DNA from: Hysterangium stoloniferum
Taxonomy: Eukaryota; Basidiomycota; Agaricomycetes; Hysterangiales; Hysterangiaceae
Reading direction: 5' to 3'
DNA: 64,000 bases
Assembly (NCBI GenBank): GCA_015178975.1
Contig: WHVD01000113.1
Location: 216,087 to 280,086, forward strand
Part shown: positions 1 through 64,000 of the stretch, piece by piece
Layout: every line of letters begins with the position of its first letter
How positions within the stretch are numbered: the first letter of the stretch is position 1
Position numbers and translations under genes: made by a program
Notes under the pieces: model-generated
Database searches by the model: none
What the model saw: only the letters and a program-made list of their open reading frames with translations
Told to the model about the DNA's origin: nothing

Positions 1-536
1 TAAGTACCATGTTGGAACCTATTCCAGAACTATTGGAAAGTCACTGGGAAGTTGGAAACTATCAGATAGGGTCAGGACATCAGCTTCAACTTACATGTGC
101 TGCACCTCTATGCAAACACTTGGAAGTCCTTAATTTCAGAGATGAACACTTATGCTGGAAGATATGGATATTCAGAGTTCTGAAGAGTTCCGAATATTGA
201 TATCGGATCTAAAGTAAAGTACAATTCATGGAAACTAATATAGATTGTCTCATTATTGCACTACAAATTTAGGATCATAGTAAGATGAAATTGGAAGTAT
301 TCCAAAATGGGAATACAATAAGATGGACTAGGGAAAATATTCCAAAATGGGAATACAATAAATAAATGAGTGAATACTTGTCAGTCGACAAATTACTAAA
401 TGTGGAACAAAGGTGAGATCCAGAAATATGGGAACTATGAATATTCTGTAGTTGGAAGTCAGGGTTGGATATTGAGGTGGAGGTCAGATGTTTCAGATGA
501 TATTGGATATTAAGTATCCAGGAATGGGTTGTAACA
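1..536 (-). mobile_element. Ty3/gypsy LTR, CpG-depleted copy (5' end cut by window)
   Basis: The stretch aligns by eye with the LTRs at 27146-27697 and 61874-62458: the same TTCCAGAAC / TTCCGGAAC, GATAGGGTCAGGAC and GTGCTGCACCTCTA blocks appear in the same order. It ends in TTGTAACA, matching the TAACA terminus of the others. Where the 61874 copy has CG, this copy has TG or CA, so it is an old, deaminated copy. No internal element sequence follows, so it is probably a solo LTR. Confidence 0.75.
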
Positions 537-540
537 GTAT

Positions 541-1066
541 GTGATGCTGAGAGACTCTCCAGAAGCTGCTGCATCTGAATAATCTTCTGCTTCAGGTCTT
601 CAATGGAAGGAGTAGGGGTATGGTGGTGATAGGAGTGGATAGGGTAGGAGTATGGTTATCCATGGTATCTATAAAAAAAGGGGTGGGATCCAATAGGGTA
701 GGATGCATACTATATTTCCTCAGGAGTGTGTGGAGAAGAAAACTAGCTACAAAAGTGTCCTTGATCTAATTATTGTAACTATTGTAAACAAAAAAAGTAG
801 CTAACTACCAACACCCAGTTGTCAGCACTCTGGCCTATTCCTGGAATCACAGGGATGACTACCTGGATATTTTCTGGAGAACTAAGAGCTGCCTTGTACA
901 AGGATCAGCCCCAACAGTTGGTGTTCCTATCTACTAAGGTCACACACACTATAAGGGAGATTTATTGACAGTACAGAGAGCCTGGGAGGTGGAGGAAAGG
1001 GAATTGGATGTGAGGAGTTATTGAGAGAGTGAGAGATGGTAGAGTTGTTAAGAGAGTTTCAATCTT
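541..1066. other. No gene seen; decayed repeat DNA
   Basis: Between two LTRs. CpG-poor, with several stop codons in all frames and no domain that I recognise. Probably decayed transposon flank. Confidence 0.5.
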
Positions 1067-1511
1067 TGTTAGGGCAACACTAACAAGGCTACCAAAGCAC
1101 AAAGAGGGAACAAGAGATAAAAGAAGGATAGGGAGTAAAGGAAGAGAGGTTCTGATGACTTTAAAAATATCACACCTGTGTTTAGTGGAAATCCTAAGAA
1201 ATTGAAACTGGGGTCTAGTTATATACATCCTGAAGTATTTATAGTAAAGATAAAACCCAATAAAAAGTTAAAAAAAACTAAACTTAAGGAGAAAACTAAA
1301 TAAGGTTTAAACATACTATTTTTACATGTGTGTATTGTGACCATGTGACAAAATGGACTAAACTAAACTAAAATAAACACAAATTTAAACAGAGATAAAA
1401 AACAAGAAAAATATTCAGAGCTCTGACAGTACTGATAGCAGGATGCTGGAGAGTGGGGAAGGTAAAACAAGGCTGCAGGGAGCTAAATGACTGGATCCTA
1501 TGTATGTAACA
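1067..1511 (-). mobile_element. LTR of a gypsy element, minus orientation
   Basis: Bounded by TGTTAGGG on the left and ATGTAACA on the right, giving the TGTTA/TAACA termini of this LTR class. A polypurine-tract-like GGGGGGATAC on the minus strand sits just outside the right end, as expected upstream of a 3' LTR. Its left half (about 1067-1240, reverse complement) is homologous to 29110-29282, including a shared GCCTTGTTAGTGTTGCCC block. Confidence 0.65.
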
Positions 1512-1590
1512 GTATCCCCCCATTAGGTGGAGACCCTTTGAAATATTTCTAGAAAATGATGTCATGGGCACCTCATGCAGCTAACTTGGG

Positions 1591-2030
1591 TGTTAGGATA
1601 CGTACAGGGCGGGTCTCCAGAGAAACCTGTGGGATATCCGGTAGGACTTGGCTTCACCTTATAGGCTGCGCCCTCGCTAGATCGTGTTGTCCAATTTCAG
1701 ACAGGCGGACGGGAATCCTGGGGAGTCTGGGCAGGGGTCATGGGTTGTGGGTTGTAGTTCGGAGGTCTTGGGTTGAGAGTCGAGATAGGTGAAAGAGATA
1801 GATGCGCCAGAGCCCATGGGCTCCGACTAGTGTGAGCGGTGTGATTTAAGTAAGGGTTTAGAGCAGAAAATGTATTAGATTACTGGGAGGAATGTAAGCT
1901 AATTTTCTGACTGGATTGTATGTACAACATCTGCCAGTTTAAATAGACCATGGAGTGAATGTCATACCAAATCCAGTAATAATGAAATGAAATGAGCAAA
2001 ACATAAAACGGGAATAGTAAACACCAAGTT
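1591..2030 (-). mobile_element. LTR fragment related to the solo LTR at 11580
   Basis: Starts TGTTAGGATA and carries GGACTTGGCTTCA, GTGTTGTCC and GGCGGACG-like blocks in the order seen at 11580-11720. The remainder up to 2030 is not clearly alignable and the right boundary is arbitrary. Confidence 0.5.
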
Positions 2031-2033
2031 TGG

Positions 2034-2404
2034 TGTTAGGAACGGGATGGAATGGAGTGGAGTCCGAATTGTGACAAATCATACCCCATAATGGGAAACG
2101 GAGCGGGAGCGGAGTCATAATAGTGACAGGTCATTTGACTAAAACGGGAATGGGGCTCAGTTAGAGTGATGACGGGATTCTGAGCAGAATCCGGTGACTG
2201 ATGCATGGGATGAAGATGGACATAGACAGAGACGGAGTCTGGGGGAAGTCCGGTGACTGATATGTGTCATAATGAGGTCAAATGTAACAAGTCTGATGTA
2301 CAAAGTCCAGGTGGGAAATCCTATAAACTGACATTTGGTGCATCTAGGGCTCGGGTGTGTACAAGTTAGTGCCCAGAGTCTGGCGGGATTGTCCAGTCAT
2401 AACA
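2034..2404 (-). mobile_element. Gypsy LTR (TGTTAGG...ATAACA)
   Basis: Runs from TGTTAGGAACGG to GTCATAACA. It aligns with 32354-32688 (both contain GACAGGTCATTTGACTA and an AACGGGAATGG / AACAGGAATGG block). A minus-strand purine run follows the right end. It is the likely 3' LTR of the minus-strand gypsy element whose integrase is at 3821-5440. Confidence 0.7.
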
Positions 2405-2742
2405 GTACCCTCCCTTTATGCTGAAGTCCCAAAGAGGCTCTAGACCTAGATAAGGTTCTTGTCGGCTACATGCATGTGTCAAAAGTCATGTCAGTTACAC
2501 GTATGTGTCAAAGAGTCATGTGATCTGGAAGGTAAGGTTCAAACATGACGAGCCTATATATAAATTTGAAAAAATAGAAATTTCTTCTTCTTTATTACCC
2601 CCATCTTCGAAAAAATGGGACGAAAACCAATGCCAAGACGGCAATGCCAACTGCCAGGCCCTCCACGGGCACTCCCGATCGGGCACCTTGGAGTGTGGCA
2701 CAACCTTTGGTGTGGCGAGAAGAGCAGCGCTGACTTCATGAA

Positions 2743-3578
2743 GAAGCAGAGAGGGAGGCCAGGGAGGCCAAAGAGGCTTTGGACAAGGAGTACCAGGTGG
2801 CATTGGCCACAGAGGAAGAGGCTGTGAGGCAGAAGGAACGGGAAGAGGAGGAGGCTGCACAGGTGGCCACAGAGAAAGCCCAGGTAGCGGCAGAGAAGGC
2901 CAGGGTGGCTTCTGAGAGGGCCGCAGTTGTTGCGGGAAAGGTAAGTCCCAGTTTTTTAACTTGTGGTTTTTTTTTTTTTCCTTTTGACTGACTTAGTATT
3001 TTCAGCCCAAGGCGACAGAGGTGGAGTCTGAGTCCCAGGGGGAGCCAGAAAGCCCCCAAAAGGTAAGCTTCTGGTCTGTGGGATATCTGTGGAACTAACT
3101 GCAACAACAGAAGGCAAAAAAGGTGGCACCAGTCTGCTTGCCCACATGGAACAACCTGCAGTGTTCCGGTTGTAATGACTGGAACACTGAGTGCAACAGA
3201 AAGTCCGGCTGGGGTCCGGGCTGCTGTCAATGCGCACATCTCAAAGCGAGGTGCTCGCTTGTTCATGAGCAGGCCACGGGGTCCAGGGTGCGAGACATCA
3301 GCAGGTCGGACAGGTTTTCCCGGTTGGATGAAGTCCTGGGATGGATCGCCGAGGGCATCGAGGCCTAAAATGAGTTCATCCGGAAGAGCAACAAGGTCCA
3401 GATTGTGGTGGCGAAGGAACTGTGCGGACTCCGCGAGGAATTTTGGAAATTCCTGGTGGAGTATGGCAGCTATGTATATGAGGAGCCACAAGCCAGGAGT
3501 TCCGAGGATGCCAGATCGGATGAGGATGGGGTTGCCGTGGAGGTCGTGGAGCTCCCCGAGGAATGGCTGAGGAGGCAG
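2743..3578 (+). pseudogene. Accessory gene antisense to gypsy: coiled coil plus Zn2Cys6-like cluster (copy 1)
   Basis: Three exons can be read on the plus strand. Exon 1 (to 2940) encodes a long Glu/Ala/Lys-rich coiled coil. Exon 2 (3006-3062) is a short acidic linker ending ESPQK. Exon 3 (3111-3578) encodes C-x2-C-x6-C, a 10-residue loop, then C-x2-C-x6-C (residues CSGCNDWNTEC ... CCQCAHLKARC), the spacing of a fungal binuclear zinc cluster, followed by a helical and acidic tail. Introns 2941-3005 and 3063-3110 have GTAAG donors and CAG acceptors. A TAA at 3366-3368 breaks exon 3. The upstream start is unclear. The gene is convergent with the gypsy integrase at 3821-5440, and the same layout recurs at 62643 and 30381. 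Function unknown; DNA or RNA binding is an inference from the cluster. Confidence 0.65.
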
Positions 3579-3820
3579 GTAAAAAACACAGCCCTATCAA
3601 TGTAGATGAATAGAATAAAATAAACTTGATAATAATTTTTTTGAATCTTAAATGTAAAGCGTGAAAAAACATAAGAGATCAAAGTCAAAGTCAAAGTCCA
3701 CAAAAAATCCACTTAAAGACTTGAAAGACATGTCAGAACCTCTAAATGCAAAGAGAGACATAGGGTGACAGGGAATAATGAAAATGAGTCCAAACGTAAC
3801 ACGGGGTCCATGGAGTGCAG

Positions 3821-5440
3821 TCAGAGAGACGACAATGGTCCAGGTTTGAGTGGGTAAGCTGTATGAAAGTCAGTAACAATTTCCATGGCATTACCGAGTT
3901 CCGTGGCCAAAATCCATGAGGTTTCTTCACCAGTGCCCTCGTAACCCGCCCACTTGACTAAGTAAAGCAGTTTACAAGTGCATTGACGCTTGTCAATTTT
4001 CAAATCTAAAATTTGCGAGATTTCAAACTTGGGTTCTCCGTCAATGATGACCGGAGGAGGCGGAGATTGCACACGATCTGGGATAGTGTTAGCAGTACAA
4101 GGTTCTAGCATAGAAACATGAAATACTGGGTGTACCATGCACATGCTATCTGGAAGCCGTAGGGTCCAAAAAACTGAACCTACTTGTGCGATAATTTCAA
4201 AAGAACTTAAATATTTTTCAGCAAACTTTTTTGATGGACAGGTAGTCCTAAAGAATTGAGCTTTGACATAAACACGGTCGCCAATTTTGAAATTGGGTGG
4301 TGGGATCCAGTGTCTGTCCCCTGAAAGTTGGTATTGCTCTTGGGTGGACTTTATTGCAGTCCGGAGTTCCTCGTGGAGCTTGTGGAGGCCCGTGGTGAAC
4401 TCTTGAGCACGAGCAGAGGCAAGATTTCGTTCTGGATGTACTGTAATATTAGGATTATATCCTTTATTTGCAAAGAATGGGGAAACACCAGTAGTGGCCG
4501 AGGGTGCATTGTTGTAAGCAAACTCTGCAAGTGGTAACAAGGATTTCCAATTGTCCTGTTGATAATTGCAATATACGCGGAGGTATTGTTCCAATGTCTG
4601 GTTGACGTGTTCGGTTTGTCCGTCGCCTTCCGGGTGATGTCCAGATGTGAAATGTAATTTCATGTCCAAGGATTTCCTGAGGGATCTAAAGAAGTGAGAC
4701 ACGAACTCTGATCCTCAATCAGAAGTTACTTGGGATGGAACTCCGTGCTTGGAAAATACGTGGATAATGAAAGGTTCCGCTAACTGCATGGACATAATTG
4801 TATCATGTGTAGGGATGAATATACCTTGTTTTGAGAATCTGTCAACAACGACTAGAATGGCGGAAAAGCCTTCATAATCCGGTAGGTGTTCAATGAAACC
4901 GATAGAGATATAATTCCACGGGTGTTCTGGCACTGGGAGTTGTTTCCAAAGGCTGTATGGCTTGTGTTGCTGAGATTTCGAGTGGGGACAAGGAGTGCAA
5001 GATTTACAATAGTGCTTAACGAATCCATGGAGTCCAGGCCAAGTGTATTCTCTTCTTATTAATGATAGAGTTTTGTTGTACCCGAAATGTCCTGAGAGTG
5101 GATGATCATGTTTGTATTGAAGGATCCTGAGGCGGAGGCCGTCGGAGTCCAGTACATAGATCCTATCGTCAAGTCTAATGAAACCATGCTGATTAAGAGA
5201 CCACCGGGGGTTGGTCGGGGTCCACGGGATTGTCAAGGTGAGCTTTAGTAATTGGGTCTAGCGGAATTGCTGATAGAATATCTTGATGTAACTTCTTGAT
5301 ATCCATAATGATAATTCCATGGGCAATGGGATGAACAAGGAAAGTTGTGCAGACTGATGCAATAAGTTGCTGATTTGTGAAAATAGGTTTCAGGTTGTGC
5401 GGGTTTACCGTGGCATAATTGTTGCTCCCCTCTTTAGTTG
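3821..5440 (-). pseudogene. Ty3/gypsy chromovirus integrase with C-terminal chromodomain, truncated
   Basis: The minus strand encodes, in order, an HHCC zinc-binding region (H...H...CKSCTPC), an integrase core, the GQTE motif, a GPY/F-like region and a chromodomain-like tail (LLYLVKWAGYEGTGEETSW). Reverse transcriptase, protease and Gag are missing. The frame is broken by a TGA near 4715 inside the SD-x-GSEF integrase motif, where related elements have arginine, so CGA to TGA is the likely change. A frameshift lies between about 5193 and 5236. The right end stops abruptly near 5440 in the middle of a HEAT exon, so the element or a later deletion removed the 5' part of the HEAT gene. Integrase normally inserts the cDNA copy, and chromodomains guide it to heterochromatin; this copy is inactive. 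Confidence 0.85.
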
Positions 5441-8094
5441 GACTCTTGAAGGACTCTGACTCTGAGGTTCGATCAAGCACACTCTCGGTTATGGGGAACG
5501 TTTCAGAACAAGGTGCGGTGTGATAATAGGATGGGAATCCAGCTGATATTTGACCACAGCCGAATTTGCCATTGCAGTTGTCATTCCCAACATCATTGCA
5601 TTGTTGAAGGACTCTGGCTCTGGGGTTCGATCAAGTGCAGTATCCGTCCTGGGAAATGTTTCAGAGCAAGGTGCGGTATGTGAAAATGGGATGGGATCCA
5701 GCTGACATTTGACCACAGCCGAATTTCGAGCTCCCATTGTGGCTGCCTTTCCCGAAATTGTTGCGCTGTTGAAGGACAGTGACTCTAGCGTTCGATCAAG
5801 CACAGCATCGGTCCTGGCTAAATTTTCAGCACAAGGTGCGGTGTGATAATGGGAGGGGAATCCAGTTGACCTTTGACCACAGCCGAATTTCGAGCCGTTA
5901 TTGCGGGTGCCATTCCTGACATTGTCACACTGCTGAAGGACTCTGCATGGCACGTTCGATCAAGCGCAGTATCAAACCTGGGGAACGTTTTAGAGCAAAG
6001 TGCAGTGTGTCGTACTGGGATGGGATCCAGCTGACATTTGACCACAGCTGAAAATCAAGCCACCATGGCACGTATTAAGCGTGACATCGTTGCGATGTCG
6101 GAGGACTCCAATTCTAGCGTTCGATCAAGCGTAGCATCGACCCTGGCAAAATTTTCGGAACAAGGTGCTGTGTGGTAATGGGATGGGAATCCAGCTGACT
6201 TTTGATCACAGCCGAATTTCGAGCCGCCATCACGAGTGTCTTTCTCGACATTGTTGCACTGTTGGAAGACACTGAATGGCAGGTTCAATCAAGCGCAGTA
6301 TCGGTCCTGGGGAATGTTTCAGAGCAAGGTGTGGTGTGTGATACTGGGATGGGATGCAGTTGACATTTGACCACAGTCAAACTCCGAGTCGTCATTGCGG
6401 GTGTCATTCCTGACATTGTTACACTGTTGAAGCACACTGACTACCGCGTTCAATCAAGTGTAGTATCCGTCCTGGGGAACGTTTCAGGGCAAGGTGCGGT
6501 GTGTGATAATAGGATGGGAATCCAGTTGACACTTGATCACAGCCGAATTTCGAGCCGCCATTGAGGGTGTCATTCCCGACATTGTTACACTGTTGAAGCA
6601 CTCCGACTGGAGCGTTCGATGCAGCGCAGTATCCGTCCTGGGAAACGTTTCAGAACAAGGTGCGGCGTGTGATATTATGATGGGAATCCAGCTGATATTT
6701 GACCACAGTCCAATTTCGAGCTGCCATTGCACCTGCCATTCCCGACATTGTTGCATTGTGGAAGGACCCTTACTCTTATGTTCGATCAAGCGTATTGTTG
6801 GTCCTGGGGAAGGTTTCAGAGCAAGGTGATGTGTGTGACAATAGGATGGGAATCCAGCTGACATCTGACCACAGCCGAATATCAAGCCGCCATTGCGGGT
6901 ATCATTCCCGACATTGTTGCACTGTTGAAGGAGCTTTACAATGAGGTTCGATCAAGCGCAGCAACGGCCCTACCTAAATTTTCAGCACAAGGTGTGGTGT
7001 GTGATAATGGGATGGGACTCCAGGTGACATTTGATCACAGTCGAATTTCGTGTCGTCATTGCGGGTGTCATTCCTGACATTGTTGCACGATTGAAGCACT
7101 CCGACTGGAGCGTTCGATCAAGCGCAGTATCCGTCCTGGGAAATGTTTCAAAGCAATGTGCAGTCTATGATACTGGGATGGGATCCAGCTGACATTTGAC
7201 CACAGCCGAATTTCGAGCTGCCATTGCACCTGCCATTCCCGACATTGTTGCATTGTTGAAGGACTCTATTTCTTCTGTTCCATCAAGCGTACTGTCGGTC
7301 CTGGGGAACGTTTTGGAGAAGGGTGCGGTCTGTGATGATAGGATGGGAATCCAGTTGACATTGACCACAGCTGAATTTCGAGCCGCCATCGCGGGTGTCA
7401 TTCCCGACATTGTTGCACTGTTGAAGCACTCTGACTCTGAGGTTCGATCAAACGCAGTCTCGGTCATGGGAAACGTTTCAGAACAAGGTGCGGTGGGATA
7501 ATAGTATGGGAATTCAGCTAATATTTGACCCCACAGCCGAAGTTCGAGCTGCCATTGCGGGTGCCATTCCCCCCATTGTTACACTGTTGACGGACTCAGT
7601 GTCTGACGTTCGATCAAGCGCAGCATCTGCCGTGGTGAAAGGTTCAGAACAAGGTGAGCCGATAAGTCTTATTGAAGGATTTGTCTTGAGTCTCCACAGG
7701 GGAGTTTCTCCCCCTCGTCAGGACTAACATACGTGCAGCTGTAGGAGTGTCGGACAAAGCGCAACCAACTCTGCTGGAGTTACTTTCAATCCCACTTCAA
7801 AGCATTCTCATTCCCTCTTCTTTTCCATCTTATTCTGATCGATATGGCGATAATCTACCACATGTGCCCGATATACGAGACCTCTCTGGATTGTCTACCC
7901 ATCGTCTGTCGTCAACTATGGATCTCTTGCTTGGTACAGATAGTATTTCGCGTCACGAAGACATCAAGATCATTCAATGCATAACAATTACATGTATGTG
8001 GGGACAGGTCATATATTATTTATTGAATAATTTCCATACCACTTTAAAGCCCGGAAGTTTTTCCTTCCCTTATCCAAATTCGACCTCAATCTGA
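5441..8094 (+). CDS. HEAT-repeat protein, one repeat per exon (array A; 5' end lost)
   Basis: Fourteen HEAT repeats are encoded by 14 exons: a partial first exon to 5512, then 5560-5670, 5719-5835, 5883-5999, 6048-6164, 6212-6328, 6377-6493, 6543-6659, 6709-6825, 6875-6991, 7041-7157, 7206-7322, 7371-7487 and 7537-7653. All are 117 nt except the second (111 nt, two codons deleted in frame). All introns are 47-49 nt, phase 1, with GTGCGG-type donors, a CTGAC-like branch site and CACAG acceptors. The repeat reads EFRAAIAGVIPDIVALLKDS-xxx-VRSSAVSVLGNVSEQ (39 residues), matching the two-helix HEAT/armadillo fold used for protein binding. No stop or frameshift was found. After an 85-nt intron (7654-7738) an unrecognised C-terminal exon continues the frame to a stop at 8092-8094; it could hold further small introns. 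The N-terminus was removed by the gypsy element ending near 5440, so any upstream effector domain is unknown. Confidence 0.8.
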
Positions 8095-10502
8095 GACGAG
8101 GAAAGGTGGCTCTGGGACCGCTGGTCACTGCTTTGTATATTTTTGGTTCGTACACCAATCCTCATAAATTCCCATGATTCATAGACTTGCAGACGCATTT
8201 GAAACCGCCATTACACGCGCTATTCACGACATTTGTTACACTGTTCGAGGACACTGACTGGAGCGTTCGATTAAGCGCAGTATCGGCCCTGGGGACCGTT
8301 TCAGAGTGAGGTGCGCTGTGTAATAATGGGATGTGAATCCAGATATCATTTCGCCAGAGCAGAATTTCGAGGCACCATTGCGGCTGTCATTCCCGCCATT
8401 GTTACACTGTTGAAGGAATCTGAATGGAGTGTTCGATCAAGCGCAGTATCGGTCCTGAGGAACGTTTTAAAGCAGGGTACGGTGTGTGATACTGGGAGGG
8501 GAATCCAGCTGAAATTTGACCACAGCCGAATTTCGAGCCGCCATTGCGGGTGTCATTCCCGACATTGTTGCACTGTTGAAGCACTATAACTGGCAGGTTT
8601 GATCAGGCGCAGTCTCAGTCCTGGGAAACGTTTCAGAGAAAGGTGCGGTGTGATAATGGGATGGGAAACCAGCTGACATTTGACCACAGCCGAATTTCGA
8701 GCTACCATTGTGGCTGCCTTGCCCGGAATTGTTGCGCTGTTGAAGGACAGTGACTTTAGCGTTTAATCAAGTACAGCATCGGTCCTGGCTAAATTTTCAG
8801 CACAAGGTGCGGTGTGATAATGGGATGGGAATTCAGTTGACCTTTGACCACAGCTGAATTTCGAGCCGCCATTGCGGTTGTCATTCCTGACATTGTTGCA
8901 CTGTTGAAGCACTCTAACTGAGGCGTTCGATCAATAACAGTATCTGTCCTGGAAAACGTTTCAGAGCAAAGTGCGGTGTGTGATACTGGGATGGGAATCC
9001 AGCTGACATTTGACCACAGCCGAATTTCGAGCCGCCTTTGCGCCTGCTATTCCCGACATTGTTGCACTGTTGAAGTACTCTGACTCTGAGGTTCGATTGT
9101 ACGCAGTATCGGTCCTGGGGAACGTTTCAGACCAAGGTGCGGTGTGTGATAATAGGATGGGAATGCAGCTGACATTTGACGACAGCCGAATTTCGAGCCG
9201 CAATTGCGGGTGTCTTTCCCGACATTTTTGCACTGTTGAAGCACTCTGACTGGAGCGTTCGATCAAGCGCGGTATCGGCCTTAGGGAACGTTTCAAAACA
9301 TGGTGCGGTGTGTGATAATAGGATGGGAATCCAACTGACATTTGACCACAGCTAAATTTCGAGCCCCAATTGCGCTTGCCATTCCCGACATCGTTGCATT
9401 GTTGAAGGACTCTTCCGTTCGATCAAGTGCAGTATTGGTCCTTTTCAAGGTTTCACAGCAGAGTGCGGTTTGTGATAATGGGATGGGAATCCAGTTGACA
9501 TTTGATCACAGCCGAATTTCGAGCCGCCATTGCGGGTGTCATTCCTGACATTGTTGTACTATTGAAGCACTCCGACTGGAGCGTTCGATCAAGTGTAGTA
9601 TTCGTCCTGGGGAACGTTTCAGGGCAAGGTGTGGTGTGTGATAATGGGATGGGAATCCAGTTGACACTTAATCACAGCCGAATTTCGAGCCGCCATGGCG
9701 GGTGCCATTCCCGACATTGTTGCACTGTTGAAGTACCCCGACTCTGAGGTTCCATCAAGCGCAGTATCCGTCCTGGGGAACGTTTCAGAACAAGGTGCGG
9801 TGTGATAATAGGATGGGCAATCCAGCTGATATTTGACCACAGCCGAGTTTCGAGCCCCCATTGCGGCTGTCATTCCCGACATCGTTGCATTGTTGAAGGA
9901 CTCTGAATTTGAGGTTCGATCAAGCGCAGTCTCGGTCATGGGGAACGTTTCAGAACAAGGTGCGGTGGGGTAATAGGATGGGAATCCAGCTGATATTTGA
10001 CCACAGCCGAATTTCGAGCTGCCATTGCGGCTGTCATTCTCGACATCGTTGCATTGTTGAAGGACTCTGGCTCTGGGGTTCGATCAAGCGCAGTATCCGT
10101 CCTGGGTTATGTTTCAGAGCAAGGTGCGGTCCGTGATACTCGGAGGAGATCCAGCTGACATTTGACCACAGCCGAATTCCGAGCCGCCATTGCAGCTGTC
10201 ATTCCCGACATCGTTGTATTGTTGAAGGACTCTGAAGGGCGCGTTCCATCAAGCGCAATATCGGTCCCGGGGAACGTTTCAGAGCAGGGTGCAGTATGGT
10301 AATAATATAGGAATCGAGCTGACGTTTGACCTCAGCCGAATTTCAAACTGTCATTGCGCTTGCCATTCCTGACATTGTTCACTGTTAAAGCACTCTGACT
10401 ATGAGGTTCGATCAAGCGCAGCATCAGCCCTGGCGAAATTTTCAGAAAAAGGTGTGCGGTGTATGATAATGGGATGGGTATCTACCTGACATTTGACTGT
10501 AG
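5441..10502 (+). repeat. ~166-bp exon-plus-intron tandem repeat array (about 29 units)
   Basis: The repeating unit is a 117-nt exon (from CCGAATTTCG to GAACAAG) followed by a 46-51-nt intron (from GTGCGGTG to GACCACAG). Exons and introns are both conserved between units, so the whole genomic unit was duplicated rather than a processed copy. Units run in one orientation. The series is interrupted once, at 7654-8192, by the C-terminal exon of array A and a short spacer. Unit lengths are very regular; exceptions are 111 nt (5560, 9352), 118 nt (8193) and 116 nt (10336). Confidence 0.9.
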
Positions 10503-10651
10503 CGGAATTCCGGGCCGCCATCGCGGGTGTCATTCACAACATTGTCGCACTCTTGGAAAACATATCTCCACAAACTCAAACCCTAGTTGTAAACCTGCTC
10601 GTTAAGCTAGCAGCTCATGGTGTGTGCCTTGACATGCAAGTCGGGCCATAG
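8193..10651 (+). pseudogene. HEAT-repeat array B, decayed copy
   Basis: Fifteen further exons of the same type: 8193-8310, 8360-8476, 8526-8642, 8690-8806, 8854-8970, 9020-9136, 9186-9302, 9352-9462, 9512-9628, 9678-9794, 9843-9959, 10007-10123, 10172-10288, 10336-10451 and 10503-10651. Exon 1 has an extra T (frameshift) and GAGTGAG creates a stop. Exons 3, 4 and 5 contain TGA, TAA and TGA where neighbours have CGA or TGG-type codons. Exon 14 has lost one base. The last exon keeps the first half of a HEAT repeat, then diverges (ENISPQTQTLVVNLLVK) and stops at 10649-10651, a natural-looking C-terminus. Exons 6-13 are open. It may be the remnant of a second tandem gene or of a longer single gene; expression is doubtful. 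Confidence 0.75.
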
Positions 10652-10721
10652 ACTATGAGTCATCTTAAGATTCTGTGTATTAACTGATGGAAAGGTCAGT
10701 ATATAGGGAGCTCACACAGAT

Positions 10722-11147
10722 GTGATTCCTGAGATTCTTAGGGTAGATACATAGGATGCAATATGCAGATTATAGCAGTATTCACACAGAGGTGATTCTT
10801 AAGATTCTGGGTGTACATACACAAACCATGATATACAGACTATATGGGTACCCACACTGAGGTGATTCTTAAGATTCCTGGGGTAAATACCTCCTACATG
10901 CTATGCAGAAAATGGATGTACTCACACAGAAGTGATTCTTGAGATTTTTAGTGTAGATACATACACAGCAAGTGATATACAGATTATAAGATAATTCACA
11001 AAGGTATGTAATTCTTGAGATTCTTAATGTACATACACAGAACATGATATACAGATTATATGGGTGTCTACACTGAGGTGATTCTCAAGATTCCTAGGAT
11101 GAATCAAATACAGCTGATCTGGAGATATTTAAGCAAATACATAGAGT
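10722..11147 (+). repeat. 70-bp minisatellite, six units
   Basis: Units begin GTGATTCYTRAGATTC at 10722, 10792, 10862, 10932, 11008 and 11078, so the spacing is 70, 70, 70, 76 and 70 bp. Each unit also contains a TACATACACA-like and an ATATACAGATTATA-like block. Coding frames are interrupted, so this is non-coding tandem DNA just downstream of the HEAT array. Confidence 0.8.
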
Positions 11148-11162
11148 AAAGCCTTATGGGAA

Positions 11163-12608
11163 TTAGGGGATTGGGGGGATTGGGGGGATTGCCTCACATG
11201 TGAAACATGACTGCATTGGAACTTCATGCCAAATAATCAGTCGGACATTCTTCATAAGCTCTGCTTTTTCTGAACCCTTTTTGATATGATATAGAGCATC
11301 CTTTTCACAGGGAACAGGGATTGAAAATGTACTGTGAGAAGTGCAACCACCCTTGAGAATCATTGATGCAATTCCAGAAGATGCCACACAAAGCACAATG
11401 TAGCCCTTGGCCCTACATGCATGTGCCAAAGTATTCCATACAAAGGACTTGCCAGTGCCACCTGGACCATTCACAAAAAACAATTTGCCCTGCTGCTGCT
11501 CATCCACTGCCTTCATGATAGTCTCAAAGGCAGCTTGTTGTTCAGGATTGCACTTTTCAAGATTGGCTTGGGCACTGGCTGTTAAGAACTGAAAACTGAC
11601 TAATGTCGGTGGCCGACAGGGACCGATCAGAAGGACTTGGCTTCAGCTTATGTGCTGTGCCCTCGCAAATATCTGTAGGGTGTCCTTAGATTTCGGGCGG
11701 GCGAAGACTAATCCTAAAGAGCTCTTTTCGGCGAGATACCGATCAGAACTGAAGGACAAGTCGAGCATCGGGCCAAGGGGTCGGGGCCAGGAGTGGGCGA
11801 GCGCACACGGAGGTGGATGGGGGGATTCTTAGTGTGAGACTATTACAGGCGTATGAGGGTGTTCTGAGTTGTTATTCTGATTGCCTAGTAACTACAACTA
11901 CAGCGGGTTCATATACAAGTAACAGGCGTCTAGAAAATACTAATGGGGAGAAGGGCGGAAAAACGGCATTAACAATAAGCTTGACTAGGAACGGGAAGTT
12001 TATGATTAGTTCGGAGGCTGATGATAACCGAGAGCGTAATTACGATAAAAGGAAATAGTTCAAGGACTACAAATATAGATAGACATATGTGAAACATAAG
12101 GTTGAACGGATCAACATAATAAAAGGGACGTATCAAAAGTTTGACCAGACAATACGAGTTATTTTGACGTGGGCGTAAATGGAGTTTGATCTTCATGAAA
12201 ACATATGTCAGCTTCGGGGCCGATGGTTTCCGAGATGGTGACTTGAACCATTGATAAGTGGCGATAGCCTCGGGGCCGATAGGGTTGCGACACGGTCGTA
12301 ACACTGGCAAGCTCATGTTCCACATTATAATTCTTTTGCTCGTTAATGAGACGGTTGCCAACAATCCTATCCCAATTATCAGTGCAGTTTGGCATGGTTG
12401 GATAGTGTGAGAGGGACTTTCCAGAATAGCTTAGGATCCTATCAATTTCATAGAGACCAAAGTGGGCAATGAGGTCGGTATGCGGCATTGCATAATCAGG
12501 AAAGCAGACACTAACTTGGCGTCGTTTGGAATACCACTGGGTTGCCGAATCCAAGTGGAATCTGATCATTGATGAGGGACTATCATACAGTATATAATAT
12601 AGGGTCAC
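11163..12608 (-). pseudogene. Helitron PIF1-like helicase fragment, split by a solo LTR
   Basis: Minus strand. The 5' piece (12608 down to 12304) carries the segment that precedes the helicase in fungal Helitron proteins (FGLYEIDRILSYSGKSLSHY ... NRLINEQKNYN). The 3' piece (11579 down to 11163) carries the Walker A site GPGGTGKS and a motif Ia region (VLCVASSGIASM), then stops after MQSCF. Removing the LTR at 11580-12303 with one copy of its target duplication restores one continuous reading frame across the junction. Helitron helicases unwind DNA during rolling-circle transposition. Rep domain, most helicase motifs and the termini are missing, so it is dead. The 5' edge adjoins the broken 3' end of the MFS gene, suggesting the Helitron fragment truncated it. 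Confidence 0.75.
11580..12303 (-). mobile_element. Solo gypsy LTR with 5-bp target duplication
   Basis: 724 bp bounded by TGTTAAGAAC and GGTCGTAACA, with CTGGC immediately on both sides (11575-11579 and 12304-12308). This is a complete, exactly delimited insertion with no internal region, so the element was lost by LTR-LTR recombination. It retains many CG dinucleotides and so is younger than most copies in the window. Related fragments are at 1591 and 28255-28735. Confidence 0.92.
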
Positions 12609-14876
12609 ATACGATGGTGAACCATTGTGTAAATATCGCAGAGTTCTCGTTGAGACGCGTCAAGAGCATCTAAGTATCCCATCATTAGTGGACCATAACC
12701 AGACAGGAAAAGCGAATAGACTAACAGTAGCAATTGCCGGACATATACCAAATACCATGTCCATGATCCTGTACTTCCCTGTAGTTGACATAATCCAGCT
12801 ATAGACGTACTCTCAGCCTTAAAATTTGCAGCACAGATTGTACCACATACCCGGCAAATAATGATCCCGTGGACATTGCCATACTGTTCGGAAGCAAGTG
12901 GGCACCTACAACCCGTTCAGTATAGCAACAGCAGGAATATGCATAGCAAACATACCGGCGGTCGACGCGGACGTCAACATAACCGTCTCAAAGAACATAG
13001 GGAAGAAATACATGACAGCGAAGTTACATATTGAGACCTTCCCATGTCCATGTCACATTTAACCAAAAAGTTCACAAACAGGACTCACAAGTAAGTTACT
13101 TATTCCAATCAAGACCGGAACCCTCTGCCTCAACAAAAAGGGAGCAAGAACGGGCTCAGGCGCAATAAGTAACTCCACAAGGATGAATGCAATGAAAGTG
13201 GCGATCCAAATTATTATGGAGACAATGACAGCAGGAGAGTTGAATGGGAGATCATCGTTGTATTTATAGCTGAGGAAGAAGAGGAGTGAGCCGACCTGTA
13301 TGGCGTATTAGTAAAGAGAATTCAAAACAAAATGAAGAGAATGCGGACGGAGAGAAAAAGCGTGAGACTGCCGTCGTAGTCAATCCGCTTGAGGACATCT
13401 TTGGTGCTCTTTCCTCTTCCCTGAAGATATCGTAAGTGGTTAAAGCATGCTGAAGGGATCGTACCACGTACCGGGGTAACATAGTGAAGGTTGTAGCCCG
13501 TTAAAGCAAATGAAGCGGCAAAAATAGGAATTTGGATTAAAAATGCCCAGCGCCATCCGAGTCTATCCCCTCCTGTCAACTCGATTTTATAGCAAAAACT
13601 ATCCAGGAGATATACCGGTCGCTAATCCATCCACCAAGGGGACCGCCGAATCCCATACCAGCCTGAACGCCATATTAGCACTTAGAGTCTATAGTGGACT
13701 AAGCACTTACACCACTGAAAATACTCGCAATACCTTGCGCAAGACCCCGATCTCGCATGCTAAACATATCGCTCGTAATAATCGATGCAGTTGACATTAT
13801 CCCTCCGCCACCTATGCCACTCAACTTCCTAAGGCGTGAGGAATTAACCGAATCAATTACAAGTCATATACGCTCACAAACCGCTCTGCGATGAGCATCT
13901 CCAGGCTGTTAGACAATCCACGGCATAATATACCGAGTCCAGCGAAGAACACGGCTGTTTGGTTAGTTCCACGGCGGCCCATGACATTCGAGAGACGGCC
14001 ATAAAGCGGTGTAAATGTACACGTTGCGAGAAGATATCTACGTGAATTGAAGTCATGTCAACATGCTGACGGATGAAAAGGAAATATGTACGATGTTCCG
14101 AGCCAACTGGCTTGGTTTGATTGATTGTATTCAGAAGAGATTGAGGAGATCACTGTGGGGATATAGTCAGCGCATCGTAAATGTCAAAGAACTAGATATG
14201 ATACTTGAGTGTCGCGACTAGTGTGGCTGCCGGAAAAAAATTTAAGAACAATCGGAAGGCTATCAAATCATACCCCACGACTAGAAAATAACACAGAAAG
14301 TATAGAAGAACGATTGCAGCTCCTTCCCATGCTTTTCATCTAGAAAATCAGTGCCAATCTTTCGTGTGCCATGGTACATAGTCGCAGTCTGACCAGGAGG
14401 CCTGGCATGTTTCGGCTTATTGTGTGACTGATATACTTTGACGGTATAACGAGTCCATGCAATTCTCTGCTTTGCAGACTGACATACCAGAATAGGAAAA
14501 CCGAAAAATTCCGCCTCCATTTCCATGAGGAAAACCCTACTGGGAAGTAGCGTGTTTTTACATGTCCCGCATGAAGCTTCCACACTACACAAAGTAAACC
14601 AATATAGATCGCAAACTTACTATTCAAAGTCTTAAACATTAGTAGTCATGCATTCATCTCAGCCGAACTTGCGTGTAACGAAAAAAACAGGAACAATTGA
14701 CGTACAGAAAGAAATGTAGCCATCCATACTCCAACCAAAATCCAACGCCGATTGGCAGCTGAAATCTCCATCGGCCCTAGTCGAGTCGCAGGGACTTTAT
14801 CGACATTTGAGGTAACAGTACCATTAGGGTGGTCGGGATTCTCTCTGAGAAGTGGGGTGTGTTCATTGGCAGACAT
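12609..14876 (-). pseudogene. Major facilitator superfamily transporter (DHA2/vacuolar basic amino acid type), 3' truncated
   Basis: A proposed start at 14876 gives a hydrophilic N-terminus (MSANEHTPLLRE) then the first membrane helix. Following short exons encode TLVATL-like, SNQASWLGTS, LLATCTFTPLYGRLSNVMG (MFS motif A), FFAGLGILCRGLSNSLEM, GIGGGGIMSTASI and GMGFGGPLGGW (motif C area). Then come RLGWRWAFLIQIPIFAAS (13579 downwards), RIDYDGSLTLFL, and helices continuing to GVHLLPNSMAMSTGSLFAG and GKYRIMDMVFGICPAIATV near 12700. These match 14-helix drug and amino-acid exporters. Junctions of the first two exons are uncertain: a 480-nt gap separates them and the phases do not fit cleanly. An in-frame stop appears near 12800, and the last helices are missing next to the Helitron fragment at 12608. 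Likely a recently broken gene. Confidence 0.65.
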
Positions 14877-15272
14877 GACTCTGTGTGTAGACACTGATAG
14901 ACACACAGACACAGACAGACACAGACGAGGTTGCGTCTGGGACAATGAGGTAACGGTTCAGAGGAGAAGGGTCTAAATAAATGTCTTTTGTGATGGCTGT
15001 AGTGCATTCCGACAGAATCCTGATCGTTCGTGCCGAGCGCAAAAAAATGCGGCCGAGCTACATGACGTTATGAAACCGGCTTCGGGACCAAGCACTTCCG
15101 ATGCCGATATCGGCACTGTCTACGTGAAATAAATTTTACGATGATGCCAGCTTTGGCCTAGAAGCAGTTCAAGATGTAACAGGTTCCATAAACCGACATC
15201 GAAGCTGTCCAAGAAACATTTTTTTCGACATTCTAGAACTTAAATGTTACATAGTAGATTTATATCAGAACC

Positions 15273-18074
15273 TCAAGAATCGATTTCGATCTGGGAAACC
15301 TCTAAAGCATCCTGACTAGGCCCTGATCCTGCCGCCATTAGCGAGTCAATCGACATGTTCCCCTGACGTTCAATCGAGTCACACAGAGGCTTCTTCTCCC
15401 CGCCATCCAATGTAATAGCAGCCGATGCAGATCCACCTTTATCCTCCGAATCAACAACCATCCCTTCGTCCTTCTCTTTTTTCTCTCGCTCCTTCTCCTT
15501 CTCCCGCTCTTGGTCGATACTCTTCGCTAGAATATCAACATCCCCAACGCCAATCTTCCCGAATAGGTGAAGATGCTCGGCGCGCGCTCGGCGGATCGCG
15601 AGCCAAGATAGCCGGTCCCGTTGCTATATTGTCCGATATTTATCAAGGAAGAAGGTCAATGCATGTCAATGGCTTAATAAAATACGAGAAACGAACCAAA
15701 TTGAAATTCATTAATTGGGGATCTACTTTCAGTGGCGGAAGTGGCACAGCCTTTGCCACGGCAGGTTGTGAGCTTGGAAGAGGTTGTGTTGACGGCAACG
15801 AAGCAGTAGGCTGTGGCGAGGGTTGCGAAGAAGAAGGTGGCGGTCGTCCCTTCGGAGCAGGGCTCAAGACAGGTCGAGGAGGGAGTGAAGGGTGTAGAGA
15901 AGGCACTGACGGAACTGGAGCAGCTAGAGTCGGTGCCGCTACTACTTCCACCGAAACCTGTGCTGGCGCTGCAGCGGCGGGCTCCTGTGATCCAGTAGGT
16001 GCTGCTTTGTCTTTTGCCGCTTCGGCCGTTGGTATAGGCGCAGGTGTAGCAACCAGGACGGGTACAGGTGGTTTCATCTTTTCTAGCTGTGCCTTACGCA
16101 TATTAATACGCATTTCGACCTGTTTGATACGCTTTGCAAAGTCTTTCACTTCTTCGGGGCTGTTGTAGTGAAGTGCAAGCAAATAAATATTAGAGAAACA
16201 CAACAGCGTGCAGAACAAAACAGCTAACCTAGGCGGATCAGCACAATCCGAAAGTCCATGGAACCCAGTCTCCCAAAGCTCCGTCAGAGCCTCCGTGCCA
16301 AACCGATATCTCCACGGTGGTGGTGGCTCCATCAACTTTTGCCTCTTCACTCGAGTCTGTTCTTCCAGCGATGGCTGAAGAGGTTCCTTGTCAAACGGCG
16401 GGCAAAGGTCGTTCTTCCATCGAATCTAAGAAACAACACAACCTTCAAATTCAGAAGGGCACATAAAATAAATAAATGTATAACAACTCACCCAGTTCCT
16501 CTCTCTTTCCAAGACAGCACCCAGAGTCTCTCCGACCACTTTACCATTAGGAGAAGTGGGCCTCATTTCCTCAATTGCACGTATCCACGTTTCCTCAACC
16601 CACTTGGCATCGGCAGGAGTCAATGTGAAGTCCATATGTAAAGAACGATTCCGCGTTGTGGCCCATTTGACAACTTCTGTAGGCGTGAAGTACTGCAGAT
16701 GCTGTAATAGAATGAGAAGTTGGAAGGGAAATTGTCGTCGGAAGAGTGTATCAGCAATCTGTTGAAGATGCCAAGATATCAGCATGATCGTTCTCGGTGC
16801 GCCTTTGTAATATATCTGCGCTCACCTCCAAATCAAGTAACTCCGGCGAAGTCAAAAATTTCGCAAAAACGTAATCCCTCGATGATGCATCATCCCCAAC
16901 TTCCATGTCGCGTTTCCGCTTCAGCGCTCCACTGACCGATTTACTCCCCATCATTGCGCGCTCCTTCTTGGTAGCTTCGGAAATGACGGGAAGGACTGTG
17001 TTCACGGCATCTTTGAACTCGTCCACGCTGATTGAGTGTGCAAAGAGGGGAGGCCGGGAGTATGGAAGCTGGAGCCACCAGAACGTTTGGTAGAATTCTG
17101 GGGGAGGAGAGGTTTGTGAGTGGAAAGGAAAAAAGATACCACGGCGCAAGGCACCTTCTTTCTTCGCTTCCTCAGATGCAGCCCTTTTGGCCTTCTGATC
17201 GTTTTATTGACCTTCCACAACAACGTCCTGGCTGCCTTCCTTTTCCTTTTCCTTTTCCTTCACATTCTCCTTCTGTTTCGCCTTCTTAGGTAATACGTCC
17301 CCCTCCCACTGCGGTCCGTAATCACCCCTCAAGTTCACGCCACTACGTTCGCCAAGGGAAAACACGCTGCTCAAGAAATTCAATATTCTCCCGCAGAACA
17401 TAGTATTATTTCCTGTTTTTGAGAGACGGCGGAGGAGGTCGTTCAGTGTGCGGAGGAGGACTAGGGATTTGCCTTTGGCGGGTATCATGTTCTATTCTTG
17501 TATGTTTAGCAGGTGTCCTAGCTTTGATGTCTGGGTGCTCACAGTGGTTAATCGTTCCGTACGCTCCTCAATCCATAAAAATATATGCCAGCATGATTCA
17601 ATTGTTTTCCCTTCCAGTAGATCCTCTAGAACACTAAACGGGAACGAGCTGTCGCACATATCTGAAAAAATATAAACGTAAGAATGGACAGATAATAGAA
17701 GCGAGAAAAATGAGCAACGTACCATGTTCCGTAAATGCAAGCACCAAATCCAACCTCGACTTCAATTCATCAAAATACCTAATCTCTGACTCTTTCAACG
17801 CCTCTCCCTCTGTCGCCTAATCCACCACCGCCACCACATCAATAAGTAAACAAAATGCTACAACAAAAACCAAGGCAAATCAACTCACAGCAAATTTAAA
17901 CACCTCATTCTTCTACAAATACTCCCACTGTGCACGGCGCGTATCCAGCGACCGATCATCCCGCGTTTCTTGTATTGCATACGCTACAAACGGATCTAGT
18001 TCCTGTTGAGATACCGAGCGAGCCTCAAGGAGAGTCGAGAGGTGCGAACTGAGGATGTCGAGGTCCTTGCTCAT
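15273..18074 (-). CDS. THO complex subunit 1 (Hpr1/THOC1-like), with an in-frame stop in exon 1
   Basis: THO couples transcription elongation to mRNA packaging and export in the nucleus. About ten exons run from ATG 18074-18072. Early ones are 17889-18074, 17723-17816, 17543-17661 and one from 17491. They encode [40 protein letters not shown] and [16 protein letters not shown], the most conserved THOC1 segment. Later exons give [58 protein letters not shown], then an Ala/Pro-rich linker and a charged C-terminus ending at 15273. Introns are about 50-70 nt. Codon 54 is TAG (17913-17915). A second stop, TAA at 17204-17206, would be removed by a possible in-frame 69-nt intron (GTGAAG...ATCAG). 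A partial copy at 39124 has leucine at codon 54. The gene may be a pseudogene here, or TAG may be an assembly error. Confidence 0.8.
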
Positions 18075-18438
18075 TGTGGTTGCAATTGACCACCTCGTGC
18101 TAGTGGAAGAGGAGAGGGATTTATGAGGATGTGACAGATGTGACAGCTCATCAGGTGGCGGACTTAAAGACCCTTTAATCTAAATCTTAAAAATTCCAAG
18201 GAGGACGCAGCGATAGATTCGAAGAAGAATGTTCCCAGCATCCCGCGCATCGATGGTCACACCTACTTCTAGGGCCGGTGCAGTGGCCGAATGCATGGAA
18301 TGGCTGTATATACGGCCCGAGATTCTAGGTTAATTGGTGGAAGAGACTTCCCGATCTACTACTATTTCTGGATGTACTGGATGTGGCTGACATTGTCGTG
18401 GCTGTTTTCTCTGATGAGGAGCACGATGACTACTCAGG

Positions 18439-18473
18439 AGGGTTTAGGGTTTAGGGTTTAGGGTTTAGGGTTA
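18439..18473 (+). repeat. Interstitial telomere-like TTTAGGG tract
   Basis: Four to five perfect copies of the heptamer TTTAGGG in the gap between the THO1 start (18074) and the dehydrogenase stop (18706). The rest of that gap (18075-18705) holds the THO1 promoter/5' leader up to about 18230, duplicated at 39124, and shows no other gene. Confidence 0.85.
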
Positions 18474-18705
18474 CCTAAAAGTGTTACTATGATTCCCGTT
18501 CGTTCTTGTGCCTCCCCATCTCCCAGGATGACGGTGTAGGTTAAATCGCTTAAGGACTGCCCTCTAGCTGCCACTATCAGTATGACTCGGCGGAACAGTA
18601 TATTGGATTGAATTACAGACGTAGAGCAGCTACAAGTCTAGGGCCTCTGCTCGTACAAATCAGCGCTATGACATCAGAAGGCAAAGTAAACATGTTCGTG
18701 GTCAA

Positions 18706-19959
18706 TTAATTCCTTGCCTTCATTCTCATCACTACATCATACGACCCTTGAATTCTCTTGAACTCCTCGCTGTCCTCGTTAAATCCTGTCAGTTTCGTGA
18801 TTACATTTCGAACACCCTGCTGCTCAATCTCATTCTTCAGCTCTGCAGCCTGCTCGTCCTCGTCGTTCTCATATAACATCGCAGCGGCAATGCCGCGAGC
18901 AATATTATCAATAGGAAGGCGATATTCTCGGGCGGTATAGACGGGACCGAGCAAACGGTCGTTTTTCGCGAGCTTCCGTAGTGGCTGGCGCCCCACCCGC
19001 TTTACATTATCCACGACATTCGGGTTGCGGAATCGATCGAGCGTCCTCTTGATATACTTTTGCTGCTCATCCAGTGTGCAAGTAGGGTGCTTCTTCACAA
19101 GGGCTGCGCCGCCCTCTTGCATGGCGCCTTCGACGATGCGGAGAATTTCCTCATCCTGGATGCTGTCGAATATGGTGGGGTAACCTTTTAGGAACCCGAG
19201 GTAGGCGGTTGTTGCGTGGCCGCAGTTGAAGGTGAAGAGCTTCCGTTCAACGTAGCCGGGAAGATCGTCCGTGAGTGCCATGCCCTTGATCCCGAGCGTC
19301 CCACTGTTGTCAATACCTGTAAGAGGCCCTCGTTCGACGATCCATTCTGATAAAAAATTAATAATACGCTTTTAGTGACCCGTTGACAGAACCGACCACA
19401 GAAATATTCCACCCCAACGTCCAGCGGTGAATCATTCTCGAATGGCGGCACGATGCGATCGACCGAGCAATCCGCAAAGCCAACGTGTTCCTTTGCATAC
19501 TTCTTATCTTCCTCCGAAATATGCTCGAAAACCGCCTCCCGGAGCTTTTCCGTCGCACCGACTCCGTTCTCGCATGCAATCACGTTTAGAGGCCCACTTC
19601 CCGCCTTTCTGCGCTGCGAAATTCCCCTGGCTATCGGACCGGCAATTTTCGGGAGTACGGGGAGTCCGACAGATGTAGTGACTAGTTTGACGTCTGGTGC
19701 TGCTATTTCGTTTGGCAATTGATCACTTGTGGACACGATCCCTGAGATGTCGGTGACAGTCGTAGTGCCCCCGTTTCTTGGGCTCGAGGGTGTGTACAGC
19801 GTATTCTCTGTGTTCGTTTGCTTTGTTTATGACATCGGTGTCGATATCAAGGAATATGACATGGTAACCAAATTGTACGAGTAAAGGACCGATAAAGCCT
19901 CGTCCTATATTTCCAGCACCAAAGTGAATTGCACACAATTGTTTGTGATCGACAACCAT
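18706..19959 (-). CDS. Mannitol-1-phosphate 5-dehydrogenase, one-base frameshift
   Basis: Interconverts fructose 6-phosphate and mannitol 1-phosphate with NAD(H) in the fungal mannitol cycle, in the cytosol. Exon 1 (19397-19959) starts MVVDHKQLCAIHFGAGNIGR with the Rossmann GAGNIGRG motif. Exon 2 (18706-19346) includes IDNSGTLGIKGMALTDDLPG and KLFTFNCGHATTAYLGFLKG, which carry the conserved Lys, Asn and His residues of long-chain mannitol dehydrogenases. The intron 19347-19396 is 50 nt with GT...CAG borders. Combined length is near the usual ~390 residues. Just after PKKRGHYD an extra base (about 19758) shifts the frame; deleting it restores VTDISGIVSTSDQLPNE without gap. The gene is therefore either freshly inactivated or carries a sequencing indel. 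Same strand as THO1 and SEC13. Confidence 0.88.
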
Positions 19960-20082
19960 GGTTTGTATAAATGTGGGGATGGTGGGTACTTCCTCTTGCT
20001 TTATGTACTAAGCGCGAACTGACGTGTGTCCTTGCTAGTGCGGTAGTACGTACATATGATGTCACACTCTCCACTGGCAGCG

Positions 20083-20260
20083 GCCCATTTTAGACCAGGG
20101 TAATTACATGGTACCGGAAATTTGAATTGGAAGGCTTCACAAGGTTCAGCCTGGTGAACAGAGTGGTTTGAATAAATATTAGGATGGTAGATGTCTATGG
20201 TAATGTCGTACGTTCACCTTGGAGCGGCCCATTTTAGAAATTTGAATAGAAAGGCTGTTA
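20083..20260 (+). repeat. Short partial duplication upstream of the dehydrogenase
   Basis: GCGGCCCATTTTAGA occurs at about 20087 and again at 20223, each with an AAATTTGAAT(T/A)GGAAGGCT-like segment nearby, suggesting a ~135-bp imperfect tandem duplication in the intergenic gap between SEC13 and the dehydrogenase. Confidence 0.55.
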
Positions 20261-20395
20261 CTGGGCTGCAGACTTTCCAGAAAGGAGAAGATTCCGATAT
20301 GCATATGTGCATTCAGAAGCTCAGCTTAACAAATACAAAATATAAAAGAAGGTATAGAAACATAACTAAAGACATCGAATATTAGAAAATACTCC

Positions 20396-21817
20396 CTAGC
20401 CAGCCATCTCGTTAACACATTCCCAACCACCTTTAAGTCTTTCTTTCCAGAGCGTCACCTTCCCATCTGCACAGCTGACAGCAAGGATATTCCCAGCTAG
20501 ACTCCATGATACACGCCAAACGACATCGGGGAATTTACCGCTGGAAGCGCCGGACATGGTGGACGGGTCTAGTGCGGTCTTAGTCCAAGGGGATGTCGGT
20601 GTGTCTTTCGTCCAAATAATCACAGTTTTATCCTAGATATTCCGTAACATATGAGGTCATGGCAGTGATATTAATCGATATCAACGAGACGACGCCGACC
20701 TGAGAAGCCGTAGCGATGTAGGAACGTGGGAGCCCGATATTGGGCGCCCAAGCAACGTCACGAACCCAATCGGCATGACCCTCGAGAACTTCTTCTTCCA
20801 GCCAGGCTTGTTGGTCTTCCCTGTGATATTGAATGATGTCAAAATCGACAAATGAGTTCTGAATGTGATGGCATGCCTGAATCCCCAGATTTTCACAAGG
20901 TTATCGCACCCGGCACTCGCAAACCTCTTGACTGTAGCATAGGAGGGTTGGTCTGGGTTTGATCCCAGTGCAGAGGGCTGTTGTTGGGTGGGTGTGATAA
21001 GTGAGCCCGGAAGGGTAGCTGGAGCCCAAGATACAGCGTTACAGCCAATTCCGTGTCCGTTGAAAATATCGGCACCCCAGGTGCCATCATCTAGTCAAAG
21101 AGCAACACATTAGAACATGCCAAAAAGACATGAGGCACGACACACTTTTGAAAGTAAGTACGGAAATTTTGCCATCGGAAGATGCACATGCAACAATCGC
21201 GCCGAGTTCATGGGGAGCCCAGCTCACCGAGTTGACTTTTCGCGAGGTGTCAGCCGCTACTTGCACTCGCGCACGGGGTGAAAAGCATACCTGACGCGCT
21301 GTGCAGACTGTGTTCCTTGATTTTGGTCCACGCACCAAATCCACCACCTTGTCCCTGTCCCTGCGGCTGCTCCTTCCAGATCAACACCTTCCCATCGTAC
21401 GAACAAGATGCAAGAATGTGCCCATATTTCGGATGAGCCCATGCGACTTGCCATACAGGTCCGTTATGGCTGTTAGTTGCTACAAGTTACCCTACATGCG
21501 GCGACACGACACGAAACGACCAGACATACCCGTGGAGCACCTGTCCCTCTTTTCTCTGCATTTCGCCATTGATAACCTCGAAAACCCTCACGCTGCGATC
21601 CGAAGAGCATGTAGCCAACCTCTTCCCGTAGTAATCCAGTTGTGCATCATGCTATTCAAAAAGCAATGAGCACCAGAACCTGGCAAGATATATAACGAAC
21701 GTACAATCATATCATCGTGTGATGTCTCAACTGGGACTGCTTTTGTCGCTTTAGATGCAGCCTGGAGTGATTTCTTATATCGTTGACCATGTAGACATTG
21801 ATACGGGAGCTTACCAT
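20396..21817 (-). CDS. SEC13: SEC13, WD40 protein of COPII coat and nuclear pore
   Basis: Sec13 forms the outer COPII cage with Sec31 at ER exit sites and is part of the Nup84 Y-complex. Eight exons: 21815-21817 (the ATG alone), 21705-21761, 21530-21651, 21291-21469, 21146-21235, 20877-21090, 20700-20820 and 20396-20632. The protein shows [102 protein letters not shown] and [20 protein letters not shown], the six-bladed Sec13 propeller in order. All junctions keep frame and no internal stop was found. The intron 20821-20876 uses a GC donor (CAG|GCATGC) with a normal CACAG acceptor. The family is ~300-330 residues and the spliced length fits. It looks functional. Confidence 0.93.
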
Positions 21818-22510
21818 GTTGTACCACTCTAATCAATGTTTTGGAAGGACGTGGCTGAGCGTTAGAGAGTTATTTGGGCGCTAAGCACTGGGAATCTTTG
21901 AGTTGGATGATCTTTGGTGTCCTAAGTACTCCTTGTCAACCCTATAGTATGTTTTCTAGAGTGTAAATCAATTTCTTGTGGTGTCAAATTAAGAGGTCTT
22001 CGATTATGTCTTTATCTATGTGTGTCTAATTAAGGATTCCGAGTCCTGTAATTTCGCAGGACTGAGATCTTCACACCCAATGAATGCAATTCCTGAACAG
22101 GACCTTAATCATATCCAACATTAATCCTTAAAAGATCATTTCCAAGCCCGAAAATCTTTTTATTTACGCGGCTGGGAAATCCATATGGATGGCATTAAGC
22201 GCCTCCCCACTTTTATTAACAACACCCCACGTCCCCAAACGTGAGGTTGCTTGAGCTACAGCTTTTTTTCATTCCCTCACGTAGATATCTTGATTATCAG
22301 GGTGATGTAGGTGCTCAAGTTGCCTTTTATACCAATAAGACTGATAGTAGCACCCAAAGATCTAGCGGTAACTTGTAACCCTTCCGAGTCGCCAACAAGG
22401 TTTAGGGGCCAACATCCATTCCTAAATCCCACCATGCCTCCAAGACGGGAATCTAGTCCATTTATACCAAACGTTTTTTTTAGGAAGGAGAACATCAGTA
22501 AAGTGGTTTA
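21818..22510. other. Intergenic region, no gene seen
   Basis: Upstream of SEC13. Mixed-composition DNA with short open frames only. It probably contains the SEC13 promoter near 21820-22000, but no specific element stands out. Confidence 0.5.
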
Positions 22511-22583
22511 GCCGCTGGAGCTGCCGGCCATGCTCCAGTTTGCTCCCGTCCCTTTTTGGCTGTAGAGGATAGGCGCTAGCTCC

Positions 22584-22672
22584 CAGAGGCTCTGAGAGAA
22601 GCGCATATACATTCAGAGGCTCTGAGAGAGTGTACATAAATTCAGAGGCTCTGAGAGAGCATACATACATTT
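22584..22672 (+). repeat. ~30-bp tandem repeat with internal palindrome
   Basis: CAGAGGCTCTGAGAGA recurs at 22584, 22614 and 22643, followed each time by a short TACAT-containing spacer. The core AGAGGCTCT is nearly self-complementary. Confidence 0.7.
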
Positions 22673-24487
22673 GCATAGATTTAAATACTATGTATAACAA
22701 GAAATTGTATCTACAAAGAATGGCAAGATTAATATAGTTGTAATAGTGAACAAATATATGGCCATGTACTGCAGTTGACATGAAGTAAGAATCAACTGAG
22801 GTACAGCTCTTCGGCTCTGGTTATACTTATACAAAAAATGCTAAGCTCTGATAGTGATCTGCCAGAAATTGAAACTCCGACAGTCTTACTGTATGAACCT
22901 AAATTTTTTTTCATCGTTCCATGTCACATCCCTTTCATCATGGTCAAAGCCAAATGAACTATACCTAACTTTGCTCTATTAAACAAACTTCAAAATAACC
23001 AACAAGTATGTAAGTTGTACATTTGCTCTCTTTTTTACTTACTAACAAGATGTAATCAGATGTGTAAATTTCCTATTACAAGACCATCGCTATATCTATG
23101 GAAAACTTCAAATTGATGAAGACACAGGAGAGGTACGTCTTTATTCTTAGGTTTAAGACTAAGGGTATCGTCCAGACAATTGACATGCATCAGCATAGAT
23201 GGGAACTGTACTTCATCGGCTTGATCCACACTGTGATCACTGTAAATCACCTCAGATGCCACTGTGCATTTGGGGACCTCAAAGATAAGGGTGCTGTCGC
23301 AACTCAGTATCGAACGAGGTAGGTGTTGCTGCAGGCACCACCGACGCCGCACGAGAAGAAACCTGGGACGACTGGCATCACACGAGGAGGCGACAGACCA
23401 TACTCCACCAGTGGCAGGTGAGAGGTAGTACAACAGTACAGGGAGACTGCATTTATGAACCTACATCGATTTACCAGTCAGATGCCGCCAAAGTGAAATA
23501 GTAAAAGAAATAGAAAGGGAGACAGGACGCACTCCATTCGAGGCGGCACGTCCCATGAACGCAACAGCTACATATTCTTCCTTTTTCGGATGGATTCGCA
23601 CTGGATCTTGAAAACCATACCCTGAAACACCTTCATCACATGCACATAACACCACATGCGGGACCCTGCTCATAATCACTGCCTGGTCAACTACACCATT
23701 GTGAATACGCATCAAGCATACTCTTCATCGTTGCAACAGTGCGCACGAGATTGATGGACCTGCGGCTGCTGGATTCAGACAGCATGCAGAAGGCTGTTTA
23801 GAAGCTTGCACATGCAACGGTCACGATCGCGCTTAGCGGGTGTTCTTGATTTTGGTTCTGCAGGATAGTGACAATAACCTGTACAGAAAGGCTCAGACTA
23901 ACTATCCCTTTTTAGTGAATTTGAGGGAGCGGCGGTGGGGGTAAAATTGGATGTAAGTAAATTGCCTATTTTCCATTTTTACCACTAATGTTTGGTGTTA
24001 GGGAAAAACTCACCGATGGAGGAGGGTCTGATACTGAAGATAATTTCATATCAGGGGAAATTGAGATGGATGCGGCTTCGGATTAGGGACTCGAATTTGA
24101 GGGAGCAGCGATGGGGGTGGAATTGAATGCAGTGACTCAATGGTTTTTGGTGATTGGCGAGCATAAAAATATTTCATATTGTAGCATTAGGTACACTACT
24201 AGTGGCACTAATGTGTAATAATATCAAATAAACATTTTTTGAATCACAATTGTATTTGAAAATTTCTAATTTATTTATCTAAATGAATATTTATTAAACA
24301 TATTATAGACACGGCTAGAGCAACTAGAGTAGTGAGAGCAGTGAGAGCCAGTGAGAGAAAAGAGATGTTGTGAGCGTTTACCGTCTCTAAAGTGCTCTGA
24401 GAGCATTTGAAACCGGGCGATGTTCTCTGAATACTCCGATGCCGCTGGAGCCGCCCCGAGGCTCCAGAGCACATACTCATTTTACTG
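22673..24487. other. Unassigned region with two possible minus-strand exons
   Basis: No recognised gene. Two minus-strand open segments, 23056-23433 and 23461-23715, have ordinary amino-acid composition (for example VPHVVLCACDEGVSGYGFQD) and could be exons of one unrecognised or transposon-derived gene, but no start, splice chain or domain supports it. GCCGCTGGAGC followed by a GCTCCAG hairpin occurs at 22511 and again at 24441, so the segment may be a repeat element bounded by related ends. Confidence 0.35.
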
Positions 24488-25728
24488 ATGAACGCATCGC
24501 GTCATGCTCCTGCTGGTGTTCCAACGCCTTTGAGAGGACGACCCGGCCACCAGCAAAAGCGCGAAGAAAATAATCCCGGGAGTAATAGGCAGCATTATGC
24601 CCAACCTCCAGACCCAGGATTTCCAGGCGCTTACAGCAATCAGTGGGGGTACGCCGTCCCTCCGAATCCATATCCCCCCCAGGCAGGTCATTACCCGCCA
24701 CCTGGTCCTTATCCCCCTCATCCGGCTCACTTCGCTCCTCCTCCTGGTCCATATCCACCGCATGCCGCATATCCTCCGACCGGCGCATTTCCTCCTGCTC
24801 ATGGTTATGGCGGCTTCCCGCCACCTGGTCCTTATCCCCCTTACGTCGCACCCGGTATTACACCCCATCAACGCGGCGGTCACCCTCCTCCTACCGCGCC
24901 ATATCCACATATGCCAATGGGTCCACCACCTTTTGTATATCCATATACATATACAGGTCGTATGCCATTTGGTCCTTTACCATATGGGCAGCCAGAGCAA
25001 CCCGTGCCCGTTGAACGTCCCTTGGAAGCAGGTGATGTCCTAGTTGATAGATGGGCCGCGGGGCCTGATTGTGCGTGTTCCAATTCCTGCTTTTTTACCA
25101 TTTCCCATCATATCCGGGGTCATCTATCGCATTCTTCGACAAAGGCGTGATGCTGACAAAACTGTACAGATGGTCCTGTATTGACGCCGCTCGAAATTAG
25201 CATCCTGGATGTCAAAGTACAGATTAACCCACTGCTCGCGCCATCAACCGACACAGCTGACCAGCCTTACTGGAGTATAACGTGTTGCTGCCCGTCCGCT
25301 CAGCCCACCGCTCCACAGATCAAGCCGGGAGATCCTGGACACGCGGTCGTGCCGCGCCCGCTACGTTTCCACGCGTAACCGAACTCAACCTGATTTTGAA
25401 AAACTTCCGCTGGGTAATAACCATCAAGGCGGACAACCCGACCATTGGAGTCACATGTTCGGATGTCCTCCACGGCATTCACGAAGATATGCACCGTCTT
25501 GTACCGCGCTCCACCATCGAGGAGCTTTCGCCCCGGGAGTATAATCTCCTCATCAAGTCGTACAGGGTCAACCGCAGCACGGCACGCCATGCGCCCGGCG
25601 GCGAGTTTGGGGCACCCGTGAAGAGAGGTGACTTTTTGCACAAGTCTATAATGTTTGATGGTATTGTGGAAGATGAGGCATTCACGTTGCGGAAGCTCGT
25701 CGCGTCTGGCCCTGGGTGGAAGGGATAG
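24488..25728 (+). CDS. DUF6699 domain protein with proline-rich N-terminus, frameshifted
   Basis: Exon 1 begins at ATG 24488 and encodes a Pro/Tyr/Gly-rich, probably disordered region with repeated PPGPYPP motifs. An intron from GTGCGTG (about 25067) to TACAG (about 25168) joins AAGPD to YGPVLTPLEISILDVKVQ, the start of a domain I recognise as the DUF6699 family common in agaricomycetes. It continues with LNLILKNFRWVITIKADN, VTCSDVLHGIHEDMHRLV, YRVNRSTARHAPGGEFGAP and FLHKSIMFDGIVEDEAF to the stop at 25726-25728. Near 25270, CCTTACTGGAG lacks one base compared with the PYLEYN reading that links the two frames, so the ORF is broken by a single-base deletion. Function of the family is unknown. 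Confidence 0.75.
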
Positions 25729-26197
25729 TAAACGGCGGGTACCCTGTCACTCTTGTCTTGAATCTGGGTCGTATTCACGGTCGTCCGGACCATGACGCCA
25801 CCAGGACTGGAGAAAGTACAGTCACAGGTCCCCACAAGACTTGAGTCCGACGCCCTCGGTACCTTCATTTTCTAGACCCTCTCTCGTGCATTTTTTGTAT
25901 CAAGTACCTTCAATTTTTGGACCTCTCCCAAGCGTTTTCTTTTGTATCAAGGTATAGACGCGCTTATTTGTTGTCATTTGTCGGAGCTTTTTTCAACACT
26001 TCAAACTCCTTTGACTGTGCATTGCTACACTGGTTTAGTAATATTTGGTCCCATTGTTGTCCACATCCCATTGTTCTCACCTCCCATTGTTCTTTATTAT
26101 CTATGTAGATAAAGTAGTGGTTTGTTCTCCATCACTCATTCTAGTCTGTCTGCACCTGCAGCAGATACTAGTCTTATAATAGCATTGAAAATCATCA
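25729..26197. other. Intergenic region, no gene seen
   Basis: Downstream of the DUF6699 gene. AT-rich with repeated TTTTTTGTATCAAG at about 25893 and 25938, and CCCATTGTTCTC repeats near 26066-26096. No coding evidence. Confidence 0.5.
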
Positions 26198-26640
26198 CTA
26201 TAAATCAGCGATAACAGCAATAAAAACTGATAAGAGAAACATAACCACCCAAAGTGATAAATGACTCTGCACATGCATAGGTCCTATATGAACAGCCTCT
26301 TTTAACGTGTTCTCCATACACTCTGCCATCTTATTAATACCAAAGACATCACTAGCACGCTGCATTGTGCGTTCACTCAGTTGACGTCGTTCTTCCTGCG
26401 ATAAACTAATTTTCTCCATAATAGCCTCACTCCACGTTTCAGCATCTGGCACTCTAAGCCACCCTGTCCTCACGAAGGCAGGCTGACCAGACACATCTGG
26501 GTCCACAATGCTCTCCATCAGACCACTGCTGTTACACCCTAGGACTGGCAGACCAGAAATCATCCCCTCCACAGGGATAATCCCAAACTCGTTGGTTGGC
26601 ATGTAAAGCAGTGTGAGTGTTTTGGGCAGTGTGAGTAGCC
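26198..26640 (-). pseudogene. ALG2-like mannosyltransferase C-terminal fragment
   Basis: ALG2 adds the second and third mannoses to the dolichol-linked oligosaccharide on the cytosolic ER face. The open frame shows LTLLYMPTNEFGIIPVEGM, ISGLPVLGCNSSGLMESIVD and RTGWLRVPDAETWSEAI, the C-terminal half of a GT4 glycosyltransferase domain with the E-x7-E nucleotide-sugar region (NEFGIIPVEGM), then a hydrophobic tail (LWVVMFLLSVFIAVIADL). Roughly the first 300 residues are absent: upstream sequence at about 26640 changes to gypsy gag. It is a captured or truncated gene piece. Some residues differ from the usual NEHFGI, consistent with decay. Confidence 0.7.
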
Positions 26641-26669
26641 GGGATTACGTTGGGGTCGGGATTGGGGTT

Positions 26670-27145
26670 GAGCAGTTTTACAAAAGTAAGAAGTTACTAT
26701 CGTAATTTTTGACTGATTGGAGTCATATGACTTTGGTTGAAATCAAAAAACCATTTTGCATTGAGTGATAAAATTCTTCAACATTAATGGCTCTTCTTCT
26801 GTAAACTCTTCTGGTTTATTAATCATAATCTCAGATTCTTTGAGGGAAGATAATCAATCTTTGAGAACCTTTCCAAGTACAGCTCCAAAATGCTGAAACA
26901 TTGTTTCATCCTCAGAAGTAACAAGTTCTGGAGGTGGAGACTTGGGCAGAGATTCTTGTTCTTGAATTGGCAACATTGGAGATTTAATACACTCTTCTTG
27001 AACTTCTTCTGATTCCCAAATTGGTTATGTTACTTGTGGAGTTGTTGGCAACATAGCTTGTCATGTTTTGGTTAACAGTAATACTTGAATTCTTGAGGGT
27101 CAGATAGGTTTTGGCAAAGGAATGGAGGCCACAGATTGAAATGCC
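26670..27145 (-). pseudogene. Gypsy gag N-terminal remnant
   Basis: Minus-strand reading gives TSEDETMFQHFGAVLGKVLK, KPEEFTEEEPLMLKNFITQC and KITIVTSYF, typical of gypsy Gag proteins, with several stops. It lies directly inside the LTR at 27146-27697, which would be its 5' LTR. Confidence 0.6.
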
Positions 27146-27697
27146 TGTTAAGTACTGTGTTGGGAACTTATTCTGGAACTATTGAAAGTGACTGGGAACT
27201 CAGGAACTTCTGGATAGGGTCAGGACATTGGCATCAGCTTATGTGCTGCACCTCTACACAAATACTTGGAATGTCCTTAATTTCAGAGATGGGATTTATG
27301 ACAGAAGATTATGGATATTCAAAGTTCTGAAGAGTTCCAAATATCGAGCATACAGAAAGAAGGAAGGAATTAGAAACTAAGTCAATATCAGATCTAAGGT
27401 AAAGTACAAATTCACAGAGACTAATACATGTATAAGTTCTTTCATTATTGTACTACAAACTAGGATCATAATAAGATGGGTTAGAGTAAGTATTCTGAAA
27501 TGGGAATACAACAAACAAATGAATGAATACTTGTCAACTGACAAGTTACCAAATGTGGAACAAGGAGGGGGTTTGGAAGTACAGGAACTATAAATGTTCC
27601 ATAGTCGGAAGTCAGGTTGGAAGTCAGGTTGGAAAGTCAGGTTGGAAAGTTACAGATAATTATGGAAGCTTGAAGTATTCAGGAACAGGTCATAATA
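27146..27697 (-). mobile_element. Gypsy LTR, CpG-depleted copy 2
   Basis: TGTTAAGTACTG to TCATAATA, aligned throughout with 61874-62458. Gag remnant on the left and accessory-gene remnant on the right show it could serve as the 5' LTR of one element and the 3' LTR of another, as in a tandem LTR array. Contains a GTCAGGTTGGAA short repeat at about 27603-27650. Confidence 0.8.
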
Positions 27698-27884
27698 GTA
27701 CCCCACTGTTAGGCTGAAGTCCCATAGAGGTGATTAGGTACTGAGTGTTGAACCATCAGTTATCCATTACAGTATGTGTCATGAAAAAATGCATGTTTAG
27801 AAGTGAAGAGTTTTGGCTGCTGATCTGAGTATAAAAACTTCCAAATATTTAAATTGTGATTTTCCTTTCTTTAACCATGACTTG

Positions 27885-28245
27885 CATGTGCATTTCCCAT
27901 CCTTTGTTTACCACCACTCTGGAAAGTTCAGATACCAAGATTGCCAAAATTGGCAAAATGTCAAAAGCAGAAGAACTTCAATAAAAATAACAGAGGATAG
28001 AGGAGGTAAGATGACAACAAGAGGAGGAGGCAAAAGAGTTAATGTGGGAGTTGAGAGAGGTGGAGGAGGCAGAAAAATGGGAGTTGGAGCAGATTGAGGT
28101 GGAGAGAAAGAAAGAGGAGCAGAGGAAGGAATGGTTGCAGAAAATGGTGGAAGATTGGAGGTTGTGGGATGAGGTGGAGATGGCAGGATGCTGAGGCAGA
28201 AGAGTAGAGGCTAAAAGAGAAATGGGATGGAAAAGTGAGTGAACC
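27885..28245 (+). pseudogene. Accessory antisense gene, remnant of exon 1 (copy 2)
   Basis: Nucleotide-level match to exon 1 of the copy at 62643: the initiation region (TTACCACCACTCTGGAA versus TCATCACTACCCTGGAA), then a purine-rich coiled-coil coding stretch. Frame is lost through indels and the sequence ends at the LTR fragment beginning near 28255. Confidence 0.6.
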
Positions 28246-28254
28246 AGGAATGTT

Positions 28255-28735
28255 CCATGTGTCCGACACTCTCAGTCTCTGACTCTCAGCCTCCGACACT
28301 CTCAGTCTCCAACTCTCTCAGTGTCCGACTCTCTCAGTGTCCGACTCTCTCAGTGTCCGAATCTCTCAGTGTCCGACTCTCTCAGTCTCTGACTCTCTCA
28401 GTCTCCGACTCTCTCAGTCTCCGACTCTCTCAGTCTCCGACTCTCTCAGTCTCCGACTCTCTCAGTCTCCGACTCTCTCAGTCTCCGACTCTCTCAATCT
28501 CCGACTCTCTCAGTCTCCGACTCTTGGTCTCCGATCCCTCAGCCCAACCCTCAACTTATCCTTCGGTTTCTGATCCGTAGTTTACCGCGAGGTTTACTCG
28601 ACAGGACTAGTTTCTGCCTGCCCAAAATTTAAGGACACCCGATGGTAACTTGCGAGGGTGCAGCACATAAGCTGAAGCGAAGTCCTTGCGATCGGTCCCT
28701 GTCAGCCTACCAACATCCGTCAGTTTCTGTTCTTA
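28255..28735 (-). mobile_element. LTR containing an expanded 16-bp minisatellite
   Basis: On the minus strand it starts TGTTAAGAACAGAAACTGAC at 28735 and follows the 11580 LTR (GGGACCGATC, GCTTCAGCTTATGTGCTG, GTGTCCTTA). From about 28530 leftwards it turns into a tandem array of the 16-mer CTCTCTCAGTCTCCGA (plus strand), about 16 units, down to about 28255. Because 16 is not a multiple of three, the array produces long spurious open frames rich in Ser and Leu. Confidence 0.75.
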
Positions 28736-28739
28736 ACAC

Positions 28740-29282
28740 TCTGCCTTGACATTCACCCAACTCTCCTTCAGAACCTTACATAAACCTCACAGAGACTATT
28801 CTCCCATCTGGAACCACCTGGACCTCTGGCAAGCACATTGAGGGCAATGCGCCTTAAGGAGGGGGTGATGACAGGGCTCATATATTTTATTTTATTTTAT
28901 TGTATCTTTGTTTTGTTTTGTTTATTTGTCACATGTCACATGTCACAGTGTGTGTGTGTGATGCCATGTGATATGGTTTGAAAGATTGTTTGTGGCCATA
29001 CAATGACAATCACATGACAATCACATGTCAAATGTAAAACTTAACTTTATTTTACTTCTCTTCTAAGGTTGGAACCTTCAATAAGAACTTTATTTAGTTC
29101 TCCCTTTAGTAGAAATATCCTAAGATGTACATAGTTGGACCCCAGTTTCAATCTCTTAGGATTCCACTAAATACAAGTGTGATATTCTTAAGTCATTAGA
29201 ACTTCCATTCTCCCACTCCTTATCTTGAACTCTCTCTTGTTTCTTTTTGTGTTTTGGTAGCCTTGTTAGTGTTGCCCTAACA
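28740..29282 (+). mobile_element. Gypsy 3' end and LTR, plus orientation
   Basis: The purine tract AAGGAGGGGGTGATGAC near 28856 is typical of the end of gypsy pol. The LTR then runs from about 28866 to CCCTAACA at 29282. Its last ~180 bp match the reverse complement of 1067-1240. Confidence 0.6.
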
Positions 29283-29958
29283 ATAACACTGTATTGACTA
29301 TCAAAGTACAATACAGGTAAAAAAGGTGATTTGTTACCATAAGCAACTGTAAGGCAGCTGGAGGCCATTAATATGGGGAATAGGAATTGAATTTCAGACT
29401 GAATAAGTCCAATGAAATGGGATAAAGGTAAGGGTGGTTCACAAGAAAGAATTGAAAGGTGCAAGGAGATGTTGGTAACCATGAGTGAGTTGGAGTGGTG
29501 AGATCTGACCTTCAACTGTAAGTATGAAGCTAAGAGTAATATGCAAATTTTAACTTGTAGCCATTTGAGATGGCTGAGATGATACCCCAATCATGGCTTG
29601 CAGGACACTTCAAAAGGGTGTCTTGGGCAAGTTGTGGTTATGGGGTAAAAGTGTCTAAATTCCAAGTTATGCCCACTAGTGTACACTATGTTCCACAAGA
29701 GTGTATGTACACACAGGTGTACATAGATCTTTGAATTAATACAAACTAATATAAATGAAGAATACCTTACTTTAAAAATAGTAGAAAAATAAGAGAAAAA
29801 TATGGGAAATATAATACAATGAAACCACTAAATTTCCTAGAGAGGGGTACCCCTCACAGCACCTGACCCTCAAAAAAACTTGCAAAAGTTTCCTTGGCCC
29901 TTTCGAGATTATATCACAAGCTGGCTCACTTTCTTCAACTCTCTGACTTCCTGATAAT
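29283..29958. other. No gene seen; transposon-derived spacer
   Basis: CpG-poor sequence with short open frames and no recognised domain, between an LTR and a gypsy integrase end. Confidence 0.45.
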
Positions 29959-30297
29959 ATGGAAACAGTCCACCCTGTTTTCCACATTTCCATGTTGGAA
30001 ACTTGTGTTCCTAACACTATCTTAGAATGTATTCAACCTCAGCCTCCTCCAGTCATTATCGATGGAGAACCCAAATTTGAAGTTTCCAAGATTTTAGATT
30101 CCAAGATTGACAATTACTATCACACCTCTAAACTGCTTTATCCAGTCAAATGGGCAGGCTATGAAGGTACTGATGAGGAAACTTCCTGGATACTGGCTAT
30201 GGAACTTGGTCATACTATGAAACTTGTACTCAACTTCCACAATCCTTACCCTAGTAAACCTGGACTTTTATCATCACTTCAACTTCCAACATTCTGA
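29959..30297 (+). pseudogene. Gypsy integrase C-terminus with chromodomain (copy 3)
   Basis: Reads HPVFHISMLETCVPNTI, PPVIIDGEPKFEVSKILDSK and LLYPVKWAGYEGTDEETSW, which match the corresponding part of the copy ending at 3821. Everything upstream is missing. The stop lies 84 nt from the end of the convergent accessory gene at 30381. Confidence 0.8.
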
Positions 30298-30380
30298 CAA
30301 TTTCCACCATCTGTCTCATTTTTTCTCTTACAGAATCTTACAAGTTCATGCCAATACTTTTGCAAGTCAAGGTTATTCAA

Positions 30381-30797
30381 TTAATTTAAATTTTCCTTCA
30401 AAGTCTCCACTTCTCTGAATTTTGGCTCCTCAGCTACAATTTCCATCTCCTCCTGAACCTCATCATTATTTTCTGGCCTCCTCTGAAACTCCATCCTTTC
30501 CTCAAGCTCCATGATGACTCCATTTTCCAACCTGGAACCTTCTCCTCCCAGCTCTTCCCATGTATATTTTTCAGTCACTGCCATAACACCAATACTGACC
30601 ATCGCCTTTTCCAAGATCTCATTCTGTCTCCAGAATTTTTGATCTATTGCCCTAAAACCCTGGATCTGGTTATTGACCATCACTTCCCATACTTTCAAGA
30701 ATTCTATGGCAATTTGAAGCATGACATTTACATTCTCCTGCAGAAGATTCTCATCATGAAGATCACACATCTCCTGTGTGCTAGGGCTAGTTTCCAA
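30381..30797 (-). pseudogene. Accessory antisense gene, 3' part (copy 3)
   Basis: Minus-strand frame with FRAIDQKFWRQNEILEKAMV then SIGVMAV, matching FRSLVRNFRRQNDFLEKIMV / SIGVITV of the copy at 62643. It is followed by the same acidic tail pattern (EVQEEMEIVAEEPKF...VETL against EVQDMVESAEIAEEPE...SETL). The zinc-cluster exon is not recognisable upstream. Together with the integrase end at 29959-30297 this repeats the tail-to-tail arrangement of the other copies. Sequence from 30800 to 31400 is unassigned. Confidence 0.7.
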
Positions 30798-31408
30798 TGC
30801 TCTGGTGTTGAGAGTTCAATTGGAAAGTAACCTATATGGCTATAGTTTCAAGTCACATCACAAGCACAAATTCCTATATATACTTTGGCACTCAAGACAA
30901 CTTCTACACAGCCAAATCAGTTTCATCAATCAGACATGCAAAATCCCTAATGGAACTTGAAGAAGTAACATCTTGATTCTCTTCATACTCAGACATCATA
31001 CATGAGCCTGAACCAGCCTATTCATACTCCTCAAAGAAACCATTGTAACCTCCATCAAAAAGGTATTCAATCCACATATGCTCCAGACAATCCTGTCTTT
31101 ATTTGTCTATATAATAACTCCCATGAACTCTTCCACTATCAATTCAATCGAGTACTCTGGCGAGAGTGTTCCCCACCAGCATAGGGATTCTTTTATGAGG
31201 CAGTGTTCACTCCAGTAGGAGATCATAGAGGACCCTCATTGAGGATGTTCCCAGTTCCAGAAGGGAGTCAAGTAGAGCCTCGTTGAGGTCATTGTTGATT
31301 TATGTTCCTTGCATGGTTGTGGAGCCTACTCACCACCTGGTTTTAATGTGGTGATTGATTGCATGCCCCCCTTTATGCTGCAAGATTAGGAACAGAATGT
31401 CCAATCTT

Positions 31409-31670
31409 CTATATGTATGTATAGCTGGAGGACAAGAGGTTTCAACTCAATTGTGGCTCATTAACAGATATGTACTATATCATTTTATAATTCTAGAAAA
31501 TTCAAGGGATTTTAATTTGATTAATCAGAAATATTTTCTGCACTATCTAGGTTCCCAACATTAACCTCATTGTTGAAGCTGTACAAATCAAGCTCTAGAG
31601 TATTATGAGTGAAACTGCAGTATGTGAAGTCGACACATTCAGTGACAAGTTTTATTGTATTTCTGGAGGT
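31409..31670 (+). repeat. Direct repeat, left copy (pair with 33809-34078)
   Basis: From TCTATATGTATGTATAGCTG to TTTCTGGAGGTA. Nearly identical to 33809-34078, with a few indels. Could be LTR-like ends of one element or a simple duplication. Confidence 0.8.
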
Positions 31671-32350
31671 ACAGTGGCTTCCAAAACTGTCCCAATGTTT
31701 TTGTAATTCTCAATAAATGCTTTATAACCTACCCAATAAATTTTCTAAAATAGTGATAATATTCTCACATATACCTTAGCGTACTAGCTTTGATATACCC
31801 AAACATTACAGAATATTGATGGAAATTGGTGTCACAGTGAATATTTAAAAATAGCCAATCATTGGGACAGTTTTGGAACCACCCTTTTTGAATCAGATAT
31901 CTTGTTATTATAGTACTTTGTATGGCCTCCCCTAGCCTTTATTACAGCATAAAGCCTTCTAGGAATAATTTCTATGAGTTTCTGACACTCCTGAGGCTGA
32001 ATATTTGGCCATTCCACTTCCACCCTCTCCCATAACTCCCAAACTCCCTTTGGTGGTTAAGGATATTTTTGTAGCTGTTTCATCAGGTGATTCCAAATAT
32101 GTTCTATGGGATTGAGGTCAGGAGACTGTGCTGGCCAGTCTAATACCTGAATCTGATTTTCAGAAAACCATTTTTGTGCCATCTTGTATGTATGCTTTGG
32201 GTCATTATCTTGCTGGAAAATGGCCTCATCTTCTGGAATCTCCAAATCTCCAATGCTCTGGGACAAATACTGATCCAGGATCTCCACATATTGTGCAGAA
32301 ACCATCCTTCCTTCAATCTCTGCAAGCCTTCCCACTCCATTCCAACCCAT
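31671..32350 (-). pseudogene. Tc1/mariner transposase, 5' truncated, with one inverted terminal repeat
   Basis: The minus strand shows FQQDNDPKHTYKMAQKWFSE, WPAQSPDLNPIEHIWNHL (second catalytic Asp and the third acidic position region) and, further on, GGHTKYYN at the C-terminus; stops interrupt it. The end CAGTGGCTTCCAAAACTGTC at 31671 is the terminal repeat, flanked by TA. The other end is cut at 32350, next to the LTR at 32354. Cut-and-paste DNA transposase remnant. Confidence 0.82.
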
Positions 32351-32353
32351 AGG

Positions 32354-32688
32354 TGTTAGGGATGGAATGGAATGGGAGTGGGGTGCAAAACATGACAGGT
32401 CATTTGACTATAACAGGAATGGAGTTCAGTTAGAGAGCTGATGGGTTGTCCAGGTGGAGTCCAGTGAACTGGTACTTGGGACAGAGTTGGATATAGACAG
32501 GTTGACATGTGCTGGTCCTGGCAGGTATTCCAATGACTGGTGCATGAGACACAGAGGGCCAGGCATAGACAGGTTTGACATCCAGGTCCAGGCAGGCTGT
32601 CCAGTTGTGAACTTGGACCTGGTGGGTATAAAGAGTCAGGTGCATATAGGATGGGGTCTGGAGCCCAGCAGGTTTTCCAGTCCTAACA
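32354..32688 (-). mobile_element. Gypsy LTR (same family as 2034-2404)
   Basis: TGTTAGGGATGG to GTCCTAACA. The flanking five bases differ (ATAGG and CCTTA), so it is not a clean solo insertion and the locus was rearranged afterwards. Confidence 0.7.
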
Positions 32689-32699
32689 CCTTAATAGAT

Positions 32700-33808
32700 T
32701 GAAAAGTATTTCTATTAAAACTATAATTAGAGAGTAATTGAATTATATTTTTCTTATTTACATTTTTTTGGGAAGTCTCATTGAATATTTCCTGTCAAGG
32801 AGTTCCACCAATGACAATATACAAAGAATTTTCTATCTTTTAAGTAAACCATTATTGTTGATTTAAAATAGATGTTATCCACAAGTACTTTCCACTGCTC
32901 TTCAAAAGAACTTTTATGGAATCTACATCCATTAAAATTGTTTCTAATACTGCTAAAGTTGTCTATATACCATGATTTTGAAAATACTTTTTTACTATAA
33001 AACTTAACTTCAATCTTTGTCATTCCCACATTCTTTGTCATTCCCACATTCTTTGTCATTCCCACATTCTTTAATCTTTCTAGTGATTGTGACATTGCCT
33101 CAGTAGGATCAATATATAAATTGTGGATTCCAGATCCTAGAGTAGTCATCATATCACAGCTTTCTAGGATTTGTACAAATTTATTGTATACTTTAATTTT
33201 GCATGAATGGTCATCATTAAAGAAGGATATACAATTATCTCCAACCTTGTTTCTATCATTGATAATATATTCTGCTTTTATTCCATGATTTAATGTATGT
33301 ATGTTTAAGAATATCTTTTCTAGTTGTAAGATAGGGTATATCTTGGGAGATATCTATATCATGTCAGATAATTTTGTCACAAATAGTTTCTCTTAGGAAT
33401 TTTATTATGTTTTTGATAGGTACCTCAGATAATGAAATTTTATAAGAAAGGTAAGGAGTATTTTTAGGTGCAATATCAATACTAGTATCTGAGTGTAGTA
33501 ACTTGATCTTAAAAGAACATGAGAAATATACTTTGCATTTTCCAGATATGACATTTCTAAAGTCTTCTCCAATAGACCATTACATTATCACAGAAAACTC
33601 CCCATGTTCTCAATATGCTCAAAGGAGTCTAAGTCACATACATTGAAAAAATTCTCAGATCCAAAGACTTAAGGGATCCTTAGTGGACCTGTTTGAGAGT
33701 TGAACTTGCCATAAGCACCTATTAGCCTCATTTGAATATTTATGTATATCTGGGGATTGTTTTGTTGTGTGTGATCTAGCTTCTTTTGAGGATGTGGAGA
33801 AAAAAGAG
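32700..33808 (-). other. AT-rich decayed coding region, not recognised
   Basis: Minus-strand fragments look protein-like (EVPIKNIIKFLRETICDKII; FHKSSFEEQWKVLVDNIYF) but carry stops and frameshifts, and I do not recognise a family. An 18-bp unit (TTTGTCATTCCCACATTC) is repeated three times from 33016, giving NVGMTK three times in the longest open frame (32778-33152). Confidence 0.35.
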
Positions 33809-34078
33809 AGTCTATATGTATGTATAGCTGGAGAACAAGAGATTTCAACACAATTGTGGCTCATTTAACAGATACTATATCATTTTATAATTCTAGAAAA
33901 TTCAAGGATGTGAATGGGATTTTAATTTGATTAATCAGAAATATTTTCTGCACTATGCAGGTTCCCAACATTAACCTCATTGTTGAAGCTGTACAAATCA
34001 AGCTCTAGAGTGTGAGTGAAACTGCAGTATGTGAAGTTGACACATTCAGTGACAAGTTTTATTGTATTTCTGGAGGTA
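33809..34078 (+). repeat. Direct repeat, right copy (pair with 31409-31670)
   Basis: Matches the left copy up to GGAGGTA, where the left copy has a mariner terminal repeat and this one continues TTTCTCACC. It therefore preserves the empty mariner target site. Confidence 0.8.
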
Positions 34079-37000
34079 TTTCTCACCAGGGCAGTGATTA
34101 ATGTTGCCTGTGATGAGGATGAGACTATCTGAGTCTAGGACATGGGCAGGTGGACATCTGAGCACACTTCATGATGGGAGCATCCCAGGCTCTAGTGTTT
34201 GTGTGTCAAACCTGATCTGTTTTCAGGTGGTATCCCCCCCCCCCCCAATCGTCATAATGCTTCTCTGTCTAATCATTTATAGGTGACAACAACATCTGAT
34301 TGTCTCCTAGTGACTGCAATCATCAATCTAGTGCCACCACCTACATCAAATACAAAAACAGCCCTTTTCTTCCCTGAAAGATGCTTTTGTACAACTCTAG
34401 GTATGTGGATGGAATATCATAATAATATTGACAGATTCACTGAAATGGCAAACCATCTGCAAATCTGTTTCTCGGGATGACTTGATACAGGCTGCTATTC
34501 AACACTGTGAATTGTTTGGGGATGGCTTAGTTGAAATGAGTGCTTGAGGAAGCCAAAGAAGCCTTGCAATGTGATTGTTGCCATTTTTTCTTTCAAGAAT
34601 CAATGTGAATAATTATGTAATATGCCTCTGCAAATGCATCACTAAAGATGACCTGATGGGCTAGCCATCAATCTGGTACAACCACTCTATACTGCATGTG
34701 GTGAGGACAAACGTCCAGTGATTCAGCTGATGACACTTTTGGGGTGCATGTCCCAGACCAACCTACTATATTTCTTCAGTCATCAGTTGTCATGGGCATC
34801 CTACCAGTGAAATAACAATAAATCATTTTACAGTGGATCAAATACCCATCTCTGCACTCGAAGAGTTATCATGGAGTTGTTTATTCAAGAGTTAACTGAT
34901 GGTACAAAGAGTGAAAATATGGATTATTACTTTCATTGTTATTTATAAAGGATGCTGATTATGGTTCATTAGATTCAATGAATGTCTGGGGACCTCTATG
35001 GATGTATTGTATCACAACTATAGCATTCCACATCTACCCATACATTCAGTATCAGACATTTGCCATAATGGAGTTATGATCCACTCAGGATGTTTTGGAA
35101 ATAGATGACAATCTTTTACACGAGATAATATTGCCGTGAAACATGTTCTTATTGTCTTTAGGACCCCAGCAGTGATAATGAGCATTATGGTGCTGTACTA
35201 CATAGCCCAGAGCCGCTCCCAGCCTGGAAGAGGATTCGTGGAAGCCTTTTGTCAAATAGGCTCACTGGTCTGGGTCAACACAGTTTGATAGGACCATGGT
35301 GTATTGCTCAATGAACTGTGAATGATATACATGACAGGCAGTATATGGTAAGGAAAGAAAAGAAAAACTCCCCAGGGTATATATGCCACGCTCATGTGGT
35401 AATAGAAACTGAAAGGGAAGACAAAAGGCAAACACAAACAATAGTGAATGCGTAAGACTGGGGTGCCAGGCTTATAATTTGCAATATTTACCTCACACAT
35501 TCTGGCTGCCGACAGTTGTGCTTAAATAATTATATAAGCAATTTTATGACGAAGTTATTTAAAGTAACTCCGAAAATATTGGCCCCACAAGTATAGTGTA
35601 AGGGGCCCAGTGGTGTGTGTTGAGTCCATATCTTCATTATACTTTGAAACCAGATTCTCAATGCTATTTTTCCTTGGCTGCCATCACCTTCCAGAGTGTC
35701 TGACCACCCAGCCTCCAATATGTCCCATGGAAGCTACTACAAACAATTTTACAGATCCCAATGGAGGCTGCAGTCTTATGTACAGCATTTAAAATGTCTT
35801 TTCCTCATTAGTCTGAGGCACTTTAATCTGTTGGTACCAGGCTCTCCAACATAGCCACAATTATCAGATAGCAATGTTGAGTGTTTGGCAAGTTGTCACG
35901 GGATCTTTGACATGGCCCTGTTTTTCTTCTCCTCACTTTCTCCAATCTGGTGACAATCCCTTAACTTTCCTGTCACTCCAGACATATCATGCATTCACAC
36001 ATCTAACAGACATCGGGATATTGTGCATGTCAATTTATACTGATTCCAATTGTATTCCTATGCCACATCTAGGCAAGAACATTCATCATCTCAATCTGAT
36101 ATATCATCATTCTGCTCACCATCATCTGTCTCCTTTCATTTAATTACCTATTTCATTTCCAGTCTCCATCCCTATTCCCACCAAACTGCATTTGGTAATG
36201 GGCGCTGTCATAGCCACATGGCTTTCACATCATCACTCACTTTTGTGGTTAGTACATTGCATCACAGTCAAAGACTCAATTTAAGAACATGGGACTCTTG
36301 GAGATCATGTAAATATCAACTGCATCACTGTGGGGGAACATTAGCTAAGTGTAATGAGACCCTTGGAAGGAGAGGGGGAGGTGAATATTGGGATTGGGTC
36401 GAGCATGGTTTAATAAGAGATATATAGTGGTGGAAACCACCCTATATCATTGAAGTATAATGTAGACCTCCTCGGCACTCTTCTCTCTCTTCCCTCCGGT
36501 TTGGTGAACAACATCTATTTTTTAGTCTAAACATGATGACAAGCCTTTGTTCATATGAAGAACTGTGTCTTTGAATGCACAAACCACTTTGCAATCAGAC
36601 ATTATTTTCAGGCTGTTCAGCTGGTGTGAGGTTCACTTTCACCCAATGATTTAGTCACGAGCTCCTTAGAGAGGCGGGTTCTTCACATTTCGGCACCTTA
36701 ATTCGTATGATTGCTTTGGAAATATTTTTATGTGTGGTGTCTACTATATTAGGCATTGTCCATAATTATGAAACCATAATCCATAGGGGCACAGAAAATC
36801 TGGGGGTATGTTGTGTGTTCAGGTATGGTTATGCGAGGCATACCCGCAGCCATGACCGACCTTCAACGACCAGGCACTGTAGCCTCCTACGGTAGATTGC
36901 CACCTAATAATACTAACACAATGCGAGATACAGGGCTTCATAACAGTTACATCCGTATATACACGAAATCCTGGGGTACCTGTGTTTGCCACTAAAGCTC

Positions 37001-39120
37001 TCGTGACACCATTGTATGGCAGACAATGGCATCCCAAGAATTAGCTACACACAACCAGATGACGACATGACACTGCCCCCAGGTATTGTGGACAAAAGCA
37101 AAAGCATGCGACTCAACAAAAAGTAGACACCAAAATAATAGGAAGAATATCAGACACATTGACCCTACTCGTCGCAATGCCCTCCGTAGAAACTCAAGAC
37201 TTTGAGACAGAATTGTCTGGTCAGCAATGGCTATGAATCACAACCAATAGCCAACTACTTCCAATATGATACTGGCCCCATGCATGGTAATCTACAGGAG
37301 AGACATCAGCGGAGAGAAGCAAAGTGAACACTAAGTGGAGAGAAAAGAGAAACAACCATAACAAGCCTTTATAACCTTTGTAGTGCCTCTATTCTGGTCT
37401 GTCATCATGGAGGCTTTAGGGCCCTGTCAATCAGTGGGCTCATGTATGCAATGCAAGGGGCTCGGCCAATGATGGTCTAGAATTATTTCGGAAAGTGGAT
37501 AAAAAAAATCAAAAGGGGGTTTATTATGCAAAAGAAAGACAGGTGTCAGTTTATGAGAAGGGGCAAAAAGGTGTCTAATTCAGTTTCCCGAATGGGGATC
37601 CAATTTCTACCTAAAGTGATTCTAAAATCAAATGCGGCCGAAATAACATGTTCGTCACCTGTAGAGTGATGAAAGTCTGAAGGGATGGTGTAATAAATCA
37701 TTTTCCAGCTCGTAAAATCACTTAGGGCTTTCGATTAAGCTTTGAGAAACTGTTCCTTGATAAAAGAAGTTCTGCAGTGTACATTCCGCTCCGAATTTAA
37801 GGTCACATTAGATACTCTCAGTGTGTCTCGATGAAAAAATACAACAATTGGGTACACATAATTAAAACTAAGTAATTCATAGGTCCACTTGCTACCGAAT
37901 CGGCCGTTCATGTTCTCCTAACCTGTGCTCGAGAGGTCCTTCGTCCTACTGTATTAGCAGCAACTTGGCGAACTATTATTAGGTGGCTCACCACTGCTCT
38001 TGTTGTGGATATGGATGGATACTTAGGGCTTCCGATACGGGATGGAGTTCTGGGCTACTGCTATACAAATTAAATGGAATTAGAGTCATGTGAAAGTGTG
38101 CGACTTAGTTCGTTGTACGTCATTGTGATGAAGCAGAACACCATTGTTTTGCTAAGCCTCCTAATGTCATGATCCATGCTATGCTTTGAATTTCAAACGC
38201 CAAATCACATCACGACAATGAAGGGGAAAGCCCAAGATCTGGTGACCATCGCTTAGTGTGTCTGCGTTTTAGCCTTCTTTAAGCTTTTGTTTAGTTCTCG
38301 TTCCTGAGCCTGGGCCATCGGTGTGGCTACCACAACCTCAGATGTCTTACTCAATAATAATTCACTGAGGACTAGTATTTATCTTCTTTAATTTGTCTAT
38401 AAAATCGCCCTGTAAGCTTGTCCAACGTTGAAATGAGTCGGAGTTGTAGGAATCTGGTCGTGTCAGCCAACGCCTGTGTGTGTTTGCCACATGAAGCTGA
38501 TCATCAATAGACTTGTAAGCCCGACTGTGCATGCATCATCACCCTGATTCACACGTCTCAACGATTCCATAGCTCCACTGGTAGATAAGCATGCAGCGCC
38601 AATGACACGACCATTTGCTTCTTTTCTAGCACCTAGCCCTTTCAAAAACGTGTTCTCCTCATCCTCATTTGTTCCGCATCCCGCATCCCCTTGATTCGTT
38701 TTCGTTGCCAAATATTGTCCGGATGGAACGTTAGTGCAGATGTGACAAAGCCAATGGCATAGTGGCGGTCACGGTAGTGGTTGGAGCAACTCTACTTGCC
38801 ATTAGGTACCAAGCATGCATACACAACTATGTAGAAGTTTAAAGCTTTCAGCCCAAGATATATTGACATAGCCTTGTGAATTTATCCTTTTGTCATTGCA
38901 AATACTAGTACAAAAAAAGTAATGTGCAGTATCAAGACACAGTTCTTCATATTAACAAAGGCTTGTCATCATTTAAGCACCATCGTGGCCAAATTGAGGA
39001 AGAGTGGCAACAATATTGATTTGGCGCTACCATCTGTCGGTTCAGAACTACTACTACTACATAATTGACATTTATTTTTATAATAATATCGGGCTCAAAT
39101 TATGCAATTTGCGTGCTGGG
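34079..39120. other. Five kb with no recognised gene
   Basis: Short open frames in all phases, no splice-linked coding chain and no transposon domain that I can name. A 13-base C run lies at about 34234-34246. Composition is mid-range with few CG dinucleotides up to about 36400, then more CG from about 36650 onward. Probably decayed repeats plus intergenic DNA. Confidence 0.4.
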
Positions 39121-39123
39121 AAC

Positions 39124-39957
39124 ATTCTTCTTTGAATCTATCGCTGCGTCCTCCTTGGAATTTTTAAGATTTAGATTGAAGGGTCTTTAAGTCCGCCACC
39201 TGATGAGCTGTCACATCTGTCACATCCTCATAAATCCCTCTCCTCTTCCACTAGCACGAGGTGGCCAATTGCAACCACAATGAGCAAGGACCTCGCCATC
39301 CTCAGTTCGCACCTCTCGACTCTCTTTGAGGCTCGCTCGGTATCTCAACAGGAACTAGATCCACTTGTAGCGTATGCAATACAAGAACCGCGGGATGATC
39401 GGTCGCTGGATACGTGCCGTGTACAGTGGGAGTATTTGTTGAAGAATGTGGCGTTTAAATTTGCTGTGAAGTTGATTTGCCTTGGTTTTTGTTGTGGCAT
39501 TTTTTTTACTTATTAATGTGGTGGCCATGGTGGATAAGGCGACAGAGGGAGAGGCGTTGAAAGAGTCAGAGATTAGATATTTTGATGATTTGAAGTCGAG
39601 GTTGGATTTGGTACTTGCATTTATGGAACACAGTCCGTTGCTCATTTTTCTTGCTTCTATTATGTGTCCATTCTTACATTTATATTTTTCCAGATATCTG
39701 TGACAACTCGTTCCCGTTTAGTGTTCTAGAGGATCTACTGGAAGGGCAAACAATTGAATCATGCTGGCATATATTTTCATGGATTGAGGAGCGTACGGAA
39801 CGATTAACCACTGTGAGCACCCAGACATCAAAGCTAGGACACCTGCTAAAAATACAAGAATAGAACATGATACCCACCAAAGGCAAATCCCTAGTCCTCC
39901 TCCACACACTGAACGACCTCCTCCCCTGTCTCTCAAAAACAGGAAAGAATACTATTG
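39124..39957 (+). pseudogene. Partial duplicate of THO1: promoter, 5' leader and first four exons
   Basis: Aligned with 18229-17410 (minus strand), including ~150 bp upstream of the ATG at 39280. It encodes [15 protein letters not shown] with leucine at codon 54, where the main copy has TAG. The first donor is altered (GTGAAG instead of GTGAGT), the acceptor TTAG has become TAAG, and several CG sites have become TG or CA. It ends at GTTTTTGAGA/ACAGGAAAG..., where a mariner fragment begins. It cannot make a full protein. Confidence 0.85.
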
Positions 39958-40271
39958 CACACTTTTAACAAAATAATGATCCCAAGCATACCACCAAAAA
40001 GGCCCAGAAATGGTTCAATGACCATGGAGTTACAGTCCTCAAGTGGCCCACACAATCTCCAGATATGAATCCTATTGAACATCTCTGGAATCATCTCAAG
40101 AAGAAGCTGGGAGATTATGAACAACCTGCACACAGTGTTCATCAACCTTGGGAGAGGGTACAGAAGTTATGGGAAGAGATTCCAAAGGAGAAATGCCAGA
40201 AACTTATTGAAAGCATGGCTAGAAGGCTTGCAGCAGTGATCAGAGCAAAGGGGGGCTATACTAAATACTAA
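39958..40271 (+). pseudogene. Tc1/mariner transposase C-terminal fragment
   Basis: After a TAA, reads QNNDPKHTTKKAQKWFNDHG, VLKWPTQSPDMNPIEHLWNH and LAAVIRAKGGYTKY then stop. This is a different mariner lineage from the one at 31671 but the same part of the protein. It adjoins the THO1 duplicate directly. Confidence 0.82.
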
Positions 40272-40744
40272 TTTGTTGCAATGATAGTTTCAAAATAGTA
40301 TGCAACACAACCCTTAAATGAGTTGTTGGCTTGTGTGAGATGATGGACTTACCAAATAAGGACATGGTGCCTTGTGGCTGTGCATGCAAGAAGGTATGCT
40401 GTTGAAGTATATTATATAATATTTTCAGAAATTTAGAGAATTTATTTCTTGAGGAATAAACATGGTTGGAATGCTCCAACAACGCAGCTGGTATTATTTG
40501 GCACTATTGGATCTACCCAGAGCAGTCATATTGATATTAATGATGCTCCTAATGATATGTGGTTGAAACTGTACCAGCCAGGCATATTCTACTTGTACCT
40601 TTTGCAAGTGTCACTCTCATATACAGAGTAATTGCCATCTTTAAAAATTTGCACAGAAGCAGGCATTAAAACAAGTAGAGCAGAAGAAGAAGAAGCATAA
40701 AAGGAGAAAGATAGCCAAAGCATGTATGTACTAGTGTCTCTGAT

Positions 40745-43700
40745 AAAGTCTCAGTAGATAAACAGCCAGAGTCTGCTGGAAATGCAAGTGCTTGCATTCC
40801 TGATCTTTCTGATACATCTTGTGCTCTCCTTGTTCATGCTAGTTCTGATAGGACAGCTGACACAGGTGCATTTTCACAGATGACACCACATCATCACTGG
40901 TTTTCAAGCTATAAGCCTTTTCAAATTCCTATCCAAGTTGCAAATGGACATGTCATTATGTCTGCAGAAATAGAAGCTGTGCAGTTTGAGCCTAAAGGCA
41001 AAGGCAATATAACATTGGAATTTGAAAGAGTTCTCCATGTTCCCCATCTCACAAGCAACCTACTTTCAGTCTTGTACTTGACAAAGAAAAAGAACTTCCA
41101 TGTTTCTATCTTTAGTTCTACCATGTCTTTTTATCAGAAGAAGGTTTTGCATTTCACTGCAACAGTCAATGAACATAATCAGGCCTATTTGGATGGAATT
41201 ACAGTATCTATGATGGATTATGCTGGTCTTGTTACAACCTGTCCACTAGATTCTACACTTTGGCATCATCATTTCAGTCATCTGAATCATGCTGATGTAA
41301 AGAAACTTATGACAGGAGACTTGGTCACTGGTATTCAGATGGACTCTCAGATTGCTCCAGATTCTATTTGTGAACTTGCTTAGCTGGTAAACAGAATAGA
41401 TTGGTTAATAAGATGGCTACAACACACTACACTACACCACTTGTACTCATTCACAGTGATGTTCATGGTTCTATTCACACAAACTGTAGAAGGATTTCAC
41501 TACTGGTAACTTTCATTGATGATGCCTCATGATATACTGCCACTGCATTACTGGAAAATAAAAGTGATGCATTTTGGGCATTTAAGCAATATAAGGCCAA
41601 AGTAGAGAATATCTTTGGTCAGAAGATCAAGATCTTTAGGGATGACAAAGGTGGAGAATATATGTCAAAGGAATTTGATACTTTTCTTTCAAATGTATTA
41701 GTCGGCAGCATACTGTCTGAAATGAGCCTTACCAAAATGGTGTGGCTGAATGCTTTAATAGGACATTGGAAGAAGGAGCTACTTCCATATGGCAGAACCT
41801 CATCTTTCTCCTTCTTTTTGGGGACATGCTGTCCTTGCAATTACTTATGTGTGAAATCGCTCACCTACTGCTCTTAAACACTCTGTGCCCTACACTGTTT
41901 TCCATGGCAGTAAACCAGATGTGTCACAACTCAGAGTATTTGGATCCACTGCCTATGTACATGTGCAGAAGGATCAACATATTGGACTTGGCTCTCATAC
42001 ACAGAAGTGTGTCTTCATTGGATATCCTCCAGATTATAAGGGTTAGTTATTTTACAATCCATTGACTAAGAAGACAATAATTAGCAATAATGCTGTTTTT
42101 GATGAGAGAGTCTTACCAGGACTATCCAAGCAGACTACACTTCCTCCTCCTCCTATTCCTAAGGCTTTTCCTAATAACCAACAACTCATTGATATGTTTA
42201 TTCCTGGGTCTACTCAGGTGGGAGTTGATCCCAATCAGGTGGGAGCTCCACAGGAACCATATCAGGTGGGAGATGATCAGGGTAATGCTTTGGCTCCTGA
42301 TTCTGGCTCTAACTCTGATTCTGTTTCTGAGCATTCACCAAGTCCTCCCCCTCAACCATGTCTAAATCCACCCAGAAACAGAATTCCTCCTAAGTGTTAC
42401 CCTGCCAACATCCACAACTATAGAGAACCTACTCCTGTAGTTGAGTCCAGTGATGAAGCAGAGGATTCTGTACCAACTTCTCCTCAACCAGTTGAGTCTG
42501 AGGAGGAAGCTCTAGGTGCCAGTGAAGGAGATCTTTATATCTCTGTAGATGAGGCCTTTGAGTTTGCTTACAAGGCTAGTGCCAATGATAATGCACCTAG
42601 AACTCTCAAAGAGGCCTTGCAAAGTCCTGATGCTGACAAGTGGTATGATGCTGCATATGCTGAAATGCAATCTTTGCTTGAAAATGGCACTTTTCGCCTT
42701 GCCAAATTACCTGAGGGTCATAACGCTATTGGCTCTCATTGGGTTTTGTAATAAAACCTAAAAAGGATGGCTCAATTGACAGGTTCAAAGCTTGACTTGT
42801 TGCCAAAGGCTATGCACAGTGACCAGGGTTTGATTTCACTGATACCTTTGCTCCTACTGCCAAATGGGCCACCTTGCATGCTGTTCTAGCTGTGGCTGCA
42901 TTATAGGATATGGAACTTGAGAGTATAGATATCTCTTCTGCATTCTTAAATAGTGAACTCGAAGAGGAAGTGTACTTGCAACAACCTGAGGGCTTTCACC
43001 AAGGTGCTCATGATGAGTTTTTACTTTTCTTGAAGGGACTTTATGGTTTACATCAATCACCACATATCTGGCACAAGAAGTTGAATGCTGTCTTGCTCAG
43101 TGTAGCTTTCAAACAGGTACTATGTGATCATAGTATCTGGGTCTTCCAAAAGGGTGACGTCAAAGTCATTATACCAGTATTTGTAGATGACATGACTATT
43201 GCATCCAAATCCAAGGAGGCTATCAAGAAGCTCAAAGATGATCTAAAGAGCCACTTCAAATTGCATGATCTTGGTCCAATTACTTACTTATTGGGTGTTG
43301 GCATTGAAAGGGACAGGACGAAGAAAATCATTACTCTATCACAGCAGCAATACATTTTGGACATGTTACAGCGTTATGGTCTTGCTGATTGAAATCCAAT
43401 TAGTACACCTATGGTGCCTAACTTGAATTTAAGTAAAGACCAGGCTCCAGTGTCCCCTGAGGAGATTGCATATATGAAGGACATTCCATACATCCATGCT
43501 GTTGGGTCTCTTATGTATTTGGCTGTTGCCACTCGGCCAGACATCACTTACACTGTTGGTGTATTGGCTAGATTCAATCACAATCCAGGAAAGGCTCATT
43601 GCCTGCTATCTCAAAGGCACCCTTGACTTGGGTTTGACCTATGGCCCTAGTAATGACAAAGAACTATTTGTGTCCTATTCGGATGCTGATCATGGAGGTG

Positions 43701-44151
43701 ATAAATCCACTGGAAAATCTACTGGTGCATATGTAGTTAAAATGGGCACTGGAGCCATTAGCTGGCAGAGTAAATTGCAAGCTATTGTTACTCTCTCTAC
43801 TACTGAAGCAGAGTATATCACAGCAGTATCAGCAGGTACAGAGGTATTATGGTTGCAGAACTTATTTGAGGAATTGGGATATCCTCAAAAGACTGCATCC
43901 ACATTGTACCTTGACAACCAATCTGCTATGGCAGTTGCCAGAGATCCTGAACACCAACCATGGTCAAATGAAGCATCTTGATTTGAGGACATATTGGTTA
44001 AGGCAGAAAGTTGATAGTGGGAAGATTAAAGTAGTTTATCTACCTACTTCAGAGATGCCTGCAGATTTATTAACCAAACCATTGGCTAAGCCAAAGGTGG
44101 AATATTTGAGAAAACTATTGGGACTAGCATTGAGCAGTCTCATCAGGTGGG
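40745..44151 (+). pseudogene. Ty1/copia polyprotein, decayed
   Basis: Order: protease (ADTGAFSQMT, ~40858), GAG-pre-integrase (LWHHHFSHLNHADVKKL, ~41261), integrase core (LIHSDVHGSIH ... DDKGGEYMSKEF), then reverse transcriptase (SIDISSAFLNSELEEEVYLQ, GLYGLHQSPHIWHKKL, FVDDMTIASK) and RNase H (YSDADHGGDKSTGKSTGAYV, LSTTEAEYITAVSAGTEVLW, LLTKPLAKPKVEYLRKLLGL). Multiple stops, for example TAG at 41381, TAA near 42749 and TGA at 43390, and several frameshifts. Gag is missing or unrecognised upstream. The element replicates by reverse transcription; this copy cannot. Confidence 0.88.
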
Positions 44152-44340
44152 TGTTAGAGTATGATACTACAGCTCTAACATAGTCTATTATGATCTCCAT
44201 ATTTTTCTGATATTTGTAGTATTTTTGCCAGCACTGTAGGTGCAGTATTGAGTGAGTTACCTTAGGTCAGTACCTCCTGTATAGGTGCTTAGATAAGCAC
44301 CTAGTAGTATAGTCCACTGTGGGTGTGGGAAAGTCTCCTT
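44152..44340 (+). mobile_element. Copia 3' LTR fragment
   Basis: Begins TGTTAGAGTATGATAC right after a short purine tract (CAGGTGGG) downstream of the RNase H end. Its right end is lost where gypsy sequence starts at about 44345. Confidence 0.6.
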
Positions 44341-44344
44341 AGTG

Positions 44345-44790
44345 TTTACTTTCCAATCACACTCACAGGGGTGTTCTGCAAAGGATTATTCAACTGTTTC
44401 AACAATGGGTACTGTAGAGGCCATGGTGCTGTAGAGGCCATGGGTGCTGTAGAGGCCATGGGTGGTAAAAGGGCTGGGTATAATACAGTTTTGTCAGGTG
44501 CCATGGGCATCTGGAAACTGATACTGCCTGGCACCCAGTCAATCAACAGATTGTTTCAGGTAAGCCAGTTGTGTCCTAGGATGAGAGAGCAACTGACATA
44601 AGTCCAACTGCATCACATAGAAAGTGACTGTCTGAGATGTTTCACATAGGAACTAGATGGAAAGATCACAAGCTTGGGTAATGACCACATTACCTGTTCC
44701 ATCAACAAGTTGGAGTGTGACCAGGTATATTGGATAAGTCTTCAAAGATTTTTTCAGGGGGAATATATACCTACATACGTGTTTTCTTTT
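44345..44790 (-). pseudogene. Gypsy protease remnant
   Basis: Minus strand reads YLVTLQLVDGTGNVVITQAC, TVTFYVMQLD and IDWVPGSISFQ, the retropepsin and post-protease region of gypsy Pol. Includes a local expansion of GTGCTGTAGAGGCCATGG (three copies near 44408-44465). It ends immediately upstream of the ISWI gene. Confidence 0.65.
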
Positions 44791-44812
44791 TTTTAACTTG
44801 ATATTTTATTAG

Positions 44813-49311
<4,499 letters not shown>

Positions 49312-49367
49312 ACGTTCGCTATATTATACAATACCTAAAGACGTTTAAGTACTATATACATAGATAT

Positions 49368-49571
49368 GTTTTGTTTTGTGAGAGGCAATAAACATATCAC
49401 TTACTCTCAGCGATTAAACGTTCGCTGAGAGATTCCCTAGCTATACTACGCGTATATAATAGTACATTTGAGAGGATATTGAACAATATGACGCATTGCG
49501 TCTTTTCGAGACATTTTGTCTCACCTTTTTCATACGCGCGCTCACTTCTGCAATACTCGTTATACCTAACA
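49368..49571 (-). mobile_element. Copia LTR, minus orientation
   Basis: On the minus strand starts TGTTAGGTATAACGAGTATT at 49571 and runs to CTCACAAAACAAAAC. Inverted relative to the LTR at 50382-51187. It retains CG where the other copy has TG or CA. Confidence 0.8.
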
Positions 49572-49745
49572 AGTAGCAGTGGCACCCGCGAAAAATTCGT
49601 ACAAGAAGAAGAAGGTATAGGAATTAGATGTCTATGTAATTGTGCTTGGTTCAGTTCTGCTAAATTATGCCATGTCGACTCGTATATATGATGTATATTT
49701 AATGTGAATTGGGCTTACCTTTTTGAATGATATCTTCTTTTATCG

Positions 49746-50047
49746 AGATGATTTACCAAGATGGCAAGGTGTTTACACAATTAGAGAAGCATGAGAAAGT
49801 CAATTCCTCATTTTAAAGTCCTGGTGCGACTTCACACAGGGTGGCATTGAAGGTTTGAGCATCTAAACTCAATCAGCCAGTGGGAAATAATGATTGAGTT
49901 TAGATGCTTAACAGGTTGTGCACTACATCCATAGGCCACACCCTTGCAGCTGGTAAATATGTTGGAATTGGTCACCAGAAAATGAGGAATTGACTTTCTC
50001 ATACTTCTCTAATTGTGCAAACACCTTGCCATCTTGGTAAATCATCT
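49746..50047. mobile_element. 302-bp MITE with ~75-bp terminal inverted repeats
   Basis: The left arm begins AGATGATTTACCAAGATGGC; the right arm ends in its reverse complement (…CTTGGTAAATCATCT). The arms stay complementary through GTGTTTACACAATTAGAGAA and AGTCAATTCCTCATTTT. The centre has a second small inverted pair (GCATCTAAACTCAATC / GATTGAGTTTAGATGC). No coding capacity. It lies between the inverted copia LTR and the copia RNase H remnant. Target duplication not certain. Confidence 0.85.
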
Positions 50048-50059
50048 ATATATTGTGCT

Positions 50060-50381
50060 TTCAGAAGTGGCTCGCAAAATTATGTGGATGCGTCATTTCC
50101 TCGAAGAACTTAATATAATATAAGAAGAACCGATGGCAATTTTTGAAGATAATCAAAGCACTATCGCATTCGCACAAAACCAACGTGCTTTGAGAAGAAT
50201 GAAACACATTGAAGTGAAATACCACTTCATTCGTCATTGGATTGATAACGGCACTATCCAACTTATCTATTGATCGACCAAACAAATGATTGCGGATATT
50301 TTAACGAAATCTCTTTCTTCACCAATTCATTACCATCACACAGGACATTTAGGACTTACTTCTTCAAAACTCGAGGAGGAG
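50060..50381 (+). pseudogene. Copia RNase H 3' remnant
   Basis: Reads WMRHFLEELN, MAIFEDNQSTIAFAQNQRAL, KHIEVKYHFIRHWIDNGTIQ and MIADILTKSL with stops, then the purine tract AAACTCGAGGAGGAG and the LTR. Remainder of the element is absent. Confidence 0.8.
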
Positions 50382-51187
50382 TATTAGGTATAACGAGTAT
50401 TGCAGAAGTAAGCACACATATGAAAAAGGTGAGACAAAATGTCTTGAAAAGACACAATGCGTCATATTGTTCAATCTCCTCTCAAATGTACTATTATATA
50501 GGAGGATGGTCACACTTTATTGAATATACAAAATTTTACTGAATAATCCTCATATTTTCCAAGTGAGTCTATTCCTTCTGGCCATGACAACTTATTGAAT
50601 GAGTTTATATTTAATTACCTGAAATTTCAACTTTAAAATATGCATGTCCTTTTGAAATATGCACAAATGACATAGTTACACAAAATTATTTGGATTAACC
50701 TAGATTATTTGGGTTAAACAAGATTATTTAGGTTAAACAAGATTATTTGGGTTAAACAAGATTATTTGGGTTATGACTTAAACTTTGGGTTATGATGTAT
50801 TCTCTTGTATACATGCAAAATTTCAAATGTATTTCATATAATTTAAATTTAGTTGGTTTAGAGAGTTAACCAGAACTATCTGGGGTACCAATCCCCATTG
50901 TGCAATTTATTCCAAAAGAATAATCTACAGACAATTGTTTGACTAAATTTTGTCAGATATAGGATAAATATTAATATTTTTGCATTCTTCAGGGTGATAC
51001 CTAATCAACTGAATTTGATTAAATATTAATTTTACGACAAGCAATATAAATATATATACTTTAGTGGATAAATAATTTTTAAAGTTTTAGGTTATCCTCC
51101 ATATGGGTAGTATAGCTAGGGAATCTCTCAGTGAACATTTAATCGCTGAGAGTAAGTGATATGTTTATTGCCTCTCACGAAACAAAA
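50382..51187 (+). mobile_element. Copia LTR interrupted by a 600-bp insertion
   Basis: Left part 50382-50500 (TATTAGGTATAACGAG to ACTATTATATA) and right part 51101-51187 (ATATGGGTAGTATAGC to ACGAAACAAAAC) together reproduce the LTR at 49368-49571 in inverse orientation. Confidence 0.82.
50501..51100. mobile_element. 600-bp AT-rich MITE-like insertion with ATA target duplication
   Basis: Ends GGAGGAT...ATCCTCC (7-bp perfect terminal inverted repeat, then weaker match). It is flanked by ATA on both sides; removing the insert and one ATA gives exactly the length of the uninterrupted LTR at 49368-49571. Inside, a 19-bp unit (GATTATTTGGGTTAAACAA) is tandemly repeated from 50703 to about 50778. 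No open frame of note. The 3-bp duplication suggests the PIF/Harbinger group, as inference. Confidence 0.8.
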
Positions 51188-51205
51188 CTTACTTCGCCAG
51201 ATTTA

Positions 51206-51331
51206 CCGCGGCAGGGGGGGTGCGCCGGGTGGTCGGGTGGTCGGGTGGTAGGGTGGTTGGATGGTGACGTGAGTCAGCTTGAGTCAGGTGGTGGGCCACC
51301 TTACCCGACCACCTGGCGCACCCTGCCACGG
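51206..51331. repeat. GC-rich inverted repeat around a GGGTGGTC minisatellite
   Basis: The left arm (CCGCGGCAGGG...TGCGCC) and right arm (GGCGCACCCTGCCACGG) are complementary, with GGGTGGTCGGGTGG / CCACCTTACCCGACCACC extending the stem. Tandem GGTCGGGTGG units occupy 51228-51260. Could be the end of an uncharacterised DNA transposon. Confidence 0.65.
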
Positions 51332-51469
51332 CCCATGCCACACATGTGACCTGGTTTCAAAACGAACGGGCATCACCCCCCTCGTTCCCCTCACATACCG
51401 CCCTCCATCCTGTCCATCCTGTCTTGCTCTCAGGGCCGGCCTGCTGGACCTGATGTGAGTGTCATCATC

Positions 51470-51581
51470 CCCTCATTCCCCACCACACACACCGCCCTCC
51501 TTCTCTCATGGCTCTCTCTCTCTCTCCCCCCTCTCTCTCAGCAGCCTGGCAGCTCCCCCTCTCTCTCCCTCCCTTGGCCTG

Positions 51582-51616
<35 letters not shown>

Positions 51617-51665
51617 CTCTCTCTCTCTCTCTCAGCCTGGCTCTCTCTCTCTCTCTCCCTCTCCC
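51470..51665 (+). repeat. Compound CT and CA microsatellites
   Basis: CT-rich stretches at 51512-51540 and 51613-51660 surround about fifteen CA dinucleotides (51583-51612). The open frames here are only repeat artefacts. Confidence 0.9.
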
Positions 51666-54158
51666 TGTCCTTGGGGCCTTCAGGTGCAGGTAAGCCAGAC
51701 ATCCTCCAAGATTATGACATGAACTCATATTGGCTTTCACCCAAGCCAGCTTACTCTTCACCACCACAGAAAATGAAACTGGTCAAGTGTTAAAAACCCC
51801 ATTCTCCAACCACCTGTCTCATCTCATTTGAACCTCTTGTTATCTGCGATCTTTGCCATATCGTTGACACTCCTCATGCAAAGGTCACATCACTCCTCTT
51901 CTCGCACAAAACAACTCTCTCGTTTAAGCAACTTGAACACATAATTGCACCATGTCTGCTACACAAATGTCCACGAGCAGCCAAGGTTCTCCTCAGTTCT
52001 GTTACATTCATTCCCCACCTCAGCCCCAAATGCAGTGGAGCTAATCACGGATGGCTGAAGACTTTCCACACATTCTCTCGTTCACATCGTTAGTGTGTAC
52101 TTTCTCATTTAAGCAACCATGCACACTCCACACAGTCTCCTTTTCTACAGGCTGTACTCGACTACTTGAGCCATACCCCATCTTCAACTCACCCAGTTTC
52201 TTTGGTCCTATTTGTCGATGAAACATGTGTTTGCTTTTGCCAGCCAGTGATGAGTGATTATCTGCTGATTATTATGCCAATTACTGATCTCTCTCCCTTT
52301 TTTCTCCTCCTGGTGTTTTTGGGTTTCCACTTCCACTCCCCTGCACTCACTCCCCTTGCCACTACTGTGCCCTCCTCTCCAATCCAACCCCACCTTCAAC
52401 CTGCCTTAGTGAGCGCACCCCCCCCCCTTTCCCCTCAACCAACTTTTATCGTCGTGGTACATAATCAATTGTTTTGTCCGTATATTAAAATAGTATAAAT
52501 AAATTCGGATTGAAATGGCTTGTGTTTGTGACTGGGTATATAAAATTGACACTGAGACTGAAATGACTTAGTGTAATAAATAAATATTGAGTCTTACAGT
52601 GTGTATTGAATGGAGATTGGAATGCATTGTTGCATATATCATGTCATGAATTTTTATTTTTATTTTTATTTTTATTTTTGATTTGACCTTTATGGCTTTT
52701 TCACAACTTGATGACCTCCCTGTCCTTCAGATCATCCGTGATTGCTTCGAGCAATTTCTTGGGACCTTCATGGGCAGCCGGGCATTTGGTGAGAAATACG
52801 GTGTCGTCTTGCTGGCATCTGTGCAATGGTGAAAATTGAGAAAATCAAGCAAGGGACGGCACTGAGTGAGATACTGTAGATAGATAGAGATAAACTGTGA
52901 GACCTGACTCACCTTTTGATATATTCCATCACGACGAGCTTTCTTTGGTGGTACTTTACGCCGAACGTCGTTCGATTTTCTCCTCTCAACCACTCAGGAT
53001 CCCAATCCTTGAGTGGGACATAATGGCCACGGGATGGATCGGCACTTTCCCAATCATGAATTATCTGTTTCCAGCACAAATGGAGTGGGCCTTTCCACAC
53101 GATTGAGGGGATACACAGCCTGCAGTTTTCTGGCAAGGCGGGCTACCTCTGCATTTGCGGTCTAACTGACGACTGGACACGATATGCCTTCATCACGGAA
53201 AACTGGAGTGCATCTGAAATGGAAGATATGACCCACTGGGGGCGACACCAGGTCAGGTTGTTACCATGAATCACCTTGCTCTCTCTCTTGATGTGGGCGA
53301 GACTGCCGTGAGTTTCTTGACCCTGTTTTGGAAATGTGACTGGTAGGTTCCAAGAATTATGGACACGTCTACCAACCCTACTACTGCATCTTCCATTCCA
53401 TCAGCCTGCCCCCCACTCCTGAGGATTCCTCCATCCCAGCATCATCATCATCCTCTTTTGCCCTCTTCAGGATGATGTACTCTTCCGATGCCAAAACCAA
53501 CGCCGCCCACCACCAAACCATCACCATCAGCAGCAAAAGGATCAGGCCTAGGAAGCACATCTGCAAGCGCTTGGGTATCGACAAGGAATGCGGGTGCAAC
53601 ACATGGTGCATGTAACTACTTGAACCACTATCTCACTAGTCAACATGCTGATCATCAACAGGTCATGTTTGCTTATTGGTGATGTCCTGTTTTTCATCTT
53701 ACATGGTGGCAAAACAACGGTCTTAAGGGCCTGAGTTAAACAGCATGTATGCAGGACATACATGGTACATTTCCTCCAAATACGGTTTCTTTCGATGATT
53801 ACTGACCCCTATAATATAATCAACACCTTACCAACTCACCACTACCATCACTACCATCACTATAACAAATGTGATATGGTATGGGTGGTGAAGTCGAAGA
53901 GGAGCTCCCACCCCTTTTCCTTCTGCATCATCAATGAGGTGGCGATAGATAAGAGCTGGACTTGATTCTGGGGTGGAGTGGGATCGATGGGGAAAAGAAG
54001 GGGTAGAACCAAATCGCAGTATTTTTCTTGTGTATGTAGTTAAATATCACCACATTGGATGTATTTTAAACCAATCTATGTGAATGATCACTTTGAAAAA
54101 GTCACTGTATTTGTGTATTGTCTCAGATTGATTTATTGAGTAACAAAGGCAAAGTTTG
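51666..54158. other. Unassigned region, decayed element likely
   Basis: No gene I can name. A minus-strand open segment at 52909-53136 has sensible composition (HYVPLKDWDPEWLRGENRTT ... GVKYHQRKLVVMEYIKR) and may be one exon of an unrecognised gene or transposon protein; flanking frames are broken. Simple repeats: ten C at about 52418, TTTTTA repeats at 52651-52678, CATCAC/TACCATCAC repeats near 53838. Confidence 0.4.
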
Positions 54159-54786
54159 TGTAAAGGGTATGCATACCCGGACTAAGGAATAATAGTTGGA
54201 TTATAGTACTTTATTATTTATCTTTTATTTTCTTTCTTTATATTCTTTCTATATTTCGAGCATACCTTTATTTTGTAGTTCGAAGCTTTGTGTATACATA
54301 TGGGCGCTCTTGGCGCCAAAAATGATAGACACTTTTACCCAGCAGACACCACCTCGTAAACGACCTAGACGTCGAATAGCAAGAGGTGTCAAGGGTAATG
54401 TCTCAACTACCTTTAAAGGTAGTATTCTCTTGCATACTAACGAACTTTGGACTCGAACCGCGAAGGTCGAGTTCCAATCTAAGGTCTTTGCGCTAGTCGA
54501 CATTATAGTCGACTCGCGCTATTATTTCTTTACTCTAGATATTCAGCTTCGCGTTGATTATCTATTTTACATCTAGCTACGAGTTGTACCGTGAAGGTCA
54601 ACTCTTTCATTCTAGCCGTCAAGAGCAACTGTACAGTTGCTCTTGTGATGCGTAGCGTGTCTTCTTACTAGTACTGCTTGTCTAGTAATCTACAGTATTG
54701 TACTGTACGGTCAATACCTGCTAATAGTAGTTGAATAAACACTATTCTTCGTATATTGAACAGTCAGAATCTATTGACTCTTCACA
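54159..54786 (+). mobile_element. 5' LTR of the plus-strand gypsy element
   Basis: 628 bp, from TGTAAAGGGTATGCATACCC to GACTCTTCACA. Immediately followed by TGGTGATCCGAGCC, which starts with TGG as a tRNA primer-binding site should. No 3' LTR in the window because the element is cut at 61873. Confidence 0.8.
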
Positions 54787-54862
54787 GTGGTGATCCGAGC
54801 CGGACCGTTCTTTTCCTATGAGGAAAAACTTATTATTTGACTACTAAGACCTGAACACGCGA

Positions 54863-57800
54863 ATGACTACGGGCAAGAATCAAACACCTAGGCCTTCATC
54901 AATGCCGAGTAGCTCCATGCCTCGTCAAAAATCTTCTAACCTAGAACCACCCCGTAACGTCACTCTGAGGAAGTCTTCGTCGACTTTTCAAGGATCAGCT
55001 CCTCCGGAGGATTCCCCCGGAGTAGTAGCTGGATCGTCAACGAACATTCCCCCCAATCCACCTGAGGAACGCTCATCACTCGAGCAGTTGGACACCCCTG
55101 GAGTTAACGTTGAGCCTAATCGAGCACCCACACCCGTTCTCAGATTCCCTCCAAGACAGGTCATCCTTAAGCAGTTCCTCGGAGGTCATATGGTTTACGC
55201 CCAGCCCATCAACTACAAATGGGATATATACTACACCGATCGAATCCCCGAGGATCAGGTTACCCCCTTTGTGGAGGAGTACAGTACGGATTACCCTATT
55301 CTACTGGAGACTGTAGCAGTCTGGTTAGGGCGTTATCAAGCGATTTTATCGGCGCGGGATTTATTCACGCGACCAGGGAACCTTGAGGATTTAACCCAAT
55401 CGATTCCTGAATGGTCGAACGAGGTGACGACCACTATGGAAGGAGGAAGAAGAATTCTCAGGCGGGAGGTGTTTTCTCTGTTCCTTGAAGCACTTCGTAC
55501 GCATGATGATGTGTTGCAGATCCTGCATGTCCTGCTTAGTGGAGATCATGTTGTGCCTAAGGTTGACTACCAGTACATGTACATCCGTATGTTGGAGGAG
55601 TCTCTCAATGGAGTCATGCCAAATCTATCGCTGGCATACCTCACTTTAAGGGGTCGGTTGAAGCGAAACTAAAGAAGACTTGATAAGATGGTTTTAGAGG
55701 TACTCCTCCCCTATAACGACTCGATCCAGGTCCCTGATTCGCCTATCTCCACGACCAATTCGTTCGTTTGCAACTTAAACGGGTCCCCTGATACTCATTT
55801 TCTGCATTCTCTCAACCGTCCCATAATATTGGAGGATTTTCCACTGGACTTGAGGATGCAAGTGATAGAACGCCTTCAGGAGAAGAGGATTGAGGTCTGC
55901 ACTCCCTTCCATCAACCCCAGCCATGTCGACTTCTGAACACGACGGAGATCGAGAGACAAATCGCGATGGAACCAGGCCTAACGTCTCTCCAGGGATATC
56001 ACCGCTCTCGTGTCGCATTTGAGAGAGTCTCCAACAGCCCTAACTTCAGGAATGAAGTGACCACTCTCAGAAACTGATCAGTCGCCAACAAGGGTCGACC
56101 GTCCTTCTCCACGGCATTCACTGAGGGCATAGCTGGCCCAGTTGCTGGTCGAGGATCGCTTAATCCAGACGGTCCCCGCCATTCTCTACCGATCGCTTCA
56201 AACCCTTTCTTGCCATCAGGAGGACCCCCTAGCGATTCATCTGGGAGTTCGAATACTTCAGACCGGGGAGGGAACTCAGGATGTGGGGAGTGCTACAATG
56301 GAGTGCCTAATACCCCTTTTTGAACTCCGATGCGGTCTCGAGCTAGCGTGCTTATTGACGACTTACCTAAGGACAAGAAGGTCACTCTTAACACCAACAA
56401 CCTTAAGATCAAATGGTCTGATCTCCCTGAATACGACGGAGCTCAATCCGAAGCCCTGGACTATATCATGGACATCATGAGTCTCGCAGAGATATCAGAC
56501 TCTATGAGTGCGATCTTAGGAGTTGCTCTGCCAAGACGACTCAAGGGGCACGCTAAGGTCTGGTGGAGCACCTTAGACCGTGAGCATCGTACTGAATTCG
56601 GTCAATCTCATGGGTCGTTTCTTTGGGGTATCGTCGAAGGATTGCTTGGAACTCGTTGGCGTGAATCCTTAGCCTTAGAATGGGAAGCTATGAAATTTCG
56701 ACAGGCTGGTCACGATCATGAGACACCCGTCCACTATATCCAATGGAGAGTTAAACTTTATCATTTCCTGCACGGGTTCCACCAGGACAGAGGGGATGAG
56801 ACACGCAGACTCATTCTCACGCTTCCTACGGAATGGCTCTACCTTCTTCAAGGACAACCCATCGATGATATCATGAGTTTACAGACTTATGCTAATAACC
56901 TGCAAGAAGCTCTGATTAACGCTTGGGTCCAAACACACTGGGAATGTTACAGGTTCCAGAAACCACGCGTAATGTTATCGGAGGGTCAAGAATTGGATTT
57001 TAGAGTCACCGGCAACTCCTCTTCACCTAACCATATTCTCGTTAGTGAGACTAATGAGAGAGGCTCGACGAGAAGGACCGTTCCGGACGTCGCTGATCCA
57101 AAACAGGGAAAGTGTCACGGAAAAATGTTCTTCGAGAGGAGTAACAAGAGGAGTTCGGTCAAACCCACCAAGGAATGTTGGATATGTGGAAGTCTGGAGC
57201 ATTTTAAGATAGACTGCCCTCAAGCTGGCAAAATGTCTCATTATGTCTCTATCAACAAATGCTCCACACAGGATATGTCGGAGGAAGCTGAGGAGCAAAG
57301 GTTATATGAAGTGGTTCATGGACTATCTATACAAGGACAAGTAAATAGCTCTGATGACGAATTGACTTTTGTTTCCATTTATTCGCCCCATGACGGAGAC
57401 AAATTAGTGAGGGAGGAAAATCGAACGACTGGTGAAGCTCTTCCATCTGAAGCTTATGTATCCATACTCGCCGCAGATTTCTTCGAAAAAGGAGACCGGC
57501 TGAGTGCTCATCGGCAGGACCTTGAAGGCCTGACCGAGAACTACTGTCAGACTGGAGATTCTCATGAACAAATCAGTTCAAATTCGCTCTGTTCGCCTGG
57601 AGCTGATGTTGACACTTTCCCGTTTGATCCCGGGAACCCCCCCGATTTACTACCATACGAGAACTCGGATTCAGAGGACAGCGACGATGATCCAGTATTG
57701 GATTCCCCTTCGAAGCATGTTCCTTGCTGAAGTGAACCCAGGAACGTAAGCTTGTCCCTGCGCAAGGAAAGTAAGAGGCCTCAAATCCAATACCCTCGTC

Positions 57801-60800
57801 CCAGTCATCTGATGAAGGAGGATACTACGATCATTTATCGAAAACGGGATCCTCCCAGTGGTTACTCTAGCATAGGAGTTGCAGCGCTCCATGTTTTTGG
57901 TCATGTAGGAACTCCCGATTCACCCGAACGCGTTAAAATTCGAATGGACACGGGAGCAGATCTTTCCCTTATATTGGAGGAATTCTACAAGGAGCTGCAG
58001 GGCATATATAAGTTGAAACAAGGACTCAAGTTACGTCTAATCCAGCTCACGGGTAACGCTAAGGTTATCAGATATGTTAATATTCCCATTTACCTGGAGG
58101 ACGACAGTGGAACGTTACTGAAGTTCGCGGCAGAAACTTATGTCATTAGAGGAATGACGGTGCCAATTCTTTTAGGAGAAGACTTTCATATTAATTATGA
58201 AATTGGTACTCTAAGAGATCAGCCGTTGGGATCTAGACTTATTCTCCCGGGACGACAGGGTTTTATTCCAGCCAGTTCTTCTAAGGAACCTCAACCTTTG
58301 ACCTTCACCGTCAATAAGGCCCCTTTCGGGAAGCATGAGAAGGAGTCATCCAAACTCACCTCTCTCCCCGATAAAGGTGTGCGTACTGCAAGAGTCACGC
58401 GAGCCTTGGAGGATTGCACTATCGATCCAGAGTCAGCCAGACTAGTGCCTATTTTTGTTGAAGATCTAGAGGGCGATGAATGGATTGTTGAAGGAATTGT
58501 ACTGCAAAATGAGGACGGTTCGATATTAGCCACACCAATCATGGCAATTTCAAGGAATAGTGCAGCAGTACCTTTAGCCAATCCATCGCTAACCCCTAAG
58601 ACTATCCGACGAGGGGAGACAATAGGGATAATTCATGACCCCGCTCGTTGGGCTCACAAGCCCAGGTCACTCGAGGAGAAAGGTTTAATGGTAGCAGGCG
58701 CGACCAAGATCGCACACCTTATCGAAAGTCTCTCTCAACTTGAGGAGGACCGTCAAGTCGCCTCAGAAAGGCCTAAGCCACCTGTTGAACCAGAAATTGC
58801 GGACGATTTCGAACCGCCTGGTCCTAAGACGGCTTCAGTGGCTGATAATGAGAAATTTGCCTCAGAGGATCTTCACAAGTTAGTCAATTTGGGACCGGAT
58901 ATACCAACAGAGGTCCTGCCATGTCTCAGATCAGTTTTGACTGAGAACATTAAGGCTTTCGGAGTCGACGGACAGTTAGGGCAAGTGGAATGTAGAGTCC
59001 CTGTCCCCTTGAAAGAGGGAGCTTAGCCCATATCCATGCCTATGTTCCCTTCGTCCCCTGTCAATAGGAGAGTTATAGACGAGCAAATGGATACCTGGTT
59101 CGAACAGGGTGTCATTGAGCCATCTAAAAGCCCCTGGGGAGCGCCAGCCTTTGTAGTATATCGCAATGGTAAACCACGGGTGGTCATCGACTATCGGAAA
59201 CTTAATCATCTCACTGTTCCAGATGAATTCCCTTTACCATGTCAATTGGAGATTATGCAGGCGCTGTCGGGGTCAAATGTTCTTTCTTCTTTCGATGCGC
59301 TAGCCGGGTTTACTCAATTAGAAATGTTGGAGGACGATAAGCCCAAAACAGCCTTTAGATCCCATAGAGGGCTGTGGCAATTTAAAAGGATGCCATTCGG
59401 GCTCAGAAACGGCCCCTCCACATTTCAGCGCGTCATGCAAACAGTTTTAGCACCCTACTTGTGGATTTTTTGTTTAGTCTACATCGATGACATAGTCATA
59501 TTCTCTAAGAACTGGGATGATCATTTGCTTCACCTGAATCAGGTGCTTGGCGCTATCGCTTCGGCCGGTATCACTCTCTCTCCCAAGAAATGTTTTATCG
59601 GATATAATTCAATATTGTTATTGGGTCATAAAGTATCTAGGTTGGGTTTTTCAACCCACCAAGAAAAAGTTCGCGCTATATTGGAATTGGCCCCACCCAC
59701 TAAGGTTTCTGATCTACAACGGTTCCTTGGAATGGTCCTTTACTTTTCAGCATATATACCGTTCTATTCATGGATGGTGTCCCCTTTATTCTCACTCCTA
59801 AAAAAGGGAACACCCTGGACGTGGACTGCTGAACATGTCCGAGCTTATGAGGATGTTAAAACCACATTAGGATCAGCTCCAGTGCTGGGACATCCAGTTA
59901 GTGGGATGCCCTACCGATTGTATACAGACACTTCAGATTTTGCCTTGGGTTGTTGCCTCCAACAAGTCCAGAAGATGGCTTTAGGAGACTTAGTGGACAC
60001 TAAAATCTATGCCCAAGCCAAGTTGGCTTTTGACCGTGCGCAGGATGTGCCATCCTTTGTTCATCGGTACAAAACCAAACAGCCCGAGATTGAGTGGTCG
60101 GATTCGTGGGGATCCACTTTTGAGGCGACCGAAGTTACTGTTGAACGAGTCATTGCATATTGGAGTCGCACGCTGAAAAGTGCTGAGCGGAACTATTCTG
60201 CTACTGAACGGGAAGCATTAGCAGCAAAGGAGGGACTAGTCCACTTTCAACCTTTCATTGAAAATGAACATGTTCTGCTCATTACGGACCATGCAGCTCT
60301 GCAATGGGCTAGATCTTACGAGAACACTAATCGTCGACTAGCCACATGGGGGGCGATATACGCTGCATTTCCAGGTCTCGAGATTTTGCATCGAGCAGGG
60401 AGAGTTCACAGCAACGTGGATCCACTGTCCAGACTCCCTCAGGTACCAGCCTTCGTGAGCCCTATTAGAGATGATTTGCAGGCTATCACCTCGACCTCTC
60501 TGGACAAAAGTACTGAGGAAAAACTATGGAAGGACGAACCGGCTAAGAAGGTGGTCTTCTCTACCATACTCGATTCTATGGAACCTTTCGGAGTAACTCA
60601 AAAGGTCCGACAGTCAGAATGGGATTCTCATAACGCAATAAGGAACGACCAGGAAGACGAGTCTGACTTCGCATTGTGTCATCCTCAGCTACTAATCAGC
60701 ATCGAGGAGGGATATATAAAGAAATTTCTAGAGGGTTATTCAAAGGACCCCATTTTCAGGAATCTCTATGCTCTAGATACCCCTTCACCCAACGTGGTTG

Positions 60801-61879
60801 TTACTCCTTCTCACTACTTCGTGGGAGCAAACTGACTCTTGTACTTTCGCAACTCAGACTGGAAAAGTCGAGTCTGTGTACCCAGAACTATGATTAACTC
60901 GATTCTAAGGTTGGTACATGATAACCCTTTTGAGGGAGCACACGCCGGAGGCCAGCGGTTGTTCAACCTGATGAAAGATCGGTTCTTTTGGCCAAGAATG
61001 CTACAAGATTGCGTGTCGTATGTGCGTACCTGCGACAACTGCCAAAAAACCAAAGTCGATCACACCGCTCGTCAAGGAGCCCTCAGACCGGCTGACGTAC
61101 CTTTTAGGCCATTCGAGGTAGTTTCTATGGACTTAATCACTGGACTACCCGATTCAGGAAAGGATTCGTATTCCGCAGTCTTCATCGCTGTTGATAAATT
61201 GACGCGTTGCGCTATTACAATACCTACCTTTTCGAACCTTACGGCTGAAGGAGTCGCACGAATATTTGTCAAACAGGTAGCAAGCCCCTTCGGACTGCCC
61301 TCTCGAATAATCTGTGACTGGGATAAGAGATGGACCTGCAGGTTTTGGCGGGAAGTCTGTAAGATCTATGGTACCACCCTTGCGGTATCTTCGGCTCATC
61401 ATCCTGAAATGGATGGGCAAACGGAGAATATGAATGTGACCATAGAACAGATGCTTCGAGCCTATTGTGCCTCTGCTAAGGAAAGCTGGTCCCAGTGGAT
61501 TGAGGTAGTTGTTCACGCATACAACTCGACTGTTCACAGTTCCACAAACTACGCCCCGGCCTTCTTATTAATGGGATACCTTCCAAGAGGAATGTCTCGA
61601 GTCCTAGGAGGTGACGAACCCCTAGTTCCTAGAGAACGATCAGACAGCCCTATGGCCGACCAATGGATCCTCGAGCTAGAAAATCATCAGCAGATGGTGC
61701 GGGATTCAATCGCTCGAGACCAAGAGATTCAAGCACGAGCGTATAACAAGAAGCAAAGACCTGTAGAAGATATCTCTGAGGGAGACTTTGTATTGGTGAA
61801 CCCCCACTCCCTCGAACTGGTGGAAGTCAAGGGAACGGGGAAGAAACTAATACAAAGACGGATTGGACCATTCTGTTAA
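54863..61879 (+). pseudogene. Ty3/gypsy gag-pol in one frame with six internal stops
   Basis: From ATG 54863 to 61879 one frame (2339 codons) runs without a frameshift, interrupted by stops at 55670 (TAA), 56075, 56321, 57728 (TGA), 59024 (TAG) and 60833 (TGA). Domains: Gag with a zinc knuckle CWICGSLEHFKIDC (codon ~772), aspartic protease MDTGADLSLI (~1028), reverse transcriptase LVYIDDIVIFSKNWDDHL (~1540), RNase H YTDTSDFALG (~1690), then integrase with HHCC zinc site (HDNPFEGAH ... CDNC, ~2020-2060), catalytic Asp in MDLITGLPD, second Asp in ICDWDKRW and Glu in GQTE (~2186). No chromodomain is reached because the frame ends at RRIGPFC, exactly where the LTR at 61874 begins; the final TAA belongs to that LTR. 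CpG content is much higher than in other transposons here, so the copy is young. Confidence 0.92.
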
Positions 61880-62458
61880 GTGCCGTGTCGGGAACTTATT
61901 CCGGAACTATCGGGAAGTCACCGGAAAGTCGGGAACAACTAGATAGGGTCAGGACGTCGGCTTCAGCTTATGTGCTGCACCTCTACGCAAACGCTCAATG
62001 TCCTTAATTTCGGAGGTGAGACTTGTGATGGGAGTTATGGATATTCAGAGTTCTGAAGAGTTCCGAATATCGAGCGTACAGAAAGATGGGAGAAGGAATA
62101 AGAAACTAAGTCAATATCAGATCTAAGGTAAAGTACAAATTCGCGGAAACTAATATAAGTCTGCTCGTTATTGTACTACAAACTAAGACCATAATAAGAC
62201 GGAAATGGAAGTGTTCTTAAAACGGAAATACAATAAGACATATTAGGAAGGCAATATTCCATAACAGGAATATAACAAACAAACAAGTGAATACTTGTCA
62301 ATGGACAAATTACCAAATGCGGAACAAGGGAAGAATGCGGATGATACGGTAACTATGATGTTCCGTAGTCGGAGGTCAAAGTCGGAAGTCGGGGATCGGA
62401 AGTCGGGAGTGGGAGACCGGAAGTCGGATATTGAAACATCTGGGAACGGGTCGTAACA
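61874..62458 (-). mobile_element. Gypsy 3' LTR, CpG-rich copy inserted into the gag-pol above
   Basis: TGTTAAGTGCCG to GGTCGTAACA, 585 bp. On the minus strand a GGGGGG purine tract (GGGGGGTACTG) precedes it, so it is the 3' LTR of the minus-strand element whose integrase enters at 64000. Contains short GGAAGTCGG-type repeats at 62370-62430, the region expanded in the 28255 copy. Confidence 0.88.
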
Positions 62459-62642
62459 GTACCCCCCTGTTAGGCTGAAATCCCATAGAGGCGATTAGGT
62501 ACTAAGTGTTTGAAGCGACGGCTGATTGTTATGTGTCGTGAAATTTACGCAAATATGGAGGTGAGAGTTTCGGCTGTTATTCTGAGTATAAAAACCTCCA
62601 AATATTCAAATTAACGTTTTTGTTTCTTTAACCACAACTTGT

Positions 62643-63782
62643 ATGTCGATTCGTCGGCCGTTGTTCATCACTACCCTGGAAGACTCAGATACCGAAATAC
62701 CCGTACTTCAAAAGATGTCGAAGGTCGCAGAACTTCAACAAAAACGCCAGAAAATGGAGGAGTTGAAGCGACGACAGGAGGAGGAGGAAAGAGCGTTGAT
62801 GCAGGAGTTGAAGGATGTGGAGGAGGCGGAAAAGCGGGAATTGGAGCGGGCGAAGGCGGAAAAAGAAGCATGGATACGGAAAACGGCGGAGGCGCAGAAA
62901 AAGAAAGAGGAGGTGGAAAGATTTCAGCGGGAGTCACAGGTGGTGGAAAAACTGAAGGAGATAAGGGAAGGAAAGGTAAGTTTGACCCATACATTCCGTG
63001 ATTCCAACCGATAACTATTGATGCAGCGAAAAGCCGTGCAGGTGGACGTAGAGGGCGAAGCTGGACCTTCGAGTCCTAAAGTGAGTGTATCTGTAACGGA
63101 AACGGTAGTCGTTTAACTTCCGAAACAGAAACCAAAGGTCAAAGCTCCGGAACGAATGGAAGTCGTCCACGAAACTCCGTGTCATCGATGTTCCATACGG
63201 AACATGACGTGTTGGAAACAGAAGGTAAAATGGGCGGAACTTGCTATCCCTGTGCGGTTCTCAAACTTCCGTGCACCCTTGCCTCAAAAAGGGTTCCGAA
63301 AGGTGAGAAGACTCCGAAAACTAACGACGCGGGAAGTTCAGGAGCGGCCAAAGCTACGGAAACTGAAACGTCGAAAACGGATAGTACAGGCATTGAGCTT
63401 CTCAAGGAAACCGTCGACACGTTGGTTTTTATCGGGACGGAAGTCATGAAAATGCGGGATACAATGGATCGTCATAATGATATCCAGGAGAAAGGTTTCC
63501 GTTCGTTGGTCCGGAATTTCCGGAGGCAAAATGATTTCCTGGAGAAGATAATGGTTAGCATTGGTGTAATCACAGTATCCGAGGGGTTTTTCCGATAAGG
63601 CACGGGAAAAAACCAATGATCCATTGGCGAATGTGTTGAAAAGAGGTGGGTGTCGGAAAAGGCCGGAAGAATCAGAGAGTGAAGATGAAGAGGTACAGGA
63701 TATGGTGGAAAGTGCGGAAATTGCTGAAGAGCCGGAGGTTGGGACGGAAGGTGGATTTGGGGTGTCAGAGACTTTGAGATAG
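62643..63782 (+). CDS. Accessory antisense gene: coiled coil plus Zn2Cys6-like cluster (copy 4, best preserved)
   Basis: Exon 1 (62643-62975, 111 codons) starts MSIRRPLFITTLEDSDTEIP and continues as a strongly charged coiled coil (QQKRQKMEELKRRQEEEERA). Exon 2 (63027-63080) is an acidic linker ending GPSSPK. Exon 3 starts at 63129 (KPKVKAPERMEVVHETPCHRC) and encodes C-x2-C-x6-C (CHRCSIRNMTC), a ten-residue loop, then C-x2-C-x6-C (CYPCAVLKLPC). A second helical region follows (FRSLVRNFRRQNDFLEKIMV), then an acidic tail ending near 63782. Introns 62976-63026 and 63081-63128 have GT...CAG borders at the same positions as in copy 1. A one-base deletion near 63222 shifts the frame inside the cluster, and a TAA at 63596 interrupts the tail. 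The gene ends 93 nt from the convergent integrase stop at 63876. Not a known gypsy protein; nucleic-acid binding is an inference. Confidence 0.75.
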
Positions 63783-63875
63783 ATTTAATAATATTATTAT
63801 TTTTTGACTTGCAAAACCTAAAAACGAAGTGTGAAAACGGAAGTGTCGGAAACTGAGCAGAAAAGAACAGAAAGA

Positions 63876-64000
63876 TTAGAGTGATGATAAAGGTCCGGGT
63901 TTGCCTGGATAAGCCGTGTGGAAGTCAGTAACAATTTCCATAGCATGTCCAAGTTCCGTGGCCAATATCCATGAAGTTTCCTCGTCGGTACCTTCATAAC
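63876..64000 (-). pseudogene. Gypsy integrase C-terminus, continues beyond window
   Basis: The reverse strand reads the end of the chromodomain-bearing tail (EETSWILATELGHAMEIVTD ... KPGPLSSL then TAA), aligned with 3821-3950 of the copy 1 integrase but retaining CG sites. Open as far as it can be read. Confidence 0.8.

Follow-up and report, generated by a model that had tools for sequence, protein, structure and literature searches.

How can a gene with introns persist on the antisense strand of a retrotransposon, and what might it do for the element that carries it? The locus that raises this question lies at the end of the stretch of DNA analysed here (the window), 64,000 nucleotides from the ectomycorrhizal false truffle Hysterangium stoloniferum (Agaricomycetes, Phallomycetidae) that correspond to C17:216087-280086 of a 111-Mb assembly, the contig stopping at window base 64000. 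The original prediction placed a three-exon gene antisense to the integrase of a gypsy element, between the integrase stop codon and the LTR, and such a gene is indeed present at 62643-63782 on the plus strand. Exon 1 (62643-62975, 333 nt) encodes the N-terminus with a coiled-coil-like stretch, exon 2 (63027-63080, 54 nt) an acidic and serine-containing linker that begins with RKA, and exon 3 (63129-63782, about 654 nt) a basic stretch, a six-cysteine cluster, a putative second helix and an acidic tail. The introns between them (62976-63026, 51 nt, and 63081-63128, 48 nt, both on the plus strand) each have GT-AG borders, lie in phase 0 and contain an in-frame stop. A TATA box (TATAAA, 62587-62592, +) precedes the ATG by 56 nt, and beyond it lie the polypurine tract (62459-62468, -; AGGGGGGTAC on the sense strand of the element), which is conserved among the aligned copies, and the LTR (61874-62458, -; TGTTA...TAACA), which is the 3' LTR in the orientation of the element. 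On its other side the gene faces the 3' end of pol with the chromodomain (63876-64000, -), which is cut by the contig end, and 93 nt separate the two stop codons. The insertion follows the sequence CATTC within the integrase of an older gypsy element; this host occupies 56324-61873 (+) with gag-like, protease/RT and integrase frames, the last of which ends at IGPFC.

The copy of the gene at this position (copy 4 of the window) does not read through: exon 3 carries small indels, between the cysteine triads and near the exon end, which put the two triads in different frames. The same insertion is open on contig C135 (locus L041; the window copy is L011), with an identical 5' flank of more than 100 nt from the older integrase. 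Since the contig ends at window base 64000, the indels may be assembly errors, and the shared flank on C135 likewise suggests an assembly error, the two loci possibly reflecting a second haplotype or an assembly duplication. A 1-kb sample taken about 12.6 kb upstream on C135 (L086) is not near-identical to the window.

The C135 locus (C135:878500-888499) provides the whole element. Its LTRs (130-718 and 7080-7668) are 96.6% identical (K2P 0.035) and are flanked on both sides by CATTC, a 5-nt target duplication. Two open frames on the minus strand encode a gag of 420 residues and a pol of 1239 residues, in which Pfam recognises Retrotrans_gag, RVP_2, RVT_1, RNase H, Integrase_H2C2, rve and Chromo, the last at 27.0 bits against a cut-off of 25.1. 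The locus thus combines the gag, ordered pol, C-terminal chromodomain and LTRs of a Ty3/gypsy chromodomain element (chromovirus). The antisense gene (903-2045) is open, encodes 347 residues and lies inside the LTRs, and in a second copy (L042) with LTRs that are 98.1% identical it is also open, with pol broken up. As in the class of antisense frames termed aORF-3R, the gene is on the opposite strand, between pol and the 3' LTR, in most copies and with conserved sequence. Because it lies inside the LTRs with the target duplication in L041, and beside pol in all 34 aligned rows, the antisense gene is, by its sequence context, an integral, element-borne accessory gene of a chromodomain Ty3/gypsy lineage.

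How regularly the gene accompanies the element can be judged from the pol end. A 33-nt pol-end pattern has 184 matches in the genome, compared with none for a reversed control, and the first 100 were examined. At 85 of these a listed match to the gene lies on the right strand, 298-660 nt away. Fourteen of the other 15 were fetched, the last (C224:33) sitting at a contig end, and with one fetched stretch (L062) also cut by a contig end, 98 testable pol ends remain. The gene runs along the whole fetched stretch in L060, L061, L065, L068, L069 and L070; L057, L058, L059, L063, L064 and L066 keep both gene ends around an internal deletion; and L067 retains the 3' half of the gene, with other sequence between it and pol. 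The six deletions are confined to the antisense gene, and their end points all differ. Hence the gene or a remnant of it is found at 98 of 98 testable pol ends among the first 100 of 184, and members without the gene are not among them, only the six with internal deletions and the one that is interrupted. Nor was the gene seen to occur mainly outside gypsy elements among the loci fetched. The deletions tell against a strict need for the gene in each copy; they would be compatible with a product acting in trans.

The sequence of the gene itself has been maintained in the family to which copy 4 belongs (family 4). We aligned 34 rows, the 30 best gene matches together with L041-L044, which represent 32 places (L012 is L041 and L032 is L042). 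An uninterrupted frame from ATG to stop is present in 20 of the 34 rows (18 of the 32 places); ten rows carry one to three stops, three are frame-shifted (L022, L036, L043), and L031 is open as far as the contig end that truncates it. Splice sites and cysteines were counted in 31 rows, with L012, L032 and L038 left out: GT-AG borders are found in 30 of 31 for intron 1 and in 30 of 31 for intron 2, and 29 of 31 have the complete cysteine motif, all but the window copy and L022, so that a loss of the cysteines across copies was not borne out. In 12 pairs the dN/dS of the antisense gene is 0.18-0.37, while the same pairs diverge by 11-36% in the introns, by 1-8% in a 177-nt promoter stretch and by 1-11% in the LTR. 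Control frames +2, +3, -1 and -3 give 0.74-1.81 (7 of the 12 pairs), and frame -2 gives 0.29-0.41 (7 pairs). The latter is a shadow, since its third positions coincide with those of the gene frame and every one of 29 copies has 4-6 stops in it; across the non-gene frames there are 4-20 stops per copy. Changes relative to L041 number 538, 495 and 1004 at codon positions 1, 2 and 3 (31 rows). When at most three mismatches are allowed, 31 nt of the gene sequence match the genome at 124 sites, compared with none for the reversed control. These counts, the kept introns and the dN/dS values with their frame controls show that the gene is not a product of chance, and the substitution pattern indicates that its reading frame is kept by purifying selection on the protein. 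Three public hypothetical proteins of Hysterangium stoloniferum resemble fragments of the element gene (P0001, P0002 and P0003; BU17DRAFT_80596, BU17DRAFT_86143 and BU17DRAFT_99611), and the models of P0002 and P0003, which may be prediction only, have the same junction between exons 1 and 2.

The gene is not confined to a single family. Copy 1 of the window (2615-3613, +, the end being approximate; exons 2615-2940, 3006-3062 and 3111 to about 3613) belongs to a second family (family 1, at least 150 scored matches), whose homologue has the same three exons and a cluster of the form C-x2-C-x6-C-x9-C-x2-C-x6-C. The layout of three exons and two introns is common to both families. Copy 1 retains each of these exons and the cysteine cluster, yet with stops and frame shifts that mark it as decayed, and the integrase/chromodomain part of its element lies beside it at 3821-5257 (-). 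A TATA box lies 59-60 nt upstream of the ATG in four of four family 1 loci, and among 18 loci GT-AG borders are found in 16 for intron 1 (not covered in L052, altered in L075) and in 18 for intron 2. L071 alone has every exon uninterrupted, and this count of one in 18 is biased low as the loci are those nearest to a decayed query. The low intact fraction is evidence against general upkeep of the gene in family 1. At 294 residues, the protein encoded by L071 shows 31% identity to its L041 counterpart; the two agree best over exons 2-3, where both have the pattern GKRKA...SP.K..APxR...C..C..RN..C...CYxCAxLKxxC. By comparison, pol shows 81% identity between the families over its C-terminal half, and their LTRs have common stretches of only 31 nt and 12 nt, their promoter stretches none. 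From this gradient it follows that gene and LTR either diverged together or were exchanged as a block. In a decayed third lineage (L084), five of the six cysteines are found in one frame.

Not all of the copies first reported in the window hold up equally. Four had been described with the same arrangement, and the whole layout is present in two only, copies 1 and 4. Copy 2 (27145-28179, +) consists of an LTR relative followed by a decayed exon 1 (27886-28179) only, and copy 3 (30384-30803, -) of the 3' part of exon 3 only, adjoining an integrase relative at 29861-30278 (+); the cysteine cluster was not seen within 30384-30803. Similarly, the distance of 84-93 nt said to separate gene and integrase applies to family 4, where all 34 aligned rows have 83-94 nt, and not to family 1, in which the gap is about 207 nt in copy 1 and 209 nt in its intact relative L071. 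The window has further repetitive content: a short tandem repeat (SDSLSLRLSQSP...) at 28200-28560 directly after the decayed exon 1 of copy 2, a long array of repeats of about 166 nt (families D1-D3) at 5568-10320 that is perhaps a satellite, an inverted pair of about 842 nt with 95% identity (17400-18240 and 39114-39955), and frames at 40715-42751 that by eye resemble part of a copia-type polyprotein.

What kind of protein does the gene encode? The assignments of coiled coil, helix and nuclear signal come from visual inspection of the sequence. In the L041 protein residues 25-110 are charged and heptad-like, as in a coiled coil, and basic stretches (KRK at 111-113 and KKPKVK at 129-134; KRK and KKARK in family 1) flank the exon 2/3 junction. 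Residues 147-178 contain the six cysteines, spaced C-x2-C-x6-C-x10-C-x2-C-x6-C and followed by a helix-like stretch, and the tail (286-347) has a net charge of -12. The Zn2Cys6 domain (PF00172) is characterised by six cysteines in two C-x2-C-x6-C triads at a canonical distance, a pattern that occurs in the 29 of 31 family 4 rows with a whole motif and, with x9, in family 1. Thus the part of the Zn2Cys6-like designation that concerns cysteine spacing stands, whereas formal membership does not, the reported scores of 10.1-14.2 bits falling short of the PF00172 gathering cut-off of 21 bits. Zn_clus is the only family reported for three of four cluster pieces (11.3-14.2 bits), and it matches four of the six members of profile A2 at E <= 1 (best E 0.0043); two reversed control sequences matched other Pfam families at E 0.033 and 0.65. 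The formal Zn2Cys6 label was rejected on account of these sub-threshold scores and the similar E-values of the reversed controls. Over the whole genome of the fungus, PF00172 has 52 matches. Searched at whole length, the protein has no Zn_clus match in Pfam at E <= 1 and only sub-cut-off matches to DUF3744 and Borrelia_P83, and its only NCBIfam match is likewise below cut-off. Nor was any match of the profile to PDB structures significant, Hpc2 (E 0.13, chance-like) ranking ahead of Ppr1 (0.39) and Leu3 (0.40). In two of the scanned pieces the best stretch matched the first triad to the second half of the profile, and the order of the triads may accordingly be swapped. A homology search with region 120-347 returned none of 471 candidates at E 0.001, profile A2 returned one of 466, and profile A3 two among 8000 candidates scored at E 0.01; all three profile matches in the collection searched are Hysterangium stoloniferum fragments. 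We therefore call the product Zn2Cys6-like; its cysteine spacing is what points to zinc and DNA binding.

A possible target for such a protein lies close by. Zinc-cluster factors favour CGG triplets, and a CGG-rich repeat array, with 7-nt spacing in part, is found at the start of U3 (62331-62458, +; 579-718 in L041). In gene orientation, the last 140 nt of the LTR hold 11 CGG compared with 5.4 in shuffles, none of 500 shuffles reaching 11, and theirs is the only 140-nt stretch with at least 10 CGG in the 64-kb window (sampled every 20 nt), in a test conceived after inspection of the sequence. The length of the array varies among 13 copies from 3 CGG (L043) to 13. CGG is in excess throughout the element, with 122 in gag-pol against 74.4 expected (z 7.4) and 35 in the family 1 LTR against 22.3, and for this reason we rejected the array as proof of self-binding. 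That it is a zinc-cluster target is speculative, a lead only.

Taken jointly, these observations show that the element carries a conserved antisense accessory gene, and they make an explanation reasonably probable in which this gene is expressed and its nuclear, zinc-binding product would regulate the element in trans. In such a scheme the TATA box that lies past the polypurine tract, ahead of exon 1, would direct initiation by RNA polymerase II, and the host would splice the antisense pre-mRNA. The sense genomic RNA would be unspliceable at these sites, so that reverse transcription would restore the introns in each copy. With less assurance, the product may dimerise through the coiled coil, the basic stretches near the exon 2/3 junction may bring it into the nucleus, and the six cysteines may hold zinc, the protein binding DNA or chromatin and regulating the element in trans. 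Regulation would perhaps proceed via the CGG-rich array: in the 5' LTR this array stands at the very start, and in the 3' LTR it immediately precedes the antisense promoter. That the introns persist because only the antisense RNA can be spliced is a sound inference: being removable only from that RNA, they would persist through retrotransposition of the sense RNA, and all fetched loci were free of intron-less copies. For the function of the product, regulation of its own LTR is plausible and our best guess. It is tempting to go further and propose that an antisense zinc-cluster regulator recognises a family-specific CGG array in U3 and that a single feedback loop thereby sets the sense and antisense output of both LTRs. 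The HBZ arrangement of HTLV would then have been invented independently here, the introns would serve as a lock that permits expression from antisense RNA only and brings the gene back intact at each reverse transcription, and the regulator would have diverged with the LTR in each family; we put this forward tentatively, as a scenario that may well prove wrong.

It is conceivable that the antisense protein acts after transcription and not on the LTR, in the nuclear entry of the integration complex or, with the chromodomain integrase, in the choice or reading of target chromatin. The basic stretches and the zinc-cluster-like motif do suggest a nuclear protein, the gene has been kept beside the chromodomain end in both families, and nuclear import is offered as one role for such proteins in the relevant passages of PMC7264820. 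However, the gene has diverged with the LTR and not with pol (31% for the gene, a near-unrelated LTR, 81% for pol), which fits LTR recognition better, an argument and not a test, and we consider a post-transcriptional role unlikely. Alternatively, the antisense RNA might be what matters, pairing with the sense RNA, feeding RNA silencing and limiting copy number, with the frame incidental. The gene faces pol across 83-94 nt, so transcripts could overlap, and a silencing idea is raised for plant elements in a passage of PMC7264820. The low dN/dS, the excess of third-position changes, the freely diverging introns and the kept cysteines nevertheless bespeak selection on the protein, and a role of the RNA alone strikes us as distinctly improbable, although RNA and protein functions could coexist. 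The original prediction had also allowed for a passenger, and a captured host gene without a role for the element would have introns that show its origin as a normally spliced gene and would explain the few copies that have lost parts of it. Yet purifying selection (dN/dS 0.18-0.37), the presence of the gene or of its remains at every one of the 98 testable pol ends and a homologue of like layout in a second family all disfavour a simple passenger, no better-matching stand-alone host gene appears among the matches listed and inspected, and we rejected this reading as very improbable. An annotation mirage, in which the gene would be the shadow frame of a sense-strand feature, draws on the similarly low dN/dS of frame -2 and can be practically discounted, given the stops in that frame, the values of the other control frames, and splice sites, a TATA box and in-frame intron stops that fit the antisense strand only.

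A protein-coding accessory gene that may regulate its element in trans can be set beside several known systems. In HTLV-1 and HTLV-2, HBZ and APH-2 are spliced antisense genes, and, in the part of the source that describes them, the likeness extends to a position at the 3' end of a retroelement, their products being nuclear factors that act on their own LTR (PMC3185765). By the same account HBZ differs in belonging to a retrovirus, in encoding a bZIP factor and in starting transcription in the 3' LTR, with exon 1 in the LTR (PMC3185765), whereas the ATG and TATA box of the Hysterangium gene are inside the element, past the polypurine tract. The likeness to HBZ and APH-2 would be an analogy of layout only, and homology is not claimed. 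With zinc-cluster factors of the Gal4, Ppr1 and Leu3 type the product has in common the six cysteines C-x2-C-x6-C-x9/10-C-x2-C-x6-C and weak profile matches to Ppr1 and Leu3; unlike in those factors, the cluster scores below the Pfam cut-off and lies mid-protein, after a coiled-coil-like stretch. We found no description of a spliced zinc-cluster-like antisense gene in a basidiomycete chromodomain element in the titles and abstract openings of open-licence papers. The kind of gene is already known, also in a fungus: the LTR element Boty of Botrytis cinerea carries an antisense gene, brtn, according to the passages in which it is mentioned (PMC8365987, citing Zhao et al. 2011; PMC7264820), and as far as these go both genes are antisense in fungal LTR elements, the host of Boty being an ascomycete. 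Antisense accessory genes between pol and the 3' LTR are also described, in excerpt, for Grande (gene23), RIRE2, Retand (TRP28) and PvRetro13 (PMC7264820; PMC11963269). The product of gene23 of maize Grande is said there to be nuclear, and the gene to have a promoter of its own (PMC7264820); for the Hysterangium gene, the conservation of the TATA box and of the promoter stretch points to a putative promoter of its own. For TRP28, DNA binding is predicted (PMC7264820; PMC11963269), and antisense TRP28 frames are given for 97% of Retand clusters in the section concerned (PMC11963269). Like those of Grande and Retand, as these sources portray them, the Hysterangium gene is antisense, between pol and the 3' LTR of a Ty3/gypsy element and in most copies. 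The likeness is one of description only, the other elements residing in plants, TRP28 being presented without a named zinc cluster, and the region between pol and LTR measuring about 1.4 kb here compared with 2.9-6.6 kb in the Retand copies reported. The function of antisense accessory genes of LTR elements is called unknown in the corresponding passage of PMC7264820. The Hysterangium gene occurs in hundreds of copies in a single genome, is under purifying selection, keeps its introns and TATA box, and comes with a motif that resembles a metal cluster and with a candidate binding array in the LTR; the element thereby renders the question of an antisense regulator directly testable, and it adds to these systems a clean example of an intron-bearing gene that persists in a retrotransposon.
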